DNA of 64,000 bases from Tritonibacter litoralis. GTDB taxonomy: Bacteria > Pseudomonadota > Alphaproteobacteria > Rhodobacterales > Rhodobacteraceae. The notes beneath the pieces were generated by a model. That model was not told the origin of the DNA and did no database searches. It saw only the letters and a program-made list of their open reading frames with translations. This document shows positions 1 to 64,000 of the stretch, in pieces. Position numbers and translations under genes: made by a program. The stretch is from NCBI RefSeq assembly GCF_009496005.1, contig NZ_WIBF01000003.1, positions 186,001 to 250,000 on the forward strand, in the 5' to 3' direction. How positions within the stretch are numbered: position 1 is the first letter of the stretch; the number at the start of each line of letters is the position of its first letter.

Positions 1-1229
1 AGATGAAGATTGCCTGCGCGCATGCATTGGCGAACCTGGCCCGCGAAGACGTTCCGGACGAGGTGGCGCTGGCCTATGGCAAATCGCTGACATTTGGTCG
101 CGACTACATCATCCCGACCCCCTTTGATCCGCGCCTGATCCACCGGATCCCGCCAGCGGTTGCCAGAGCGGGGATTGAAACCGGCGTGTCGCGTCGTCCG
201 ATCATTGACATGGACGCTTATGAGTTGAACCTCAAAAGCCGCATGGATCCAACGGCCTCGATCCTGCGCAGCCTGAACGCCCGTGCGCGGACCGCACAAT
301 CGCGGATGATCTTTGCCGAAGGGGACGACCCGCGCGTCTTGCGCGCTGCGGTGACCTATCAACGGTCTGGCTTCGGCAAGGCCTTGGTTGTGGGGCGCCC
401 TGAAGACGTCAAAGAGAAGCTGGAGGCAAGCGGTCTGGGCGATGCGGTTCGCGAATTGGAAGTGATCAATGCGGCCAACTCTCCGCATTTTGAGACCTAC
501 AAAGATTTCCTGTATGAGCGTTTGCAGCGCAAAGGGTTCGACCAAAAAGACATCCACCGTCTGGCGGGCCGTGATCGGCATGTGTTCTCAGCGCTGATGC
601 TGGCACACGGTCAGGGCGATGGTCTGGTGACCGGCGCAACACGCAAATCCGCCTATATTCTGGATCGGATCAACCATGTGTTTGATGCTGATGGTACCAA
701 AGGTGCGGCCGGTGTAACCGCCTTGTTGCACAAGGGGCGGATTGTTCTGATTGGCGATACGTTGGTGCATGAATGGCCAGACCAGGAAGATCTGGCAAAC
801 ATCGCCGAACGCGCTGCAGGTGTGGCCCGTCACATGGGTCTGGACCCGCGCGTGGCCTTTGTCAGCTTCTCTACCTTTGGCTATCCGGTGTCGGAACGGG
901 CTGAAAAGATGCACCTGGCGCCGGCGGTTCTGGATCGACGTGGGGTTGATTTCGAATACGAAGGTGAGATGACCGTAGATGTGGCGCTGAACAGTCGTGC
1001 CCAGGACGCCTATCCGTTCCAGCGTTTGACCGGGCCTGCAAACATCCTGATCGTACCTGCCCGCCATTCCGCATCGATTTCGGTCAAGCTGATGCAGGAA
1101 ATGGGCGGTGCCACCGTCATCGGCCCCATCCTGTCGGGGGTGAACAAGCCGATCCAGATCTGTTCAACCACGTCCACGGCCAATGACGTGTTGAACATGG
1201 CCATCCTGGCGGCAAGCAACATCGGATAA
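1..1229 (+). CDS. maeB: NADP-dependent malic enzyme with phosphotransacetylase domain, 3' part
   Basis: Malic enzyme of the large hybrid type: oxidative decarboxylation of malate to pyruvate with NADP, followed by a C-terminal phosphotransacetylase-like domain that in this family is regulatory. Only the C-terminal 408 residues lie in the window. The first ~90 residues are the end of the NAD(P)-binding half (TFGRDYIIPTPFDPRL), and from about residue 100 (MIFAEGDDPRVLRAA) to the end is the PTA-like domain. The ATG at base 3 is an internal methionine: these proteins are about 750 residues long, so the gene is cut by the window edge. A rho-independent terminator follows at 1242. Identification is by sequence resemblance and is secure; the cofactor preference is inferred from the family. 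Confidence 0.93.
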   Translation, partial: MKIACAHALANLAREDVPDEVALAYGKSLTFGRDYIIPTPFDPRLIHRIPPAVARAGIETGVSRRPIIDMDAYELNLKSRMDPTASILRSLNARARTAQSRMIFAEGDDPRVLRAAVTYQRSGFGKALVVGRPEDVKEKLEASGLGDAVRELEVINAANSPHFETYKDFLYERLQRKGFDQKDIHRLAGRDRHVFSALMLAHGQGDGLVTGATRKSAYILDRINHVFDADGTKGAAGVTALLHKGRIVLIGDTLVHEWPDQEDLANIAERAAGVARHMGLDPRVAFVSFSTFGYPVSERAEKMHLAPAVLDRRGVDFEYEGEMTVDVALNSRAQDAYPFQRLTGPANILIVPARHSASISVKLMQEMGGATVIGPILSGVNKPIQICSTTSTANDVLNMAILAASNIG

Positions 1230-1241
1230 CTACTCCGAATT

Positions 1242-1268
1242 AGAGAGGGGCGTTAGCCTCTCTCTTTT
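1242..1268 (+). terminator. Rho-independent terminator after maeB
   Basis: Stem AGAGAGG (1242-1248) pairs with CCTCTCT (1257-1263) around an 8-base loop and is followed by CTTTT. It begins 12 bases after the maeB stop codon. Confidence 0.7.
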
Positions 1269-1378
1269 GGGTTCGCAATTGTCGCCGCAGGGTGAGACCA
1301 AGGTTGAGTTCCCGGTTGACCTGGCTATGAGATTGCTCAAATTTACAGCTTTCGCATTGCCACAAGAGGAGAGCTGCG

Positions 1379-2269
1379 ATGGCCATTTGGAACCTCGGGT
1401 CTATTAATCTGGATCTGGTTTATTCCCTGTCGCATTTCCCAGCCGCCGGAGAGACATTGGCCGCGCAGGCCTTCCATCGTTACCTGGGGGGGAAGGGCGC
1501 AAATATGTCCGTTGCCGGCGCGCGCGCAGGGGCGACGGTACACCACATTGGTGCTGTGGGGACAGATGGCGCGGAGATGGTTGGCAAATTGACCGACACT
1601 GGCGTGAAAACCGACCACATTGCCAAGGTTCCGGTGGCAACCGGACATGCTGTGATCTCGGTTGTCGCTGGCACCGATGGTGACGCGGGTGAAAACCAGA
1701 TCATCCTGTTTCCCGGCGCGAACCAGACCCTGACCAAGGCGCAGGTCGCCCAGGCGCTGGATGGAGCAAAGGCTGGCGATATCTTTGTCACCCAGAATGA
1801 AACCAATATGCAGGTCGAAGCCTGCCGGATGGCTGCCGAAAAAGGCCTGCGCGTCTGTTACGCCGCTGCACCCTTTGATGCGGATGCGGTGGCGGCGGTT
1901 TTGCCATACCTCGACTTTCTGATCTTGAATGAGGTTGAGGCCGCGCAATTGGCCGAGGCGACCGGACAGCAGCCCGAAGCGCTGGGTGTTCGGGATGTTA
2001 TCATCACCCTTGGCTCCAAAGGCGCACGGCATATTGATTGCACCACGGGGCAAACTCATGACGTGAAAGCGTTCCGGGTTGAGCCCGTGGACACAACCGG
2101 GGCCGGCGATACATTCACCGGATATGTTCTGGCAGGGCTCGATCAAGGGCAGAGCATGGCAGAGGCGATGGAGACCGCCAATCGCGCCGGCGCTGTCATG
2201 GTCACCCGGCACGGCACATCAGACGTGATCCCCACCCTGGCCGAGGTCAACGCAGCGGACCTGACCTAA
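1379..2269 (+). CDS. PfkB-family carbohydrate kinase, ribokinase-like
   Basis: Cytoplasmic sugar kinase of the ribokinase/PfkB family, 296 residues, the usual length. The N-terminal family signature is present (GGKGANMSVAGARAGA, residues ~38-53) and the C-terminal signature carries the anion hole and catalytic aspartate (DTTGAGDTFTGY, residues ~239-250). An AGGAGAG ribosome binding site precedes the ATG. It stands alone between maeB and the convergent msrA, with no sugar transporter or isomerase beside it, so the substrate (ribose or another sugar) cannot be told from the context. Confidence 0.85.
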   Translation: MAIWNLGSINLDLVYSLSHFPAAGETLAAQAFHRYLGGKGANMSVAGARAGATVHHIGAVGTDGAEMVGKLTDTGVKTDHIAKVPVATGHAVISVVAGTDGDAGENQIILFPGANQTLTKAQVAQALDGAKAGDIFVTQNETNMQVEACRMAAEKGLRVCYAAAPFDADAVAAVLPYLDFLILNEVEAAQLAEATGQQPEALGVRDVIITLGSKGARHIDCTTGQTHDVKAFRVEPVDTTGAGDTFTGYVLAGLDQGQSMAEAMETANRAGAVMVTRHGTSDVIPTLAEVNAADLT

Positions 2270-2290
2270 GAAAAGGGGCCAACCGGCCCC
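2270..2290 (-). terminator. Terminator after msrA
   Basis: GGGGCC (2275-2280), tetraloop, GGCCCC (2285-2290). Read on the minus strand the stem is followed by TTTTCTT, just past the msrA stop. It may also end the convergent kinase transcript, but there is no T-run on the plus strand. Confidence 0.6.
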
Positions 2291-2294
2291 ATGA

Positions 2295-2963
2295 TCATTT
2301 GTGCTGATCGGCAAAGGGCGCAGCGGCACCCCACAGCTGTTTCACCCGCGCATCGCGGCCACAGGCTGCGCGATAGCGTTTGTAAGCCTCGGCCTGACGT
2401 TTGGGTCCAAAGCGTGTAAAAATCAGCTTGGTCCCTTTGTAGTAGTCCTGGTGGTATGCATCCGCCGGAAAGAAGGCGCCTTCATCCAAAATGGGCGTCA
2501 CAACGGTTTGGCCAAGATCTGACTGCGCCTTGGACTTTGCGTCACCGGCCGTTTTGCGCTCTGCCGGGGAGCCGACAAAAACAGCGGTGCGATAGCTGTC
2601 GCCGCGGTCACAGAACTGGCCACCGGCATCTGTTGGATCCACGGAGCGAAAGAACATGTCCAGCAAGGAACGACGGCTGATCTGGGCCGGGTCAAAGGTG
2701 ATCTGAACCGCCTCATAATGACCGGTGCCTCCGGCTGTGACCTGCTTGTAAGTCGGGTTACTTGCTGTCCCGCCGGTAAAGCCAGAAACCACCTCCAGCA
2801 CGCCGCCGACGCTTTCGAAATCGCTTTCGACGCACCAGAAACACCCACCTGCCACGGTCAATGTTTCGGCTTGTGCGGCTTGTGCTTCACTTACGTCCAT
2901 GAATGATCCGAGCGCCACTGCAACTGTCAATACAGCCAGTTTGAGTTTTTCAAAAGCAGTCAT
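2295..2963 (-). CDS. msrA: Peptide-methionine (S)-S-oxide reductase, exported
   Basis: Repairs oxidised methionine (the S-sulfoxide) in proteins. The hallmark GCFWC motif gives the catalytic cysteine at residue 41 and a second at 44, and a resolving-type cysteine lies near residue 201. I start at the ATG at 2963, which has a GGAGGC site upstream; an in-frame ATG 15 codons earlier would give an implausible Cys-rich leader. From this start the protein is 222 residues, and residues 1-31 look like a signal peptide (KLKLAVLTVAVALG...AQAA), so it probably acts in the periplasm. A single-gene unit with a terminator at 2270. Confidence 0.93.
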   Translation of the reverse strand: MTAFEKLKLAVLTVAVALGSFMDVSEAQAAQAETLTVAGGCFWCVESDFESVGGVLEVVSGFTGGTASNPTYKQVTAGGTGHYEAVQITFDPAQISRRSLLDMFFRSVDPTDAGGQFCDRGDSYRTAVFVGSPAERKTAGDAKSKAQSDLGQTVVTPILDEGAFFPADAYHQDYYKGTKLIFTRFGPKRQAEAYKRYRAACGRDARVKQLWGAAAPFADQHK

Positions 2964-3160
2964 CGGTGCCTCCTGTTGCCTACAACAAAATGAGCAGCCA
3001 GGCGGCAAAACGGCAATTCACAGCGGCGCGATGTCACGGAGTGGTGAAATATGCCGGAAGATGTTACGGTTTTGGCCCAAGATCTACATGTTTCTACAGC
3101 GATTTGGTTTGAATTGTTTCAAGACTTCCCGGCCTTGTCGCGCCTCCCGCTAACCTTTCG

Positions 3161-4189
3161 TTATTTGCGGTGATCGGCCATCTCTTTGATCTGTTTGAGT
3201 CTCTCTGCGCTGGATGGATGAGTTGCAAACCAGCTATTTTCTCCATCTGTTTCTTCAACATCTTTGAAAAGGCGTTGCAGCCCTTCCGGGCTAAACCCGC
3301 TTTTGTACAACAAATCTACTGCAAACCTATCCGCAGACAGTTCGTGTTTTCGCGAATAAGATAGGGACGCAAGTGTTTGTCCCTCTAACAGGACGTTCTC
3401 AAGTATCGGACCAACATCACCGGCGACCAGGGTAATGAGAGCGTAGACAGTAAGGGCTCTGTATAGTTGTTTGAGGCCGTGTTGCTCGACGACATGACCC
3501 ATTTCATGTGCTAAAACGCCTGCGATAACCGTTGGATCATCGCCATATCTGGTCACAAGCTCATCGCTTACAATGATCGTCCCGCCAGGTAAGGCGGCGG
3601 CATTGGCCCCCATGCCAGGCATTTCCCTAAAGATTAGTGTAAACGGTCTGTTCGCATCCACCGATAACATAAGTTGTTTCAAAACGCGTTTTTGATCTTT
3701 TTGCTTGTCAGCGCTCAAGTCGCTTTCTTCGAAAACAGTTAAGTCTAGGCTTTTGATGGAAGCTTTGTCGATTTGGCTCAATGCGGCGTGGGGGGTAAGC
3801 CAAACTGCCACCGTGACGAGAGCTGGCACGGCCAGTGACCACGCTGCAAATGCGCTTAGCAAGGAAAGGAATATGAAGGCTGCGAGGCGCAACCGAAAAA
3901 TTTCAAAATGGCGAAGCAGGCGGCTGGGCAATGGCTCTTGCATCAAGATCGAGATCTGGTGATCCTCGGTCTGAAACATCCAACCATCAGCAAAGTAAAC
4001 ATTACGCGGACCCGCACCTGCGGCCTGATCAAGCCGCACGTCAAGGGGAGCGGATTTTGTCAGTAGCAGCCCATCATCTGGATCCGTTAAAAAAATCCAA
4101 TCAGCGCTGACGTCGAGACGCGCGGATATTCGTTCGGAAGAGCCAGGCCGAAAGGCCCAGCCCGATATTGAAGGGTCATGTGCAGACAT
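3161..4189 (-). CDS. M48-family zinc metalloprotease, membrane-anchored
   Basis: Peptidase of the M48 (HtpX/Oma1/BepA-like) family, 342 residues. The zinc site is HEMGH (residues 228-232) with the third ligand a glutamate in SRKHELSADRFA (E283). A hydrophobic stretch at about residues 100-132 forms one or two membrane segments; the first ~90 residues are a soluble domain I do not recognise. The start codon directly abuts the stop of the DUF898 gene upstream (4190), so the two are co-transcribed and probably work together at the inner membrane. Substrate unknown; membrane-protein quality control is the family's usual role and is an inference here. Confidence 0.85.
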   Translation of the reverse strand: MSAHDPSISGWAFRPGSSERISARLDVSADWIFLTDPDDGLLLTKSAPLDVRLDQAAGAGPRNVYFADGWMFQTEDHQISILMQEPLPSRLLRHFEIFRLRLAAFIFLSLLSAFAAWSLAVPALVTVAVWLTPHAALSQIDKASIKSLDLTVFEESDLSADKQKDQKRVLKQLMLSVDANRPFTLIFREMPGMGANAAALPGGTIIVSDELVTRYGDDPTVIAGVLAHEMGHVVEQHGLKQLYRALTVYALITLVAGDVGPILENVLLEGQTLASLSYSRKHELSADRFAVDLLYKSGFSPEGLQRLFKDVEETDGENSWFATHPSSAERLKQIKEMADHRK

Positions 4190-5233
4190 TTACACCGGCA
4201 ATTCCAGCTCAATGCCCTCGATATCAGAGTACGCATCGCCAATTGCATTGGTTTCGGTCAAGACGTCTCCAGTAAAATCATCCAAGGAACCGTTCGGAAC
4301 CAAGGCGCTGTTTTCCGCAAGGTACCGTTGCATACGAACAGTTGCCCAAGGCAGCATCAGACCAAGTGAGAAAAGCACAACGATAAGGTTCGAAACCGCG
4401 ATCCATAATAGCGATAGTGGCTTAACGGTGGAGACAAACCCGTGTTTGTTTTCGCCGAGTTTAGTGTGTGCAAATATATGATTACGGATAATCGCTTGGT
4501 AAACTACGCTTGCAAAGGCCGCCGCCAGCAAGATTACCAAGTAACTAAGAAATAAATTTAGAAGCAAAATCGGATTGGCGAATAATGCCTCATTGGCAGT
4601 GGAAGTGATCTGACCGAAAATCACACCGGCCACCAATGCAACGCCAACAAGGACTATTCCGACTGCAGCAAGGAATGCCATGTAAAATGGTCCGATCTTG
4701 GAATCAAAATGAAATGATGTCGTTCCAAGGCGGTGATTGTTTATTCCGTACCGCTGTATAGCGCGCTGAACAAAGGGCCATGTTGTGTAGAGCGTTAGAA
4801 TTGACAGAACGGGGTAGACGAAGATCAAAAGGTAGAGTTGGCCAAGTTTGCCGACAAAGTCGAACCGTACGTTTGACCAGCTGCTGTTGCGTGCGTCGAA
4901 TCTTAAGCTTCTGACCAAAAGAACGGGAAATACTGCAACATATGCTATTAGCAATGCTGCAGCGAGAGGCGGTAGAAACTGTGCTGAAAGCGCGAAAACC
5001 AGTAGTGCTGCTACTACAATCGCGCGTCCGATGAGAATTTGCTGGCCAGTCGCATGATAGTCAAAGTTTCTGCCAGCAACAAAAGTGTTTTGGTAAAAGT
5101 ATTTCTTCGAACGTACTTTGGCCCAGGCGGAATAGACGCCCAATGTCACTATCGATAGCAGAAGGTTTACGATCCAGATTCCAAACCACTCGCGTGCGGA
5201 ACCGCGAAATTCAAATTTCTCATGAGTTTCCAT
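4190..5233 (-). CDS. DUF898 (YjgN-like) integral membrane protein
   Basis: 347 residues from the ATG at 5233, chosen because METHEKFEFRGSAREWFGIW is the usual DUF898 opening; an in-frame ATG 15 codons upstream is less likely. The family motifs TLGVYSAWAKVRSKKYFYQNT and, in the second half, NLIVVLFSLGLMLPWATVRMQRY mark two related repeats, each with several membrane segments. Function is unknown. It is first in a two-gene unit with the M48 protease and ends exactly where that gene begins, suggesting a membrane partner, adaptor or substrate for the protease. Confidence 0.85.
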   Translation of the reverse strand: METHEKFEFRGSAREWFGIWIVNLLLSIVTLGVYSAWAKVRSKKYFYQNTFVAGRNFDYHATGQQILIGRAIVVAALLVFALSAQFLPPLAAALLIAYVAVFPVLLVRSLRFDARNSSWSNVRFDFVGKLGQLYLLIFVYPVLSILTLYTTWPFVQRAIQRYGINNHRLGTTSFHFDSKIGPFYMAFLAAVGIVLVGVALVAGVIFGQITSTANEALFANPILLLNLFLSYLVILLAAAFASVVYQAIIRNHIFAHTKLGENKHGFVSTVKPLSLLWIAVSNLIVVLFSLGLMLPWATVRMQRYLAENSALVPNGSLDDFTGDVLTETNAIGDAYSDIEGIELELPV

Positions 5234-5321
5234 AAAATGTCCATCCAAAATAAACTTTACTTGCGCGAAAAAGCGCAAGTGACGGCGGGAGTGGACTGGA
5301 TTTTGTTAGTGTTTTCAACGA

Positions 5322-5348
5322 AAAACCGCCCATAAAATGGGCGGTTTT
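5322..5348 (-). terminator. Rho-independent terminator after argG
   Basis: Perfect 12-bp stem, AAAACCGCCCAT (5322-5333) with ATGGGCGGTTTT (5337-5348), and a 3-base loop. Read on the minus strand it ends in a T-run 17 bases past the argG stop, insulating argG from the DUF898-M48 unit. Confidence 0.85.
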
Positions 5349-5365
5349 GATCAATTTTTTGGGTG

Positions 5366-6592
5366 TTAGCCTTTGATTCGCTTATTTCGCGAAGCTAACA
5401 ATTTCAACCTTAGCGCGTTCAATTGGATGAAGCCTGCCGCGTCTTTTTGGTCATACGCGCCTGCATCTTCTTCAAAGGTCACATGCGCCTCGGAGTAAAG
5501 CGAGTGGTCAGACCAGCGGCCCACGGTTTTGGCCGAGCCTTTGTACAGCTTCAGCTTCACGGTGCCAGATACATGTTCCTGGGATTTGTCGATCAGCGCT
5601 TGCAGCATCTCACGCTCGGGCGAGTACCAGAAGCCGTTATAGATCAGCTCAGCATAGCGCGGCATGATCGAATCTTTCAGGTGGCCTGCGCCGGAATCCA
5701 GGGTGATCTGTTCGATACCGCGGTGCGCTTCCAGCAGGATGTCACCGCCAGGTGTTTCATAGATGCCGCGGGACTTCATGCCAACGAAACGGTTTTCAAC
5801 GAAATCCAGACGACCAATGCCGTGCTTGCGACCGTATTCATTCAGCTGGGTCAGAATGGTCGCCGGCGACAGTGCTTTGCCATTGATGGCAACCGCGTCA
5901 CCTTTTTCAAAAGTGATTTCGATGAACTCGGGCGTATCAGGTGCATCCTCGGGGTTCACGGTCCGCTGATAGACGTAATCCGGTGCCATTTCAGCCGGGT
6001 CTTCCAGTACCTTACCTTCGGACGAGGTGTGCAACAGGTTCGCATCAACCGAGAACGGCGCTTCGCCGCGTTTGTCCTTAGCGATCGGAATTTGGTTGGC
6101 TTCGGCAAATTCCAGCAGTTTGGTTCGCGAAGACAGGTCCCACTCACGCCACGGTGCGATCACCTTGATATCGGGGTTCAGCGCATAGGCCGACAGCTCG
6201 AACCGCACCTGGTCGTTACCCTTGCCGGTGGCACCGTGGGACACGGCGTCAGCACCGGTGGCTTCGGCAATCTCAACCAGACGTTTGGAGATCAACGGAC
6301 GCGCAATCGAGGTGCCCAGTAGGTACAGCCCTTCGTAGACCGCATTGGCGCGGAACATCGGGAAAACAAAGTCACGCACGAACTCTTCGCGGATGTCTTC
6401 GATAAAGATGTTTTCCGGCTTGATGCCCAGCAACTCAGCCTTTTTGCGGGCTGGTTCCAACTCCTCGCCCTGACCAAGGTCAGCGGTGAAGGTGACAACC
6501 TCGCAGCCGTATTCGGTCTGCAACCATTTCAGGATGATCGATGTATCAAGGCCGCCAGAGTAGGCCAGCACAACTTTCTTGGGCGCGGACAT
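5366..6592 (-). CDS. argG: Argininosuccinate synthase
   Basis: Joins citrulline and aspartate with ATP to make argininosuccinate, the penultimate step of arginine synthesis. 408 residues, full length for the family. The ATP-pyrophosphatase loop [10 protein letters not shown] lies at residues ~9-18; further landmarks are [13 protein letters not shown] and the [14 protein letters not shown] stretch that binds citrulline and aspartate. A monocistronic minus-strand gene with its own terminator. argJ, another arginine gene, is about 30 kb away in this window, so the pathway is scattered. Confidence 0.97.
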
Positions 6593-6713
6593 GGGATTTC
6601 CTCTTGATCAGAACGACTGCGCCCTACCGCTTTTTTGAACCAAGGGCAAGGATTTCAGGGTTGGTGGTTTTAACCTTTTGCGTTAAGCCCGCGTCGCATT
6701 CTGTTTTTTAAAT

Positions 6714-7487
6714 ATGGTATTCACCAATATGACATATAGCTCAACAGCCTGGAATCTATTCACCCATTCGTTTCACATGCTCACCCGAAACGCGGGCACC
6801 ATGTTGAAAATCCTGGCACTGCCCTTATTGCTCGCGGTCATTCTGTGGATCGCTATCGCAGTGCAGCTGCAAGGTGACGTTATGTTCCAGCTTTACCTGG
6901 GCGAATACCAATCGATTGCAGGCCCGCTGTTTATGATCTTTGTATTTTTGGTCGCGATCAATTTGACATTGATCTGGCCGGTGATTGTCTGGCACCGTTT
7001 TGTTCTGTTGGAAACACCGGTCGGTTGGGTCAATAAGATCAAAATTGCTAGTATCTTCAGATATTTTTTCACCTACATCGGCATTATGCTGTTGGTCCTT
7101 ATACCGTCGATGATTGTCATTTTCTCGGTCACCTCCGTGGTTGATGGGCAGACGCCTGGCTTTGCTGGTCTCACCAATTTTGTGGTGTCTCCCATCATTG
7201 CATGGATTGTGTATCGGTTGACGCCGGTGCTGCCAGGCATAGCACTTGAGAAAGAAGAAAACGGTATCCTGTCAGCTTGGCGCGCGACGGAGTCCGGTTC
7301 TGGAGCTCTATTCGTCTTGGGGCTGATTTTTGGGCTCATTGGGTTTGTGCAATCGATGATATCTTTTGTTTTGCCTGAAACGCTGGCTACAATCGTGAGC
7401 GTGCTGATCTCTGTTTTCATCTTGTTGTTACAGGTTAGTGTGGCCACCACAATCTATGGTCACTATGTCGAAGACCGCCCGATTTAA
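6714..7487 (+). CDS. Hypothetical polytopic membrane protein
   Basis: 257 residues and strongly hydrophobic, with about six predicted membrane segments (for example MLKILALPLLLAVILWIAI, residues ~36-54, and FTYIGIMLLVLIPSMIVIF, residues ~120-138). I do not recognise a family. The start is uncertain: ATG at 6714 or at 6729 (MTYSSTAWNLF), neither with a clear ribosome binding site. It lies head-to-head with argG and 65 bases before ilvA. Confidence 0.6.
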   Translation: MVFTNMTYSSTAWNLFTHSFHMLTRNAGTMLKILALPLLLAVILWIAIAVQLQGDVMFQLYLGEYQSIAGPLFMIFVFLVAINLTLIWPVIVWHRFVLLETPVGWVNKIKIASIFRYFFTYIGIMLLVLIPSMIVIFSVTSVVDGQTPGFAGLTNFVVSPIIAWIVYRLTPVLPGIALEKEENGILSAWRATESGSGALFVLGLIFGLIGFVQSMISFVLPETLATIVSVLISVFILLLQVSVATTIYGHYVEDRPI

Positions 7488-7552
7488 GTATTCTTTTGCA
7501 TGCTTTGCCTCCGCCCCTTGTCACCGGGGCGGGGTTGCGTCACCAAAGGGTT

Positions 7553-8779
7553 ATGAGTGATTTTCAGTCCAAAGCCCGCGCTGCCACCCAAGCCATGCGA
7601 GACGTGTTTCCCGCAACGCCACTCCAACGAAACGTCCTGTTGTCCGAGCGGTTTGGGGCAGAGATCTACCTCAAGCGGGAGGATCTGAGCCCTGTGCGAT
7701 CATATAAGATCCGGGGCGCTTTGAATGCGATGCGCAAACAACCCGAGCAGGATCTGTTTGTCTGCGCATCCGCCGGCAATCATGCACAGGGCGTGGCCTT
7801 TATGTGCAAGCAGATGGAAAAGCGCGGCGTGATCTTTATGCCGGTGACCACACCGCAGCAGAAGATCCAGAAAACCCGGATGTTTGGCGGCGACAATGTC
7901 GAGATCCATATGGTCGGCGACTATTTCGACGACACATTGACCGCAGCGCAAGACTGGTGCGCAGCGCAGGGCGGGCATTTTCTGTCCCCCTTTGACGATG
8001 ACGATGTGATCGAAGGTCAGGCCTCCATCGCGGTAGAGATCGAAGACCAGCTGGGCCGAGTTCCGGATCAGATTATCCTGCCTGTGGGAGGTGGCGGCAT
8101 GTCTTCTGGTGTGGCCACGTGGTTTGGCGACCGGACCCATTGCTTGTTTGCGGAGCCGTCGGGCGGGGCCTGTCTGAAGGCAGCATTGCAGGCCCGCCGC
8201 CCCGTGGCGCTGGACCGGGTGGATACATTTGTGGATGGGGCGGCTGTTGGGCGTATTGGGGCCAAGCCTTTTGCCTTGTTAAAAAACACACCGGTCCCTG
8301 ACGTCTTGACCCTATCCGAGGATCGGATTTGCACCACGATCCTTGAGATGCTGAATGTGGAAGGGATCGTTTTGGAACCCGCCGGCGCATTGGCGGTCGA
8401 GGCGCTGGGCGATGTCATCAGCTGGATCCGTGGCAAAACGGTTGTGTGCGTGACGTCGGGCGGGAATTTCGACTTTGAGCGTCTGCCCGAAGTGAAAGAA
8501 CGGGCACAACGCTATTCTGGTATCAAAAAGTATCTGCTGTTGCGGTTGCCGCAGCGTCCCGGCGCGCTGAAGGACTTTTTGAATATGCTTGGCCCCGAAG
8601 ATGATATCGCGCGGTTTGAGTACCTCAAAAAATCAGCGCGGAACTTTGGCACGGTCTTGATCGGGATCGAGACAAAACGCCCCGAGAACTTTCGGGATCT
8701 TTTTGATCGCCTGGACGAAAGTGGGCTGGTGTTCACCGATATTACAAACGATGAAACTCTGGCTCAGTTCCTGATTTAA
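7553..8779 (+). CDS. ilvA: Threonine dehydratase, biosynthetic (threonine ammonia-lyase)
   Basis: PLP enzyme that deaminates threonine to 2-oxobutanoate, the first committed step to isoleucine. 408 residues from the ATG at 7553 (MSDFQSKARAATQ); an earlier in-frame start is not family-like. The PLP lysine is in KREDLSPVRSYKIRGA (K52) and the glycine-rich phosphate loop is PVGGGGMSSG. The last ~85 residues (LLLRLPQRPGALKDFLNML...) form one ACT-like regulatory domain, so this is the shorter single-ACT form, not the two-ACT E. coli type. Confidence 0.92.
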   Translation: MSDFQSKARAATQAMRDVFPATPLQRNVLLSERFGAEIYLKREDLSPVRSYKIRGALNAMRKQPEQDLFVCASAGNHAQGVAFMCKQMEKRGVIFMPVTTPQQKIQKTRMFGGDNVEIHMVGDYFDDTLTAAQDWCAAQGGHFLSPFDDDDVIEGQASIAVEIEDQLGRVPDQIILPVGGGGMSSGVATWFGDRTHCLFAEPSGGACLKAALQARRPVALDRVDTFVDGAAVGRIGAKPFALLKNTPVPDVLTLSEDRICTTILEMLNVEGIVLEPAGALAVEALGDVISWIRGKTVVCVTSGGNFDFERLPEVKERAQRYSGIKKYLLLRLPQRPGALKDFLNMLGPEDDIARFEYLKKSARNFGTVLIGIETKRPENFRDLFDRLDESGLVFTDITNDETLAQFLI

Positions 8780-8800
8780 AGGAACCGGCCTGACGGCACC

Positions 8801-9127
8801 TCAACGATTGGGCAATTCCTGCAGGAACGTCAATTTAGACTGTTCGTACATGGTAACAATCGACGGCAAATCGACGCTGTCGCCCATTCCCTGGGCCGCG
8901 GCGCGTTCACCCTCCATGCATTGCATAGAAAATTTACGAAAGCCGAGGTTCAGAGCGCTTCCTTTGAGGAAGTGCAGGTCCTGCTCCAACGCACTGCGAT
9001 CGTTTGCTCGCAATTTGTCGAGAACACCCTCGACCTCTTCCAAAAAGATCTCGACAACTTCATCGAAGTCTTCGGCGCCGATTTCCTCTCGCAACTCTGA
9101 TACTCTGGACCAATCAATCATATCCAT
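8801..9127 (-). CDS. Histidine phosphotransfer (Hpt) domain protein
   Basis: A stand-alone Hpt domain of 108 residues that relays phosphoryl groups between histidine kinases and response regulators. The phospho-accepting histidine is H52 in LHFLKGSALNLGF, a canonical Hpt motif. Start at 9127 (MDMIDW) or two codons later. It is divergent from the response regulator-phosphatase at 9291, separated by about 160 bases that should hold both promoters. That regulator is the obvious candidate partner, but this is inference. Confidence 0.88.
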   Translation of the reverse strand: MDMIDWSRVSELREEIGAEDFDEVVEIFLEEVEGVLDKLRANDRSALEQDLHFLKGSALNLGFRKFSMQCMEGERAAAQGMGDSVDLPSIVTMYEQSKLTFLQELPNR

Positions 9128-9290
9128 TTCCCGCTATTCACACTATGACATGAAGCTCGTACCTTGTAGACGGTAAAATTACGGTGAAAGAGATGCGGTT
9201 GTTCAAGTTTTAGATTTCACTGACTGTTAAAGATCTATCGGGATAGTACCTAGTGAGAATAACAGATTTATCCCCTTTAACGAGGTATCC

Positions 9291-10568
9291 TTGGTGCTGC
9301 CTGACCGAAACAACGACGATACGGAGCCGGTTCAAATGACTGGAACGATCCGGCGCGTCTTGGTTGTCGACGACAGCCGCTTGCAGCGGCGAATTCTTGT
9401 GGCCTCCTTGAAAAAATGGGGGTTCGACGTTGTCGAAGCAGACAGCGGTGCGTCGGCGATGGAGATCTGTCGTGAAGAATCCCCGGATCTGATCCTGAGC
9501 GATTGGATGATGCCGGGCATGAACGGGTTGGAATTCTGCCGCAATCTGCGGAAGTTAAATTCCGACAATTATAGCTATTTTATTCTGCTAACTTCCAAGA
9601 GTGAAAAGAATGAGGTTGCCGAAGGTTTGCACTCGGGCGCCGATGATTTTCTCACCAAACCGGTCAGCTCGGATGAATTAAGGGCGCGTATTTCGGCGGG
9701 TGAGCGGATCTTGCGGATGCAGCGGGAGTTGTCAGAGAAAAACCGGATCGTCTCGGAAACGCTGGATGAGCTGCAGCGGGTGTATGACGCCATCGACAAG
9801 GATTTGATGCAGGCGCGGAAAATCCAGGAATCTCTTGTTCCTGAATTTTCTTGTTCCTATGGCGAGTCAAACGTCAGTCTTTTGCTGAAACCTTGTGGCC
9901 ACATTGGCGGTGACCTTGTTGGAATGTTCTCACCGGGGATTAACCGGCTGGGGTTCTATTCCATCGATGTGTCGGGCCACGGTATTACCTCGGCGATGAT
10001 GACCGCGCGTCTTGGAGGCTATCTCTCATCCAGCCACTTTGACCAGAACGTCGCGATGGAGCAGCGCTTCAACCGGTATTTTGCGCTGAAGCCGCCAGAG
10101 GATGTCGCAAGCCTTTTGAATGCGCGCCTGATCGCGGACACAGGTATCGAAGAATATTTCACAATGGCCTATTGCACGGTCGACCTGCGCAGCGGGTTGT
10201 TGAAACTGGTGCAGGCCGGACACCCGCATCCGTTACTGATCCGCAAGGACGGCACGATGGAGTACATCGGCCAAGGTGGCGTTCCGGTAGGTTTGGTCCC
10301 TGACATCGCCTACACACGTGAAGAACTAGTGCTGGAACAGGGCGATCGACTGTTGTTATATTCTGACGGGTTCACCGAAGCGCGGCTGGAAAACGGTGAG
10401 ATGCTTGAGGATGAAGGCCTGATGGATCTGGTGCGCAAATGCGATACCGGTCAAAACGGGCAGGAATTCCTGGATGAGCTTTATTGGAACCTCACCCAGA
10501 TCATGTCCAAAGAGCACGGTCTGGAAGACGATGTCTCCGCAACCTTGTTTGAATACAACGGTCCCTAA
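9291..10568 (+). CDS. Response regulator fused to PP2C (SpoIIE/RsbU-type) phosphatase
   Basis: 425 residues. An N-terminal receiver domain (residues ~20-140) has acidic pocket D27/D28, phospho-acceptor D71 in LILSDWMMPG and the conserved lysine in DFLTKPV. A coiled linker (~145-180) leads to a PP2C/SpoIIE phosphatase (GGDLVGMF and YSIDVSGHGI supply metal-binding Asp residues). Such proteins dephosphorylate an anti-sigma-factor antagonist in a partner switch. Rhodobacter capsulatus RbaY, which affects gene-transfer-agent production, has this architecture, and I infer this is a candidate orthologue. GAGG at 9282 suits TTG at 9291 or GTG at 9294; an ATG lies at 9336. Confidence 0.85.
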   Translation: MVLPDRNNDDTEPVQMTGTIRRVLVVDDSRLQRRILVASLKKWGFDVVEADSGASAMEICREESPDLILSDWMMPGMNGLEFCRNLRKLNSDNYSYFILLTSKSEKNEVAEGLHSGADDFLTKPVSSDELRARISAGERILRMQRELSEKNRIVSETLDELQRVYDAIDKDLMQARKIQESLVPEFSCSYGESNVSLLLKPCGHIGGDLVGMFSPGINRLGFYSIDVSGHGITSAMMTARLGGYLSSSHFDQNVAMEQRFNRYFALKPPEDVASLLNARLIADTGIEEYFTMAYCTVDLRSGLLKLVQAGHPHPLLIRKDGTMEYIGQGGVPVGLVPDIAYTREELVLEQGDRLLLYSDGFTEARLENGEMLEDEGLMDLVRKCDTGQNGQEFLDELYWNLTQIMSKEHGLEDDVSATLFEYNGP

Positions 10569-10577
10569 GCCGCTGGT

Positions 10578-11021
10578 CTAGGCGCGGCGCAGCAATTCGC
10601 GCACAAAATAGCGGTCACCCGCATTGCCCAAACCTTCAGCTGCGTCCTCGGGCGACAGCCAAAGGGCTTCGTGCGCCTCCTCGACGGGCGGTCCAAGTCT
10701 GCGCACAGGGCGTGCTACATAGATGTGGCACAGTTTCTCAGCCCAAAGGTCATACTCGGGCATAAAAACAAATCGACGAAACACCCCGACTTTGCGCGGC
10801 GCGGCGATCGACCATCCGGTTTCTTCATAGACTTCGCGGTGCAAGGCGGGCAGGGGGTTTTCTCCCCGTTCGATGCCACCGCCTGGCAGTTGCAAATCGG
10901 GACCCGGATCCAACTGACAGGTCACCAACAGGCGTCCTTCACGCGGCAGGATCGCATAGGCTCCTGGTCGCGCACGATAGCGAATGCCCTTGGACGGGGG
11001 ATTACCAAAACGGGGGATCAT
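10578..11021 (-). CDS. Nudix hydrolase
   Basis: 147 residues with a complete Nudix box at about residues 48-70 (GGGIERGENPLPALHREVYE and so on, ending EETGW), so it hydrolyses a nucleoside diphosphate linked to some group; the substrate is not predictable. Convergent with the PP2C gene (9-base gap) and divergent from hslO. Confidence 0.85.
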   Translation of the reverse strand: MIPRFGNPPSKGIRYRARPGAYAILPREGRLLVTCQLDPGPDLQLPGGGIERGENPLPALHREVYEETGWSIAAPRKVGVFRRFVFMPEYDLWAEKLCHIYVARPVRRLGPPVEEAHEALWLSPEDAAEGLGNAGDRYFVRELLRRA

Positions 11022-11099
11022 GGGACTGCCCTCTTCACACTTGCGGTGTTAAGCCTATATAGGCTCGATATGCCAAAACCCGGCGTTTAAGGAAACCCC

Positions 11100-12086
11100 A
11101 TGACACTCGCTTCTAAAATCGCGTGGGACGATACGGTCCTGCCTTTCCAGCTTGATGCATCCGACATGCGCGGCCGTGTGGCGCGGTTGGACGGCGTGCT
11201 GGACGGAATTCTGAAACAGCATGATTATCCGCAGGTCGTTGAAGCGCTTGTGGCCGAAATGGCATTGCTGACCGCCCTGATTGGGCAGACCGTGAAACTG
11301 CAGTGGAAACTGTCCTTGCAGGTCCAGTCCAAAGGTGCGGTCCGGATGATTGCCACCGATTACTATGCCCCCGAACGCGAAGGCGAGCCGGCCCGGATCC
11401 GGGCCTATGCCAGCTTTGACGCGGATCGCCTCACTGATGGCGCGCCATTTGACCAGGTGGGCGACGGGTATTTCGCGATCATGATAGACCAGGGTGAGGG
11501 AATGAAGCCTTATCAGGGGATTACCCCCTTGGCCGGTGGATCGCTGTCGGCCTGTGCCGAAGCCTATTTTGCCCAATCCGAGCAGTTGCCAACCACGTTT
11601 AACCTGGAGTTCGGGCTTTCGTCAGAACCAGGCGTTGACGCCCATTGGCGGGCTGGTGGTGTGATGCTGCAGCACATGCCCAAAGCCTCCCCTTTTGTGG
11701 CGCAAAACGATGGGTCGGGGGACGTGCTCAGCCCGGCTGATCTGGTCTCAGGCGATGAGGAAGAGAACTGGAACCGCGTCAACATTCTGTTGGATACGGT
11801 CGACTCGCTGGAACTGATTGGGCCTTCGGTCACGCCGACCGATCTGCTTTTGCGTCTGTTTCATGAAGAACAACCGCGGGTCTTTGACGCGCAGCAGGTT
11901 CGATTTGGGTGCACCTGTTCCGAAGAGCGTGTGCGCCAGAGCCTGTCGATCTATTCGGCAAAGGACATCGAAAAGATGACCAACGAACACGGGCGCGTCA
12001 CAGCGGATTGCCAATTCTGCAGCGCGCATTACGATCTGGATCCCAAGACTTTGGGATTTGATGCGGAAAAGCCAACAGGTGCATGA
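11100..12086 (+). CDS. hslO: Redox-regulated chaperone Hsp33
   Basis: Cytoplasmic holdase switched on by oxidative unfolding. 328 residues. The zinc/redox switch is intact at the C-terminus: C271-x-C273 (FGCTCSEE) and C304-x-x-C307 (DCQFCSAH). The end overlaps the start of the following nudix gene by 26 bases, so hslO, the CoA pyrophosphatase and cca form one tightly packed unit. Confidence 0.93.
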   Translation: MTLASKIAWDDTVLPFQLDASDMRGRVARLDGVLDGILKQHDYPQVVEALVAEMALLTALIGQTVKLQWKLSLQVQSKGAVRMIATDYYAPEREGEPARIRAYASFDADRLTDGAPFDQVGDGYFAIMIDQGEGMKPYQGITPLAGGSLSACAEAYFAQSEQLPTTFNLEFGLSSEPGVDAHWRAGGVMLQHMPKASPFVAQNDGSGDVLSPADLVSGDEEENWNRVNILLDTVDSLELIGPSVTPTDLLLRLFHEEQPRVFDAQQVRFGCTCSEERVRQSLSIYSAKDIEKMTNEHGRVTADCQFCSAHYDLDPKTLGFDAEKPTGA

Positions 12087-12675
12087 GCTGATCAAAAACC
12101 TGGCTTTGGCCTTGGGACGTGCCGGTGACGGCTCGTCCGATTTCGATTTGAACCCGGATGTTCAACTGCCACCAAGCCGCAAACTTCGCCCCGCAGGTGT
12201 TTTGATCCCCATTATCGCACATCCGGATGGGCCGCGTGTTATTCTGACGAAACGCTCTTCGGCGCTGAAACACCATCCGGGCCAGATCGCCTTTCCCGGC
12301 GGCAAAGTGGATGAAGGTGACGCTGGCGTGGTGGCCGCTGCTCTGCGCGAAGCGCATGAGGAAATCGGCCTGCCGCCCAATGTGGTGCGGGTGATCGGTG
12401 AGCTGCCGAACCACGAAACGGTCACCGGGTTTCAGGTGACGCCTGTTGTAGCGATTGTCGAACAGGCATTTGAAGTGCGGCCCGAACCGGGTGAGGTCGC
12501 CGAGGTCTTCACCGTGCCTTTGGCGCATGTTTCAGATCCCGCCAATTTTGTGGTGCAAGGTCGCCGGTGGCGCGGCCAGCGACGGTATTACTATACGGTG
12601 CCTTACGGCCCCTATTACATCTGGGGGGCTTCGGCCCGGATGTTGCGCAGCCTTGCGGACCGGATGACAGAATGA
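12061..12675 (+). CDS. Nudix CoA pyrophosphatase (NudL-like)
   Basis: 204 residues. The extended motif LTKRSSALKHHPGQIAFPGG runs directly into the Nudix box (GGKVDEGDAG...REAHEEIGL, residues ~80-103). That upstream extension marks the CoA-pyrophosphatase (UPF0035) branch, which cleaves coenzyme A to 4'-phosphopantetheine and 3',5'-ADP. Start at the ATG at 12061, one codon inside a TTG; it overlaps hslO. Its stop overlaps the cca start (ATGA). Confidence 0.88.
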   Translation: MRKSQQVHELIKNLALALGRAGDGSSDFDLNPDVQLPPSRKLRPAGVLIPIIAHPDGPRVILTKRSSALKHHPGQIAFPGGKVDEGDAGVVAAALREAHEEIGLPPNVVRVIGELPNHETVTGFQVTPVVAIVEQAFEVRPEPGEVAEVFTVPLAHVSDPANFVVQGRRWRGQRRYYYTVPYGPYYIWGASARMLRSLADRMTE

Positions 12676-13832
12676 CTCGCATCGACCAACCCTGGCTGAC
12701 AGCCACCAGCAGCCAAACCGTGTGCCAGGCGCTGACGGCACAGGGCGCGCAGGTGTTTTTTGTCGGGGGCTGTGTGCGCAACGCGTTGTTGGGCGCGCCT
12801 GTCTCGGACCTTGATATCTGCACGGATGCGCGGCCCAATACGGTTGTGGAACTGGCCAAAACTGCCGGGATCAAGGCTATTCCCACCGGGATCGACCACG
12901 GCACGGTTACTTTGGTCCAGGAGGGCGTGCCGTTTGAGGTCACGACCTTTCGCAAGGATGTCGCAACGGATGGTCGCCGCGCTGTTGTTGCTTTTGCCGA
13001 CACCATCGACGCGGATGCGCGCCGCCGCGATTTCACAATGAACGCGCTTTATGCGGATCCTCAGGGGCGTGTGTTTGACCCGCTTGGCGGGCTGAAGGAT
13101 CTGGTAAATCGTCGTGTACGCTTTATCGGAACCGCCCAGAACCGCATTCGCGAGGATTTTCTGCGCACGCTTCGCTATTTCCGGTTTCACGCCTGGTATG
13201 GTGACGCCGCGGCCGGGATGGATCCAGAGGCTTTGGCTGCAATTGCAGAAAACCTGGACGGTCTGCCACAATTGTCGCGGGAACGTGTGACCCATGAGGT
13301 GCTGAAACTGCTGTCGGCGCCAGATCCAGCGCCTGCGGTGGCTGCTATGCGCCAGACAGGTGTTCTGGCAACCGTGTTGCCCGGAACGGATGATCGGGCG
13401 CTGTCGCTGTTGATCCATTTCGAAGAGCAATCCGCGCCCTGCGATCCGATCGCACGCCTTGCTGCGCTGGGCGAGGCGAAGATCATTGGCGAAAGCCTTC
13501 GACTCAGTAAAGCGCAGGACAGACATCTGGCAGAGCTGCGTGCAGCGGCAATCGGAACCGCAGGGCCAGGTGAACTAGCTTATCGGCTTGGCCGTCAGGA
13601 TGCACTGGCAGCTTGCCAATTGCGGGCAGCTTTGTTGGAAACACCTCTTGCACCGGATCTTCAAGCGGAACTTGCCGCAGGATCTGCAGCGGTGTTTCCC
13701 GTCACCGCGCGTGATTTGATGCCCGGCAAAACTGGCGCGGCGCTGGGCGCGGCTCTTAAAAAACTGGAGGCGGCCTGGATCTCCAGCCAGTTTACCCTCA
13801 GTCGAACTGAGCTGCTAGACCAGCTGGATTGA
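12672..13832 (+). CDS. cca: CCA tRNA nucleotidyltransferase / poly(A) polymerase family
   Basis: Adds or repairs the CCA end of tRNAs. 386 residues from the ATG at 12672, which overlaps the preceding stop; a longer in-frame extension lies inside the nudix gene and is rejected. The catalytic core is FVGGCVRNALLGAPVSDLDI (GG at 32-33, D46/D48), followed by RRRDFTMNAL (~117-126) and the tRNA/nucleotide-binding helices. The two tRNA-Leu genes in this window already encode CCA, so for them it would serve in repair. Confidence 0.93.
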   Translation: MTRIDQPWLTATSSQTVCQALTAQGAQVFFVGGCVRNALLGAPVSDLDICTDARPNTVVELAKTAGIKAIPTGIDHGTVTLVQEGVPFEVTTFRKDVATDGRRAVVAFADTIDADARRRDFTMNALYADPQGRVFDPLGGLKDLVNRRVRFIGTAQNRIREDFLRTLRYFRFHAWYGDAAAGMDPEALAAIAENLDGLPQLSRERVTHEVLKLLSAPDPAPAVAAMRQTGVLATVLPGTDDRALSLLIHFEEQSAPCDPIARLAALGEAKIIGESLRLSKAQDRHLAELRAAAIGTAGPGELAYRLGRQDALAACQLRAALLETPLAPDLQAELAAGSAAVFPVTARDLMPGKTGAALGAALKKLEAAWISSQFTLSRTELLDQLD

Positions 13833-13979
13833 GCCGCGATTGTATCAATCGCCGCGCTTTTGGTGACCTGCGCGGGGCTTTGCATTACATGTTCCACTGA
13901 CCCAAGCATGCAGCCTTATTGTTAACTGCATGCGATAGGCTTGTTTTTGATCCCGTGCGCACGTTTTTCGGAGACAGTT

Positions 13980-15818
13980 ATGTTTCGCCTGTTTGAAAAT
14001 CTGGTTGATCCCTACGTCGACTACGACGAGACCGCCCAACCGCCCCAGACCTTGGCTGCGTTCTTTCGGTACTATTCGGTGCCGTTTCGTAGGCTGTTCT
14101 GGGCGACCGCCATTATGTCTGTTGTTGTGGCCGCGATTGAGATCGGGCTGATCTATTACATGGGCCGGGTCGTCGACATTCTGGTGGGGGATCCAGCAGA
14201 AGTCTGGGATCAATATGGCAATGAATTGCTGTGGGTTGCAGCGTTTATCCTGCTGTTGCGCCCGTTGATTCAGATGCTGGATGTCTTGTTTCTCAACAAC
14301 GCAATCATCCCGAATTACGGCACGATCATTCGCTGGCGGGCGCATAAACATGTGCTGCGCCAATCCGTGGGTTGGTTTGAAAATGACTTTGCTGGACGGA
14401 TTGCCAACCGGATCATGCAAACCCCTCCTGCGGCGGGTGAAGTGGTGTTTCAGGCCTTTGACGCGATCACCTTTGCCACGGCCTATCTGGTTGGCGCGGC
14501 CATTATGCTGTGGTCTGCGGATCCGCGCCTGTTGCTGCCATTGGCGGTCTGGGCGCTGCTTTATGCAGGACTAATGCGCTGGACGCTGAAACGGGTTGGT
14601 CCCGCCAGCGAAGCCGCGTCCAACGCTCGGTCTGTTGTCACCGGTCGCGTCGTGGACAGCTATTCCAACATTCACTCGGTCAAGATGTTCGCCCATCATG
14701 ATCGGGAACTGGATTATGCAAAAGAAGCGATCGAGGATACGCGCACCACGGTGCAGGCTGAAATGCGGATCTATACCACAATGGATGCCGTTTTGGTGTC
14801 CTTGAACGGTCTGTTGATCGTCGGCGTTGTCGGTTGGGGAATAGCGCTGTGGTTGCAGGGCAATGCCTCGGCCGGTGTGGTTGCGGCGGCCACGGCTTTG
14901 ACATTGCGCCTGAATGCTATGACTGGCTGGATCATGTGGGCGTTGACCACGTTTTTCCGCCAGTTGGGTGTGGTTTCTGAGGGGATGGAGACGATCTCGC
15001 AACCGATTGATCTGCAGGATGCGCCGGATGCTCAGCCCTTGATCCTGGACCAAGGACGGATCGAGATCATGGAACTCAGCCACCACTATGGGCGTGGGCA
15101 GGGGGGATTGGACCGGATCTCCTTGTCGATCCAACCAGGTGAAAAGATTGGTTTGGTCGGGCGTTCCGGGGCGGGTAAATCCACCTTGGTCAAACTGCTC
15201 TTGCGGTTTTATGAGGCCGAAGGCGGCAGTATTCAGATCGATGGCCAAGACATTCGTCAGGTGACGCAGGACAGCCTGCGGCGCAATATTGGCATGGTGC
15301 AACAGGATTCATCCCTGCTGCACCGTTCGGTTCGGGACAATATCCTTTATGGACGTCCAGAAGCGAGTGAGGCTGAGATGCTGGCCGCGGCCAAACAGGC
15401 CGAAGCGGATGGTTTCATTGCAGATCTTCAAGATCCCAAGGGCCGCGGTGGCTTTGACGCTCATGTTGGCGAACGGGGTGTGAAACTGTCGGGTGGGCAA
15501 CGCCAACGGGTGACTCTGGCCCGTGTGATCCTGAAAGACGCGCCAATTCTTGTGCTGGATGAAGCAACATCAGCGCTGGATTCTGAGGTCGAAGCGGCCA
15601 TTCAGAACACGCTTTATGGGATGATGGAAGGCAAGACCGTGATTGCCATTGCCCACCGTCTGTCCACCATTGCCCAGATGGATCGCATTCTGGTTTTGGA
15701 TGACGGAAAAATCGTCGAAGAGGGCACACACTCTGAGCTTTTGCACAAAGAAGGCCTATATGCACAGTTCTGGTCCCGACAATCGGGTGGGTTCCTGAAC
15801 CTTGAGGCAGCGGAATGA
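13980..15818 (+). CDS. ABC exporter half-transporter A (permease-ATPase fusion)
   Basis: 612 residues. Residues ~40-350 are a six-helix type-1 exporter membrane domain; the ATPase has Walker A GRSGAGKST (~394-402), signature LSGGQRQR (~503) and Walker B ILVLDEATSALDSE, all canonical. Start ATG 13980 with GGAGAC upstream. The stop overlaps the start of a second, clearly paralogous half-transporter, so the pair very probably forms a heterodimer. The substrate is unknown: lipid, peptide and drug exporters all share this fold. No dedicated substrate gene is adjacent. Confidence 0.9.
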   Translation: MFRLFENLVDPYVDYDETAQPPQTLAAFFRYYSVPFRRLFWATAIMSVVVAAIEIGLIYYMGRVVDILVGDPAEVWDQYGNELLWVAAFILLLRPLIQMLDVLFLNNAIIPNYGTIIRWRAHKHVLRQSVGWFENDFAGRIANRIMQTPPAAGEVVFQAFDAITFATAYLVGAAIMLWSADPRLLLPLAVWALLYAGLMRWTLKRVGPASEAASNARSVVTGRVVDSYSNIHSVKMFAHHDRELDYAKEAIEDTRTTVQAEMRIYTTMDAVLVSLNGLLIVGVVGWGIALWLQGNASAGVVAAATALTLRLNAMTGWIMWALTTFFRQLGVVSEGMETISQPIDLQDAPDAQPLILDQGRIEIMELSHHYGRGQGGLDRISLSIQPGEKIGLVGRSGAGKSTLVKLLLRFYEAEGGSIQIDGQDIRQVTQDSLRRNIGMVQQDSSLLHRSVRDNILYGRPEASEAEMLAAAKQAEADGFIADLQDPKGRGGFDAHVGERGVKLSGGQRQRVTLARVILKDAPILVLDEATSALDSEVEAAIQNTLYGMMEGKTVIAIAHRLSTIAQMDRILVLDDGKIVEEGTHSELLHKEGLYAQFWSRQSGGFLNLEAAE

Positions 15819-17653
15819 TTATCGACAAACTCATAAACCCCTTTAAACCGGCTAACGGCCCGCCACCGCGGACGCTTGGGGCCTTTATGAGATGGTGCTT
15901 GTCGGGGGCTTGGCTGGCGCTGGGCCTTGCAACCCTGTTTTCGGCCCTTGCTGGTGCAGTAGAGGCGGGGACCGCATTTATCCTGGGTATGGTGATCGAC
16001 CGCGCGATTGCCAGCGGACCGGATCAGTTTTTCAACGCCGCCAATATTGCTGCATTAATGGCCGCGCTCGGGTTTTTCCTATTGGTACGGCCGGTGCTGT
16101 TTGGGCTGTCGTCGGCGTCGAACTCGATCATTGTGATGCCCAATATCAATCCGCTGGTCCTGTCGCGCCTGAACCGTTGGACGCTGGGTCAGTCGGTTGG
16201 CTATTTCGACGATGATTTTGCAGGGCGCATTGCTCAAAAACAGATGCAGACGGCCACCGCTGTGACCAATGTGACATCGGAAATGATCAATGTGGTCGCC
16301 TTTGCGCTGGCTTCGCTTGCCGGCGCCATGATCCTGTTGGGGACCGTGGATCTGCGCATTACGGTTTTGTTTCTGGTCTGGCTGGTTGGCTATTTTGCGC
16401 TGATCCGGTGGTTTATGCCGCGCATCCGCAAACGATCGGCAGCGCGTGCCGGGGCACGCGCTACGGTGTCGGGGCAGGTGGTGGATACGCTGACCAATAT
16501 CCGCACCGTCAAACTGTTTGCGCATGACCAGTTTGAAGAACACAGCGCGCTGGATGCGATGGTCAACTTTCGCAAAAAGGCGCTGCAATTTGGGTATCTT
16601 TCTGCCGGTTTCCGGTTCTCGCTGATGGCGTTGGCCGGTGTACTGCCGGTGATGTTGATTGGCGCGACGCTGTATCTGTGGCGCATCGGTGTCGCAAGCG
16701 AAGGTGACATTGTGGCCGCTGGTGCCGTCTCTATTCGGATTGCACAGATGACCGGTTGGGTCAGCTTTACGCTGATGGGCATCTATTCCAACGTGGGAGA
16801 GATCGAAAACGGCATGTCGACCCTTGCTGTGCAGAACCGCATTGCAGATCAAAGCGACAAACAGCTTAAGGTGCACGACGGGGCGATCACGTTTGACAAG
16901 GCCAGCTTCTCCTATGGGCGGGACATCGGCGGCGTGCGTGGGCTCGATTTTCAGGCCAAAGCCGGTGAAAAATTGGGTATTGTTGGCGCATCGGGGGCCG
17001 GGAAATCAACGCTCGTGTCCTTGTTGCTGCGCTTGTACGAGGCCGAGGCCGGTCGGATCTTGATTGATGATCAGGACATTTCAGAGGTCACTCAGGATTC
17101 CTTGCGGCGTCACATTGGAATGGTCACGCAAGAGACTGCGATGTTCAACCGCTCGGCGCGCGACAACATCCTGTATGGTCGCCCCGACGCCAGCGAAGAC
17201 GACATGATTGCCGCCGCCAAAAAGGCCGAAGCCCATGGGTTTATCCAAGATCTGCGGGACGGGCAGGGGCGTACCGGGTATGATGCGCATCTGGGAGATC
17301 GCGGTGTGAAACTGTCCGGTGGTCAGCGACAGCGGATCGCCTTGGCCCGCGCCATTTTGAAAGACGCGCCCATTTTGGTTCTGGATGAAGCCACATCCGC
17401 CCTGGATTCCGAAGTTGAGGCCGCAATCCAATCCGCGCTGAGCCGTGTGATGGAGGGTAAAACCGTTCTGGCGATTGCGCACCGCTTGTCGACGCTCAGC
17501 GAAATGGACCGGATCATTGTTCTGGACCAAGGGCAGATTGTCGAATCCGGCAGCCATGATGCGCTGTTGGCCCAAGGCGGGCGCTATGCGAAATTCTGGA
17601 GCCGCCAATCAGGTGGGTTCATCGACATGGAACAGATCAACGCCGCGGAATAG
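15815..17653 (+). CDS. ABC exporter half-transporter B (permease-ATPase fusion)
   Basis: 612 residues, the same length and layout as the gene before it: type-1 exporter membrane domain, then an ATPase with Walker A GASGAGKST (~390), LSGGQRQR (~500) and Walker B. The two share long identical runs (ILVLDEATSALDSEVEAAIQ, AHRLST, FWSRQSGGF), indicating an old tandem duplication. Both nucleotide sites look intact, unlike the asymmetric TmrAB or BmrCD type. The four-base overlap points to translational coupling and a heterodimer. Confidence 0.9.
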   Translation: MIIDKLINPFKPANGPPPRTLGAFMRWCLSGAWLALGLATLFSALAGAVEAGTAFILGMVIDRAIASGPDQFFNAANIAALMAALGFFLLVRPVLFGLSSASNSIIVMPNINPLVLSRLNRWTLGQSVGYFDDDFAGRIAQKQMQTATAVTNVTSEMINVVAFALASLAGAMILLGTVDLRITVLFLVWLVGYFALIRWFMPRIRKRSAARAGARATVSGQVVDTLTNIRTVKLFAHDQFEEHSALDAMVNFRKKALQFGYLSAGFRFSLMALAGVLPVMLIGATLYLWRIGVASEGDIVAAGAVSIRIAQMTGWVSFTLMGIYSNVGEIENGMSTLAVQNRIADQSDKQLKVHDGAITFDKASFSYGRDIGGVRGLDFQAKAGEKLGIVGASGAGKSTLVSLLLRLYEAEAGRILIDDQDISEVTQDSLRRHIGMVTQETAMFNRSARDNILYGRPDASEDDMIAAAKKAEAHGFIQDLRDGQGRTGYDAHLGDRGVKLSGGQRQRIALARAILKDAPILVLDEATSALDSEVEAAIQSALSRVMEGKTVLAIAHRLSTLSEMDRIIVLDQGQIVESGSHDALLAQGGRYAKFWSRQSGGFIDMEQINAAE

Positions 17654-17691
17654 TGCTTTTGTGATTGCTCTGGCTTCGTTATCACGCGGCT

Positions 17692-18939
17692 ATGACAGAT
17701 ACAGACAGACTTCAGTTCACGATCAATCGCCTTGGCCATCAGGGTGATGGCGTTGCCGATGGCCCGATCTTTGCCCGCCGCACCCTGCCGGGCGAGGTGG
17801 TCAGCGGTGTGGTGAATGGCCAGACCCTGACAGATATCCGGATTGAAATGCCAAGCGATAACCGGGTGCAGGCCCCGTGCCGTCATTACAAGGCCTGTGG
17901 CGGCTGCAGCCTGCAGCATGCAACGCCAGAATTTGTGGCGGGTTGGAAGCTTGATTTTGTCCGCAATGCGCTGTTGGCCCAGGGGATCAAGGCTGACTTC
18001 CGTCCCGTCCACACCTCGCCAGAGCGGTCGCGTCGTCGCGCGACCTTTGCCGCGCGCCGCACCAAAAAGGGCGCACAGGTTGGGTTCCATGGCGCGGCCT
18101 CGGACGTGATCACCGAAATCCCGGATTGTATCCTTCTGGATCCCGGATTGATCGCTGCCCTGCCGCTGGTCGCGGAATTGGCCAAATTGGGTGCCAGCCG
18201 AAAAACCGCGCTGGCGGTGACGGTGACGCTGTCGGCCATCGGTCTGGACGTTCTGGTGCGCAATGGCAAACCGCTGGACACAGATCTTCGGATTGGTCTG
18301 GCACAGCTGGTCGGCACATTTGGCGTCGCGCGTCTGGCGTGGGAGGATGAGCTGATTGCAATGGAACAGCCGCCGACCCAGGCCTTTGGCGATGCGCTGG
18401 TCTGCCCGCCGCCGGGTGCGTTTCTGCAAGCAACCAAAGACGGCGAACACGCCTTGCTGGAGGCGGTGTCAGAAATCACCCAAGGTGCCAAGCGGATCAT
18501 CGATCTGTTTGCGGGTTGCGGGACCTTCTCCCTGCCGTTGGCCAAACAAGCCGAGGTCCACGCGGTCGAAGGTGAAGATACCATGATTGCGGCCCTTGAT
18601 GCTGGGTGGCGCAAGGCGCAAGGCCTGCACACCGTGACCTCAGAGGTGCGCGACCTGTTTCGGCGTCCGATCCTGCCGGATGAGCTGGCCCCCTTTGATC
18701 ATGCGTTTGACGCGGCGGTGATTGACCCGCCACGTGCCGGGGCCGAAGCCCAGACCCGCGAATTGGCCGCCGCCCGTGTGCCGATTGTTGCCTATGTCTC
18801 TTGCAATCCGGTCACATTTGCCCGTGATGCCAAGCTTTTGGTGGATGCAGGGTATCGGCTCAACTGGGTTCAGGTGGTAGATCAATTCCGATGGGCGGCC
18901 CACGCAGAGCTGGTTGCCTCTTTCACGCTGAAATCTTGA
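17692..18939 (+). CDS. 23S rRNA (uracil-C5)-methyltransferase, RlmD/TrmA family
   Basis: Iron-sulfur, SAM-dependent RNA m5U methyltransferase, 415 residues from the ATG at 17692. An N-terminal TRAM-like RNA-binding region (~1-55) precedes the Fe-S cysteines C63, C69 and C72 (CRHYKACGGC), with the fourth ligand probably near residue 146. The SAM loop is DLFAGCGTFSLPL; the catalytic cysteine is C371 in YVSCNPVTFARD. The target in this organism (U1939 or U747 of 23S rRNA) cannot be settled from sequence alone. Confidence 0.87.
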   Translation: MTDTDRLQFTINRLGHQGDGVADGPIFARRTLPGEVVSGVVNGQTLTDIRIEMPSDNRVQAPCRHYKACGGCSLQHATPEFVAGWKLDFVRNALLAQGIKADFRPVHTSPERSRRRATFAARRTKKGAQVGFHGAASDVITEIPDCILLDPGLIAALPLVAELAKLGASRKTALAVTVTLSAIGLDVLVRNGKPLDTDLRIGLAQLVGTFGVARLAWEDELIAMEQPPTQAFGDALVCPPPGAFLQATKDGEHALLEAVSEITQGAKRIIDLFAGCGTFSLPLAKQAEVHAVEGEDTMIAALDAGWRKAQGLHTVTSEVRDLFRRPILPDELAPFDHAFDAAVIDPPRAGAEAQTRELAAARVPIVAYVSCNPVTFARDAKLLVDAGYRLNWVQVVDQFRWAAHAELVASFTLKS

Positions 18940-18961
18940 GTTAACTGGGAAGCAAGACCTG

Positions 18962-19750
18962 ATGCCTCTTCAACGTTTGTCCAACATCCTTGATAGCGTT
19001 GCCTTTGGCCGCTTTATCACCGCTGTGATCCTGGTGAATGCTGTGACCTTGGGGATGGAGACCTCCCCCCGGATCATGGCGGGTTTTGGGGAGCTCATTC
19101 ACTGGCTCGACAATCTGTGCCTTGTGATTTTTGTGGCTGAGATTGCGGCCAAACTGGTGGTGCGCCGGTTGCGGTTCTTCCTGAACGGTTGGAGCGTGTT
19201 TGATTTCGTCATCGTAGGCATCGCGCTTGTTCCGGGCGCTCAAGGGCTGTCTGTGCTGCGGGCCTTGCGGATTTTGAGGGTTTTGCGCGTCATCTCGGTT
19301 GCGCCACGCCTGCGCCGTGTGGTCGAGGGGTTCATCAACGCGCTGCCCGGCATGGCCTCGGTTTTTTTGCTGATGGCGATTATCTTCTACATCGGCTCTG
19401 TCATCGCGACCAAACTGTTTGCCTCGGCGTTTCCGGATTGGTTCGGCAACCTTGGGCTTTCGGCCTATTCACTGTTCCAGATCATGACGCTGGAAAGCTG
19501 GTCCATGGGAATCGTGCGCCCGGTGATGGTGGTTTACCCCTATGCTTGGGTGTTCTTTGTCCCCTTTATCATGGTGACAACTTTTGCCGTGGTTAACCTT
19601 TTGGTAGGTCTGATTGTGAACTCTATGCAGGACGCGCATGGCGAAGAGGAAACCCAGCTGACCGATGCTTACCGCGACGATGTTTTGACGCGACTGGAAC
19701 GTATCGAACAGGCTCTGGCAGCCGTTTCCGACCAAAATGCAAAGAAGTGA
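18962..19750 (+). CDS. Bacterial voltage-gated sodium channel (NaChBac/NavSp type)
   Basis: 262 residues, one six-helix channel subunit that would assemble as a homotetramer in the inner membrane. S1-S3 occupy about residues 15-90. S4 (LSVLRALRILRVLRVISVAP, ~96-115) has arginines at every third position. The pore filter is TLESWSMG (176-183), the sodium-selective glutamate-ring signature also found in NavSp and NavMs. S6 contains NLLVGLIVNSMQDA, and the C-terminal ~35 residues look like the tetramerising coiled coil. In marine bacteria these channels are tied to motility or pH homeostasis; the role here is inferred. Confidence 0.93.
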   Translation: MPLQRLSNILDSVAFGRFITAVILVNAVTLGMETSPRIMAGFGELIHWLDNLCLVIFVAEIAAKLVVRRLRFFLNGWSVFDFVIVGIALVPGAQGLSVLRALRILRVLRVISVAPRLRRVVEGFINALPGMASVFLLMAIIFYIGSVIATKLFASAFPDWFGNLGLSAYSLFQIMTLESWSMGIVRPVMVVYPYAWVFFVPFIMVTTFAVVNLLVGLIVNSMQDAHGEEETQLTDAYRDDVLTRLERIEQALAAVSDQNAKK

Positions 19751-19810
19751 TTTGGGTTTGGCCTCAAATTCAGCTATCGGCAGGAAGAGGCAATAAAAAC
19801 GAGCAGTACG

Positions 19811-20329
19811 ATGGACAGACGTGCATTTGCAGCAAGCGCCGCGGCAAGCCTTGCCCTGGCAGGGTGCTCAGCGCCAAGCAATAAGTTTCAGAACTACTAT
19901 GGTCCCCGCGTGACATCTGTTGTGGTGAACAAAGGGGCGCGACACATGTATTTGCTGAATGAGAATGACGTTCTGCGCAAATACAAGGTGGATCTGGGTT
20001 TTGCGCCTTTGGGGCACAAGCGGATCGAAGGCGACGGGAAAACGCCTGAAGGCACCTATTGGATCAACCGCCGCAATCCCAACAGCGCGTTTCACCTGTC
20101 GCTGGGGATCTCATATCCAAATGCGCAGGATATCGCACGGGCGCGCGCCTTGGGCAAAAGCCCAGGTGGAGAGATCTTTATCCACGGTCAGCCCAATATC
20201 TTGCGAGATCGCAGTCGCGCCGAACGGCTCAGCGATTGGACAGCGGGCTGCATCGCTGTGAAAAACGGTGAGATGGAAGAGATCTATGCCATGGTTCAAA
20301 ACGGTACGCCGATCTTTTTGAACGCATGA
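19811..20329 (+). CDS. L,D-transpeptidase (YkuD)-fold lipoprotein
   Basis: 172 residues. The N-terminus is a lipoprotein signal (FAASAAASLALAGCS, lipobox cysteine near residue 19). The YkuD catalytic region is FIHGQP followed by SDWTAGCIAVKN (nucleophile C147), so it acts on periplasmic peptidoglycan crosslinks or lipoprotein attachment. The arginine normally after GC[IV] is alanine here, a variation seen in the SDWTxGCIA branch of the family. It lies near a CAP lipoprotein and a second YkuD protein. Confidence 0.85.
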   Translation: MDRRAFAASAAASLALAGCSAPSNKFQNYYGPRVTSVVVNKGARHMYLLNENDVLRKYKVDLGFAPLGHKRIEGDGKTPEGTYWINRRNPNSAFHLSLGISYPNAQDIARARALGKSPGGEIFIHGQPNILRDRSRAERLSDWTAGCIAVKNGEMEEIYAMVQNGTPIFLNA

Positions 20330-20338
20330 GATATCGCT

Positions 20339-20360
20339 TGCGGGCGCGTTTGCGCCCGCA
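20339..20360. terminator. Hairpin between convergent genes, no T-run
   Basis: Perfect 9-bp GC-rich stem, TGCGGGCGC (20339-20347) with GCGCCCGCA (20352-20360), and a GTTT loop, sitting between two convergent stop codons. It is placed as a terminator would be but has no T-run on either strand. Confidence 0.45.
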
Positions 20361-20367
20361 GCAGGCC

Positions 20368-20862
20368 TTAGCTGCCCATTACCAAAGTCCACCACAGTTT
20401 GCCGTTGGGCTCTTGGAACCAGAAGAAACCCATATTGGCGGCGTTGGGATCCAGCACAACAGAACGGGTTGCGGGATCTTCCATCCACGCCGTAAGGGTT
20501 TGGACTTCGCTTTCATAGGTTTCTGAAATCGCTTCACCAACCAGATCGCCGGTGTATCCGGTACGCGCGATCCGGTCCAAAGGTGAGGATCCGTCTGAGC
20601 CAAAATGCCAGGGCCGATTCTGGACCGACATATCGCGCGAGTGAGTAGCGGCGGCAGCGTTTAGCTCAGCGTTAAGCTGAACCGGTGCTCGACCGGCCGC
20701 CTCACGCAAGGCATTGACCGAATCCAGCATCCGGAATTGCACTTTGTCCGCATTGCGAATGCGATACACGCCGCTGTTTGCGGTGTCGATCGGAGTGGAC
20801 GTCGTACAGGCTGCGGCAACTAACGTAGAACACAGCGCAAAGATTAAGAGAATTCGGGACAT
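20368..20862 (-). CDS. CAP (SCP/PR-1-like) domain lipoprotein
   Basis: 164 residues. Lipoprotein signal LVAAACT (C19), then a CAP domain: VNALREAAGRAPVQLNAELN ... AATHSRDM ... WHFGSDGSSPLDRIARTGY ... GEAISETY. The bacterial family (YkwD-like) is extracellular and its biochemical role is poorly defined. It is convergent with the first YkuD protein and divergent from the second, which suggests a role at the cell envelope. Confidence 0.85.
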   Translation of the reverse strand: MSRILLIFALCSTLVAAACTTSTPIDTANSGVYRIRNADKVQFRMLDSVNALREAAGRAPVQLNAELNAAAATHSRDMSVQNRPWHFGSDGSSPLDRIARTGYTGDLVGEAISETYESEVQTLTAWMEDPATRSVVLDPNAANMGFFWFQEPNGKLWWTLVMGS

Positions 20863-21028
20863 TTCGCACCTTGGGTAATCTGCACATATTGCCTTTACCC
20901 CTCCTGTGGCGAATGCGCAAATAGGCTGGCGGTATAATGCCTGTCACAGTTTTGTTTGATTTGCGACTGAGGCAAGAGAGCCATATTATGAGCAATAACC
21001 TTGTCCCATTCATTCGGGTATCGATCTC

Positions 21029-21646
21029 ATGAGCAAATCTATTTTTGGCCAGTTAAACCGGCGCCGGTTTTTGACTTCAGCTGCGGCCATGGTGGCAACA
21101 CCCACTTTGGCGCAAGAGGCGGATCCCATTGCGGAAACCGCATATGATCCGTTGCGTCCACCCCCAGAACCCGAACCCCCTGTGACGCGCAATATTTCCG
21201 CCTTCCGGGCCAAGAGCTGGCAGCCCTATTTCGACAATCTGCGTAACGGAGCGATTCTCGTCGATATCGACAGCCGGGCGCTTCATTACTGGGCAGACGA
21301 CGGGGAAACTTACAAATTATTCCCCTCTTCGGTGCCATTGTCCGAGGATTTGACCCGTCGCGGTCGAACGCAGGTCATTCGAAAGGTTAACGGACCCAGC
21401 TGGTCACCGACCCCAAACATGCGGAAACGGAACCCAGAATGGCCTGCATACATCCCGCCAGGCCCTGATAATCCCTTGGGAACACACGCTTTGTACCTAA
21501 GTTGGCAATATTATCGGATCCACGGCACCCACGACACGCGTAAAATCGGCAGAAGATCATCCAATGGGTGTATTGGTCTTTACAATGAACATATCGCAGA
21601 GCTGTTTTCATTGACCAAGGTAGGCACGCAAGTGTTGCTTATTTGA
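21029..21646 (+). CDS. L,D-transpeptidase (YkuD) with Tat-like signal
   Basis: 205 residues. The N-terminus NRRRFLTSAAAMVATPTLAQ resembles a twin-arginine signal cleaved after AQ (~residue 29). The catalytic YkuD motif is HGTHDTRKIGRRSSNGCIGL, with nucleophile C181 and the upstream histidine; the arginine usually following GCI is replaced by glycine. Probably makes 3-3 peptidoglycan crosslinks or attaches proteins to the wall in the periplasm. A separate gene from the YkuD lipoprotein 0.7 kb upstream, and not closely similar to it. Confidence 0.88.
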   Translation: MSKSIFGQLNRRRFLTSAAAMVATPTLAQEADPIAETAYDPLRPPPEPEPPVTRNISAFRAKSWQPYFDNLRNGAILVDIDSRALHYWADDGETYKLFPSSVPLSEDLTRRGRTQVIRKVNGPSWSPTPNMRKRNPEWPAYIPPGPDNPLGTHALYLSWQYYRIHGTHDTRKIGRRSSNGCIGLYNEHIAELFSLTKVGTQVLLI

Positions 21647-21688
21647 CGACATGCGAATTAGGCTAGGAAACGTGGGCGCAACAAGTGT

Positions 21689-21718
21689 TTGCAATTCTTT
21701 GGCTGTGGTGATTATTAG
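21689..21718 (+). promoter_or_regulatory. Candidate sigma-70 promoter for the 60-residue peptide gene
   Basis: TTGCAA (21689-21694), 18-base spacer, TATTAG (21713-21718). The transcript would begin near 21725 and carry a GCGCAC/GTGCGC hairpin (about 21741-21761) just before the GGAGG ribosome binding site. Sequence pattern only. Confidence 0.4.
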
Positions 21719-21780
21719 AAAATCACGAGGCAAGTCTTGGCCGCGCACGTTATTACTGTGCGCATTTACTGGAGGTTAAC

Positions 21781-21963
21781 ATGAAAAAACTCGTTCTCGC
21801 TGCTGCTCTGACCGTTGTTGCTGGCGCTGCCGTTGCTGGTGGTCTGGCAGAGCCGATCGTAGAGCCGCCGGTTGTTGTTGAAGCCGCAGAAGGTTCGTCT
21901 TCGGGCATCCTGCTGCCGCTGCTGCTGCTGGTTCTGGTTGGTGCTGCTGTTGCATCGAACTAA
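21781..21963 (+). CDS. Small hypothetical exported/membrane peptide
   Basis: 60 residues. The first ~19 form a clear signal peptide (KKLVLAAALTVVAGAAVA), then a short acidic, proline- and valine-rich stretch (EPIVEPPVVVEAAEG), then a hydrophobic C-terminal segment (ILLPLLLLVLVGAAVA) able to cross the membrane once. It has a strong GGAGG site, a candidate promoter and its own terminator, so it is a real, probably well expressed gene. No known family recognised; the structure would suit a small inner-membrane peptide with a periplasmic N-terminus. Confidence 0.8.
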   Translation: MKKLVLAAALTVVAGAAVAGGLAEPIVEPPVVVEAAEGSSSGILLPLLLLVLVGAAVASN

Positions 21964-21983
21964 GTTCGACTTGATACAAGCTT

Positions 21984-22015
21984 AAAAAGGCGGTGGTCTC
22001 TCCACCGCCTTTTTT
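21984..22015 (+). terminator. Rho-independent terminator after the small peptide gene
   Basis: Stem AAAAAGGCGGTGG (21984-21996) pairs fully with CCACCGCCTTTTT (22002-22014) around a 5-base loop. A-rich on one side and T-rich on the other, so it can also end the convergent hemH transcript. Confidence 0.9.
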
Positions 22016-22037
22016 ATTTGCTGAGGTTAATGGCCTG

Positions 22038-23099
22038 TTAATCCAGCCAGCCTTTGAGGTTGTCTTCGATCACAGTTGCGAGAGCTGCAATGTGATCCGA
22101 GTCATCATTCAGGCAAGGGATATACACAAACTCCTCGCCACCTGCGTGCTCAAAGCTTTCACAGATCTCTTCGTTGATCTCTTCCAAAGTTTCGATGCAG
22201 TCCGCAGAAAATGCCGGCGCAATCACGGCGATGTTTTTCTTACCTTGCCGGGCCAGATCTGCGACGTGTTCCACAGTATAGGGCCGCAGCCATTCTTCGG
22301 GGCCAAAGACCGATTGAAAGGTTGTCGTGATCTGCGTTTCATCCCAACCCAGCCGTTCCCGCAACAGCCGTGTCGTTTTCTGACACTGGCAGTGATAGGG
22401 GTCGCCTTCCATCAAATAGCGTTTGGGCATCCCGTGATAGGACACCACCAAAATGTCGGGGCGTTTTTCCGCTTTGGCGTAGGCTTCCTCAACCGAGCGG
22501 GCAAGCGCCTCGATGTAGGCAGGTTGATCAAAATAGGGCGCGATGGTGCGCGCCGCGGGCTGCCATTTCTCATCCATCAGGGCGCGGAAGAACTGATCAT
22601 TTGCCGTGCCTGAGGTCGCACCGGCATATTGTGGATAAAGCGGCACAAACAGGATCTTTTGGCAGCCTGCGGCAACCATTTCGCGGACTATGGATTTGGT
22701 CGAGGGGTTGCCATAGCGCATGCAGAAATCAACGATCACCTGATCGCCATAACGCTCTTCCATCGCAGCGGCCATTTTGGCGGTCTGGTCCTTGGTGATG
22801 GTCATCAAAGGGCTTTCGCCTTTGTCATGGTTCCAGATCGATTTATAGGCCTCGCCCGAGCTGAACGGGCGTTTGCTCAGAATGATCAGCTGCAGCAATG
22901 GCTGCCATTTCCATCTGGGATAATCGATGACCCGTTTGTCCGACAGGAATTCGTTCAAATATCGGCGCATCGGCCAATAGGAATAATCATCCGGCGTTCC
23001 CAGATTGGCCAAAAGAATCCCGACCTTCTCCGCCTTGATCTTGGGGTGGTCTGCAGGCGCATGGGCGGGGCAGGTGGCGGTTGTGGTCTTGTCCAACAT
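22038..23099 (-). CDS. hemH: Ferrochelatase
   Basis: Inserts Fe2+ into protoporphyrin IX, the last step of haem synthesis. 353 residues from the ATG at 23099. Two ATGs lie close together, and AGGA sits 8 bases before this one but only 2 before the other at 23105, so the inner one is preferred. Landmarks are LLANLGTPDDYSYWPMRRYL, the LVSYHGMPKRY catalytic-histidine region (written VVSYHGMPKRY here) and the C-terminal FSADCIETLEEI motif with its conserved glutamates. Convergent with the small peptide gene. Confidence 0.95.
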   Translation of the reverse strand: MLDKTTTATCPAHAPADHPKIKAEKVGILLANLGTPDDYSYWPMRRYLNEFLSDKRVIDYPRWKWQPLLQLIILSKRPFSSGEAYKSIWNHDKGESPLMTITKDQTAKMAAAMEERYGDQVIVDFCMRYGNPSTKSIVREMVAAGCQKILFVPLYPQYAGATSGTANDQFFRALMDEKWQPAARTIAPYFDQPAYIEALARSVEEAYAKAEKRPDILVVSYHGMPKRYLMEGDPYHCQCQKTTRLLRERLGWDETQITTTFQSVFGPEEWLRPYTVEHVADLARQGKKNIAVIAPAFSADCIETLEEINEEICESFEHAGGEEFVYIPCLNDDSDHIAALATVIEDNLKGWLD

Positions 23100-23207
23100 A
23101 GTCATTGTCCTGTGGAGGGCCCAAGGCGGCCGCAAGTGTTTCAGCTCGTACTAAAAACCATACTGTCTGAAAAACCAATTGGATCACATTGGCGCAGTAT
23201 TGGTTGC

Positions 23208-24041
23208 TTAATCTTTTGGGAGTGGTTTTTCCGGGACCTTCAACGCCTCGGCCAGACGCATTTTTGCCGATCCCGGACGCAGCGGTTGTTGCTGACTGTC
23301 AGAGGGCGACCATCCGGTCAGGCAGATCAGTTCAAACGTCGCAGGCAAGCGGTCCGCGTCATTGGCAAAATGCGCGCGATAAAGCCGGTCCGCCTCGGCA
23401 AACACAGTGCGTGGCGTGGGGCGTTTCAAACGTGCGGTCAGCGCGTTCCCTTCCCCCATGTCACGCAGATCTCTGCCCAAATGCCAAATGTCCCGGTACT
23501 CTGCGGTCAACGGCACAACATCAGCAACCGGCAAGGCAAAGCCTGCCCGCTGCAACAGCCCACCTAAGTCGCGGACCTCGGCCATTGGTGCAATTCGCGG
23601 TGAAAGACCACCCAGAACGCGGGTCTCGGCCTCGGCCAAGACTGCGCGCAGCTCGTGTAGGGTACGACCGCCCAAAAGGGTGACCAGCAAAAGCCCATCC
23701 TCTTTCAGGGCGCGGCGGCATTGGATCAGCTGACCAACCGGATCATTCGCCCAATGCAGCGCCATGTTGTGGATCACCAGGTCATGGGACGCCGGTTTTA
23801 GGTCCAGCACCTCCTCATCCGCAACGATTGTGGCGTTTTTAGCAAAATTTTCCCAAATTTCGCCAAAACCACTAACAATCGCCGGCGCCGTAAAGGTTCT
23901 GTTAACCATAGACAGCCGATCTTCGATCTCATCTCGGGCGAGGTGATGCAGGAACATGGCATCTGGTTTTGTCCGGGCCCGATGGGCATCCAGAGCACGG
24001 CGATCAAACAGATTGGGCTGGTTTTGCGATGTCTCACTCAT
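23208..24041 (-). CDS. NDUFAF5-like methyltransferase-fold protein
   Basis: 277 residues. The second half closely follows mitochondrial NDUFAF5, the complex I assembly factor that hydroxylates an arginine of NDUFS7: MALHWANDPVGQL, LKEDGLLLVTLLGGRTLHEL, GGLSPRIAPMAEVRDLGGLL and LRDMGEGNAL. The N-terminal FDRRALDAHRAR also fits. The usual glycine-rich SAM motif I is missing; at that place the protein reads VSGFGEIWENFAKNATIVAD. It may therefore bind cofactor differently or act as a scaffold. An NDUFA9-like gene at 61963 gives a second complex I-associated protein in the window. Divergent from comF. Confidence 0.75.
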   Translation of the reverse strand: MSETSQNQPNLFDRRALDAHRARTKPDAMFLHHLARDEIEDRLSMVNRTFTAPAIVSGFGEIWENFAKNATIVADEEVLDLKPASHDLVIHNMALHWANDPVGQLIQCRRALKEDGLLLVTLLGGRTLHELRAVLAEAETRVLGGLSPRIAPMAEVRDLGGLLQRAGFALPVADVVPLTAEYRDIWHLGRDLRDMGEGNALTARLKRPTPRTVFAEADRLYRAHFANDADRLPATFELICLTGWSPSDSQQQPLRPGSAKMRLAEALKVPEKPLPKD

Positions 24042-24055
24042 AAGGGATGTTTAGG

Positions 24056-24784
24056 ATGTTGCACGCCCAGATACAAACGGCTGTTTCGCTGGTTTATCCT
24101 CCACAGTGTTCCAGCTGTGATGCGCTGGTTGAGAGCGATGCGGGTCTGTGCGGCGCGTGCTGGAAGGAAATGCACTTTCTTTCGGGTACCGTCTGTGACA
24201 GCTGTGGCTGTGCACTGCCCGGAGAGCGTGATGGCTTTCGTCTGGAGTGCGACAGCTGCCTGGGGCAGACCCACCCGTGGAGCCAGGGCCGCGCCGCGTT
24301 GGAATATAAGGGCAAGGCCAAAGATCTGGTAATGGGGCTTAAATACGGGGACCGCACAGATACCGCCCGCATGGCTGCAGGTTGGATGCTGCGCGCTTCG
24401 GCCCCCTTGTTGCGCGACAATCCGATTGTGACACCTGTTCCGCTGCATTGGACACGGACTTTGCGCCGTAAATACAATCAATCCGCGCTTTTGGCCGAAG
24501 CCTTTGCTGAACATGGGCGATTGGATTACTGGCCTGATCTTCTGAAACGGACCAAGATCACGCCATCCCTGGACCATAAGTCCAAGGAACAGCGATTTCG
24601 AACCCTGAACAACGCGATTGCACCCCACCCACGCCACAAGGAATTGATGCAGGGCCGGGTGGTTTTGTTGATTGACGATGTGATGACGTCAGGGGCGACT
24701 TTGTCTGCCTGTGCGGATGCCTGCCTGCGCGCCGGCGCCGCAGATGTGCGCGTTTCGGTACTGGCGCGTGTCACGCAAGAGTGA
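24056..24784 (+). CDS. ComF-family phosphoribosyltransferase-like protein
   Basis: 242 residues. An N-terminal zinc-ribbon-like part with paired cysteines (CSSCD ... CGACW ... CDSCGCALPG ... CDSC) is followed by a type I phosphoribosyltransferase fold with the PRPP loop VLLIDDVMTSGATLSACADA near the C-terminus. ComF proteins support DNA uptake in competent bacteria; in others the role is unclear. Start at ATG 24056, nine bases after AAGGG, rather than at the ATG at 24047. Confidence 0.85.
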   Translation: MLHAQIQTAVSLVYPPQCSSCDALVESDAGLCGACWKEMHFLSGTVCDSCGCALPGERDGFRLECDSCLGQTHPWSQGRAALEYKGKAKDLVMGLKYGDRTDTARMAAGWMLRASAPLLRDNPIVTPVPLHWTRTLRRKYNQSALLAEAFAEHGRLDYWPDLLKRTKITPSLDHKSKEQRFRTLNNAIAPHPRHKELMQGRVVLLIDDVMTSGATLSACADACLRAGAADVRVSVLARVTQE

Positions 24785-24869
24785 TCAAATCATTTTGCAT
24801 CTAGATTTTAGAAGGCGCGCATCCCAGATTGTCCGGTGACCCAAGCCATATCCAATTTGGAGCCCCTTT

Positions 24870-25127
24870 ATGAAACCGGTTGAAATCTATACCTCGCCTC
24901 TGTGCGGTTACTGCCACCAAGCCAAGCGCCTGCTGAAGCAGAAGGGTGTGAAATTCTCGGAAGTTGACGTTCTGACCAGCCCCAAGCGCAAACAAGAGAT
25001 GATCAAGCGCGCCAATGGCGGTCGGACTGTGCCGCAGATCTTCATTGGTGGCACTCATGTCGGCGGTTGCGACGACCTTTATGCGTTGGAGCGTGAAGGC
25101 AAGCTGGACCCGATCCTGGCCGCCTAA
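24870..25127 (+). CDS. grxC: Glutaredoxin 3
   Basis: 85-residue glutathione-dependent disulfide reductase. Active site CGYC (residues ~12-15, in SPLCGYCHQAKRLL), followed by the TVPQIFIGG cis-proline loop and HVGGCDDL. Length and motifs match GrxC. Ten bases separate it from the nitrilase-family gene, so the two are probably co-transcribed. Confidence 0.93.
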   Translation: MKPVEIYTSPLCGYCHQAKRLLKQKGVKFSEVDVLTSPKRKQEMIKRANGGRTVPQIFIGGTHVGGCDDLYALEREGKLDPILAA

Positions 25128-25136
25128 GGTTAATTG

Positions 25137-25970
25137 ATGATGCGCGCTGCCCTTTTGCAAATGACCTCCTCGGATCAGCCAGAGGAAAATCTCCAGACCG
25201 TTTTGGAGATGATCCGCGCTGCTGTGGCGGGCGGCGCGCACTATGTCTTGACGCCTGAGGTAACAAATTGCCTGTCCGGCAGCCGCACCCATCAGCGGGA
25301 CGTTCTGCGCACTCAGGACGAAGATGTGACACTACCGGCACTATGTGAGGCGGCCGCTCAACATGGCATTTGGCTGACGATCGGCTCATTGGGGCTCAAG
25401 ACGACGGATCCGGACGGTCGTTTTGCAAACCGGCAGTTTCTGATCTCACCTGCGGGAGAGATTGTGGATCACTATGACAAGATCCATATGTTTGACGTGA
25501 ACGTCTCGCCCGAGGAGACATATCGCGAATCAGATGGGTATCGTCCCGGAACCCGCGCGGTTGTCGCTGATGCCGGGTTTGCCCGGATTGGCATGACAAT
25601 CTGTTACGATGTGCGTTTTCCTTATTTGCATCGCGCTTTGGCTCATGGTGGTGCGCAGATCCTGACGGCGCCTGCGGCCTTTTCCCATGTGACCGGCGCG
25701 GCCCATTGGCACGCGTTGTTACAAGCCCGCGCCATTGAAACCGGATGTTTTGTTTTGGCCCCGGCGCAAACCGGACATCACGCAACCTCACGCGGGCCTC
25801 GGCGCAGAACATTTGGTCATTCCTTGGCCATCGCGCCCTGGGGTGAGATTTTGTTGGATGCGGGTGTTGAACCCGGTGTGAGTTTCGTTGATCTCGACAT
25901 GGAAAAAGTAGAAGAAGCACGCAGGCGCGTGCCATCCTTGACCCATGATAGAGAGTTCGACGGACCCTGA
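25137..25970 (+). CDS. Carbon-nitrogen hydrolase (Nit1/Nit2-type amidase)
   Basis: 277 residues. The nitrilase catalytic triad is visible: E41 (YVLTPE), K115 (HYDKIHMF) and C156 (GMTICYDVRFPYLHRALAHG). The closest group is the Nit1/Nit2 omega-amidase and deaminated-glutathione amidase branch, which repairs mis-transaminated metabolites; a neighbouring glutaredoxin fits that loosely. I start at the first ATG at 25137 and not at the TTG before it. Its stop overlaps the MarR-family start. Confidence 0.87.
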   Translation: MMRAALLQMTSSDQPEENLQTVLEMIRAAVAGGAHYVLTPEVTNCLSGSRTHQRDVLRTQDEDVTLPALCEAAAQHGIWLTIGSLGLKTTDPDGRFANRQFLISPAGEIVDHYDKIHMFDVNVSPEETYRESDGYRPGTRAVVADAGFARIGMTICYDVRFPYLHRALAHGGAQILTAPAAFSHVTGAAHWHALLQARAIETGCFVLAPAQTGHHATSRGPRRRTFGHSLAIAPWGEILLDAGVEPGVSFVDLDMEKVEEARRRVPSLTHDREFDGP

Positions 25971-26410
25971 TGGAAGAAACAACCCCTTTGGCGGTCGCGC
26001 TTTTTAGCGAGATCCTTATGGCCGATCAATTGGCACGGGCGCGGTTAAGCCGAGCCTTGCCCAAAGGGATGGAACTGTCGCATTTTTCCGTTCTGAACCA
26101 TCTGGCGGGAGTCGGAATGGAGCGCACGCCTGCGCAATTGGCCAAATTGTTTCACGTGACACGCGGCGCCATGACCAACACGTTGAACAAGCTCGAAGTG
26201 GCAGGTTACATCCACATTCGCCCGGATTGGGACGATGCGCGCCGCAAATTTGTGGATATCAGCCCCGCGGGGCGCCGCGCACGGGATTCCGCCCTGGCAG
26301 GAATTTTGCCGATCATTTCCGAAGTGGTGAATGAGCTGGGTGATGAACGGGTCCGCGCGACCTTGCCGATTTTACGGGAGCTGCGCACCAAATTGGACGC
26401 CGCGTCCTGA
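25970..26410 (+). CDS. MarR-family transcriptional regulator
   Basis: 146 residues. Winged-helix DNA-binding region: HFSVLNHLAGVGMERTPAQL, FHVTRGAMTNTLNKLEVAGYI (recognition helix), then the wing RPDWDDARRKFVDISPAGR. It overlaps the nitrilase-family stop (ATGA) and is the last gene of the grxC-nitrilase-marR unit. Ligand and targets unknown. Confidence 0.88.
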   Translation: MEETTPLAVALFSEILMADQLARARLSRALPKGMELSHFSVLNHLAGVGMERTPAQLAKLFHVTRGAMTNTLNKLEVAGYIHIRPDWDDARRKFVDISPAGRRARDSALAGILPIISEVVNELGDERVRATLPILRELRTKLDAAS

Positions 26411-26416
26411 CCTGTC

Positions 26417-26461
26417 AAAAAAGCGACGGCCCCGTGTTCTCCCATCCTGAACACGAGGCCG
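26417..26461 (-). terminator. Rho-independent terminator downstream of ubiG
   Basis: Twelve pairs with one mismatch: CGGCC.CGTGTTC (26427-26439) with GAACACG.GGCCG (26449-26461), loop of 9. Read on the minus strand it is followed by TTTTTT (26422-26417). It lies about 155 bases past the ubiG stop. The plus strand lacks a T-run, so it belongs to the minus transcript. Confidence 0.75.
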
Positions 26462-26535
26462 CTTGGTCTTGCGAGTGGTGGTTTGGAAACTTCAAACCGT
26501 AATACCAGACTAATCTTTTTAAGCTTTGAAGAAAA

Positions 26536-26575
26536 TGCCACAGAAGGCGTGGCAGCCCTATCCAAAAGGATAGGG
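26536..26575 (-). ncRNA. Two adjacent hairpins in the ubiG 3' region, possible 3'UTR-derived sRNA
   Basis: Between the ubiG stop and its terminator lie an 8-bp perfect hairpin (CCCTATCC 26556-26563 with GGATAGGG 26568-26575, four-base loop) and a 6-bp hairpin (TGCCAC 26536-26541 with GTGGCA 26549-26554). With the terminator this gives a ~200-base structured 3' tail. An RNA gene is a guess from structure only; a plain structured 3'UTR is equally possible. Confidence 0.3.
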
Positions 26576-26616
26576 AAAACCGTATATGTGCCGCAGTGCT
26601 TTGATCGCAAACGGGT

Positions 26617-27369
26617 TTACGTGGATGCGCCCTTTGTACTTGCCGTCGCGTAATTCACGCTCAGATCTCTGTCTGACAGGCTCCAGCTCCAGAGTATGGG
26701 ATTAAAAACAAAGCCTTTGCGGTCAACCGGCGACATTCCGGACTGTGAAAGTAGATCAAACAGCTCATCTGGGGTGATGAATTTTGACCATTCATGGGTG
26801 CCGCGCGGCAGCCAGCGCATGATCACTTCGGCCCCGACAATTGCCATCGCATAGCTTTTGGGATTGCGGTTGATGGTCGAGCAAATCTGCAGGCCGCCGG
26901 GACGCAAAAGGGTGTGGATCGCGGTCAAATAGCTGAGCGGGTCCGCCACATGTTCGACGACCTCCATGTTCAGAACAACATCGAACTGCTCGCCTGCTTC
27001 GGCCAGGGCTTCGGCGGTTGTGTGACGGTAATCAATGTCCAATCCGGATTGTTCGGCATGTAGGCGGGCAATCGGTAGGTTCTTCTCGGCAGCATCCGCG
27101 CCAACGACGGTGGCACCCAGCCGCGCGACAGGCTCGCTCAGAAGGCCACCACCGCAGCCGATATCCAGGATGCGCAGGCCTTCGAAAGGGTTCGAACTGT
27201 TGAGATCGCGATCAAATTCAGCAGCAATTTGACCGGTGATGTAATCCAATCGACAGGGGTTAAGCATATGAAGAGGCATGAATTTTCCATTTGGATCCCA
27301 CCATTCGGCAGCCATGGCCTCAAATTTTGCGATCTCAGACGGATCAACCGTGGTGTGAGGCGCTTGCAT
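26617..27369 (-). CDS. ubiG: Ubiquinone biosynthesis O-methyltransferase
   Basis: Catalyses both O-methylations in ubiquinone synthesis. 250 residues. SAM motif I is [14 protein letters not shown] (~67-80). The family opening ([29 protein letters not shown]) and [10 protein letters not shown] match UbiG well. Divergent from pip with about 50 bases between the start codons, and with a long structured 3' tail before its terminator. Confidence 0.95.
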
Positions 27370-27418
27370 TCCTGTCTCCGTATGTTCTTTTACCTATAAG
27401 ACGTTATATAGGCCTGTA

Positions 27419-28399
27419 ATGGACAAATACCCTGACCAAAAGCGCGCAGTGCAATTTCTTTACCCGCCGATCGAACCCTTTGATCAGCGCATGCTGGATG
27501 TTGGTCAGGGCCACCGGGTTTATTTTGAGCAATCCGGCAATCCTGATGGCATCCCCGTCATCGTCTGTCACGGCGGCCCCGGTGGCGGCAGCAGCCCGGC
27601 GATGCGGCGGTATTTCGACCCGCAGGTTTACCGCGTAATTCTGTTTGATCAACGGGGCTGTGGACGGTCGCGGCCCTATGCATCCTGCGAATCCAACACG
27701 ACCTGGCATCTGGTCGAAGATATGGAAGCGATCCGGCGCACGCTTGGGATCGAGAAATGGATCCTGTTTGGTGGCAGCTGGGGAGCCACATTGGCGCTGG
27801 TCTATTCGCAGTCACATCCCGGTCGGGTGACCCATATTGTTCTGCGTGGCGTTTTCCTGATGACGCAGACGGAATTGGACTGGTTCTACAGCGGTGGGGC
27901 AGGGCGGTTCTGGCCGGAAACATGGGCGCGTTTTATCAGCCTGGTGCCCGAGGATGAGCGCGATGACATCATTGCCGCCTATCACCGGCGTTTGTTTTCC
28001 GGCAACCGCAGCGAAGAAATCCGATTTGGCCGGGCATGGTCTGCATGGGAAAACGCACTGGCCTCGATCGCATCAAACGGCGTATCGGGAGAGCCGCCCA
28101 GCGAATACGCGCGGGCCTTTGCCCGGCTGGAAAACCACTACTTTATGAACAAAGGGTTTCTGGATTTCGATGGTCAGATCCTCGCCAATATGAGCCTGAT
28201 CTCTCATATCCCCGGCAAAATCATTCAGGGGCGCTATGATATGATCTGCCCGCCGCAAGCGGCCTGGCGGCTGAGCGAACTGTGGCCAAACGCCGATCTT
28301 GTGATGGTGCGCGATGCCGGTCATGCTCTGTCAGAGCCGGGAATCAGCAAAGAGCTGGTCCGGGCCATGGACAGTATCGCTGAGGAAGACCTGGAATGA
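27419..28399 (+). CDS. pip: Proline iminopeptidase
   Basis: Alpha/beta hydrolase (peptidase S33) releasing N-terminal proline from peptides; cytoplasmic. 326 residues, family length. Nucleophile S120 in FGGSWGATLALVYSQSHP. The oxyanion segment is VCHGGPGGGSSPAMRRYFDP. The charge relay is completed near the C-terminus (RYDMICPP, DAGHALSE). The stop overlaps the start of a truncated solute-binding protein. Confidence 0.93.
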   Translation: MDKYPDQKRAVQFLYPPIEPFDQRMLDVGQGHRVYFEQSGNPDGIPVIVCHGGPGGGSSPAMRRYFDPQVYRVILFDQRGCGRSRPYASCESNTTWHLVEDMEAIRRTLGIEKWILFGGSWGATLALVYSQSHPGRVTHIVLRGVFLMTQTELDWFYSGGAGRFWPETWARFISLVPEDERDDIIAAYHRRLFSGNRSEEIRFGRAWSAWENALASIASNGVSGEPPSEYARAFARLENHYFMNKGFLDFDGQILANMSLISHIPGKIIQGRYDMICPPQAAWRLSELWPNADLVMVRDAGHALSEPGISKELVRAMDSIAEEDLE

Positions 28400-29232
28400 A
28401 CCGCCTGGACCGCCGTGCGCTTTTTACATCGGGTGCCGCTGCTGCCTTGTTGGCCGCAACGGGCACATCGGTGCATGGAGCGCCGAAATCCGGCGGGACG
28501 CTGCGGCTTGCCCTGCCACGGGACGGTGGCATGATGGCGGATCTTGCGCGCTGGGCCAGCCACGATGCTTTGGTTGAAATCGGGCCCGACGGTGTTTTGC
28601 GCGGTGAACTTGCTGCAGCCTGGCGCAGCGATGCAACCGCACGGCAATGGTGGTTCGACCTGCGACGCGATGCGCAATTCCTCTCGGGGCGCGATGTGTC
28701 CGTGTCGGATGTGGTGGCGTCGCTCAAGCGGGGGCTTGATGGTGTTGCGGCGGTGGAGGCTGAAGGCGCGGCCCGCATTGCCATCACGCTTTGCATTGCC
28801 AATCCGCATTTCCCTTATTTGCTGGCATCCGCCGATTTTGCCATCACCGAAGGCGGTGTGGATCTGGCGGCGCTGGATCAGCGCACCGGCAGCGGGTGTT
28901 ATCAGATCACCCGTGCCAATGCAGATCGGGACTTCCGGGCCGAACGGCGCCGGGACCATTACAAGGACGCGCAATCCGGTTGGTTTGATGCGGTCGAAGT
29001 GACGGTGATACCGGATCCCAAAATCCGGGCGGAGGCCCTGCGTGATGGGTTTGTCGATGTAGCAGCCTTTCCGGCCGCACAAATGTTGCGGGACCGTCGC
29101 GACCTGACCTTTCACCCCTCGGTCGAGGATATGCAGCTGGTCGCCCATCACGGCGTTGGCGTCCCCCGAGTCATCGGTCGCGCCGCAGCTTTGGATGATG
29201 CGCGCCTGCTTGAACGTTGGTGGATGGTCTGA
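28396..29232 (+). CDS. Half-length SBP_bac_5-like solute-binding protein
   Basis: 278 residues, roughly half the ~500-540 residues usual for peptide/nickel ABC solute-binding proteins. Residues 1-32 look like a Tat-type signal (NRLDRRALFTSGAAAALLAA...VHGAPKSG). GGTLRLALPRDGG, WWFDLRRDAQFLSGRDVSVSDVVASLKRG and GSGCYQITRAN match the first lobe of the family, after which the protein runs out quickly. There is no permease or ATPase nearby and it is translationally coupled to pip (ATGA). It may be a stand-alone binding protein for peptides linked to Pip, or a decayed transporter component that is still read in frame. Confidence 0.7.
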   Translation: MNRLDRRALFTSGAAAALLAATGTSVHGAPKSGGTLRLALPRDGGMMADLARWASHDALVEIGPDGVLRGELAAAWRSDATARQWWFDLRRDAQFLSGRDVSVSDVVASLKRGLDGVAAVEAEGAARIAITLCIANPHFPYLLASADFAITEGGVDLAALDQRTGSGCYQITRANADRDFRAERRRDHYKDAQSGWFDAVEVTVIPDPKIRAEALRDGFVDVAAFPAAQMLRDRRDLTFHPSVEDMQLVAHHGVGVPRVIGRAAALDDARLLERWWMV

Positions 29233-29297
29233 CCTCGCCAGATTCGCCAATACACTTGGTGGGTTAGGCGGATAATCTGCCAAAGCAGAGGTTTTCC

Positions 29298-29326
29298 TTG
29301 CAGACTCGGGGGGAAACCCCTATATC
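29298..29326 (+). promoter_or_regulatory. Candidate sigma-70 promoter of the rimP-nusA-infB operon
   Basis: TTGCAG (29298-29303), 17-base spacer, TATATC (29321-29326), predicting a start near 29333. The spacing is ideal and both boxes are close to consensus. It lies upstream of the leader terminator. Confidence 0.6.
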
Positions 29327-29381
29327 ACGTCTCAACAGCGGCACGTCGGGCTTAGGTTCGAAGTACCACCGGTAAAGACAG

Positions 29382-29404
29382 ACGGGCCGCGCGCCCGTTT
29401 TTTT
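29382..29404 (+). terminator. Leader terminator (attenuator-like) before rimP
   Basis: ACGGGC (29382-29387) pairs with GCCCGT (29393-29398), followed by TTTTTTT. It sits between the candidate promoter and the rimP start codon 16 bases further on, so an uninterrupted transcript must read through it. That is the layout of an attenuator; the leader is about 70 bases long. Confidence 0.65.
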
Positions 29405-29419
29405 GTGTTTGGACACCCT

Positions 29420-30013
29420 ATGACCAATGATCTGATTGCCAAAGCCGCCATTGATCGGCGCCTGGCCGAAATCATCTCTCCGGTGATTGAGGACCTGGGG
29501 TATGAGCTGGTGCGTATTCGCCTAATGTCAGGCAAGACAACAATCCTTCAGGTGATGGCAGACAAGCCTGAAGGTGGTATCGAAGTGGACGATTGCGCGG
29601 AGATTTCCAATGCAATCAGCGCCACAATGGATGTCGAAGACCCGATCCTGGATGCCTATACGCTTGAAGTTTCAAGCCCCGGTATCGACCGCCCGCTGAC
29701 CCGCCTGAAGGACTTTGACATGTTTGAAGGCTATGAGGCAAAGCTGGAAACCACCGAGCTGATTGATGGCCGTCGTCGGTTCAAAGGCGAGTTGGCCGGG
29801 ATCGAAGGAAATGAGGTGCTGATCAATATTCCGGAACATGGTGAGACGGTCACCATTGGTCTGGAGTTTGATTGGCTGAGCGATGCCAAACTGGTGCTGA
29901 CCGATGATTTGATCTCGGAAATGCTGCGCCAGCGCAAGGCGGCAGGAACTTTGAACGAAGACGCATTCGACGAAATTGAGACCGAAGAAGGGTCCGAAGA
30001 GGAGACGAAGTAA
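29420..30013 (+). CDS. rimP: Ribosome maturation factor RimP
   Basis: Assists 30S subunit assembly. 197 residues from the ATG at 29420 ([14 protein letters not shown]). Family motifs are [34 protein letters not shown] and [14 protein letters not shown]. The acidic tail ([15 protein letters not shown]) resembles that of alphaproteobacterial homologues. The stop overlaps the nusA ATG by one base (TAATG), the standard rimP-nusA arrangement. Confidence 0.95.
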
Positions 30014-31629
30014 TGGCGATTACCTCTGCAAACCAGCTCGAGCTGTTGCAAACCGCCGAGGCCGTGGCGCGTGAGAAAATGATCGACCCCGGTCTGGTGG
30101 TTGAGGCCATGGAAGAGAGCCTCGCCCGGGCGGCCAAAAGCCGTTACGGCTCTGAGATGGACATCCGCGTCTCGATCGACCGCAAAACCGGTCGCGCCAC
30201 CTTTACCCGTGTGCGCACCGTTGTGGATCCTGAAGAGCTGGAAAACTACCAGTCGGAAATGACGCCAGAGCAGGCCAAGCAATATATGTCCGACCCGCAG
30301 GTTGGTGACACTTTTGTTGAGGAAATCCCGCCGGTTGAGATGGGCCGGATCGCGGCGCAGTCTGCGAAACAGGTGATCCTGCAGAAGGTGCGCGAAGCCG
30401 AGCGTGACCGTCAGTACAATGAATTCAAAGATCGCGCTGGCACTATCATCAATGGACTGGTGAAACGTGAAGAATATGGCAATGTAATCGTGGACGTAGG
30501 TGCCGGCGAAGCCATCCTGCGCCGCAACGAAAAGATCGGTCGCGAAGCATATCGCCCGAACGACCGTATCCGCTGCTTTATCAAAGACGTGCGCCGCGAA
30601 CAGCGTGGCCCGCAGATCTTCCTGAGCCGCACCGCGCCGGAATTTATGGCTGAGCTGTTCAAGATGGAAGTGCCGGAAATCTATGACGGTGTGATTGAGA
30701 TCAAAGCTGTCGCTCGTGACCCCGGTTCGCGTGCCAAGATCGCGGTTCTGTCTTTTGACGGCTCCATTGATCCGGTAGGTGCCTGTGTGGGTATGCGTGG
30801 TTCGCGCGTGCAGGCCGTTGTGAACGAGCTGCAGGGTGAAAAGATCGACATCATCCCGTGGAACGAAGATCAACCGACTTTCTTGGTGAACGCGCTGCAA
30901 CCGGCCGAAGTGTCCAAAGTTGTTCTGGACGACGAAGCGGGCAAAATCGAGGTTGTGGTTCCCGAAGAACAGCTGAGCCTGGCCATTGGCCGCCGCGGTC
31001 AAAACGTGCGTCTGGCGTCGCAGCTGACCGGTCTGGACATCGACATCATGACTGAGGCGGAAGAATCCGCCCGCCGTCAGAAAGAGTTCGAAGCCCGCAC
31101 CGCGCTGTTTATGGACACGCTGGATCTGGACGAATTCTTTGCGCAGCTTCTGGTATCAGAAGGCTTCACCAACCTGGAAGAAGTTGCCTATGTCGAGCTG
31201 GACGAACTGTTGGTCATCGATGGTGTGGATGAAGGCACCGCCGAAGAGCTGCAGGCCCGTGCGCGCGATTATCTGGAAGCCCAGGCCAAAGCCGCACTGG
31301 ATGCGGCTCGTGCCATGGGTGTCGAAGACAGCCTTATTGAATTTGACGGTCTGACACCCCAAATGGTGGAAGCCCTGGCCAAGGACGGCGTAAAATCGCT
31401 TGAAGATTTTGCCACCTGTGCCGACTGGGAACTGGCCGGCGGCTGGACCACAGTGGACGGTCAGCGGGTCAAAGACGACGGTATTCTGGAACCTTTCAAC
31501 GTCAGCCTCGAAGATGCGCAGGATCTGGTTATGACCGCCCGCGTGATGCTGGGTTGGGTCGATCCGGCTGAGCTGGAAGCGGCGGACGAAGACGCCGAAG
31601 ATACTGAAATTGAAGAGGGTGAAGCCTGA
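30013..31629 (+). CDS. nusA: Transcription termination/antitermination factor NusA
   Basis: 538 residues. N-terminal RNAP-binding domain (ANQLELLQTAEAVAREKMID), S1 domain (~135-200, VKREEYGNVIVDVGAGEAIL), two KH domains (VGACVGMRGSRVQAVVNEL; SLAIGRRGQNVRLASQL), and a C-terminal extension with acidic helix-hairpin repeats (~350-538) ending in a very acidic tail. Binds RNA polymerase and controls pausing, termination and antitermination. Expression is probably affected by the leader terminator before rimP. Confidence 0.97.
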   Translation: MAITSANQLELLQTAEAVAREKMIDPGLVVEAMEESLARAAKSRYGSEMDIRVSIDRKTGRATFTRVRTVVDPEELENYQSEMTPEQAKQYMSDPQVGDTFVEEIPPVEMGRIAAQSAKQVILQKVREAERDRQYNEFKDRAGTIINGLVKREEYGNVIVDVGAGEAILRRNEKIGREAYRPNDRIRCFIKDVRREQRGPQIFLSRTAPEFMAELFKMEVPEIYDGVIEIKAVARDPGSRAKIAVLSFDGSIDPVGACVGMRGSRVQAVVNELQGEKIDIIPWNEDQPTFLVNALQPAEVSKVVLDDEAGKIEVVVPEEQLSLAIGRRGQNVRLASQLTGLDIDIMTEAEESARRQKEFEARTALFMDTLDLDEFFAQLLVSEGFTNLEEVAYVELDELLVIDGVDEGTAEELQARARDYLEAQAKAALDAARAMGVEDSLIEFDGLTPQMVEALAKDGVKSLEDFATCADWELAGGWTTVDGQRVKDDGILEPFNVSLEDAQDLVMTARVMLGWVDPAELEAADEDAEDTEIEEGEA

Positions 31630-31654
31630 TATCCAGGCTTTGGGAGTGTATTGA

Positions 31655-32275
31655 ATGGGTCGCGCAGGCGTCAAAAAAGAACAGGTCGACGGGGGCGAAC
31701 GTAAATGTTTGGCTACCGGAGAGGTCCAGCCCAAACAGGGTCTGATCCGCTTTGTTCTGAGCCCGGATATGGAAGTTTTCCCGGATGTTCTGGGGAAACT
31801 GCCGGGCCGTGGCGTCTATGTCTCGGCCCATCGTCCCGCGCTGGAAACGGCGATCAAAAAGAAACTCTTTGCACGGGGCTTTAAGTCTCAGGTAAAGATG
31901 CGCGATGACCTTATTGCTGAGGTCGACACGCAAGTTGCACGGCGTTTGGTTGATCTGATCAGCCTCGCACGTAAGTCCGGTCAGGCGATCTCGGGGTACG
32001 AGAAGGTCAAAGACTGGCTGATGAAAGAAGAAGCAAGGATCCTGTTGCAAGCGTCTGACGGGTCTGCGCGTGGAAAGTCCAAACTGAGCACACCTTATAA
32101 GGGAAAGTTTGTCGGTTGCTTAACGGCAAATGAGCTTGGGATGGCATTTGGACGCGAAACTGTCATACACGCGGCCCTCGCCTCTGGTGGACTCAGCAAA
32201 CGTGTTGTAGAGGAAGCGCAACGACTGCAAGGGTTGCGCGAAGCGAAGGGCGGCACGGGCCGCACGGAAGGATAA
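31655..32275 (+). CDS. YlxR-YlxQ fusion: RNA-binding protein
   Basis: 206 residues. The N-terminal ~90 residues are a YlxR (DUF448) domain ([20 protein letters not shown] ... [12 protein letters not shown]). The C-terminal ~100 residues resemble an L7Ae/YlxQ RNA-binding domain ([20 protein letters not shown]). In Firmicutes these are two genes between nusA and infB; here they are one protein in the same place. YlxR-type proteins bind RNA, including RNase P RNA, so a role in RNA processing or ribosome biogenesis is likely. Confidence 0.85.
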
Positions 32276-32283
32276 AGAGCTTT

Positions 32284-34791
32284 ATGAGCGATAATGACGG
32301 CAAAAAGACATTGGGTTTGCGTGGTTCTCGTCCTGGGAACGTGAAACAGAGTTTCAGCCACGGGCGGACCAAGAATGTCGTGGTGGAAACCAAACGCAAG
32401 CGCGTCGTGGTTCCCAAGCCGGGCGCCGGAAAGTCAGGTGGTGGTGTTGGCGGCTCGGGTGATGCATCGCGTCGCCCCGCAGGCATTTCTGATGCAGAAA
32501 TGGCACGCCGTCTAAAAGCTCTGCAAGCGGCAAAAGCCCGCGAAGCAGAAGAAGCCGCACAGCGCGCAGCCGAAGAAAAAGCCCGCGCCGAAGAGCGTGA
32601 GCGTCGCCGTGCCGAGGCCGAGGCGAAAGAACGCGAACAGCGTGAAGCTGAAGAGCGTGCCCGCCAGAAGGCGGAAGAGGAAGAGCGCAAGCGTGCCGAA
32701 GCTGCCGAGGCTCAGAAACGCGCCGCCGCGCAGGCCGCCGCTGCTGCTGAGAAGAAAAAGGCCGAACCCGCAGCCGCTGCTGGTGCAGGTGCCGCGCGCC
32801 CAAGCCCGGCCTCAAAACCGGCTGGTGCTGCAACTCCGCGCAAGTCTGATCGCGAACGCGAAGAGCGTGGCCGCGGCAAAGGTCGCGACGAAGGCCGCCG
32901 TTCCGGTAAGCTGACGCTGAGCCAGGCGACAGGTGGCGAAGGCGGACGTCAGCGTTCGGTTGCATCCATGCGCCGCAAGCAGGAACGCGCCCGTCAAAAG
33001 GCAATGGGAACGGTTGAGCGTGAAAAGGTTGTTCGTGACGTTCAGCTGCCCGAGGCAATTGTCGTGTCCGAGCTTGCCAACCGTATGGCAGAGCGCGTTG
33101 CAGATGTCGTGAAATCGCTCATGAACATGGGCATGATGGTTACGCAGAACCAAACCATTGACGCTGACACCGCTGAGCTGATCATCGAAGAATTCGGCCA
33201 CAAGGTTGTCCGCGTGTCTGATGCCGACGTTGAAGATGTGATCCAAGACGTTGATGACACAGACGAGGATCTGCAGGACCGTCCGCCAGTGATCACCATC
33301 ATGGGCCACGTTGACCACGGTAAAACCTCGCTTCTGGACGCAATCCGCAACGCCAAAGTTGTGGCTGGTGAAGCTGGCGGCATTACCCAGCACATCGGCG
33401 CCTATCAGGTGAAAACCGATGATGGCGTGACACTGTCGTTCCTGGATACTCCGGGCCACGCGGCCTTCACCTCGATGCGCTCTCGTGGCGCGCAGGTGAC
33501 GGATATTGTTGTGCTGGTTGTGGCAGCCGATGACTCGGTCATGCCGCAAACGGTCGAGGCGATTGCCCACGCCAAGGCGGCGGGTGTTCCGATGATCGTT
33601 GCGATCAACAAAATCGACAAACCGGCTGCGGATCCAAACAAAGTGCGCGCAGAACTGCTGCAGCACGAAGTGATCGTGGAACAGATGTCTGGCGACGTTC
33701 AAGACGTTGAAGTGTCTGCACACACCGGCCAAGGTCTAGATGCTCTGCTGGAAGCAATTGCGTTGCAAGCGGAAATTCTGGAACTGAAAGCCAACCCCGA
33801 TCGCGCGGCCCAAGGTGCCGTGATCGAGGCACAGCTGGATGTGGGCCGTGGTCCTGTGGCTACCGTTCTGGTCCAAAAAGGCACACTGCGCCAAGGCGAT
33901 ATCTTTGTTGTCGGTGAGCAATACGGTAAGGTCCGTGCGCTGATCAACGATAAGGGTGAACGCGTCAAAGAGGCGGGCCCATCGGTTCCGGTTGAGGTTC
34001 TGGGTCTCAATGGCACGCCTGAGGCGGGTGACGTTCTGAACGTGACCGCAACCGAAGCGCAGGCGCGTGAGATCGCGGAATACCGCGAACAGGCCGCCAA
34101 GGATAAGCGCGCCGCAGCCGGTGCAGCGACCACGCTGGAGCAGCTGATGCAGAAGGCAAAAGACGACGAGAACGTCTCGGAGCTGCCGATCCTGGTTAAG
34201 GCGGACGTTCAAGGTTCTGCTGAAGCGATCGTTCAGGCGATGGAGAAGATCGGCAACGACGAGGTGCGCGTGCGCGTTCTACACTCGGGCGTTGGTGCGA
34301 TCACCGAAACCGACATTGGTCTGGCCGAAGCCTCCGGTGCACCGGTTATGGGCTTTAACGTCCGTGCCAACGCATCCGCGCGGAACACCGCCAACCAAAA
34401 GGGTGTTGAGATCCGTTATTACTCGGTGATCTATGACCTGGTGGACGACGTAAAAGCGGCTGCCTCTGGTCTGCTGTCTGCCGAGATCAAAGAGAACTTT
34501 ATCGGTTACGCGACGATCAAGGACGTGTTCAAAGTATCCAACGTCGGCAAGGTTGCCGGCTGTCTGGTTACCGAAGGTGTGGCGCGCCGCTCTGCTGGTG
34601 TGCGCCTACTGCGCGACAACGTTGTGATCCACGAAGGCACGCTGAAAACCCTGAAGCGCTTCAAAGACGAAGTGGCCGAAGTTCAGTCTGGTCAGGAATG
34701 TGGTATGGCGTTTGAGAACTACGATGACATTCGCGCCAACGACGTGATCGAGATCTTTGAGCGCGAAGAAGTCAAGCGGACGTTGGACTGA
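32284..34791 (+). CDS. infB: Translation initiation factor IF-2
   Basis: GTPase that brings fMet-tRNA to the ribosome. 835 residues. The N-terminal third (~1-250) is a low-complexity, highly charged Ala/Glu/Arg/Lys region. The G domain starts at GHVDHGKTS (~341-349), with DTPGHAAF and NKID following, and then domains II-IV. The RBS lies 8 bases after the ylxR stop. A strong terminator follows, so rbfA and truB, often next in this operon, are not part of the unit here. Confidence 0.97.
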
Positions 34792-34815
34792 TCTGAACAG
34801 CATTAGGAAGTGATG

Positions 34816-34843
34816 AACCCGGCCCTCAGTGCCGGGTTTTTCT
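34816..34843 (+). terminator. Rho-independent terminator after infB
   Basis: AACCCGGC (34816-34823) pairs with GCCGGGTT (34831-34838), seven-base loop, then TTTCTTT. It ends the rimP-nusA-ylxR-infB transcript. Confidence 0.88.
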
Positions 34844-34871
34844 TTGGGCTCAGGAACTGTGAAAAAACCAT

Positions 34872-34901
34872 AAAAAAAGAAGGCGACCAACGGCCGCCTT
34901 C
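34872..34901 (-). terminator. Rho-independent terminator for the 40-codon gene
   Basis: On the minus strand GAAGGCG (34901-34895) pairs with CGCCTTC (34885-34879), then TTTTTTT (34878-34872). It lies 33 bases after the stop of the small ORF at 34935-35057 and faces the infB terminator. Confidence 0.8.
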
Positions 34902-34934
34902 CTTAATCAGTGTGAGTGGTGGTCTTCAAACCAG

Positions 34935-35057
34935 TTAGACTGGTTTGCCTTCGTAAACTTTTTGGCCCACTTTTACAGCGATCTTGCCATTTGGCAGCGC
35001 CCGCAAAAATACACCCTGAACAGACACATAAGTACCCATTGTGATAGTCCGGATCAT
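34935..35057 (-). CDS. Unannotated 40-residue small protein
   Basis: A short ORF that a length cut-off would miss. It begins MIRTITMGTYVSVQGVFLRA and ends KVGQKVYEGKPV. A strong GGGAGGG site lies at the right distance before the ATG at 35057, and a good terminator follows, so the unit has its own start and end signals. The sequence is basic, alternates hydrophobic and polar residues (VSVQGVFLRA, GKIAVKVGQKVYEG) and looks like a small beta-rich fold. No cysteines, signal peptide or membrane segment. No family recognised. The stop codon lies inside a short ACCAGT/ACTGGT inverted repeat. Confidence 0.7.
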   Translation of the reverse strand: MIRTITMGTYVSVQGVFLRALPNGKIAVKVGQKVYEGKPV

Positions 35058-35225
35058 GAAACGCCCTCCCGTTAAGATCCAAAATCGAGAAGTATGGTCT
35101 TGCAGAACCATGCTTTAGGATAGAGATTAACAAAAAGTTCACAAACTAAGCCAGAAAAACTTGTTTCCGATTAAGAAAAAGTCACTTTGAAAACGTAACC
35201 TTCCCGTGAATCCGGAAACAAAAAC

Positions 35226-35624
35226 CTATAGCCAGTCGCGCAGTATAGGAATCAGTGGAATATCGGCCGGGGGCATGTCGTAATTTCGCAGATCACGGGG
35301 AATCACCCATTTGAGCGTCTGCCCTTCTTTGCCTTGCGGGATGCCCTCCCACTTGCGGCAGGCAAACAACGGCATAAGCAGGTGGAAATCATCATAAGTG
35401 TGGCTGGCAAACGTCAATGGTGCCAGACAGGACGACCATGTGTTGATCCCCAGCTCTTCTTGCAGTTCCCGGATCAAGGCCGCCTCAGGGGTTTCGCCAG
35501 GCTCAACCTTGCCGCCCGGAAATTCCCACATGCCAGCCATGGATTTCCCCTCAGGTCGTTGGGCCAGCAAAACACGCCCGTCCACATCAACCAGCGCGAC
35601 CGCTGATACCAATACCGTTTTCAT
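35226..35624 (-). CDS. mutT: 8-oxo-dGTP diphosphatase MutT
   Basis: Cleans oxidised dGTP from the nucleotide pool. 132 residues, MutT length. The opening VSAVALVDVDGRVLLAQRPEGKSM leads into WEFPGGKVEPGETPEAALIR...ELQEELGI, the canonical Nudix box. The ATG at 35624 overlaps the argJ stop (ATGA), so it is the last gene of a PPIase-argJ-mutT operon; the same order is familiar in Rhodobacteraceae. Confidence 0.92.
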   Translation of the reverse strand: MKTVLVSAVALVDVDGRVLLAQRPEGKSMAGMWEFPGGKVEPGETPEAALIRELQEELGINTWSSCLAPLTFASHTYDDFHLLMPLFACRKWEGIPQGKEGQTLKWVIPRDLRNYDMPPADIPLIPILRDWL

Positions 35625-36847
35625 GAGCGATAATCCGCGTTGATCGAAATATATTGATGCGTCAGGTCGCAGGTCCAGACGGTCGATGTCCCGGACCCAA
35701 GTCCCAGATCGATGGAGATCAGGATCTCTGCTTTCTTCATCTCAGCCGCGCCAAGCTCTTCGCGGTAGTTGTCGCTGACCCACCCTTTTTCAGCGACCAG
35801 AACCTCGCCAAAGGAGATCGACAAAAGATCCCGGTCTGCTTCTGCGCCGGATTTGCCGATGGCCATGACTACACGACCCCAGTTGGGATCTTCACCTGCG
35901 ATGGCGGTTTTAACAAGCGGTGAGTTTGCGACAGACATCCCGTGTACTTTGGCCTCGGCATCCGAAACAGCGCCGGTTACGCGAATTTCCACAAACTTGG
36001 TCGCACCCTCGCCGTCGCGCACCACCTGATGGGCCAATTTCTTCATCACCACATGAAGCGCACGTTCAAAGGATTCATTGTCGGTGGCGTCCACTCCGGC
36101 AGCCCCTGTTGCGGCGACAAGCAGGCTGTCCGAGGTTGAGGTGTCGCTGTCCACGGTGATGCTGTTGAACGTCTTATCGGTCAAACGAGCCAACATGTCC
36201 TGCAACGCGAACTGATCATAGGCTGCATCGGTGAAGATATAGACCAGCATGGTCGCCATATCCGGGGCAATCATACCTGAACCTTTGGCGATGCCCGCGA
36301 TTGATACGGTCTTACCCGCAATCTCCACGGTTGCCTCGGCCCCTTTGGCAAAAGTGTCTGTGGTCATAATGGCGCCGGCGGCGGCCTCGATCCCAAAGGG
36401 GGATTGCGCCTGTGCCAGCGCTTCCAGCTGGGCGGTAATCTTGTCATGCGGCAAGGGTTCGCCAATCACCCCGGTCGATGAGGTGAACACCCGGTTTTGC
36501 GGCACATGGGTCGCTTGCGATACGGCGGCAGTGATTTCTTCAACCGATGCCTGGCCGTAATGCCCGGTAAAGGCATTGGCATTCCCAGAGTTCACCAGGA
36601 TCGCTGCGCCTTGGTCAGAAGGTTCCCCCAGTTTCGCCTGACAATCCAGAACCGGCGCTGCACGGGTTTTGGACGTCGTAAAGACCCCGGCGACGGCGGT
36701 GCCAGGCTGCAAGACAGCCAGCATCACATCATCGCGGTCTTTGTATTTCACGCCAGAAGCTGCCGTGGCAAATGTGACGCCCTTAATCACCGGAAGCTTG
36801 GGGAAGCTTTCCGGTGCCAAAGGGGAAACTGGAAGTGAACCACCCAT
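35621..36847 (-). CDS. argJ: Arginine biosynthesis bifunctional protein ArgJ
   Basis: Ornithine acetyltransferase / N-acetylglutamate synthase, recycling the acetyl group in arginine synthesis. 408 residues. Made as a precursor that self-cleaves before T199 in KGSGMIAPDMATML, giving alpha and beta chains. Other motifs are ILVNSGNANAFTG and NSITVDSDTSTSDS. It follows the PPIase gene by 4 bases and overlaps mutT. Confidence 0.96.
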   Translation of the reverse strand: MGGSLPVSPLAPESFPKLPVIKGVTFATAASGVKYKDRDDVMLAVLQPGTAVAGVFTTSKTRAAPVLDCQAKLGEPSDQGAAILVNSGNANAFTGHYGQASVEEITAAVSQATHVPQNRVFTSSTGVIGEPLPHDKITAQLEALAQAQSPFGIEAAAGAIMTTDTFAKGAEATVEIAGKTVSIAGIAKGSGMIAPDMATMLVYIFTDAAYDQFALQDMLARLTDKTFNSITVDSDTSTSDSLLVAATGAAGVDATDNESFERALHVVMKKLAHQVVRDGEGATKFVEIRVTGAVSDAEAKVHGMSVANSPLVKTAIAGEDPNWGRVVMAIGKSGAEADRDLLSISFGEVLVAEKGWVSDNYREELGAAEMKKAEILISIDLGLGSGTSTVWTCDLTHQYISINADYRS

Positions 36848-36851
36848 GTGT

Positions 36852-37703
36852 TTAGTTCCTTATGAGGCTCAGGTCTTTGATGATCTCTGGTGAGAGATCT
36901 TCGATTTCAGGACGCAGGATGTCCGCTTTTGTGGTCAGCGCGTCAACATGGCTTTCGACGGCGGACTGGCGCAATGCATTGGAAATCTGTTCGCGCACCA
37001 CTTCATATTCCGGCGCTTCGGTTTTGCGACGTTCGGTCAGCAGAATGACATGCCAGCCAAATTGGGTTTGAACAGGCTCGGACACCTCACCATTGCTGAG
37101 GTCCAGAACAGCGGTTTCAAATTCCGGCACCATCTGACCCAGGCCAAACCAGCCCAATTCACCACCGTTGGGACCGGACGGGCCGGTTGAACGCGCCTTG
37201 GCGAGGGTTGCAAAATCCGCCCCTGCATCTAGCTCTTTTTTGATTTCGGCTGCTTCTGCCTCGCTTTCCACAAGAATGTGAGAAGCGTTGAATTCATCGC
37301 TACCTTCGCCGGTGGCGTAGGTTTCGTCATACGTTGCGCGGATCTTTTCTTCGGTTGCGGCTTTTTCCATGACGTTCTGAACAACTTCCTGCGCCAGAAG
37401 CGTGCGCATTTCATTGTCGACCGTCAGCTGCACATGGGCGGGAACTTCGCCATGCAGCTCTTGTTTCAATGCGGTCTGCTGGATCAACTGGTCCAGAATC
37501 GCCTTGTACAGCACATCGGGCGGCAGTTGTTTATACTGCTGTGGCAGGGCTTCATGGGCGATAATCATATGGCCCAAAGTGATGTCTTCGCCGTTTACGG
37601 TCGCAACAACGGAATTGGCATGTGGAGCTGCGTTGACAACGCCCGGCAGCGCGAGTGCGGCTGCCAGAGCAATTGCTGGCAGAAAAGTGAGGCCTTTGCG
37701 CAT
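36852..37703 (-). CDS. Exported parvulin-type peptidyl-prolyl isomerase
   Basis: 283 residues from the ATG at 37703 (AGGAAG upstream); the longer in-frame reading reaches into the secA promoter region. Residues ~1-26 are a signal peptide (RKGLTFLPAIALAAALALPG...NAA). A helical SurA-like N-domain (~30-140) is followed by the rotamase domain (ASHILVESEAEAAEIKKELD ... GGELGWFGLGQMVPEF ... QTQFGWHVI). It probably folds proteins in the periplasm after Sec export, and it lies divergent from secA, sharing the intergenic region. Confidence 0.9.
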   Translation of the reverse strand: MRKGLTFLPAIALAAALALPGVVNAAPHANSVVATVNGEDITLGHMIIAHEALPQQYKQLPPDVLYKAILDQLIQQTALKQELHGEVPAHVQLTVDNEMRTLLAQEVVQNVMEKAATEEKIRATYDETYATGEGSDEFNASHILVESEAEAAEIKKELDAGADFATLAKARSTGPSGPNGGELGWFGLGQMVPEFETAVLDLSNGEVSEPVQTQFGWHVILLTERRKTEAPEYEVVREQISNALRQSAVESHVDALTTKADILRPEIEDLSPEIIKDLSLIRN

Positions 37704-37881
37704 TGAAATCTTCCTATTCTGTTCGGACCACGGGCCGTGGCGTTGACACTGAAATATCTGACCCTTACATCGCCTAGAGGCCGATGGCGGGACCGTCTTA
37801 TCCACCTTTGTTTATGGGTTGCGAGCTGAGCGGGCAAGTCCGGCTTTTGACACGGCCAATGACAGACACGTTGGAGAACAC

Positions 37882-40572
37882 ATGCTGGGTATCGGAACTC
37901 TCGCCAAAAAGGTTTTCGGCACACCGAACGACCGGAAGATCAAGGCGACGCGGCCGTTGATTGCACAGATCAACGCGCTGGAACCCGAGTTTGAGAAGCT
38001 CAGTGACCAGGGCCTGATTGACAAGACCGAAGAGCTGCGCAAGCGGGCGTTGGAGGGCGAAAGCCTGGACAATATCCTGCCTGACGCCTTTGCAAACGTA
38101 CGCGAAGCGGCCAAGCGGGCTTTGGGTCTGCGCGCCTTTGACACGCAGCTGATGGGCGGCGTCTTCCTGCATCAGGGCAATATCTCGGAAATGAAAACCG
38201 GTGAGGGTAAGACCCTGGTGGCAACTTTCCCGGCCTATCTGAATGCGCTGACCGGCAAAGGGGTGCATGTGGTTACGGTGAACGAATACCTGGCCAAACG
38301 CGACAGCGAATGGATGGGTAAGGTTTTTGCGGCTCTTGGCATGACCACCGGTGTCATCTGGTCCGGCCAGCCCGATGATCAGAAACAGGCGGCCTATGGG
38401 TCGGATGTGACCTATGCCACCAACAACGAGCTGGGGTTTGATTATCTGCGCGATAACATGAAGCCAAGCTTGGATCAGGTGTTCCAGAAATACCATAATT
38501 TTGCGATTGTGGACGAGGTCGACTCGATCCTGATCGATGAGGCGCGGACACCGTTGATCATTTCGGGCCCTGCCGAAGACCGGTCCGATCTGTACACCAC
38601 CATCGACCAGCTGATCCCCGAGCTGAACGACGATCATTATGAGATTGACGAAAAGACGCGCGGTGTGACCTTCACCGAAGAGGGCAACGAAGCGCTGGAA
38701 CAGATCCTGCGGCAACGGGGCCTGTTGGACGCGGAGGCGTCGCTTTATGATCCCGAAAGCACCACAATTGTTCACCACGTGAACCAGGCGCTGCGGGCCC
38801 ACAAGCTGTTTGCCAAAGACAAGGAATATATTGTCCGCGACGGCGAAGTTATCCTGATCGATGAATTCACGGGTCGTATGATGCCGGGGCGTCGCCTATC
38901 CGAAGGCTTGCATCAGGCGCTGGAGGCCAAAGAAGGCGTTAGCATCCAGCCGGAAAACACCACGCTCGCCTCGGTCACTTTCCAAAACTACTTCCGTCTT
39001 TATGACACGCTGTCCGGCATGACCGGTACCGCGATGACCGAAGCGGAAGAGTTTATGGAGATCTACGGCCTTGGCGTGGTTGAAGTTCCGACCAACAAGC
39101 CGATTGCCCGTAAGGATGAGGACGACCAGGTTTACCGGACCGCCGGTGAGAAATATCAGGCCATGATCAATGACGCCAAAGCGGCGCATGAAAAAGGCCA
39201 GCCGGTTCTGCTGGGCACCACCTCGATCGAGAAATCCGAACTGCTGAGCCAGATGCTGCAAAAGGAAGGCATCGAACATAACGTTCTGAACGCCCGCCAT
39301 CACGAGCAGGAAGCGCAGATCGTGGGGGATGCGGGCCGTTTGGGTGCGGTGACCATCGCAACCAATATGGCGGGTCGCGGTACTGACATTCAGCTGGGTG
39401 GCAACGTCGAGATCAAGGTGATGACGGCGCTGGAAGCCAACCCAGACGCCGACCCTGTTGAGCTGCGTGCTGCAGAAGAGGCGAAACATGCAACCGAGAA
39501 AGAGAAAGTTCTGTCGGTTGGCGGCCTGTGTGTGCTGGCGTCCGAACGCCACGAAAGCCGCCGCATCGACAACCAGCTGCGTGGCCGTTCTGGTCGTCAG
39601 GGGGATCCAGGTCTGACCCGTTTCTACCTCAGCCTCGAAGACGATCTGATGCGTATCTTTGGGTCCGAGCGTTTGGACAAGATGCTGTCGACCCTTGGCA
39701 TGAAAGAGGGTGAGGCGATTGTGCACCCTTGGGTCAATAAATCGCTGGAGCGCGCGCAGGCAAAGGTCGAAGGCCGCAACTTTGACATGCGGAAAAACGT
39801 TCTGAAGTTCGACGACGTGATGAACGACCAGCGTAAGGTGATCTTTAATCAACGCCGCGAGATCATGGCCGCCGACAATCTGGCGGATGTTGTCTCTGAT
39901 ATGCGGGACGAAGTCGTGGACGATCTGCTGGACGTGCATATGCCGCCCAAGACCTATGCCGACCAATGGGACATGGATGGGTTGCATGAAGCCGTGAAGG
40001 AAAAGCTGGGCCTGGATGTCCCAGTTCAGGACTGGGCCGCCGAGGAAGGCGTGGATGACGAACAGATCCGCGAACGCCTGATCGAAGCGTCGGATGCCAA
40101 AATGGCTGAAAAGGTTGACTCCTTTGGCGACGAAGGCATGCGCAACATTGAAAAACAGGTGCTGCTGCAGACCATCGATGCCAAGTGGCGTGAGCATCTT
40201 CTGACCCTTGAACATCTGCGTTCGGTTGTTGGTTTCCGGGGCTACGCCCAGCGGGATCCGCTGAACGAATACAAAAACGAAGGGTTCCAGCTGTTTGAAA
40301 ACATGCTCGACAGCCTGCGTGAAGATGTGACCAAGCAGATCAGCCACGTGCGTCCGATCACCGAAGAAGAGCAGCGCCAGATGTTGATGGAGATGGCCGC
40401 GCGTCAGGCTGCCATGCAACAGCCTGTGGCCGCTCCGGTCGAGTTGGTGGAAGAACCTCTGGAAGGGTTTGACGAAAACGATCCAACCACATGGGGCAAC
40501 CCGTCGCGCAACGACAAATGCCCCTGCGGGTCCGGCAAAAAGTTCAAACATTGCCACGGTCGCCACAGCTGA
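37882..40572 (+). CDS. secA: Preprotein translocase ATPase SecA
   Basis: Motor of the Sec pathway. 896 residues from the ATG at 37882 (GGAG upstream). Walker [21 protein letters not shown] (~102), Walker [20 protein letters not shown], helicase motif [14 protein letters not shown], and at the end the zinc-binding SEC-C motif [14 protein letters not shown]. Divergent from the exported PPIase, and followed by a strong terminator. Confidence 0.98.
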
Positions 40573-40609
40573 CCGCTTGGGTTTAACTAAAACCTACAAG
40601 ATTTCGTCG

Positions 40610-40639
40610 AAAGGTGGCCACGAGTTGGCCACCTTTTTT
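40610..40639 (+). terminator. Rho-independent terminator after secA
   Basis: AAGGTGGCCA (40611-40620) pairs perfectly with TGGCCACCTT (40626-40635) around CGAGT, followed by TTTT. Confidence 0.92.
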
Positions 40640-40678
40640 GTCCATGCTTCCTTAACCCAATGAGTCCAGGAGGCCGGG

Positions 40679-41593
40679 ATGGTGAAACCACGCGTAATGA
40701 TGTTGGCAGGTGCAACGCTCTGCGCTGCCTTGTCCATCGGTTTGTCGATGCAGCCGCAGGTTCTGTTCCAAATTCTGGAGAAAACACTCCCTTCTACCAG
40801 CACGTCTGTTGCCGCTGCACAGGATCCCAGCCCATTGCCGGATGATCCTGAGGTTCCCTTGGTTCTGGAAAACATCACGCTGACAGCGGCACCACATGTG
40901 GTTGAGGTCGCGCCGGAAGCGTCGCGTGACGTTCTACCAACCTGTGAGATCACTCTGGACACGCAGCCATCGGTCAATGCGATGGTTGAACTGGCGATGT
41001 CCGCTCCCTGTTCGAGCAATCAGGGCGTAACCGTTCATCACAGCGGCATGATTTTCAAAATCGCCTTGGACGTTGAGGGACGCGCAACCGTGGTCTTACC
41101 CGCGCTCAAGGAACGCGCGGTCTTTCTGGTTGAAACGTCAGATGGTCATAGCGCCAGCGCGGTTGAGACGATTGCTGACTTTTCAGCATTTGACCGGGTG
41201 GTTCTGCAGTGGGGCGGAACCGGCGGGTTTGAGCTGCACGCGCGTGAATTTGGTGCATCCTACGGCGAAACGGGCCATGTCTGGTCCGGGGCTGCATCTA
41301 ACGGTGCGGGGGCTGTTTACCTGTTGGGCGACGCATCCCTGCACAGCCCGTTAATGGCCGAAGTCTATAGTTTGCCGAAAGGGATAACGGCTTCCGGACC
41401 CGTTGAATTGACCGTCGAAGCAGAGATCACCGATCTGAACTGCGACCAAACTCTGGCGGCGCAGACACTGGATCTGCGCGATGGAACCCTGCGCAGCCGT
41501 GACCTTGTGCTCAACATGCCAAGTTGCGATGCCAACGGTGACTTTCTGGTGTTGAATAATCTTGTCGAAAACCTGACAATCGCGGCGAATTAA
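40679..41593 (+). CDS. Conserved hypothetical exported or membrane-anchored protein
   Basis: 304 residues. A hydrophobic N-terminal segment (VMMLAGATLCAALSIGLSMQ, ~6-25) could be an uncleaved anchor or signal; the rest is soluble and beta-rich with paired cysteines (CEITLD, APCSSNQG, LNCDQT, MPSCDA), consistent with a disulfide-bonded periplasmic domain. No family recognised. It starts just after the secA terminator and precedes the PstS-OmpA fusion by 24 bases, so these two are probably one unit. Confidence 0.65.
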   Translation: MVKPRVMMLAGATLCAALSIGLSMQPQVLFQILEKTLPSTSTSVAAAQDPSPLPDDPEVPLVLENITLTAAPHVVEVAPEASRDVLPTCEITLDTQPSVNAMVELAMSAPCSSNQGVTVHHSGMIFKIALDVEGRATVVLPALKERAVFLVETSDGHSASAVETIADFSAFDRVVLQWGGTGGFELHAREFGASYGETGHVWSGAASNGAGAVYLLGDASLHSPLMAEVYSLPKGITASGPVELTVEAEITDLNCDQTLAAQTLDLRDGTLRSRDLVLNMPSCDANGDFLVLNNLVENLTIAAN

Positions 41594-41617
41594 AACGCGA
41601 TTTTATCAGGGCTTCTC

Positions 41618-43168
41618 ATGGCAATCCTTCGTGCGGTGGTTTCCGCCGCACTCTTTCTCTTGATCCATTTAAATTCCGCAGCCGCGCAGGATGTCACGCT
41701 CTCCTCCCCTGATGGCGCTGTGGAGATCACTGGCAATCTGCTTGGCTTTGACGGCGAATTTTATCGGGTGGATACCCAATTTGGCGAACTGACCGTCGAC
41801 GGATCCGGGGTCAGCTGTGACGGTCCCGGGTGCCCCAGCCTGTCAGATTTTGTTGCCGAGATTACACTGTCTGGATCTGCGGCCATGGCTGAAATTCTAT
41901 TGCCTGCGCTGATCGAAGGATATGCGTTGCGCAACGGCTATCAGACGCACCGCAATAGGCTGCGTGACGATAATTTTGAATATCTCCTGCGCCGCCCCGG
42001 AGGCACAACGGCAGCCCGGTTTGTCTTTGCGGTTGCCAATACGGATCGTGGCTTTGCTGATTTGCTGGATGATGCCGCTGATATCGTCATGGCCCAGCGA
42101 GAGATCCGACCAAGCGAGCTGGACCGGGCGCAAAGCCTGGGAATGGGTGACCTTAGCGTTCCGTCGCGCAGCCGGGTATTGGCGCTGGATGCTTTGGTGC
42201 CAATGGTCGCGCCGGATAATCCGGTTCAGGACATCGATCTGTCGCAACTGGCGGCTGTGCTCAATGGGACGGTCACCAATTGGTCCGTGTTGGGTGGCCC
42301 GGATGCGCCCATCTCGCTGCATCTGCCGCTAAGCGGTGTTGGTATCGCCCAATCGATCGAGGATCAGTTCGGCTTGTCCGTCGATGTTCTGTCCACTGCA
42401 CAGCAGCATGAACGGATGGATGCGTTGGCGCGGTTTGTGTCCATCGACAGTTTTGCCCTTGGTGTTGGGCTTTTTTCCCAGACCGGCTCTGCGCGCCCTC
42501 TGCGGTTGACCGGACCCTGTGGTTTTGCGCTTGAAGTCGGACGGCGCGCGATCAAGACCGAGGATTACCCGGTCACCGCTCCTTTGTTCCTGTATCTGCC
42601 TGCCCGCCGCCTGCCCAAAATCGGGCGTGAGTTTCTGTCCTATGTCCGGGGTCCTGCGGCGCAGATCGTAATCCGTCGCGCGGGTTTTGTCGACCAAGCG
42701 CCAGAGCATATCGCGTTAAACCGTCAAGGTGTGCGGCTTGCCAATGCCATTTCCGCTGCCGGATCCGAGGTTGGATTGCCTGAGCTTTCGCGCATGGTCG
42801 ACGCCTTGCAGGGGATGGACCGGTTGACGACCACCTTTCGGTTTGAAACGGGATCGACGCGGCCCGATGCGCAGTCGCGTGGCAATATCGAACAGCTTGC
42901 GCGAGATCTGGCCGCAGGTGTCTATGATGGGCGCAATATCACCTTTGTCGGCTTCTCTGATGGCGAAGGGCCCGCCGCCGGAAACCGCGATATCGCGCTG
43001 AGGCGTGCGACGGCGGTGCGGGATGCTGTGATCCAAACCGGTGAGACGATCGATCTGTCCCTAGTGAATGTGTCTGTCGAAGCCTTTGGCGAAGCGATGC
43101 CGATGGCCTGCGACAGCAGCGATTGGGGCCGCAAAGTGAACCGCCGGGTGGAGGTCTGGGTGCGCTGA
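41618..43168 (+). CDS. Periplasmic PstS-like binding domain fused to OmpA peptidoglycan-binding domain
   Basis: 516 residues. Signal peptide ~1-23 (RAVVSAALFLLIHLNSAAAQ). Residues ~25-70 form a small domain (SSPDGAVEITGNLLGFDGEF). Residues ~85-350 resemble a phosphate-type (PBP_like/PstS) solute-binding fold (ITLSGSAAMAEILLPALIEG; DNPVQDIDLSQLAAVLNGTV). Residues ~400-516 are OmpA-like (FRFETGSTRPDAQSRGNIEQ ... FVGFSDGEG), which anchors to peptidoglycan. The domain order suggests a wall-tethered ligand-binding or sensor protein. Preceded by the unknown exported protein at 40679. Confidence 0.8.
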   Translation: MAILRAVVSAALFLLIHLNSAAAQDVTLSSPDGAVEITGNLLGFDGEFYRVDTQFGELTVDGSGVSCDGPGCPSLSDFVAEITLSGSAAMAEILLPALIEGYALRNGYQTHRNRLRDDNFEYLLRRPGGTTAARFVFAVANTDRGFADLLDDAADIVMAQREIRPSELDRAQSLGMGDLSVPSRSRVLALDALVPMVAPDNPVQDIDLSQLAAVLNGTVTNWSVLGGPDAPISLHLPLSGVGIAQSIEDQFGLSVDVLSTAQQHERMDALARFVSIDSFALGVGLFSQTGSARPLRLTGPCGFALEVGRRAIKTEDYPVTAPLFLYLPARRLPKIGREFLSYVRGPAAQIVIRRAGFVDQAPEHIALNRQGVRLANAISAAGSEVGLPELSRMVDALQGMDRLTTTFRFETGSTRPDAQSRGNIEQLARDLAAGVYDGRNITFVGFSDGEGPAAGNRDIALRRATAVRDAVIQTGETIDLSLVNVSVEAFGEAMPMACDSSDWGRKVNRRVEVWVR

Positions 43169-43171
43169 CCC

Positions 43172-43936
43172 TCACAGGTAACCGTGGCTGCGAAAGCTCA
43201 GCTCCTGTGACTTTCCAATGATCAGGTGATCATGCACCGTGATCCCCAGCGGGGTCAGCGCAGCGGCAATCTGTTCGGTCATCGCGATATCGCTGTCGGA
43301 GGGGGTTGGGTCACCTGAGGGGTGATTATGGACCAAGATTATGGCGCTGGCATTGTGTTCCAATGCGCGTTTGGCAACCTCACGCGGATAGACCGGAACA
43401 TGATCCACGGTGCCGCGCGCCTGCTCTTCATCAGCGATCAGGACGTTTTTGCGATCCAAGTATAAAACGCGAAACTGTTCCGTTTCCAGATGCGCCATGC
43501 TGGTGTGGCAATAATCCAAAAGCGCATCCCAGCTGGAGATCACCTGCCGCTGCATGATCCGCGCCCGTGCCAGCCGTTGGGCTGTGGCCGCCAGAATCTT
43601 GAAATCGGTGATAACGCCGTCGCCGACCTCGGGCACCTGGGCCAGACGTTCGGGGGGTGCAGTGATGACCCGGTTGATGTCGCCGAACTGATCAAGCAGC
43701 CGCCGCGCCAAGGGTTTGACATCTTTGCGCGGGATGGAGCGGAACAACACCAGCTCCAAAAGCTCATAATCCGGCATTGCCGCCGCACCGCCGCGCATGA
43801 ACCGTTCCCGCAGCCGGGCCCGATGATCGCGGATATAGGATGGAAGTTTGCCCGCAACGGGGGGCGGCCGGTCTGGCTGTTGACCGTCCCCAAACAACGG
43901 GAGTGGTTTGTCCTGAAATCCGCGGGGCTGTTTCAT
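43172..43936 (-). CDS. RadC-family JAB/MPN metalloprotein
   Basis: 254 residues. Helix-hairpin-helix-like N-terminal part (YELLELVLFRSIPRKDVKPLA, ~55-75), then the JAB1/MPN metal motif with VHNHPSGDPTPSDSDIAMTE (HxHx7-10SxxD). Despite the name the family is not established as a DNA-repair factor; members with this metal motif occur widely and the biochemical activity is unknown. Convergent with the OmpA-fusion gene, with three bases between the stops. Confidence 0.87.
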   Translation of the reverse strand: MKQPRGFQDKPLPLFGDGQQPDRPPPVAGKLPSYIRDHRARLRERFMRGGAAAMPDYELLELVLFRSIPRKDVKPLARRLLDQFGDINRVITAPPERLAQVPEVGDGVITDFKILAATAQRLARARIMQRQVISSWDALLDYCHTSMAHLETEQFRVLYLDRKNVLIADEEQARGTVDHVPVYPREVAKRALEHNASAIILVHNHPSGDPTPSDSDIAMTEQIAAALTPLGITVHDHLIIGKSQELSFRSHGYL

Positions 43937-44030
43937 GTGGCCAAGGTTTCGCCATAAGCCTTGCCACGGGGTTAACGCGACGACGACCCCAGTTGGTTTG
44001 ACGCAGATTTACCGGCAGTCCGAAACGAAG

Positions 44031-44052
44031 AACGCCCCCCGAAGGGAGCGTC
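44031..44052 (-). terminator. Probable terminator after dnaJ
   Basis: ACGCCCCC (44032-44039) pairs with GGGAGCGT (44044-44051) with one mismatch. On the minus strand the loop reads TTCG, a stable tetraloop. A short T-rich run (TTCTTCGTTTC) follows. Confidence 0.5.
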
Positions 44053-44059
44053 ATCCTTG

Positions 44060-45229
44060 TTAGCCTTTCATCCCGTCCCAGAAGCCCTTCACCGAAGAGA
44101 AGAAGCTGCGGCTTTCGGGATTGTTGTTCTCTTCCGAGATTTCCTCAAACTCCCGCAGCAGTTCTTTTTGCCGAGGGGTGAGGTTGACAGGCGTTTCAAC
44201 CGCCAGCTCGATGAACATATCGCCGACACCGCCGCCGCGCAGGGCGGGCATGCCCTTGCCGCGCAGGCGCATTTGACGACCTGATTGGCTGCCTTCGGGG
44301 ATTTGAACCCGACCACGTCCACCGTCGATGGTTGGCACTTCGATGGCACCGCCCAAGGACGCTTTGGCCATCGAGACCGGAACCCGGCAGTACAGATTGT
44401 CGGCTTCACGCTCGAACAAATCATGTGCTGCGACTTCAACAAAGATATAAAGGTCACCCGGAGGGCCACCCCGCAGACCGGCTTCGCCTTCGCCAGCCAG
44501 GCGAATACGTGTACCGGTTTCGACACCTGCCGGAATGTTCACGGACAGCGCGCGTTCTTTCTCAACGCGGCCATGACCGTGACAGGTCTTACAGGGGTTC
44601 TTGATGATCTGGCCGAGGCCGGAACAGGTGGGGCAGGTGCGCTCCACCGTAAAAAACCCTTGTTGCGCGCGAACCTTGCCCATGCCGGAACAGGTCGGAC
44701 ATGTGGTGGGCTCAGCGCCGCCTTCGGACCCCGTGCCGTCACAAGACGAACAGGGCACCGAAGTGGGCACCTTGATGGTTTTTTGGATACCCGCAAAAGC
44801 ATCTTCCAGCGTCACCCGCAGATTATAGCGCAGATCGGCGCCACGGGATGCGCGTTGACGTCCGCCACCGGCACCGCCGCCACGTCCGCCGCCCATAAAG
44901 TCGCCGAACAGGTCATCAAACACATCCGAGAAGGCCGAAGAGAAGTCGCCGCCCTGGCCGCCAAAGCCTTGGCCACCACCACGCGGGCCGCCGCCCATAC
45001 CTTGCTCAAAGGCTGCATGACCAAAGCGGTCATAAGCGGCCTTCTTCTCGGCGTCCTTCAGAACTTCATAGGCTTCGTTGACCTCTTTGAACTGGGCTTC
45101 CGCATCCGGGTTGTCAGCATTCCGGTCGGGGTGCAGTTCTTTGGCCTTCTTGCGAAACCCTTTCTTGATCTCATCCGCGCTGGACCCTTTGGCCACGCCG
45201 AGAGTTTCGTAATAGTCACGTTTTGACAT
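44060..45229 (-). CDS. dnaJ: Chaperone DnaJ (Hsp40)
   Basis: DnaK co-chaperone. 389 residues. J domain 1-70 with HPD in [11 protein letters not shown]; Gly/Phe-rich linker (~78-125); cysteine-rich zinc domain with four CxxCxGxG-type repeats ([32 protein letters not shown]; ~150-215); C-terminal substrate-binding domains. It follows dnaK on the minus strand across a 75-base gap that holds a strong hairpin. Confidence 0.97.
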
Positions 45230-45258
45230 CGGTCTACCCCTACTGCCTCAACGAAAGC

Positions 45259-45285
45259 GGGCCGGTCCGGGGTCCGGACCGGCCC
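45259..45285 (-). other. Strong dnaK-dnaJ intergenic hairpin
   Basis: Perfect 10-bp GC-rich stem, GGGCCGGTCC (45259-45268) with GGACCGGCCC (45276-45285), loop of 7. There is no T-run of note, so a partial terminator or an RNA processing/stability element that sets the DnaK:DnaJ ratio is more likely than full termination. Confidence 0.6.
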
Positions 45286-45304
45286 GTCTTGGCCAAAACC
45301 AAGA

Positions 45305-47227
45305 TTAGCGCTTATCGTCGTCCAGGTCTTCGAATTCAGCGTCGACGATATCGTCAGCGCCCGGACCGGCAGCTTCATCTGCTGCTGCGGGCTCTGCTTC
45401 GCCTGCTTCTTCGGCCTGTGACTTATAGATCGCTTCGCCCAGCTTCATGGCTGCTTCGGTCACGTTCTGGATGCCGCCTTTGATCTTCTCAGCGGTGGAT
45501 TTCTCGTTCTCCAGATCGTCTTTCAGAGCGGCTACGGCCAGTTCGATCGCCTCAACAGTGGACGGGTCCACTTTGTCGCCATGCTCTTCGATCGACTTCT
45601 CGGTCGAATGCACCAGGCTTTCGGCTTGGTTCTTGGCTTCGATCAGCTCGCGACGTTCCTTGTCCGCCTCGGCATTGTCTTCTGCATCTTTTACCATCTT
45701 TTCGATGTCGTCATCCGACAGACCGCCAGACGCCTGGATCGTGATCTGCTGCTCTTTGCCGGTTGCCTTGTCTTTGGCGCCGACAGACACGATGCCGTTG
45801 GCGTCGATGTCAAAGGTCACTTCGATCTGCGGCATACCGCGCGGTGCGGGCGGGATTTCTTCGAGGTTGAACTGGCCCAGGATCTTGTTGTCCGCAGCCA
45901 TTTCACGCTCACCCTGGAACACGCGGATGGTTACGGCGTTCTGGTTGTCTTCGGCGGTCGAGAAGACCTGAGACTTTTTGGTCGGGATCGTGGTGTTGCG
46001 GTCGATCAGGCGGGTGAACACGCCACCCAGGGTTTCAATTCCCAAGGACAGCGGTGTCACGTCCAGAAGAACAACGTCTTTGACGTCGCCTTGCAGAACA
46101 CCGGCCTGAATTGCGGCGCCCATGGCCACCACTTCATCCGGGTTCACGCCTTTGTGGGGCTCTTTGCCAAAGAACTTGGTCACCTCTTCGATAACCTTCG
46201 GCATACGGGTCATACCGCCAACCAAAACCACTTCGTCCACGTCAGAGGCGGACAGGCCCGCGTCTTTCAACGCTGCGGCGCAAGGCTTCATGGAGTTCTT
46301 GATCAGGTCGTTGACCAGGCTTTCCAGCTTGGCACGGGTCAGTTTGATGACCATGTGCAGCGGTTGGCCGGTGCCCGGATCCATCGAGATAAACGGTTGG
46401 TTGATCTCAGTCTGGCTGGCTGAAGACAGTTCGATCTTGGCTTTTTCAGCGGCTTCTTTCAGACGCTGCAGAGCCATCTTGTCTTTGGTCAGGTCGACGC
46501 CGTTCTCTTTTTTGAACTCATCCGCCAGGTAGGACACGATGCGCATGTCAAAGTCTTCACCACCCAGGAAGGTGTCACCGTTGGTGGACTTGACTTCAAA
46601 CAGGCCGTCGTCGATTTCCAGGATGGTCACGTCGAAGGTACCACCGCCAAGGTCATAAACCGCGATGGTTTGGGTGTCTTCTTTGTCCAGACCATAGGCC
46701 AGCGCGGCTGCGGTTGGTTCGTTGATGATCCGCAGAACTTCCAGACCGGCAATTTTACCGGCGTCTTTGGTCGCCTGACGCTGGGCGTCGTTAAAATAGG
46801 CCGGAACTGTGATAACCGCTTGGGTCACATCTTCGCCGAGGTAGGATTCGGCGGTCTCTTTCATCTTGCCCAGAATGAAGGCAGAGATTTGCGACGGGGA
46901 GTATTTCTCACCCTTGGCTTCAACCCATGCGTCGCCATTGCCGCCATTGATGACGGAGAACGGCAGGTGTTTTTTATCCTTGGCCAGATCCGCGTCATCT
47001 GCGCGGCGGCCGATCAGACGCTTCACACCAAAAATTGTGTTGTCCGGGTTGGTCACGGCCTGACGTTTTGCAGGTTGACCCACCAGACGCTCTTCGTCGG
47101 TAAACGCTACGATCGACGGGGTGGTACGTGCGCCCTCGGCGTTTTCAATAACGCGGGGCTGCGAGCCGTCCATGATGGCCACACAAGAGTTCGTTGTACC
47201 CAGGTCGATCCCGATAACTTTGCTCAT
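45305..47227 (-). CDS. dnaK: Chaperone DnaK (Hsp70)
   Basis: 640 residues from the ATG at 47227 ([20 protein letters not shown], the standard opening); the in-frame extension is rejected. ATPase domain 1-385 with the phosphate-binding loops [13 protein letters not shown] and [12 protein letters not shown]; substrate domain and helical lid follow; the acidic tail ends [10 protein letters not shown]. Works with DnaJ encoded downstream. A strong candidate promoter lies about 110 bases upstream. Confidence 0.98.
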
Positions 47228-47334
47228 CTTCGATCCCTTTTTTCCTTTAAGGCGATTACGCGAGGCCCGAACCCGTTGTGGCATCCTGACCCCGATCACG
47301 GCGTGTTTGGCTTAAACCATGCCGCGTCGAAGCG

Positions 47335-47363
47335 TATATAAGGAGCACAATTCGTCCCTGCAA
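47335..47363 (-). promoter_or_regulatory. Candidate dnaK promoter
   Basis: On the minus strand: TTGCAG (47363-47358), 17-base spacer, TATATA (47340-47335). The -10 lies in CCTTATATACG, which also resembles heat-shock sigma (RpoH) -10 elements of alphaproteobacteria, so use by either sigma factor is possible. The predicted leader is about 100 bases. I see no CIRCE-type inverted repeat here. Confidence 0.55.
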
Positions 47364-47437
47364 CCGCCTCAGCACGCCGCATGTCGCCGTTCTGCACGGT
47401 TTTTGCAAGGGATATGGTTAAGAATGGAATAAGACTG

Positions 47438-48040
47438 ATGCCTTTGCTCCGCCTTCGGGGGTTTGAAATCCACAAAAACAGCCTGTCACCGACTGAGCAG
47501 AGTGAAATTGTGGAGGCTTTGCGCCCGGTGTTGAAAGCCGCGCCCTTGTTTTCTCCAAAGGTGCCGACGGGCGGGCAAATGTCGGTGCGGATGACATCGG
47601 CGGGTCAGTTCGGCTGGTTTTCAGACGCGACCGGTTACCGATACGTCGACAGCCACCCAAAGGGGCAAGCTTGGCCCGATATCCCAGCTGTTCTGTTGAA
47701 TCTGTGGCGCAAGCACGTTTCTGCCGAACGCCTGCCGGAATGCTGTTTGGTGAATTACTACGGCGAATCTGCGCGGATGGGGATGCATCAGGACAAAGAT
47801 GAGGCGGATTTCACCTTCCCGGTTCTGTCGGTGAGCCTGGGGGATGATGCCTTGTTTCGGATCGGCAATGCCACCCGCGGCGGTAAGACAGAATCGATCT
47901 GGCTGAGCTCGGGTGATGTTGTGGTTATGGGGGGCGAGGCGCGATTGACCTACCACGGGGTGGATCGGATTCGGTTCAAATCTTCGCGTCTGTTGCCCAA
48001 AGGGGGGCGTATCAACCTGACAATGCGCGTGGTGACCTGA
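47438..48040 (+). CDS. alkB: Alpha-ketoglutarate-dependent dioxygenase AlkB
   Basis: Oxidative repair of N-alkylated bases (1-methyladenine, 3-methylcytosine). 200 residues from the ATG at 47438; longer in-frame starts (47381, 47414) exist, but the first would run close to the dnaK promoter. Fe(II) ligands are H117 and D119 (MGMHQDKDE) and H173 (LTYHGVDRI); the 2-oxoglutarate arginine is R191 in GRINLTMRV. Divergent from dnaK; no Ada or AlkA homologue nearby. Confidence 0.88.
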   Translation: MPLLRLRGFEIHKNSLSPTEQSEIVEALRPVLKAAPLFSPKVPTGGQMSVRMTSAGQFGWFSDATGYRYVDSHPKGQAWPDIPAVLLNLWRKHVSAERLPECCLVNYYGESARMGMHQDKDEADFTFPVLSVSLGDDALFRIGNATRGGKTESIWLSSGDVVVMGGEARLTYHGVDRIRFKSSRLLPKGGRINLTMRVVT

Positions 48041-48044
48041 GGTC

Positions 48045-48869
48045 TTAGCGCCGCGCACTCCAGCTGAGCGACACTTTGCGGCGGGTGTAAAACTCACCCA
48101 TGAGCCCGATAACCAACAGAACAAGGGCCACGGTCAACGCATACTCCCAGCTGCTGAAATGCGGGTTATAGTTCTTGAACGTATAGCCCCGCACCTGGTC
48201 GATACAGTGAAACAGCGGGTTCCAATCAAACATAACCAGCATGGATGACGGCAGCGTATTGGCGAGGAACATTTTACCAGAGGCGATCATGTTGGCGCGC
48301 TGATAGATCGTGGAGAAGATCCCAACCAGGGAAGGGGCCCAGGGTTTCATAATCAACAAAACCAGCCCGACACAGGAACCGGTCAGCCAGGCCAGCAACA
48401 TCATCGCATAGGCGGAAATCGGATCCTCGATCACCACGGGCGTAAACGCGACGTGATAGCCGAACAGGATGATAAACAACGATAAGGTTTGCAGATATAG
48501 GGACCCGATGGCGGCCGATAAGATGGCGACAATTGTGTTCATCGGCGCGTGTTGCATCATCGGGCTGCTTGGCCCTTCGGCTCCGGCCACGGCGCTCACG
48601 GCTTTGGTGTGGGTTAGAAACAGGAACACCCCGGTCATGACATACACAAGGAAATCCCCGCGGATTGCAGACCCACGCACGCCCAAGATCTGAAACATCG
48701 CAAAGAAGATAACGACAAACATAACCGCCTGAAAAATCGTAGTTCCCAGCGCCATCAGTGCGTTGTTGTGTTTGGATCGCACGCTGCGCACGATGGCGTG
48801 AAACACCACCTCGGTCATCTGAAGGAGACCAAAGAACAAAGAGGGTTTAGTTGGGCGTTGCTGAAACAT
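48045..48869 (-). CDS. ABC-2 polysaccharide-export permease (Wzm/KpsM-like)
   Basis: 274 residues (or 277 from a TTG at 48878) with about six membrane segments in ABC-2 export-permease layout (ALMALGTTIFQAVMFVVIFF; DFLVYVMTGVFLFLTHTKAV; IIDQVRGYTF-like loop near the end). Resembles KpsM/Wzm permeases, which with a separate ATPase export capsule or O-antigen. No matching ATPase gene lies in this window, so its partner must be elsewhere. Divergent from cysQ at the edge of the polysaccharide genes. Confidence 0.82.
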   Translation of the reverse strand: MFQQRPTKPSLFFGLLQMTEVVFHAIVRSVRSKHNNALMALGTTIFQAVMFVVIFFAMFQILGVRGSAIRGDFLVYVMTGVFLFLTHTKAVSAVAGAEGPSSPMMQHAPMNTIVAILSAAIGSLYLQTLSLFIILFGYHVAFTPVVIEDPISAYAMMLLAWLTGSCVGLVLLIMKPWAPSLVGIFSTIYQRANMIASGKMFLANTLPSSMLVMFDWNPLFHCIDQVRGYTFKNYNPHFSSWEYALTVALVLLVIGLMGEFYTRRKVSLSWSARR

Positions 48870-48964
48870 TGGAACCAATTGGGCTGATTGCTGCTTAATA
48901 TGACACGGAATTCTTGCTGTTCCGTTGCCTGAGTACCATAAGAGGCTTTGAGAAAGTTTTCAAA

Positions 48965-48978
48965 TTTGTACCGTTAGG
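48965..48978 (+). promoter_or_regulatory. TTTGTACCGTTA motif before cysQ
   Basis: TTTGTACCGTTAGG ends at the cysQ ribosome binding site (GGCGGAG). Its TGTACCGTTA core recurs exactly at 50024-50033 in the galU upstream dyad. Possible operator or leader element; seen in sequence, function inferred. Confidence 0.35.
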
Positions 48979-48990
48979 CGGAGAATTAGT

Positions 48991-49788
48991 GTGACTTATG
49001 ACGAACTGATCCCAGTTATTCGCAAGCTGGCGATCGAAGCCGGTGCCAAAATCATGGAGATCTACAACTCTGATGATTTTGAGGTGAAAGTTAAATCTGA
49101 CGAGAGCCCTGTCACCGTTGCTGACGAAGCAGCAGATGCGTTGATATCGGATGGTTTGCGGGCTGCATTTCCAGACATGATGCTGGTCACCGAAGAACAG
49201 TCTGCATCGCACAAAGAACGTGGCGAGACCTTTTTGATTGTTGACCCGCTGGATGGCACCAAAGAATTCATCAACCGTCGTGGCGATTTTACTGTGAACA
49301 TCGCTTTGGTCGAAAAAGGCGTGCCAACGCGCGGCGTGGTCTATGCACCGGCGCGGAACCGGATGTTCTTTACCTTGGCTGATGGCACAACGGTTGAAGA
49401 AACCGGCATCTTTGACCCGGACACAATTGGTGAAACCAAAGTGTTGAAGGTTGCCGATAGCGACAACGATGCGCTGATGGTTGTGGCATCTAAATCCCAC
49501 CGCGATCAAGCCACCGACGACTACATCAACAAGTATAACGTGAAAGACAGCAAAAGTGCTGGGTCTTCGCTCAAGTTCTGCCTGGTGGCGACCGGTGAAG
49601 CGGATATTTACCCGCGTGTTGGCCGCACCATGGAGTGGGACACCGCCGCTGGACATGCCGTTCTGTTGGGCGCGGGTGGTAAGGTTGTGCGTTTTGACAA
49701 TCACGAACCCCTTGAATACGGCAAAGAGGGTTACGCAAATCCCTTCTTTATCGCATATGCACCCGGTGTTGAGCTGAAAGAAGCTTAA
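48991..49788 (+). CDS. cysQ: 3'(2'),5'-bisphosphate nucleotidase CysQ
   Basis: Mg2+-dependent, Li+-sensitive phosphatase of the inositol-monophosphatase superfamily. It hydrolyses PAP, the by-product of PAPS-dependent sulfotransferases and of sulfate reduction, to AMP. 265 residues, GTG start with a GGCGGAG site. Metal-binding DPLDGTKEF has D85 and D88; the second site is WDTAAGHA (D217). It opens a run of polysaccharide genes that ends in a sulfotransferase-like protein, which gives PAP removal a clear local purpose. Confidence 0.92.
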   Translation: MTYDELIPVIRKLAIEAGAKIMEIYNSDDFEVKVKSDESPVTVADEAADALISDGLRAAFPDMMLVTEEQSASHKERGETFLIVDPLDGTKEFINRRGDFTVNIALVEKGVPTRGVVYAPARNRMFFTLADGTTVEETGIFDPDTIGETKVLKVADSDNDALMVVASKSHRDQATDDYINKYNVKDSKSAGSSLKFCLVATGEADIYPRVGRTMEWDTAAGHAVLLGAGGKVVRFDNHEPLEYGKEGYANPFFIAYAPGVELKEA

Positions 49789-49797
49789 TCAGCCATG

Positions 49798-49837
49798 CTG
49801 TGTCCCAAGGTTTGTCAGAATAAACTTTGGGACACAG
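49798..49837 (+). other. Long hairpin after cysQ, no T-run
   Basis: CTGTGTCCCAAGG (49798-49810) pairs with CTTTGGGACACAG (49825-49837): 13 pairs including one G-U, loop of 14. It begins 9 bases past the cysQ stop. Without a T-run it looks more like an mRNA 3'-end stabiliser or a rho-associated end than an intrinsic terminator. Confidence 0.55.
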
Positions 49838-50166
49838 AATCAATAGACGTTAAAGGGGGGATTCTTGCCGATCCGGCTTTGACGCAGCCCGCCGACATGT
49901 ATCTGTTGTACACGAACTCTAAAGAGTGTGCGGACTTGACCGTTAATGTATCAGAAGCGGGAATAGTTTGCCGAGAAGTTTAACCAATACCCACATGGTT
50001 AGGTACAAATAGTTCGAAGTTACTGTACCGTTAACAGTGGGATGACTGGTCAGCCGATTGATTTCTCCTCCTAAGCCATCGGGCTTGTCGGAAGGCCAAA
50101 GTGAAGAACCGACCCCTTGTCCTCTACTGTGACAGCGGTCATTGTGTATGAAAAAGAGAGCGAGTT
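49838..50166. other. Long non-coding stretch before galU
   Basis: About 330 bases with no convincing gene. It holds the symmetric GGTACA/TTCGAA/TGTACC dyad at 50002-50029 and presumably the galU promoter; I could not pick out a confident -35/-10 pair. Confidence 0.5.
50002..50029. promoter_or_regulatory. Symmetric operator-like dyad upstream of galU
   Basis: GGTACA (50002-50007), five bases, palindrome TTCGAA (50013-50018), five bases, TGTACC (50024-50029). All three elements share one centre (50015.5) and the outer half-sites are 22 bp apart, two helical turns. The right arm continues to TGTACCGTTA, matching the motif before cysQ. Confidence 0.45.
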
Positions 50167-51060
50167 ATGCGTAAGAAAGTTACAAAAGCTATTTTCCCAG
50201 TTGCTGGTCTTGGCACTCGGTTCCTGCCCGCAACCAAATCCGTTCCAAAAGAAATCATGACTTTGGTGGACCGCCCCTTGGTCCAATACGCCATCGATGA
50301 AGCGCGCGCTGCTGGGATCAAAGAATTTATCTTTGTGACATCTCGCGGCAAAAGCGCTCTGGAAGACTATTTCGACCATTCGCCGATCCTTGAGCAGGAG
50401 CTGCGTAAAAAAGGCAAAGATGCGCTGTTGGAAACGCTGAAGCAGACCAACATGGATTCCGGCGCGATTGCTTATATCCGTCAGCACCAGGCGCTGGGTC
50501 TGGGTCACGCGGTATGGTGTGCTCGCCGTCTGATCGCAAACGAACCCTTTGCGGTAATTTTGCCTGATGACGTGATTGCAGCAGAAACGCCATGCCTGAA
50601 GCAAATGATCGAAGCCTATGAAGAGACCGGCGGCAACATGGTTGCAGCGATGGAAGTCGCACCGGAAAAAGCCTCGGCTTATGGTGTTCTGGACGTCAAA
50701 AACGACATGGGGTCCGTGGTCGAAGCCCGCGGCATGGTTGAGAAGCCAAAACCGGATGAAGCACCGTCCAACTTGGCCGTTATCGGTCGCTACGTTCTGT
50801 CCCCGACCGTGATGAGAAACCTGAACAAGAAAAAGCAGGGCGCCGGTGGTGAGATCCAGCTGACAGATGCGATTGCAGACGACATCGCAAACGATGTTCC
50901 GGTTTATGGCTATCGCTTCCGTGGTCAGCGGTTTGACTGTGGCTCCAAAGCTGGCTTCCTGCAGGCGACCGTTGCCTTTGCTCTGGCGCGCGATGAGCTG
51001 CGTGAAGAGCTGATGGGCTATATCCAGGAAGTTGCTCAAATGGATAAGGCGGCGCAATAA
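50167..51060 (+). CDS. galU: UTP-glucose-1-phosphate uridylyltransferase
   Basis: Makes UDP-glucose, the sugar donor feeding polysaccharide synthesis. 297 residues. Nucleotide-binding FPVAGLGTRFLPATKSVPKE (~11-30) and LVDRPLVQYAIDEARAAGI match GalU. Followed by galE after 48 bases, so UDP-glucose and UDP-galactose are both provided at this locus. Confidence 0.96.
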   Translation: MRKKVTKAIFPVAGLGTRFLPATKSVPKEIMTLVDRPLVQYAIDEARAAGIKEFIFVTSRGKSALEDYFDHSPILEQELRKKGKDALLETLKQTNMDSGAIAYIRQHQALGLGHAVWCARRLIANEPFAVILPDDVIAAETPCLKQMIEAYEETGGNMVAAMEVAPEKASAYGVLDVKNDMGSVVEARGMVEKPKPDEAPSNLAVIGRYVLSPTVMRNLNKKKQGAGGEIQLTDAIADDIANDVPVYGYRFRGQRFDCGSKAGFLQATVAFALARDELREELMGYIQEVAQMDKAAQ

Positions 51061-51108
51061 GCGCCACCTTTTCATCTGACAGACTTTGACGGACAAAGGA
51101 CCAACGGT

Positions 51109-52092
51109 GTGAAAACTGTTCTTGTAACTGGCGGTGCGGGCTATATTGGCTCGCACGCCTGCAAAGCGCTCAAAGCGGCGGGTTATACGCCCGTTACTTA
51201 TGATAATCTCGTAACGGGTTGGCAGGATGCCGTTAAATTTGGCCCGTTTGAACAAGGTGATTTGACGGATCGCGCTCGGCTGGATGAGGTTTTTGCCAAG
51301 CATAAACCAATTGCTGTGATGCATTTTGCCGCGCTGAGCCAGGTTGGCGAAGCCATGTCGCAGCCTGGCAAATATTGGGCCAATAATGTGGGTGGCTCAC
51401 TCAATCTGATCGAGGCGGCAGTGGCGGCAGGCTGTATGGACTTTGTGTTCTCTTCCACCTGCGCGACCTATGGCGAACACGACAACGTTGTGTTGGATGA
51501 AAACACGCCCCAAGAGCCGCTGAATGCCTATGGTGCCAGCAAGCGCGCAGTCGAAGACATCCTCAAGGATTTTGAGGCGGCTTATGGTTTGCGCTCTGTC
51601 ATCTTCCGCTATTTCAACGTGGCAGGCGCAGATCCAGAGGCAGAGGTCGGAGAGTTCCATCAGCCCGAGACCCATCTGATCCCGCTGATGATCCAGGCGA
51701 TCAAAGGCGAACGAGATGCGTTGACCGTCTTTGGCACCGATTACGACACGCCGGATGGCACCTGTATTCGTGATTACGTCCACGTTTGCGATCTGGTCGA
51801 CGCGCATGTTCTGGGTTTGAAATGGCTGGAAGACGGCAAGGGCAGCCAGGTGTTTAACCTTGGCACCGGGTCCGGGTTCTCTGTCATGGAGGTGATTGAA
51901 CATTCTCGTTCGGTGACCAACCAAGAGGTGCCTTATAACACAGGTGATCGCCGCGCCGGGGATTGTACCAAACTGGTGTCGGGCTCGACCCGCGCGATCA
52001 AGGATTTGGGATGGGAGCCGTCACGCTCTACCTTGAATGAAATGATCGCAGATGCGTGGCGTTGGCATCAAAGCGGCCACTACGATCAGTAA
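51109..52092 (+). CDS. galE: UDP-glucose 4-epimerase
   Basis: Interconverts UDP-glucose and UDP-galactose with bound NAD. 327 residues, GTG start. Rossmann motif VTGGAGYIGSHACKAL; the catalytic YxxxK is in NAYGASKRAVEDIL; NVAGADPEAEVGE and GTCIRDYVHVCDL are typical of GalE. Its stop overlaps the ATG of the first glycosyltransferase-like gene (TAATG), so the genes are coupled. Confidence 0.95.
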   Translation: MKTVLVTGGAGYIGSHACKALKAAGYTPVTYDNLVTGWQDAVKFGPFEQGDLTDRARLDEVFAKHKPIAVMHFAALSQVGEAMSQPGKYWANNVGGSLNLIEAAVAAGCMDFVFSSTCATYGEHDNVVLDENTPQEPLNAYGASKRAVEDILKDFEAAYGLRSVIFRYFNVAGADPEAEVGEFHQPETHLIPLMIQAIKGERDALTVFGTDYDTPDGTCIRDYVHVCDLVDAHVLGLKWLEDGKGSQVFNLGTGSGFSVMEVIEHSRSVTNQEVPYNTGDRRAGDCTKLVSGSTRAIKDLGWEPSRSTLNEMIADAWRWHQSGHYDQ

Positions 52093-53141
52093 TGAACAAG
52101 GCGGGCTCTGACCTGTCGATGCCGCGTGTCTCTTGGCGCGCGGCTTATCGTTTGCGGCTCAAGCGAAAGCGCCTGCTGTGGCGTGCTTTTCGTGCGCGGC
52201 ACCAGTTGCATCCGGTTCAGTTGCGACTGCGCACCTTTGCGCCGGACGCGGTGATTGTTGTCACCGTGCTGCGCAATGAACGCAGCCGATTGCCCTATTT
52301 CCTCGATTACTACCGCAAGCTTGGCGCTGCACATTTTCTGATGATCGACAACGGCAGCGCGGACGGCAGCGCAGCCTATCTTCAGACACAACAGGACGTC
52401 TCTGTGTGGCAGTGCACGGCGGGGTATCGCGCGGCGCGCTTTGGTTTGGATTGGAGCACTTGGCTGCAGCGCAAGTATTGCCACGATCGCTGGTCTTTGA
52501 CGGTGGATGTGGATGAGCTGTTGGTGTTTGATAGCTGCGCCCAGAAGGGATTGCCGGATCTGACCCGATGGTTGGATCAGCAGGGGATCCAAGGATTTGG
52601 TGCCATGATGCTGGATCTTTACCCCAAGGGACGCCTGTCCCATCAAATCTACCAACCGGGTCAAGATCCAACAGAGGTGTTGGACTGGTTTGACACGGGG
52701 CCTTATCGGGCAGAGCGGCAAGCGCCATTGGGGAACCTTTGGCTGCAAGGAGGCGCGCGCGAGCGGGTGTTTTTTGCAGATCGCCCCGAACGATCTCCGA
52801 CATTGAACAAAATCCCATTGGTCAAATGGGATCGCGCGTATGCTTATGTGAATTCCACGCACTCCATTCTGCCGCGCGATTTGAATGCAATTTACGACGG
52901 CCCCGGCACCTCACAGCCCTCTGGCGTCTTGTTGCACACGAAATTCCTGCCAGAGATCGTTTCCAAGTCGGAAACCGAAAAGGCGCGGCAACAGCATTTT
53001 CATACACCGTCGGATTTTGACGGCTATTACGTTCAACTGATGGCAGCTCCAGATTTATGGCAGCCGCAGTCGCAGAAATATACCGGTCCCAGCCAATTGG
53101 TCGATCTGGGATTGATGTCGAGAATCGCGTGGCGTGATTGA
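52092..53141 (+). CDS. GT2-like glycosyltransferase, paralogue 1
   Basis: 349 residues from the ATG at 52092. Family-2-type (Glyco_tranf_2_4-like) features: LRNERSRLPYFLDYYRKLGA, FLMIDNGSADGS and the acidic nucleotide-sugar motif VDVDELLVF (~138-146). The first ~60 residues are very basic and could touch the membrane. Clearly paralogous to the next gene (shared FLxYYRxLG, NLWxQGG, LNKIPLVKWDR, SGVLLHTKFL). Likely adds a sugar to the surface polysaccharide; donor and linkage unknown. Confidence 0.8.
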   Translation: MNKAGSDLSMPRVSWRAAYRLRLKRKRLLWRAFRARHQLHPVQLRLRTFAPDAVIVVTVLRNERSRLPYFLDYYRKLGAAHFLMIDNGSADGSAAYLQTQQDVSVWQCTAGYRAARFGLDWSTWLQRKYCHDRWSLTVDVDELLVFDSCAQKGLPDLTRWLDQQGIQGFGAMMLDLYPKGRLSHQIYQPGQDPTEVLDWFDTGPYRAERQAPLGNLWLQGGARERVFFADRPERSPTLNKIPLVKWDRAYAYVNSTHSILPRDLNAIYDGPGTSQPSGVLLHTKFLPEIVSKSETEKARQQHFHTPSDFDGYYVQLMAAPDLWQPQSQKYTGPSQLVDLGLMSRIAWRD

Positions 53142-54294
53142 TCAAACACGTAAAATCAGAAGTTTTGTAACGCTTTCTAAATGCATTGAAACCCATGGTT
53201 TAACCGTGACATATTGGCGAAAAGCAGAGGATCTGGTCCGCGCAGCAGGCTGGGATCGCATTTTTGCAAAAGTGGGCGGACAATTGGGGCTTTGGGATTC
53301 TTATCGCATGCGATTGCGGCGCAAACGCCGGATTGTCCGGTCCATGCGCAAATCCCGTGATCTGTCAGCCCTTCAGGACAATACAAAAAACATTCGCAAA
53401 GGGGACATTTTGTTGGTCTCCACCATGCGGAATGAACAGGTTCGACTGCCCTACTTCCTGCGGTATTACCGAAATCTCGGCGTGAATCATTTCCTTTTTG
53501 TGGACAATGGTTCGGAAGATGGGACGTCCGAATATCTGTCGGGGATGGCAGACGTGTCAGTCTGGCGAACTACCGCCAGTTACAAACGGGCGACCTTTGG
53601 TGTGGATTGGATGAACCACTTGAAACGGCGCTATGCCCATGGGCATTGGGTGCTGGTGGTCGACCCGGATGAGCTGTTTGTCTATCCGTTCTGCGACACG
53701 CGACCGTTGCGGGCGTTGACGGACTGGCTGGATGATGCATCGATCCGCAGCTTTTCTGCCATGCTGCTTGATGTGTACCCCAAGGGGGCGATCAATGCAG
53801 AACCTTATGAGCCGGGCCAGGATCCCTTGGAGATCGCGCATTGGTTCGACAGCGGCAATTACTCGGTCAAGCGCAACCCTACTTATGGCAACCTATGGAT
53901 CCAGGGCGGTGTGCGGTCGCGCGTCTTCTTCCCGGATCAACCGAAAAAAGCACCGGCGCTGAACAAGATCCCATTGGTCAAATGGGACCGTAGATATGCC
54001 TATGTCAGTTCCACGCATATGTTGCTGCCGCGTGGCCTTAACCAGGTCTATGACAGCGGCGGTGGTGAGAAAGCCAGTGGCGTCCTGCTGCATACAAAAT
54101 TCCTCGACACTTTTGCAGCCAAAGCCAACGAAGAGCAAACGCGTGGCCAGCACTATGCCCATTCCGTAGAATACCAAGCCTATGTACGTGAGTTGGAACG
54201 CCAACCGCAGCTGTGGTGTAAATGGAGTGAGCGATACATCAATTGGCGCCAGTTGGAAATTCTGGGTCTGATGTCCAAAGGAAACTGGGCATGA
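53134..54294 (+). CDS. GT2-like glycosyltransferase, paralogue 2
   Basis: 386 residues from the GTG at 53134, overlapping the previous gene by 8 bases. TMRNEQVRLPYFLRYYRNLG, FLFVDNGSEDGT and VVDPDELFVYP (~174) are the GT2-type motifs. Long stretches match paralogue 1 (NKIPLVKWDRRYAYVSSTHM against NKIPLVKWDRAYAYVNSTHS). The N-terminus is about 35 residues longer. A tandem duplication followed by divergence, so the two may add successive or different sugars. Confidence 0.8.
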   Translation: MIDQTRKIRSFVTLSKCIETHGLTVTYWRKAEDLVRAAGWDRIFAKVGGQLGLWDSYRMRLRRKRRIVRSMRKSRDLSALQDNTKNIRKGDILLVSTMRNEQVRLPYFLRYYRNLGVNHFLFVDNGSEDGTSEYLSGMADVSVWRTTASYKRATFGVDWMNHLKRRYAHGHWVLVVDPDELFVYPFCDTRPLRALTDWLDDASIRSFSAMLLDVYPKGAINAEPYEPGQDPLEIAHWFDSGNYSVKRNPTYGNLWIQGGVRSRVFFPDQPKKAPALNKIPLVKWDRRYAYVSSTHMLLPRGLNQVYDSGGGEKASGVLLHTKFLDTFAAKANEEQTRGQHYAHSVEYQAYVRELERQPQLWCKWSERYINWRQLEILGLMSKGNWA

Positions 54295-55991
54295 GCGCGG
54301 TGGGCATCGTCATGATGGTGCACACAGCTTTGTCGCGTGCGGCGCAGGTGGCACGCCATTGGGCGGCGGCCGGTTGCCCGGTTGTAATCCATGTGGACTC
54401 GCAAGTGTCAAAACATGCCAATTCAGAATTCACAGCCGCATTGAAATCGCAGCCGTTGATCAGTTTTTCCAAACGGCATCGGTGTGAATGGGGCACTTGG
54501 GGCATTGTAGCTGCGTCCCAAGCCGCGTCCGAGCAGATGTTGCGGATGCACCCTGAGGTCAATCATGTGTATTTGACCTCAGGCTCTTGCCTGCCGTTGC
54601 GCCCTGTTAGCGAGCTGCAGGATTATCTGTCGGAACGTCCGACCACAGATTTCATCGAAAGCGCGACAACGGCGGATGTGCCGTGGATTGTCGGTGGGCT
54701 GAGCGTTGAGCGGTTCACCTTGCGGTTTCCTTTTTCCTGGAAACGGCAGCGCGCCTTGTTTGATGGCTATGTGCGGTTGCAGCGCAAAATCCGTTTGAAA
54801 CGTCGGATCCCACCGGGGCTTGTTCCACATATGGGCAGCCAATGGTGGTGCCTTACGCGGAAAACGTTGACTGCGATTTTGAATGATCCAGAACGCGGAA
54901 CCTATGATCAGTACTTCCGCCGGGTCTGGATTCCGGATGAAAGCTATTATCAGACGTTGGTGCGCCAGCACGCGCGCCGGATCGAAAGCCGATCGCTGAC
55001 ATTGTCGAAATTCGACTATCAGGGCAAACCGCATGTCTTCTACGATGATCACCTGCATTTGCTGCGCCGGTCCGATTGTTTTGTGGCACGCAAAATCTGG
55101 CCCCATGCGGATCGCCTGTATCATGCGTTTTTGAATCCACCTGAAAGCCACGCCAATAGAACAGAGCCAAACCCACGCAAAATCGACCGGATTTTCTCCA
55201 AAGCCGTGGAGCGCAGAACACGGGGACGGGCTGGGCTCTATATGCAGAGCCGTCTGCCAAGGTACGGTTTGGAAAACGGGGTTACGTCCGGGGAGTATTC
55301 TGTCTTTCAAGGGTTCAGCGAACTGTTTGAGGACTTTGAAACCTGGTTGTTCAAAGCCACCGAGGCCCGCGTGCATGGGCATCTGTTTGCACCCGACCGG
55401 GTGGGTTTTGTGGATGGCCAGAGCTCTTACAACGGGGCACTCAGCGACAATGCGAAGCTGCGCGATTACAATCCTGAACGGTTTTTGACAAACTTCATAT
55501 GGAACACGCGTGGCGAGCGGCAGTGTTTTCAATTTGGCCCGATGGATTCACAAGGGGCCATGGAACTGATGGCGCGGGATACCAATGCACAGATTTCGGT
55601 GATTTCCGGCGCTTGGGCGGTGCCTTTGTTTAAATCCGGCAAAGGGTTCACCGAATTGCGCCGGGACGCTGCCCGCCTGCAACAGATCGAGGCGGAGCAG
55701 CTGCGCGTTTTGCGCTCTCAATGGGCCAATGCACGCATCCGGATCTGGACCATGGCTGAATTTATTGAATCGCCCATGGAATCCTTGCAGGTCATTGTGG
55801 ATGAGATCACCAAAGGGCATCATCGCCATCTCACCGAAGCACCGCAGATGGTCAATTTGGACGGCTTTGGCCAGTTCCTGCAAAACCTGAAAAACCAGGG
55901 CATGCATCCTTATTTGATGGGGGATTTCCCCTTGGAAGCCGGTCCAGCCCAAACGCCGTCTTTGCCGCGTAAACCCTATTTGGTCCGCTGA
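54291..55991 (+). CDS. Core-2/I-branching (GT14)-like glycosyltransferase with long C-terminal extension
   Basis: 566 residues from the ATG at 54291 (ATGA overlap). Residues ~1-270 resemble Core-2/I-branching beta-1,6-GlcNAc or xylosyl transferases: VVIHVDSQVSK, CEWGTWGIVAASQAASEQML, HVYLTSGSCLPLRPVSELQD, GSQWWCLTRKTL and WIPDESYYQTLV. Residues ~300-566 are an unassigned domain (I recall DUF5927/5928 names for such proteins but cannot confirm). Probably a branching transferase for the same polysaccharide. Paralogues lie upstream and the sulfotransferase-like gene one base after its stop. Confidence 0.75.
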   Translation: MSAVGIVMMVHTALSRAAQVARHWAAAGCPVVIHVDSQVSKHANSEFTAALKSQPLISFSKRHRCEWGTWGIVAASQAASEQMLRMHPEVNHVYLTSGSCLPLRPVSELQDYLSERPTTDFIESATTADVPWIVGGLSVERFTLRFPFSWKRQRALFDGYVRLQRKIRLKRRIPPGLVPHMGSQWWCLTRKTLTAILNDPERGTYDQYFRRVWIPDESYYQTLVRQHARRIESRSLTLSKFDYQGKPHVFYDDHLHLLRRSDCFVARKIWPHADRLYHAFLNPPESHANRTEPNPRKIDRIFSKAVERRTRGRAGLYMQSRLPRYGLENGVTSGEYSVFQGFSELFEDFETWLFKATEARVHGHLFAPDRVGFVDGQSSYNGALSDNAKLRDYNPERFLTNFIWNTRGERQCFQFGPMDSQGAMELMARDTNAQISVISGAWAVPLFKSGKGFTELRRDAARLQQIEAEQLRVLRSQWANARIRIWTMAEFIESPMESLQVIVDEITKGHHRHLTEAPQMVNLDGFGQFLQNLKNQGMHPYLMGDFPLEAGPAQTPSLPRKPYLVR

Positions 55992-55992
55992 T

Positions 55993-57414
55993 ATGCCCGC
56001 AGATTTTGATTACTTTGTGATCTTTGCCGAAATGCGCACAGGTTCGAATTTCCTGGAAAGCAACCTCAACTCGATTGAGGGTGTGACAAGTTTTGGGGAG
56101 GCGTTTAACCCGCATTTTATTGGCTATCCAAATTCGGATGACGTCTTGGGCGTCACGTTGGATGCGCGTGAAAACGATCCGATGGAAATAATCAGCCGGA
56201 TCAAAGCCCACCAAGGGTTCGGTGGGTTTCGCTATTTCCATGAACATGATCCGCGCGTGTTAGAGCCGGTTTTGGATGATGCGCGCTGTGCAAAAATCAT
56301 CCTGACCCGCAATCCGCTTGACAGCTATATCTCGTTGAAGATTGCCAAAGAGACGGGGCAGTGGAAGCTGACAAATGTCAAACAGCGCAAAGATGCGCTG
56401 GTCGATTTTGATATGGCTGAGTTCACCAAACATCTGGATCGGCTGCAGGGGTTTCAGCTTCGCCTGCAGGAGGGGTTGCAAAGGCGGGGGCAAACGCCAT
56501 TTTATGTCGCGTATGAGGATCTGCAAAGCGTTGGCGTTTTAAATGGACTGGCGCATTGGCTGGGTCTGCCAAATGGCATTGACGGGTTGGATGACAAACT
56601 GAAACGTCAAAATCCGTCACCGGCTTTGTCCAAAGTCTCTAACCCAGAGGAAATGATCCAAGCGCTGGCGACAATTGACACGTTCAACCTGTCGCGTACC
56701 CCTTGTTTTGAACCCCGCCGTGGGCCCAACGTGCGCAGCTATTTGGCTGCGCCGACATGTCCGCTGCTGTTTATGCCGATGCCTGGTGCCCCAAGAGCCG
56801 AGGTGTGCAAATGGATGGCAGCGCTGGACGGTGCACCCCAGCCGTTGCTGGAGATTGGTGGACAGAAAGATCTGCGCCAATGGATGAATGCACATCCGGG
56901 TCATCGACGGTTTACGGTGCTGCGTCACCCCTTGGCCCGGGCCCATGCGGCCTTTGTCGAGGTTGTGGTACACGGCCAAAGCCAGCTGTCCAAAAAGCTG
57001 CGTCAATCGCTGCGCCAGCAGGGACATGAGGTGCAGCCAAATCTGATACAGAAGGACCGCGAAAACCACGCTGCGGTCTTCTCTGGCTTCTTGGATTTCT
57101 TAAAGCAAAACCTCAATGGGCAGACATCTGTTCGGGTGGATGCACGATGGGCAAGCCAATCGCAAATCTTGTCCGGGTTTGAGGAATTCTGCGCCCCTGA
57201 TCTGGTGCTGCGCGAAGAGGATCTGGCGGAGGATCTTCCCCATTTGGCGCGCAAAGTGACACAAAACTCTGCACCGACCCTGCAGTTCACGGGGGAAGAA
57301 ACGTTGCGACTGGCCGATATCTATACGCGCGCCTTGGAAGACAAGGCGCGTGCCGCGTATCGGCGGGATTACATGATGTTTGGGTTTAGAGACTGGGTTG
57401 CGCCAAACGGCTGA
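55993..57414 (+). CDS. Two-domain sulfotransferase-like protein
   Basis: 473 residues. The N-terminal domain has the PAPS 5'-phosphosulfate loop FAEMRTGSNFLESNL (R15-T-G-S-N19) and the 3'-phosphate motif IILTRNPLDSYISLKIA (~104-118), close to NodH-type carbohydrate sulfotransferases. The C-terminal half (~300-400) has a second 3'-phosphate-like segment, FTVLRHPLARAHAAFVEVV, but I see no clear 5' loop before it, so it may be degenerate. Likely sulfates the polysaccharide made by the preceding genes. cysQ at the other end of the locus would remove the PAP released. Confidence 0.78.
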   Translation: MPADFDYFVIFAEMRTGSNFLESNLNSIEGVTSFGEAFNPHFIGYPNSDDVLGVTLDARENDPMEIISRIKAHQGFGGFRYFHEHDPRVLEPVLDDARCAKIILTRNPLDSYISLKIAKETGQWKLTNVKQRKDALVDFDMAEFTKHLDRLQGFQLRLQEGLQRRGQTPFYVAYEDLQSVGVLNGLAHWLGLPNGIDGLDDKLKRQNPSPALSKVSNPEEMIQALATIDTFNLSRTPCFEPRRGPNVRSYLAAPTCPLLFMPMPGAPRAEVCKWMAALDGAPQPLLEIGGQKDLRQWMNAHPGHRRFTVLRHPLARAHAAFVEVVVHGQSQLSKKLRQSLRQQGHEVQPNLIQKDRENHAAVFSGFLDFLKQNLNGQTSVRVDARWASQSQILSGFEEFCAPDLVLREEDLAEDLPHLARKVTQNSAPTLQFTGEETLRLADIYTRALEDKARAAYRRDYMMFGFRDWVAPNG

Positions 57415-57425
57415 AAGAAGCGCAG

Positions 57426-57890
57426 TTATGCAGCTTGCACCGATTGGTTTTCCGTCAGAATGGTATAAAGCGTGCTCGGATCCGGGTTTGAGCGCAGCTT
57501 GGTGCAATAGCTCTGTTCGCGCAGGGTCCGCGACACAAGCGCCAGCGCCTTCAGATGATCGACACCCGCGCTTTCGGGTGCAAACAGCGCAAAGACGATA
57601 TCGACCGGCTGGCGATCAACGGCACCAAAATCCAACGGTTTTTCCAGAACGATAAAAACGCCGACCACCTCTTCGAGGTGATCCAGACGTGCATGGGGCA
57701 GCGCAACGCCATGGCCCACACCGGTGGGACCAAGGCTCTCTCGCTCCAAGAGAGCCTCAACCGTTTTTTCTGGAGCAAGACCATGGATTCCATGCGCAAT
57801 ATCCGCGATCTCCTGAAACAGGCGCTTCTTGCTGGAGGCAGAGCTAATAACACGCACTGCCTCTTGCTTGAGGATCTTGGAAATCTGCAT
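57426..57890 (-). CDS. ptsN: PTS IIA-like nitrogen regulatory protein PtsN
   Basis: EIIA-Ntr, a phosphorelay protein that senses nitrogen/carbon status rather than moving sugar. 154 residues; the phosphorylated histidine is H66 in GHGVALPHARLDHL. It follows hpf on the minus strand, as in many proteobacteria, though the usual rpoN is absent from this cluster. Convergent with the sulfotransferase-like gene. Confidence 0.93.
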   Translation of the reverse strand: MQISKILKQEAVRVISSASSKKRLFQEIADIAHGIHGLAPEKTVEALLERESLGPTGVGHGVALPHARLDHLEEVVGVFIVLEKPLDFGAVDRQPVDIVFALFAPESAGVDHLKALALVSRTLREQSYCTKLRSNPDPSTLYTILTENQSVQAA

Positions 57891-57934
57891 TTACTTGCTC
57901 CGCTCGGGTGCCATTTCGGCCCGTTATCAGCCTA

Positions 57935-58498
57935 TTACGGGTCGATCCAACCGATATTGCCGTCTTCGCGGCGGTACACAACGTTTAGACCATCTTTGTT
58001 TTCATTTCGGAAAACCAACACGGGAGAGCCTGCAAGTTCCATCTGCATGACCGCCTCCCCAACAGAAAGCGAGGGGATCTTGGTCTCCATTTCGGCGACG
58101 ATAATGGGTTGCAGCGATTCCGGCTCGTTTTCATGCTCGGTCGATTCCGAAGCCAAGATATAAGATGCGGCCCCCAAAAGTTCAACCGGTTCGCTTCTGT
58201 CGCGATGGTGGTCCTTCAGGCGGCGCTTGTACCGGCGCAGCTGTTTCTCCATCTTTTCATTGCAGCCGTCAAAAGCGGCATAGATTTCAGTAGCATGCGC
58301 CTTGGCCTGCGCGGTCAAACCTGTCGACAGGTGAACGGTGGCCTCACATACGTATTCATGCGCAGAACGCGAAAAAACCACAGTCGCGTCCGTAGGTCGC
58401 TCAGCATATTTTGCAACAACTTCACCCAATTCGGATTGTACGTGAAATTGTAGAGCTTCGCCGATGTCGATCTGTTTTCCGCTGATTTTGTAACGCAT
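57935..58498 (-). CDS. hpf: Long-form ribosome hibernation promoting factor
   Basis: 187 residues from the ATG at 58498 (AGGAG site); a 37-codon upstream extension is rejected. N-terminal S30AE domain (YKISGKQIDIGEALQFHVQS, ~2-110), linker, then a C-terminal dimerisation domain (PSLSVGEAVMQMELAGSPVL ... NVVYRREDGNIGWIDP). Long HPF makes 100S ribosome dimers in stationary phase. Upstream of ptsN by 44 bases. Confidence 0.94.
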   Translation of the reverse strand: MRYKISGKQIDIGEALQFHVQSELGEVVAKYAERPTDATVVFSRSAHEYVCEATVHLSTGLTAQAKAHATEIYAAFDGCNEKMEKQLRRYKRRLKDHHRDRSEPVELLGAASYILASESTEHENEPESLQPIIVAEMETKIPSLSVGEAVMQMELAGSPVLVFRNENKDGLNVVYRREDGNIGWIDP

Positions 58499-58775
58499 GG
58501 GATCTCCTTGCTCTTTGCTCATCTGAACAGCCCGGTCGCAACAGCGACCAGAAAATTTAGAACTGGATTCAGATAGGTGTAACAGGCAGAGATATCGGTT
58601 GCAGGGCACCGGGCCTTGCGATCAAGGCTGTCCGATTTGCTGCAAAGGATTGCATCTGTGCCATGAAACAATTCGATGACAAACCAGCGGGAGAGTCAAT
58701 GGCAAACCTAAAATTGGCAGGACCTCGCCGCTGGGAACAGGGGCAATTGCGACGATTTGTCGAGGCGTTTGCGTT
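58499..58775. other. Gap between hpf and lptB where rpoN often lies
   Basis: 277 bases without a convincing gene. In many proteobacteria lptB-rpoN-hpf-ptsN are contiguous; here this gap holds no rpoN remnant that I can recognise. It should contain the hpf promoter, as hpf is far from the lpt genes. Confidence 0.6.
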
Positions 58776-59534
58776 TTAGGATATGCGGAAACTGTCGCCA
58801 AGATAGACACGGCGCACGTTTTCGTTTTGCACCACTTCTTCCGGGCTGCCGGACATTAAAACCTGCCCATCGTGCAAGATATAGGCCCGGTCCACAATTT
58901 CCAAAGTCTCGCGTACGTTGTGATCGGTGATTAACACACCGATACCGCGTTTTTTGAGGTCCGCGACCAAATGGCGAATATCGCCAACGCTGATCGGGTC
59001 GACGCCTGCAAAAGGTTCGTCCAACAGCAAATAGCTGGGGTTCGCAGCCAGACAGCGGGCAATTTCAACACGGCGACGTTCCCCACCTGACAGCGCTAGG
59101 GCCGGGGCGCGACGCAAATGCTCAACCGAGAAATCAGACAACAGCTCTTCGAGACGTTCGCGACGCTTATGCGCATGTTTTTCCGAGATATCGAGCACGG
59201 CCATGATGTTGTCTTCGACCGAAAGACCCCGGAATATCGACATCTCTTGTGGCAGATAGCCAATACCCAACCGCGCGCGGCGATACATGGGCAGGGACGT
59301 TACATTCTGCCCGTCAATCGAAACAGCGCCACCTTCGGGGAAAACTAGGCCGGCAATGGAGTAAAACGTCGTAGTCTTGCCCGAGCCATTTGGGCCCAGC
59401 AACGCAACAACTTCGCCCCGGTTCAACGACAGGGTGACGTCGCGGATGACCACACGATTGCGGTAGGATTTCCGCAGTTTCTCGATACGCAGCCCGGATG
59501 AACCTTCGGTGACAGAGAGTTGGGGGCGTGCCAT
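58776..59534 (-). CDS. lptB: LPS export ABC ATPase LptB
   Basis: ATPase of the LptB2FG complex that pulls lipopolysaccharide from the inner membrane. 252 residues. Walker A GPNGSGKTT (47-55), signature LSGGERRR (~148), Walker B YLLLDEPFAGVDP, H-loop LITDHNVRETL. Start overlaps the lptA stop by one base. LptF/G are not in this window. Confidence 0.96.
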   Translation of the reverse strand: MARPQLSVTEGSSGLRIEKLRKSYRNRVVIRDVTLSLNRGEVVALLGPNGSGKTTTFYSIAGLVFPEGGAVSIDGQNVTSLPMYRRARLGIGYLPQEMSIFRGLSVEDNIMAVLDISEKHAHKRRERLEELLSDFSVEHLRRAPALALSGGERRRVEIARCLAANPSYLLLDEPFAGVDPISVGDIRHLVADLKKRGIGVLITDHNVRETLEIVDRAYILHDGQVLMSGSPEEVVQNENVRRVYLGDSFRIS

Positions 59535-60031
59535 TAGTTACCGTTCGGATTGAGAATAGTTTTGACCCGACCTGACATCTGGGCAGTTCCACTGTTCAGA
59601 TTAACGGTCATCTGGCTTGATGTTAAAACAGCGTCGCCTTGGCTTAACAGCACATTGCCGCGCATGATTATCGTGCCGGAGTCGATATTGTATTCGGCCT
59701 CTTCGGCCTCGGCCGCGTCATCCCCGTTTACCAGGATCACCTGCCCCGTCGCGCGCATGCTTTGAATTCCGGTTTTTTGTTGATCGTCGCCGGTTTTGTA
59801 AGTCACCCGCACGGTGTCAGCCGAAAGCCGCATGAGGCCTTGGACAATAACAACATCCCCAGAGAATTGTGCAGTGCCGTCTGTTTGGTTGACTTCTAAG
59901 TTTTCGGCAGAGACTTCGACCGGCGCGTTAGGATCCGTTTTTACAGACCCAAACGCGATTGTCCCCTGTGCTGCCGCAAGAGCAGGAACACAAAAGGTGT
60001 AGAAGGCAATAAGGAGCGCACGCAGGAACAT
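59534..60031 (-). CDS. lptA: LPS transport periplasmic bridge protein LptA
   Basis: 165 residues. Signal peptide ~1-21 (RALLIAFYTFCVPALAAA). An OstA-like beta-jellyroll follows (VEVSAENLEVNQTDGTAQFS ... DVVIVQGLMRLSADTVRVTY). Polymerises to form the periplasmic LPS bridge between LptC and LptDE. Sits between lptC and lptB with minimal spacing. Confidence 0.92.
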   Translation of the reverse strand: MFLRALLIAFYTFCVPALAAAQGTIAFGSVKTDPNAPVEVSAENLEVNQTDGTAQFSGDVVIVQGLMRLSADTVRVTYKTGDDQQKTGIQSMRATGQVILVNGDDAAEAEEAEYNIDSGTIIMRGNVLLSQGDAVLTSSQMTVNLNSGTAQMSGRVKTILNPNGN

Positions 60032-60052
60032 ATCGCTTTATCTTTCTGGACT

Positions 60053-60637
60053 TTATGGTTGATATACCAATTTAACGCCGTTGTTGAACAGTATTTGGAC
60101 TGAGTTTCCTTGAGATTCTGTTGTTATCGACATGGATCCGGCGGTAAGTTGACCCAATGGGCTGGTTGCACGGATCGTTCCCGGTGCTTTGGCATTTATT
60201 TCATTCAGATGCGTATCGAGACGTTCGGTTTCAACCCGCATTCCATCGTCGGTTTGCAAAACCACTTGGCCTTTGAACTGCGCAACTTCCATATCTGAGC
60301 CCAAGGAGCCACTGTCTGCACTTAATGTGACAGAGCCGCCTGAAACGAAACGAATGGTCGCCTGCAACGCTGTTGCGGTGGCCTCGCCGGAGGTTTGTGT
60401 AAATCGTGTATTCTCGGCACTGACCACGATCTCATCACCATCCGCAGTGCTGCCCGCGAAAAAAGGACCAGTGACCTGTTGCCCGCGCATACGCTCTTCG
60501 ATCTCGGTCTGGGCAAAGGGAATTGCGGCCTCTTGATCACTGCCGCGAGAGATCAAAAAAACTGTTGATAACAACACAAGCGCTGCCAGTGGCAAAACCA
60601 CTTTGAGCAGGGCAATCATGCGAGAGTAACGGTCCAT
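60053..60637 (-). CDS. lptC: LPS export protein LptC
   Basis: 194 residues. A single N-terminal membrane anchor (LLKVVLPLAALVLLSTVFLI, ~10-29) and a periplasmic beta-jellyroll (ISAEN-like VVSAENTRFTQTSGEATATA ... TLSADSGSLGSDMEVAQFKG). Passes LPS from LptB2FG to LptA. Follows rnd by 16 bases and precedes lptA by 21. Confidence 0.88.
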   Translation of the reverse strand: MDRYSRMIALLKVVLPLAALVLLSTVFLISRGSDQEAAIPFAQTEIEERMRGQQVTGPFFAGSTADGDEIVVSAENTRFTQTSGEATATALQATIRFVSGGSVTLSADSGSLGSDMEVAQFKGQVVLQTDDGMRVETERLDTHLNEINAKAPGTIRATSPLGQLTAGSMSITTESQGNSVQILFNNGVKLVYQP

Positions 60638-60653
60638 TGCGGGCTTTTATCGT

Positions 60654-61268
60654 TCAGGAATGTGCAAAGATATCAATATCCGGCCAGCCTGCCAAATCCA
60701 GTTTGGCGCGCGTGGGCAGAAATTGGAAACAGGCGGCGGCGATCTCACTCCGGCCCTCGCGTGCAAGCCTTTGATCCAGAACCGCGCGCAGTCTGTGGAG
60801 ATGCAGCACATCCGACGCGGCATAGTCCAACTGTGCGGCTGTCAGTTTTGGCGCGCCCCAGTCGCTCATCTGCTGTTGTTTGGATATATCCAGCCCCAGC
60901 AATTCCTGCGTTAGATTCTTAAGCCCATGGCGATCCGTATAGGTCCGAGTCAGGCGGCTTGCGATCTTGGTACAATAGACCGGAGCGGCCAGCGCGCCAA
61001 AGCTGTGATAAAGCGCGGCAATGTCAAAGCGGCCGTAATGGAACAGTTTCAGCACGTTTGGATCAACAAGAAGCGCAACAAGGTTCGGCGCATCGGTCTG
61101 CCCCTTTTGGATCTGAACAAGATGTGCATTGCCGTCGCCTGCGGACAATTGAACCACGCAAAGGCGATCGCGATGCGGGTTGAGCCCCATGGTTTCACAG
61201 TCGATGGCGACAACGGATCCAAGGTCTAAACCATCCGGCAGGTCATTTTGATAAAGATGGTTCGCCAC
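60654..61268 (-). CDS. rnd: Ribonuclease D (short form)
   Basis: 3'-5' exoribonuclease of the DEDD family that trims tRNA 3' ends. 204 residues from the GTG at 61268 (AAGGGG upstream; MANHLYQNDLPDGLDLG is the usual opening). An in-frame ATG 20 codons upstream is possible but less likely. ExoI VAIDCETMGLN (D23, E25), ExoII HYGRFDIAALY, ExoIII QLDYAASDVLHLHRL. No HRDC domain, typical of alphaproteobacterial short RNase D. First gene of an rnd-lptC-lptA-lptB run. Confidence 0.88.
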   Translation of the reverse strand: MANHLYQNDLPDGLDLGSVVAIDCETMGLNPHRDRLCVVQLSAGDGNAHLVQIQKGQTDAPNLVALLVDPNVLKLFHYGRFDIAALYHSFGALAAPVYCTKIASRLTRTYTDRHGLKNLTQELLGLDISKQQQMSDWGAPKLTAAQLDYAASDVLHLHRLRAVLDQRLAREGRSEIAAACFQFLPTRAKLDLAGWPDIDIFAHS

Positions 61269-61396
61269 CAGATTCGTCCCCTTGTCCCATTGGCTGTGCC
61301 GCAGCACCAAGGGCCGCTGATCCTGCAAAGCGACATAGGTGTTTTGTCGATCCGACTCAACAGTCAGAGGCGATAGATCAGCTCTATTGGGGGGGA

Positions 61397-61483
61397 TGGT
61401 GCCCAGAAGAGGACTCGAACCTCCACGTCCATACGGACACTAGCACCTGAAGCTAGCGCGTCTACCAATTCCGCCATCTGGGC
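61397..61483 (-). tRNA. tRNA-Leu (anticodon CAG), copy 1
   Basis: 87 bases including an encoded CCA. Read on the minus strand: acceptor GCCCAGA, D-arm, anticodon stem CTAGC with loop TTCAGGT (anticodon CAG), long class II variable arm, T-loop GGTTCGAGTCC, acceptor TCTGGGC, A, CCA. Identical to copy 2 270 bases away. Confidence 0.93.
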
Positions 61484-61503
61484 ACAGATGTCGTGAGGAG
61501 GGC

Positions 61504-61531
61504 GTATAAGCGGGTTTTCAGAAGGCCGCAA
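61504..61531 (-). promoter_or_regulatory. Promoter of tRNA-Leu copy 1
   Basis: Minus strand: TTGCGG (61531-61526), 16-base spacer, TTATAC (61509-61504), about 20 bases before the tRNA. Confidence 0.6.
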
Positions 61532-61666
61532 GTGCAAAATGAGGTGGGGTGCACAATAATTGGCTTGGAAAATCACGACGTGAAAACAAGATGTTAATCC
61601 AATACGCAGCCGTTTAAGCGCTTGGTTGCACTGCCATCTTTGGGGGGATTGAAGTTTTGGGGAAGA

Positions 61667-61753
61667 TGGTGCCCAGAAGAGGACTCGAACCTCCACGTCC
61701 ATACGGACACTAGCACCTGAAGCTAGCGCGTCTACCAATTCCGCCATCTGGGC
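61667..61753 (-). tRNA. tRNA-Leu (anticodon CAG), copy 2
   Basis: 87 bases, identical to copy 1, same long variable arm and encoded CCA. The shared block also covers flanking bases out to the promoter -10. Confidence 0.93.
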
Positions 61754-61773
61754 ACAGATGTCGTGAAGCGGGC

Positions 61774-61801
61774 GTATAAGGGGAGTCGCTGGGGACGTCA
61801 A
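61774..61801 (-). promoter_or_regulatory. Promoter of tRNA-Leu copy 2
   Basis: Minus strand: TTGACG (61801-61796), 16-base spacer, TTATAC (61779-61774). The -35 is nearer consensus than that of copy 1, so copy 2 is probably the stronger. Confidence 0.65.
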
Positions 61802-61903
61802 ACGATATTTTGACGTTTTTGCAAAATAATATACTTCACAGGCTTGGGATGTGGGCTTTGCTGCAACGCGCGGATTTGACTTCAATCAACATCGTTTTGC
61901 GCC

Positions 61904-61932
61904 TTGTTCGGCACCCCTGACGGCGATAAATC
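61904..61932 (+). promoter_or_regulatory. Weak candidate promoter for the NDUFA9-like gene
   Basis: TTGTTC (61904-61909), 17-base spacer, TAAATC (61927-61932), about 30 bases before the ATG at 61963. Pattern match only. Confidence 0.3.
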
Positions 61933-61962
61933 AGGTCCATAGCTAATTTTAGGAGCCAACAG

Positions 61963-62952
61963 ATGTCCAAACTGGTCACGATCTATGGTGGGTCCGGCTT
62001 TGTGGGGCGCTATATTGCGCGGCGCATGGCCAAGGAAGGCTGGCGGGTGCGCGTTGCGGTGCGTCGTCCCAACGAGGCAATGTATGTCAAACCCTATGGC
62101 GTGCCGGGTCAGGTTGAGCCGGTTCTGTGCAATATCCGCGATGACGCTTCGGTGGCGTCGGTCATGGAAGGTGCTGATGCGGTTGTGAACTGCGTGGGCG
62201 TTCTGAATGGCATTGGTAAGAACACGTTTGAAGCAGTGCATGCCAACGGGGCGGAGCGCATCGCGCGGATCTCTGCGCTGCAGGACATTCCTCAGATTGT
62301 TCACATCTCGGCCATTGGCGCGGATGCTGAAAGCGACAGCGCCTATGCGCGGACCAAAGCCGCCGGCGAAGCGGCAGTTTTGGAACATCGCGCGGATGCG
62401 ATCATTCTGCGCCCCTCGGTCATCTTTGGCACCGAAGACGCGTTCTTTAACCGATTTGGCGCGATGGCGCGTATGGCTCCGGTTCTGCCGATCGCGGGCG
62501 GCAACACCAAGTTCCAGCCCGTGTTTGTGGATGACGTAGCCAAGGCCGCCGTTCTGGGCGCGCTGGGTCAGGCTGCGGCGGGCACCTATGAGCTGGGCGG
62601 GCCCGAGGTTAAAACTTTCCGCGCTTTGATGGAACAAATGCTGGAGGTGATCCACCGCCGTGCGATCATTGTCTCGTTGCCGGGCATGGCCGCCGGCTTG
62701 ATGGCATTTGGCTTTGACATGGTTCAGAAGTTCTCTGGCGGTCTGATCGAGAATAAGACATTGACCGTGGATCAGCTGCGGAACCTGAAGGTTGACAATG
62801 TGGTCTCAGACGCGGCCAAGGGGTTTGCCGATCTGGGTATCCGCCCGGTGTCGCTGGCTTCAGTTCTTTCGGATTACCTGTGGAAATTCCGCCCCTCTGG
62901 CCAATATGACGAGATGGTTGGATCCGCCCGCAATCTGCGTGGCGATCTCTAA
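61963..62952 (+). CDS. NDUFA9-like NAD(P)-binding complex I-associated protein
   Basis: 329 residues of the atypical short-chain dehydrogenase family. NAD(P)-binding GGSGFVGRYIARRMAKEGW (~9-27), then VNCVGVLNGIGKNTFEAVHA, IVHISAIGAD, SAYARTKAAGEAAVL (YxxxK-like) and LRPSVIFGTEDAFFNRF. This matches the NDUFA9 supernumerary subunit of mitochondrial complex I and its alphaproteobacterial homologues. Here the nuo operon is not nearby. Preceded by AGGAG. Convergent with uppP. Confidence 0.88.
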   Translation: MSKLVTIYGGSGFVGRYIARRMAKEGWRVRVAVRRPNEAMYVKPYGVPGQVEPVLCNIRDDASVASVMEGADAVVNCVGVLNGIGKNTFEAVHANGAERIARISALQDIPQIVHISAIGADAESDSAYARTKAAGEAAVLEHRADAIILRPSVIFGTEDAFFNRFGAMARMAPVLPIAGGNTKFQPVFVDDVAKAAVLGALGQAAAGTYELGGPEVKTFRALMEQMLEVIHRRAIIVSLPGMAAGLMAFGFDMVQKFSGGLIENKTLTVDQLRNLKVDNVVSDAAKGFADLGIRPVSLASVLSDYLWKFRPSGQYDEMVGSARNLRGDL

Positions 62953-62976
62953 GGGCGCTCCCTCAGTTCAAATGAC

Positions 62977-63008
62977 AAAAGGCGCCCTTGGGCGCCTTTT
63001 CCTTTTTT
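62977..63008. terminator. Bidirectional rho-independent terminator
   Basis: AAAAGGCGCC (62977-62986) pairs with GGCGCCTTTT (62991-63000) around a 4-base loop, followed on the plus strand by CCTTTTTT. It lies between convergent genes and can serve both. Confidence 0.85.
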
Positions 63009-63019
63009 GGGATGTTCCA

Positions 63020-63826
63020 TCAGGCTGAGTAGGCAATGATCAGCAGAATGACACCCAGGATCACTCGGTAGATTACATAAGGCGTAAAGCTGACGCTGCG
63101 CAAAAGCCGCATCATCAGCACCAACGCCACCAGCGCCGAGGCAAAGGCCAGCGCCGCCGCAATGGCCGCGTCGCGGATAATGGCGGCATTGGCTTCGACG
63201 GCCATTTCCATGCCCAGCAGCAGGCCCGATGCGATGATTGTCGGGATCGACATCAACATGGCAATTTTGGCCCCGTCTTCGCGGGTATACCCCAATTGGC
63301 GCGCACCGGTGATGGTGATGCCAGACCGGGATGTCCCGGGGATCAGTGCCAGCATCTGCCACAGGCCCATAATCACGGCATCTTTGACGCCCCAGTCTCC
63401 CAGCTCTTTGCGGGTTGGGCCCCATTGGTCGGCGACATAAAGAACAATCCCAAACCCGAGCATGGTCCACCCAATTACGGCCATGGAGCGCAGCGCGTCG
63501 CTGAGGCCAGTAAAATGCAGGAAGGCTCCAAACAGAACGGTTGGGATTGTGGCGATGATCAGACCCAGCGCAAGCCGTGCGCCCGGCGTATCCGTGCGCC
63601 CACGTGCAAGTGTTGCAAGCCCCACCAAGCCGTCGCGGACGTCGCTCCAGAAATACATAACAACTGCAAATAATGTGCCGACATGTACAGCGACATCAAT
63701 AAGCTGGCCTTGATCATCCATGCCGGTGAGTTCCGGCAGCAGAATCAGATGTCCAGAGGACGAGATGGGAAGAAATTCGGTAATCCCCTGGATAACCGCG
63801 ACAATAAAGAGGTGAAACAAAGACAT
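63020..63826 (-). CDS. uppP: Undecaprenyl-diphosphatase
   Basis: Inner-membrane phosphatase that recycles undecaprenyl pyrophosphate for peptidoglycan and polysaccharide carriers; over-expression gives bacitracin resistance. 268 residues from the ATG at 63826; a 46-codon in-frame extension is rejected as hydrophilic and unlike the family. The BacA signatures are present: GITEFLPISSSGHL (~14-27) and LALIPGTSRSGITITGARQL (~162-181). About eight membrane segments. Confidence 0.95.
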   Translation of the reverse strand: MSLFHLFIVAVIQGITEFLPISSSGHLILLPELTGMDDQGQLIDVAVHVGTLFAVVMYFWSDVRDGLVGLATLARGRTDTPGARLALGLIIATIPTVLFGAFLHFTGLSDALRSMAVIGWTMLGFGIVLYVADQWGPTRKELGDWGVKDAVIMGLWQMLALIPGTSRSGITITGARQLGYTREDGAKIAMLMSIPTIIASGLLLGMEMAVEANAAIIRDAAIAAALAFASALVALVLMMRLLRSVSFTPYVIYRVILGVILLIIAYSA

Positions 63827-64000
63827 GGGGGTTTCCGTCGGAGATAAACTGATACGAGTTCTATGGACTGTGTATAAGTCACTGGGATGAAAAGGAAGTC
63901 TCTCAATTGAGTCCGAATCGGACCTAAAACTTCTGTACATCCTCGTGAATCTGGGTATGACCAAGGTAACGAACGACCTAAAAGGTCAGCAAGGTTTACC

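Follow-up and report, generated by a model that had tools for sequence, protein, structure and literature searches.

The analysed window is a 64,000-nucleotide stretch of the Tritonibacter litoralis genome, and at 48045–57414 it carries eight genes, all of them open frames at the coordinates reported earlier. The preliminary description named galU, galE, two GT2 glycosyltransferases, a GT14 protein, a sulfotransferase, a permease and cysQ, and both the frames and the family matches agree with that list. The leftmost gene, on the reverse strand (48045–48878; 277 aa, TTG start), encodes a KpsM/VexB-like ABC-2 export permease (NCBIfam VexB, 9.4e-13; KpsM, 1.6e-9), which had no match at E 1 in a single-sequence search against the PDB; the locus itself has no ABC ATPase gene. 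It is divergent from cysQ (48991–49788, forward strand, like all the genes that follow), encoding a 3'(2'),5'-bisphosphate nucleotidase (PAP phosphatase) that passes the TIGR01331 cut-off (266.9 bits against 228.8). The 378 bases between cysQ and galU (49789–50166) are the site of kdsB and a further GT2 in many relatives; no match to either was found in the window, and a kdsB sits on another contig of this genome.

The genes galU (UTP-glucose-1-phosphate uridylyltransferase, 50167–51060; TIGR01099, 336.9 bits) and galE (UDP-glucose 4-epimerase, 51109–52092; TIGR01179, 416.3 bits), both above cut-off, are followed by the glycosyltransferase genes GT2a and GT2b, paralogues with 49% identity that both exceed the PF13704 cut-off (8.8e-29 and 7.5e-35). 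The longest GT2a frame (52056–53141) begins within galE, and the likely start is the in-frame ATG at 52092, which shares bases with the galE stop (TAATG). The longest frames of GT2a and GT2b (53134–54294) overlap, an ATGA overlap joins the GT2b stop to the ATG of the GT14 gene at 54291, and a single base separates the GT14 gene (54291–55991) from the sulfotransferase gene (55993–57414). Given these three overlaps and the 1-base gap, the earlier description of overlapping or abutting genes downstream from galE is correct. Promoter-like sites numbered 10 against 7.1 (sd 2.4) in shuffles; terminator-like sites were above chance (28 against 14.1, sd 4.2) and lay mostly within genes, and were therefore not used for drawing operons.

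The GT14 and sulfotransferase proteins

The GT14 gene encodes one protein with a core-2/xylosyltransferase-like N-terminal half (PF02485, 8.7e-18, residues 48–265; 65.2 bits against a cut-off of 23.4) and a DUF5927 C-terminal half (PF19349, 1e-155, residues 283–582, above cut-off), residues being numbered in the longer frame from 54243. The GT14 fold is matched by Foldseek to xylosyltransferase 1 (8.4e-11). When DUF5927 was aligned by hhalign with the N-terminal half of the neighbouring sulfotransferase, the score was 29–31 at a probability of only 10–21%, against at most 21.2 in 30 column shuffles and 15 for the reversed control; hhalign, scored without secondary structure, found no match to the C-terminal half. 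Searches of DUF5927 against Pfam and the PDB returned no sulfotransferase (best E 0.37 in the PDB profile search), and the corresponding positions of 95 aligned sequences show neither an RTGS-like nor an R..S consensus. On weak evidence, DUF5927 may be a sulfotransferase-like domain devoid of PAPS motifs.

The product of the 55993 gene is a predicted two-domain PAPS sulfotransferase (PF03567, 2.7e-7 at 301–465, above cut-off), whose N-terminal half is Stf0/NodH-like with intact PAPS motifs and whose C-terminal half is Sulfotransfer_2-like, partly degenerate and eroded in its 5' PAPS motif. In the N-terminal half, MRTGSN, R106 and S114, which we take to be the 5' PSB and 3' PB motifs, show no variation among the 104 sequences aligned. 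The AF2 model (pLDDT 87.8, pTM 0.57) found its best Foldseek matches in Stf0 (2.9e-4) and in tyrosylprotein and 3-O-sulfotransferases (E 2.9e-4 to 1e-3), with guanylate kinases next, from 6e-3. Only one PDB sequence relative of the N-terminal domain fell below E 1e-3, namely 9vki, 'LPS sulfotransferase NodH' (8.7e-11). The N-terminal half is thus like mycobacterial Stf0 and the NodH/LpsS-type sulfotransferases in fold and sequence, but unlike them it is fused to a second, Sulfotransfer_2-like half. APS kinase is present in 30 of the 31 genomes examined closely, this one included; it was not found in G038, although G038 carries the locus.

Conservation and joint absence across the family

Gene order was compared across the Rhodobacteraceae in 80 neighbourhoods from 68 genera. 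Among the bacteria that carry the locus is a strain of Ruegeria pomeroyi, SZCCDBG043. GT14 and sulfotransferase genes are adjacent in 79 of the 80, a GT2b match lies beside GT14 in all 80, and in each of the 74 neighbourhoods containing both permease and cysQ these two genes lie next to each other in divergent orientation, so that the two pairings are kept more than by chance. The preliminary description held that finding cysQ, permease and sulfotransferase apart in relatives, with no co-occurrence, would refute a single sulfated-polysaccharide locus; instead, 74 of the 80 have permease and cysQ side by side, and 79 have the sulfotransferase. Other positions vary: galE was found in 38 neighbourhoods, kdsB adjoins cysQ in 54, GT2c is seen in 39, a GT4 match occurs in 40, 39 loci have GT4-type frames in the interval from galU/galE to GT2b, and in many relatives the GT2a position is occupied by GT4. 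Two loci (L096 and L104) are without kpsM and cysQ in the stretch examined, and L104 starts at a contig end. The locus was seen split in G004 and G072, and permease and sulfotransferase still co-occur in both; for G004, the stretch examined (L251) held none of the genes, and kpsM, cysQ and kdsB were placed from separate searches. A KpsT gene between alkB and kpsM in relatives was rejected because the gap there, of about 600 bases, encodes another protein of about 200 aa (16 loci).

Further parts of a capsule system are encoded at two other loci of the T. litoralis genome, which carry relatives of kpsT-kpsE-kdsA and of kpsS-kpsD-kpsC; the three loci lie on contigs C12, C23 and C45. KpsT (VexC, 1.1e-29) and KpsE (TIGR01010, 7.3e-51) are encoded next to kdsA, and the KpsS (4.8e-67) and KpsC (PF05159, 8.5e-74) genes lie between riboflavin genes; the KpsD-like protein matches VexA (1.7e-26), and PF05159 is found in two proteins of this genome. 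The KpsM, KpsT, KpsE and KpsS scores all fall below their NCBIfam cut-offs: KpsM/VexB, 48.5 bits against 297 and 38.1 against 300; KpsT (VexC), 103.4 against 313; KpsE (BexC/CtrB/KpsE subfamily), 173.4 against 437.5; and KpsS, 226.9 against 600. No NCBIfam model matched KpsC at 1e-6. The KpsM, KpsT, KpsE and KpsD homologues are relatives of the models, not equivalogs. Many genomes contain an additional KpsE-like gene, and in some there is a weak extra KpsM-like one; this genome is among them (G000:C54), and partners were therefore assigned by co-occurrence only. An apparent second KpsM beside kpsE proved to be kdsA, a gene of 277 aa. Nor can kdsB serve as proof of a capsule: it is often the sole strong PF02348 match in a genome and persists where the capsule genes are gone.

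Among 149 genomes of the family from 73 genera, GT14/DUF5927 was matched in 144 (GT14 in 69 of the 73 genera), the sulfotransferase in 142 and the KpsS model in 145. Sulfotransferase and KpsS occur together in 142 genomes, KpsS alone in three, the sulfotransferase alone in none and neither in four (Fisher 1.8e-6, ignoring kinship). The four genomes without KpsS also lack KpsE, and they are alike in being without GT14 (one retains a scrap), sulfotransferase and close KpsM. Closer tests on 31 genomes (25 with and 6 without the locus) gave a KpsM orthologue (at least 42% identity) in 25/25 and 0/6, respectively, two of the six having weak KpsM matches of 21–26%; KpsT (E 1e-25), assessed in 16 of the 31, was present in 10/10 with the locus and 0/6 without.

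Individual genomes illustrate these losses. The system is absent from G060 and G075, two of those four, whereas their sampled congeners (G058, G065, G080; G031, G034, G112) have GT14, sulfotransferase, KpsS and KpsE; both retain weak PF05159 matches, and G075 also retains scraps of GT2b and GT14. In G085, kdsB-galU-galE runs directly into ptsN, the site of the capsule genes in others. G110 and G141 have KpsS and KpsE and lack the locus.

A proposed capsule route and its alternatives

A surface polysaccharide, presumably sulfated, is the best reading of the locus, as first proposed, and the co-occurrence of permease, cysQ and sulfotransferase across the 80 neighbourhoods did not refute it. Since relatives of kpsT, kpsE, kpsD, kpsC and kpsS are found elsewhere in the genome, the product would be a capsule of the Kdo-linked ABC type rather than some generic exopolysaccharide. 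We consider it probable that the locus builds and sulfates the polymer, and supplies the permease, of a Kdo-linked, ABC-transporter-dependent (group 2-like) capsule, a near-core trait of the family; it would be one of three dispersed loci whose products, we infer, form one machine. In such a route, KpsS and KpsC would place a beta-Kdo linker on lipid, GalU and GalE would supply UDP-glucose and UDP-galactose, and the glycan would be extended in the cytoplasm by GT2a (or GT4), GT2b and GT14/DUF5927. Sulfate would pass from PAPS to the glycan via the N-terminal domain of the 55993 gene product, and the polymer would be exported by KpsM from this locus with KpsT, KpsE and the KpsD-like outer-membrane protein.

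PAP would be removed by CysQ acting as a general cell enzyme. The earlier argument that a PAP-destroying enzyme makes sense beside a sulfotransferase is weaker than first put: cysQ is a constant neighbour, but each of the 31 genomes has one CysQ above cut-off, including all six without GT14 and sulfotransferase, and a role as dedicated sulfation partner was rejected on this ground. In G085, cysQ adjoins an APS kinase gene.

We also suggest, tentatively and with some doubt, that the family possesses a little-changing sulfated capsule, rarely lost and then nearly as a unit, in which a family-specific GT14 is fused to a DUF5927 of sulfotransferase fold that has lost its PAPS site and may serve to bind the glycan or to position it for the sulfotransferase encoded by the adjacent gene.

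Three other readings were weighed. The locus might sulfate and extend lipopolysaccharide, as could be supposed from lptB-lptA-lptC matches beside it in 65–67 of the 80 neighbourhoods, from kdsB adjoining cysQ and from the name of the one close PDB relative of the N-terminal domain; this is unlikely, as lptBAC, kdsB and galU remain in G085 and G094, two genomes that yielded none of the glycosyltransferases and no GT14, sulfotransferase or close KpsM, and the absences follow the capsule-type genes KpsS, KpsE, KpsT and KpsM. It is similarly improbable that a capsule is made while the product of the last gene transfers sulfate elsewhere, to a lipid or a secreted metabolite, or serves as a structural partner of GT14. 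Adjacency to GT14 in 79 of the 80 neighbourhoods, the 1-base spacing here, the invariant PAPS motifs of the N-terminal half and the finding of the sulfotransferase in none of the GT14-less genomes among the 149 surveyed all speak against such a role, whereas the eroded C-terminal motif would suit it, as would G117, with a whole sulfotransferase and a broken GT14, and G059, which has KpsS, KpsE, KpsM and GT14 without the sulfotransferase, so that sulfation is not indispensable.

A short Kdo-linked glycolipid in place of a long capsule comes into question because the genes specify just three or four glycosyltransferases and lack an evident polymerase; this set of glycosyltransferases is small and changes little in the window and the 80 neighbourhoods, whereas capsule repeats usually vary between strains. 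To our knowledge, however, a separate Wzy polymerase is not required for ABC-dependent capsules, and the genome has homologues of KpsD and KpsE, the proteins that cross the envelope in known capsule systems; we regard the glycolipid as very unlikely.

Related systems and significance

The group 2 capsule genes of E. coli form a single contiguous kps cluster. E. coli and Pasteurella group 2 capsules, for which the available text of PMC11041684 gives the KpsMT-KpsE mechanism and the KpsS/KpsC Kdo linker, have in common with the present system homologues of KpsM, KpsT, KpsE, KpsD, KpsC and KpsS as well as Kdo supply. Here, by contrast, the genes are in three dispersed loci with scores below the NCBIfam cut-offs, the polymer locus includes a sulfotransferase and GT14/DUF5927, and the gene set changes little across the family. 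In Vibrio sp. KMM 8419, whose sulfated CPS structure is reported from NMR, the cluster likewise combines kps export genes of the ABC type with sulfotransferases and a PAPS supply; according to the available portions of that paper (PMC11641403), it is one 80-gene cluster with kpsC reported absent, and a second strain of that species has a different cluster. The likeness drawn here is one of gene content. The Mesorhizobium loti polysaccharide sulfotransferase KpsS (Townsend and Keating 2008, as cited in the accessible text of PMC11625862), likened here by description, is also alphaproteobacterial and acts on a surface polysaccharide or glycolipid, and represents another use of the KpsS name. Within the same family, the capsule that is the RcGTA receptor of Rhodobacter capsulatus (rcc01081-01086, wzc-wzb-wza export) is apparently another cluster, set apart by the gene list in the available part of PMC10218006, which has rcc01081-01086 absent from one conspecific strain. 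Among the hits listed by searches of the open-access literature, none described the present system.

Capsule loci are usually fast-changing and differ even between strains. The presence of GT14 in nearly all sampled genera and of GT2b beside it in every neighbourhood is contrary to that picture. The Rhodobacteraceae are abundant marine bacteria living on algae and surfaces, and if a sulfated capsule goes back to their common ancestor, sulfate at the cell surface would count among the basic traits of the family, which would bear on attachment, on the adsorption of phages and gene transfer agents, and on the supply of marine sulfated polysaccharide.

Gene content and order of the locus across the Rhodobacteraceae

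The locus opens with a permease gene on the minus strand (48045–48878), related to VexB and KpsM at scores under their cut-offs, and continues on the plus strand, as far as 57414, with cysQ, galU, galE, two GT2 genes, the gene for a GT14 protein with a DUF5927 (PF19349) C-half, and the sulfotransferase gene, in this order. It is bordered by alkB and ptsN, with dnaJ, dnaK and alkB on the 5' side and ptsN-, hpf-, lptB-, lptA- and lptC-like genes on the 3' side, the lptC-like one below its Pfam cut-off. The gene content of the preliminary description is upheld, as the GalU, GalE, CysQ, two GT2, GT14 and sulfotransferase families are present over curated cut-offs (GalU, GalE, CysQ, PF13704 twice, PF02485, PF19349 and PF03567), and so is the tight packing that it described from galE onward, each junction as far as the sulfotransferase being overlapping or near-abutting. 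Elsewhere in the window, two tRNA-Leu genes sharing the anticodon cag are on the minus strand at 61397–61483 and 61667–61753, spaced about 180 bases, and the segment at about 3001–10000, with a G+C content of 49–56% against mostly 53–61% in the rest of the window, is possibly an acquired one.

The order was sampled with 149 genomes, every one of them assigned to the Rhodobacteraceae. PF19349 matched 144 of these and the sulfotransferase profile 142; among the PF19349 matches, that in G075 is a scrap of 52 residues, the gene in G117 is partial, and G140 has two pieces at contig ends. In a class-wide sample of 190 genomes PF19349 was matched in three, each from this family, with 167 non-matching genomes of unlisted affiliation. 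Against named genomes the sulfotransferase profile matched at least 596 stretches, and among the 80 matches listed all except two are named as Rhodobacteraceae or their genera, including Ruegeria, Leisingera, Phaeobacter, Roseovarius, Sulfitobacter and Salipiger. One exception, a record titled Nocardioides marinus DP1N28-1 (L177), carries the locus, and contig G143:C3 belongs to a member of the window's family; the record probably bears a wrong species name. The other, titled as a Cytophagaceae MAG (L224), may be similarly mislabelled.

Gene order was compared in 80 neighbourhoods from 68 genera, drawn from the 144 PF19349 genomes (one for each genus, and 12 more from genera that are divergent or well sampled) and mostly 19.9 kb long (18.3 kb for L047, 13 kb for L104). 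The grouping recurs across the family: the GT14 gene is followed on the same strand by the sulfotransferase gene in 79 of the 80, permease and cysQ lie side by side in divergent orientation in all 74 holding both, and sulfotransferase and ptsN are convergent in 63 of 65 with both. GT2b, the second GT2 gene, was matched in all 80, cysQ in 75, galU in 74, GT4 in 40, a further GT2 in 39, galE in 38, and kdsB in 54, adjoining cysQ every time. Some of the absent genes lie beyond the fetched frame (kpsM, cysQ and kdsB in G001; kpsM in G148), and the locus is split in G004 and G072, where kpsM sits with cysQ and kdsB at about 145 kb and 94 kb, respectively, from GT14. In 16 neighbourhoods (L046, L055, L057 and 13 others) the interval between alkB and kpsM encodes a conserved protein, roughly 200 aa in length, that is absent from this position in the window; by its N-terminal hydrophobic stretch, judged by eye, it looks exported.

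Export genes at two further loci

As KpsM needs an ATPase and the 48045–57414 stretch has no ABC ATPase gene, KpsT was sought elsewhere in the T. litoralis genome. The VexC model (E 1e-25) yielded a single candidate, whose gene is followed by one of the KpsE family (TIGR01010, 7.3e-51) and then by kdsA. The ATPase and KpsE genes are paired in all 10 loci fetched from nine relatives, and kdsA adjoins the pair in all except the second cluster of G125 (9/10). A PF05159 search placed KpsS and KpsC on contig C45; between their genes lies that of a Poly_export/SLBB protein (KpsD/VexA-like), and riboflavin genes flank the group on both sides. All 11 relatives fetched have KpsC, KpsS, ribD-like and riboflavin synthase genes within one 20 kb, a stretch that in 10 of them also holds a KpsD-like gene. 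By these gene matches, relatives of every conserved component of a Kdo-linked ABC capsule system are present, at three loci.

The window contains no kdsB-like gene; the best match in this genome, on contig C54 (L139 6229–14149), is 57% identical to the copy in a relative's locus, and its neighbours are SIS-CBS (KdsD/KpsF-like), YjbH, PGM and UDP-sugar dehydrogenase genes. The same contig carries a second KpsE-like and a weak KpsM-like gene (G000:C54:91210–93509), and L163, from G125, a second KpsE/KpsT-like pair; these genes suggest an accessory ABC-type polysaccharide cluster.

Sulfotransferase, CysQ and the DUF5927 half

The N-half of the sulfotransferase retains MRTGSN and LTRNP..S..S, which we take, following the names of the sulfotransferase literature, to be the 5' and 3' sites; M14–N19, L104, R106 and S114 are invariant in 104 of 104 aligned sequences. 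In sequence, this half is matched by a protein of solved structure, 9vki, that bears the name LPS sulfotransferase NodH (8.7e-11). In the C-half, over the PF03567 cut-off in the window's protein, the 3' motif is mostly retained (R311 in 94 and R316 in 104 of 104) and the 5' motif is variable, its basic residue lost in the window's protein. Among 42 members scanned at E 0.1, PF03567 was matched in 31, PF13469 in 22 and PF00685 in 8. The AF2 model (mean pLDDT 87.8, pTM 0.57) has as top fold matches Stf0, tyrosylprotein and 3-O-sulfotransferases, at modest E values of 2.9e-4 to 1e-3, followed from 6e-3 by guanylate kinases, which have a P-loop-like core in common with sulfotransferases.

The presence of cysQ had been read as making biochemical sense through PAP removal. 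The gene is indeed a constant neighbour, and its position may be useful, but each of the 31 genomes searched has exactly one CysQ above the cut-off, all six that lack GT14 and sulfotransferase among them. CysQ is therefore the cell's general PAP phosphatase, and its place in the locus is not evidence of sulfation. APS kinase was found in 30 of the 31 genomes, T. litoralis included, and not in G038; its gene adjoins cysQ in G085.

The GT14 N-half resembles the folds of human xylosyltransferase 1 and core-2 GnT; for the C-half, Pfam gave DUF5927 alone and the PDB nothing meaningful. Profile comparison aligned DUF5927 collinearly with the sulfotransferase N-half over 80–192 columns at scores of 29–31 and low probability (10–21%), where 30 column shuffles reached at most 21.2, the reversed profile 15, and the two sulfotransferase halves against each other 33–34; the sulfotransferase C-half gave no match (probability <1%). 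In AF2 models (mean pLDDT 71.2 for the GT14/DUF5927 protein, 74–93 in blocks 351–550) the strand and helix order at 352–523, read by eye, parallels that of sulfotransferase 7–189. The PAPS motifs are absent from DUF5927, and we treat its possible likeness to a sulfotransferase domain as a lead, not a result.

Losses and the probable capsule of the family

KpsS (E 1e-20) and KpsE were each found in 145 of the 149 genomes and are missing from the same four (G060, G075, G085 and G094), none of which has the sulfotransferase or a complete GT14 gene; weak PF05159 matches remain in G060 and G075. Fisher tests gave 1.8e-6 for sulfotransferase with KpsS and 5.1e-10 for sulfotransferase with GT14. Because these ignore kinship, the stronger argument comes from absences within genera: G060 and G075 are without the whole system, and the other sampled members of each genus, three in both cases, have it. 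At the old site G085 has alkB-kdsB-galU-galE-ptsN, a stretch with no match to kpsM, cysQ, GTs, GT14 or sulfotransferase; G094 retains cysQ, kdsB and galU, and G075 these with galE and scraps of GT2b and GT14. Beside the scraps in G075 (L140, 355–8100) lie GT2, MFS transporter, murein endopeptidase and phytase-like genes, and ptsN-hpf-lptBAC is unmatched in that stretch. For G060 the comparison covers the stretch around kdsB (L141), which is on another contig than its cysQ. The sulfotransferase is the sole missing component in G059, and in G117 the GT14 gene is gap-broken and the sulfotransferase whole. KpsS and KpsE are kept in G110 and G141, where no GT14, sulfotransferase, VexC-like KpsT (E 1e-25) or close KpsM was found; for this reason these two genomes, judged by gene content, probably carry a different capsule. 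G110 retains cysQ, kdsB, galU and a GT4 match, and G141 cysQ, kdsB and galE.

The best full-text matches in open-access PMC included no paper about a sulfated Rhodobacteraceae capsule, and DUF5927 is mentioned in none of the papers searched there. Matching passages treat the Kdo linker and how KpsMT-KpsE works (PMC11041684), a Vibrio capsule that is sulfated and of the ABC type (PMC11641403) and, in a review, sulfotransferases (PMC11625862). The capsule that is the GTA receptor of R. capsulatus (PMC10218006; also PMC13420450, PMC9552610) is apparently a different cluster, judged by the gene list in PMC10218006. Single parts appear in passages reporting a small fitness effect of kpsS (SPO1757) in a mutant assay (PMC10041152), in a figure legend naming KpsC and KpsT in Roseobacter transcriptomics and membrane proteomics (PMC10090131), and in a passage merely listing a sulfotransferase among unique proteins (PMC3230580); no account joining the parts of the machine was among these best matches. 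The kind of system is already known; what appears to us new is the split arrangement, its constancy across the family, and the pairing of GT14/DUF5927 with a two-domain sulfotransferase. On the best reading, which we consider reasonably likely, the three loci together specify a capsule that is sulfated, linked through Kdo and exported by an ABC transporter, and this capsule is a near-core trait of the Rhodobacteraceae.
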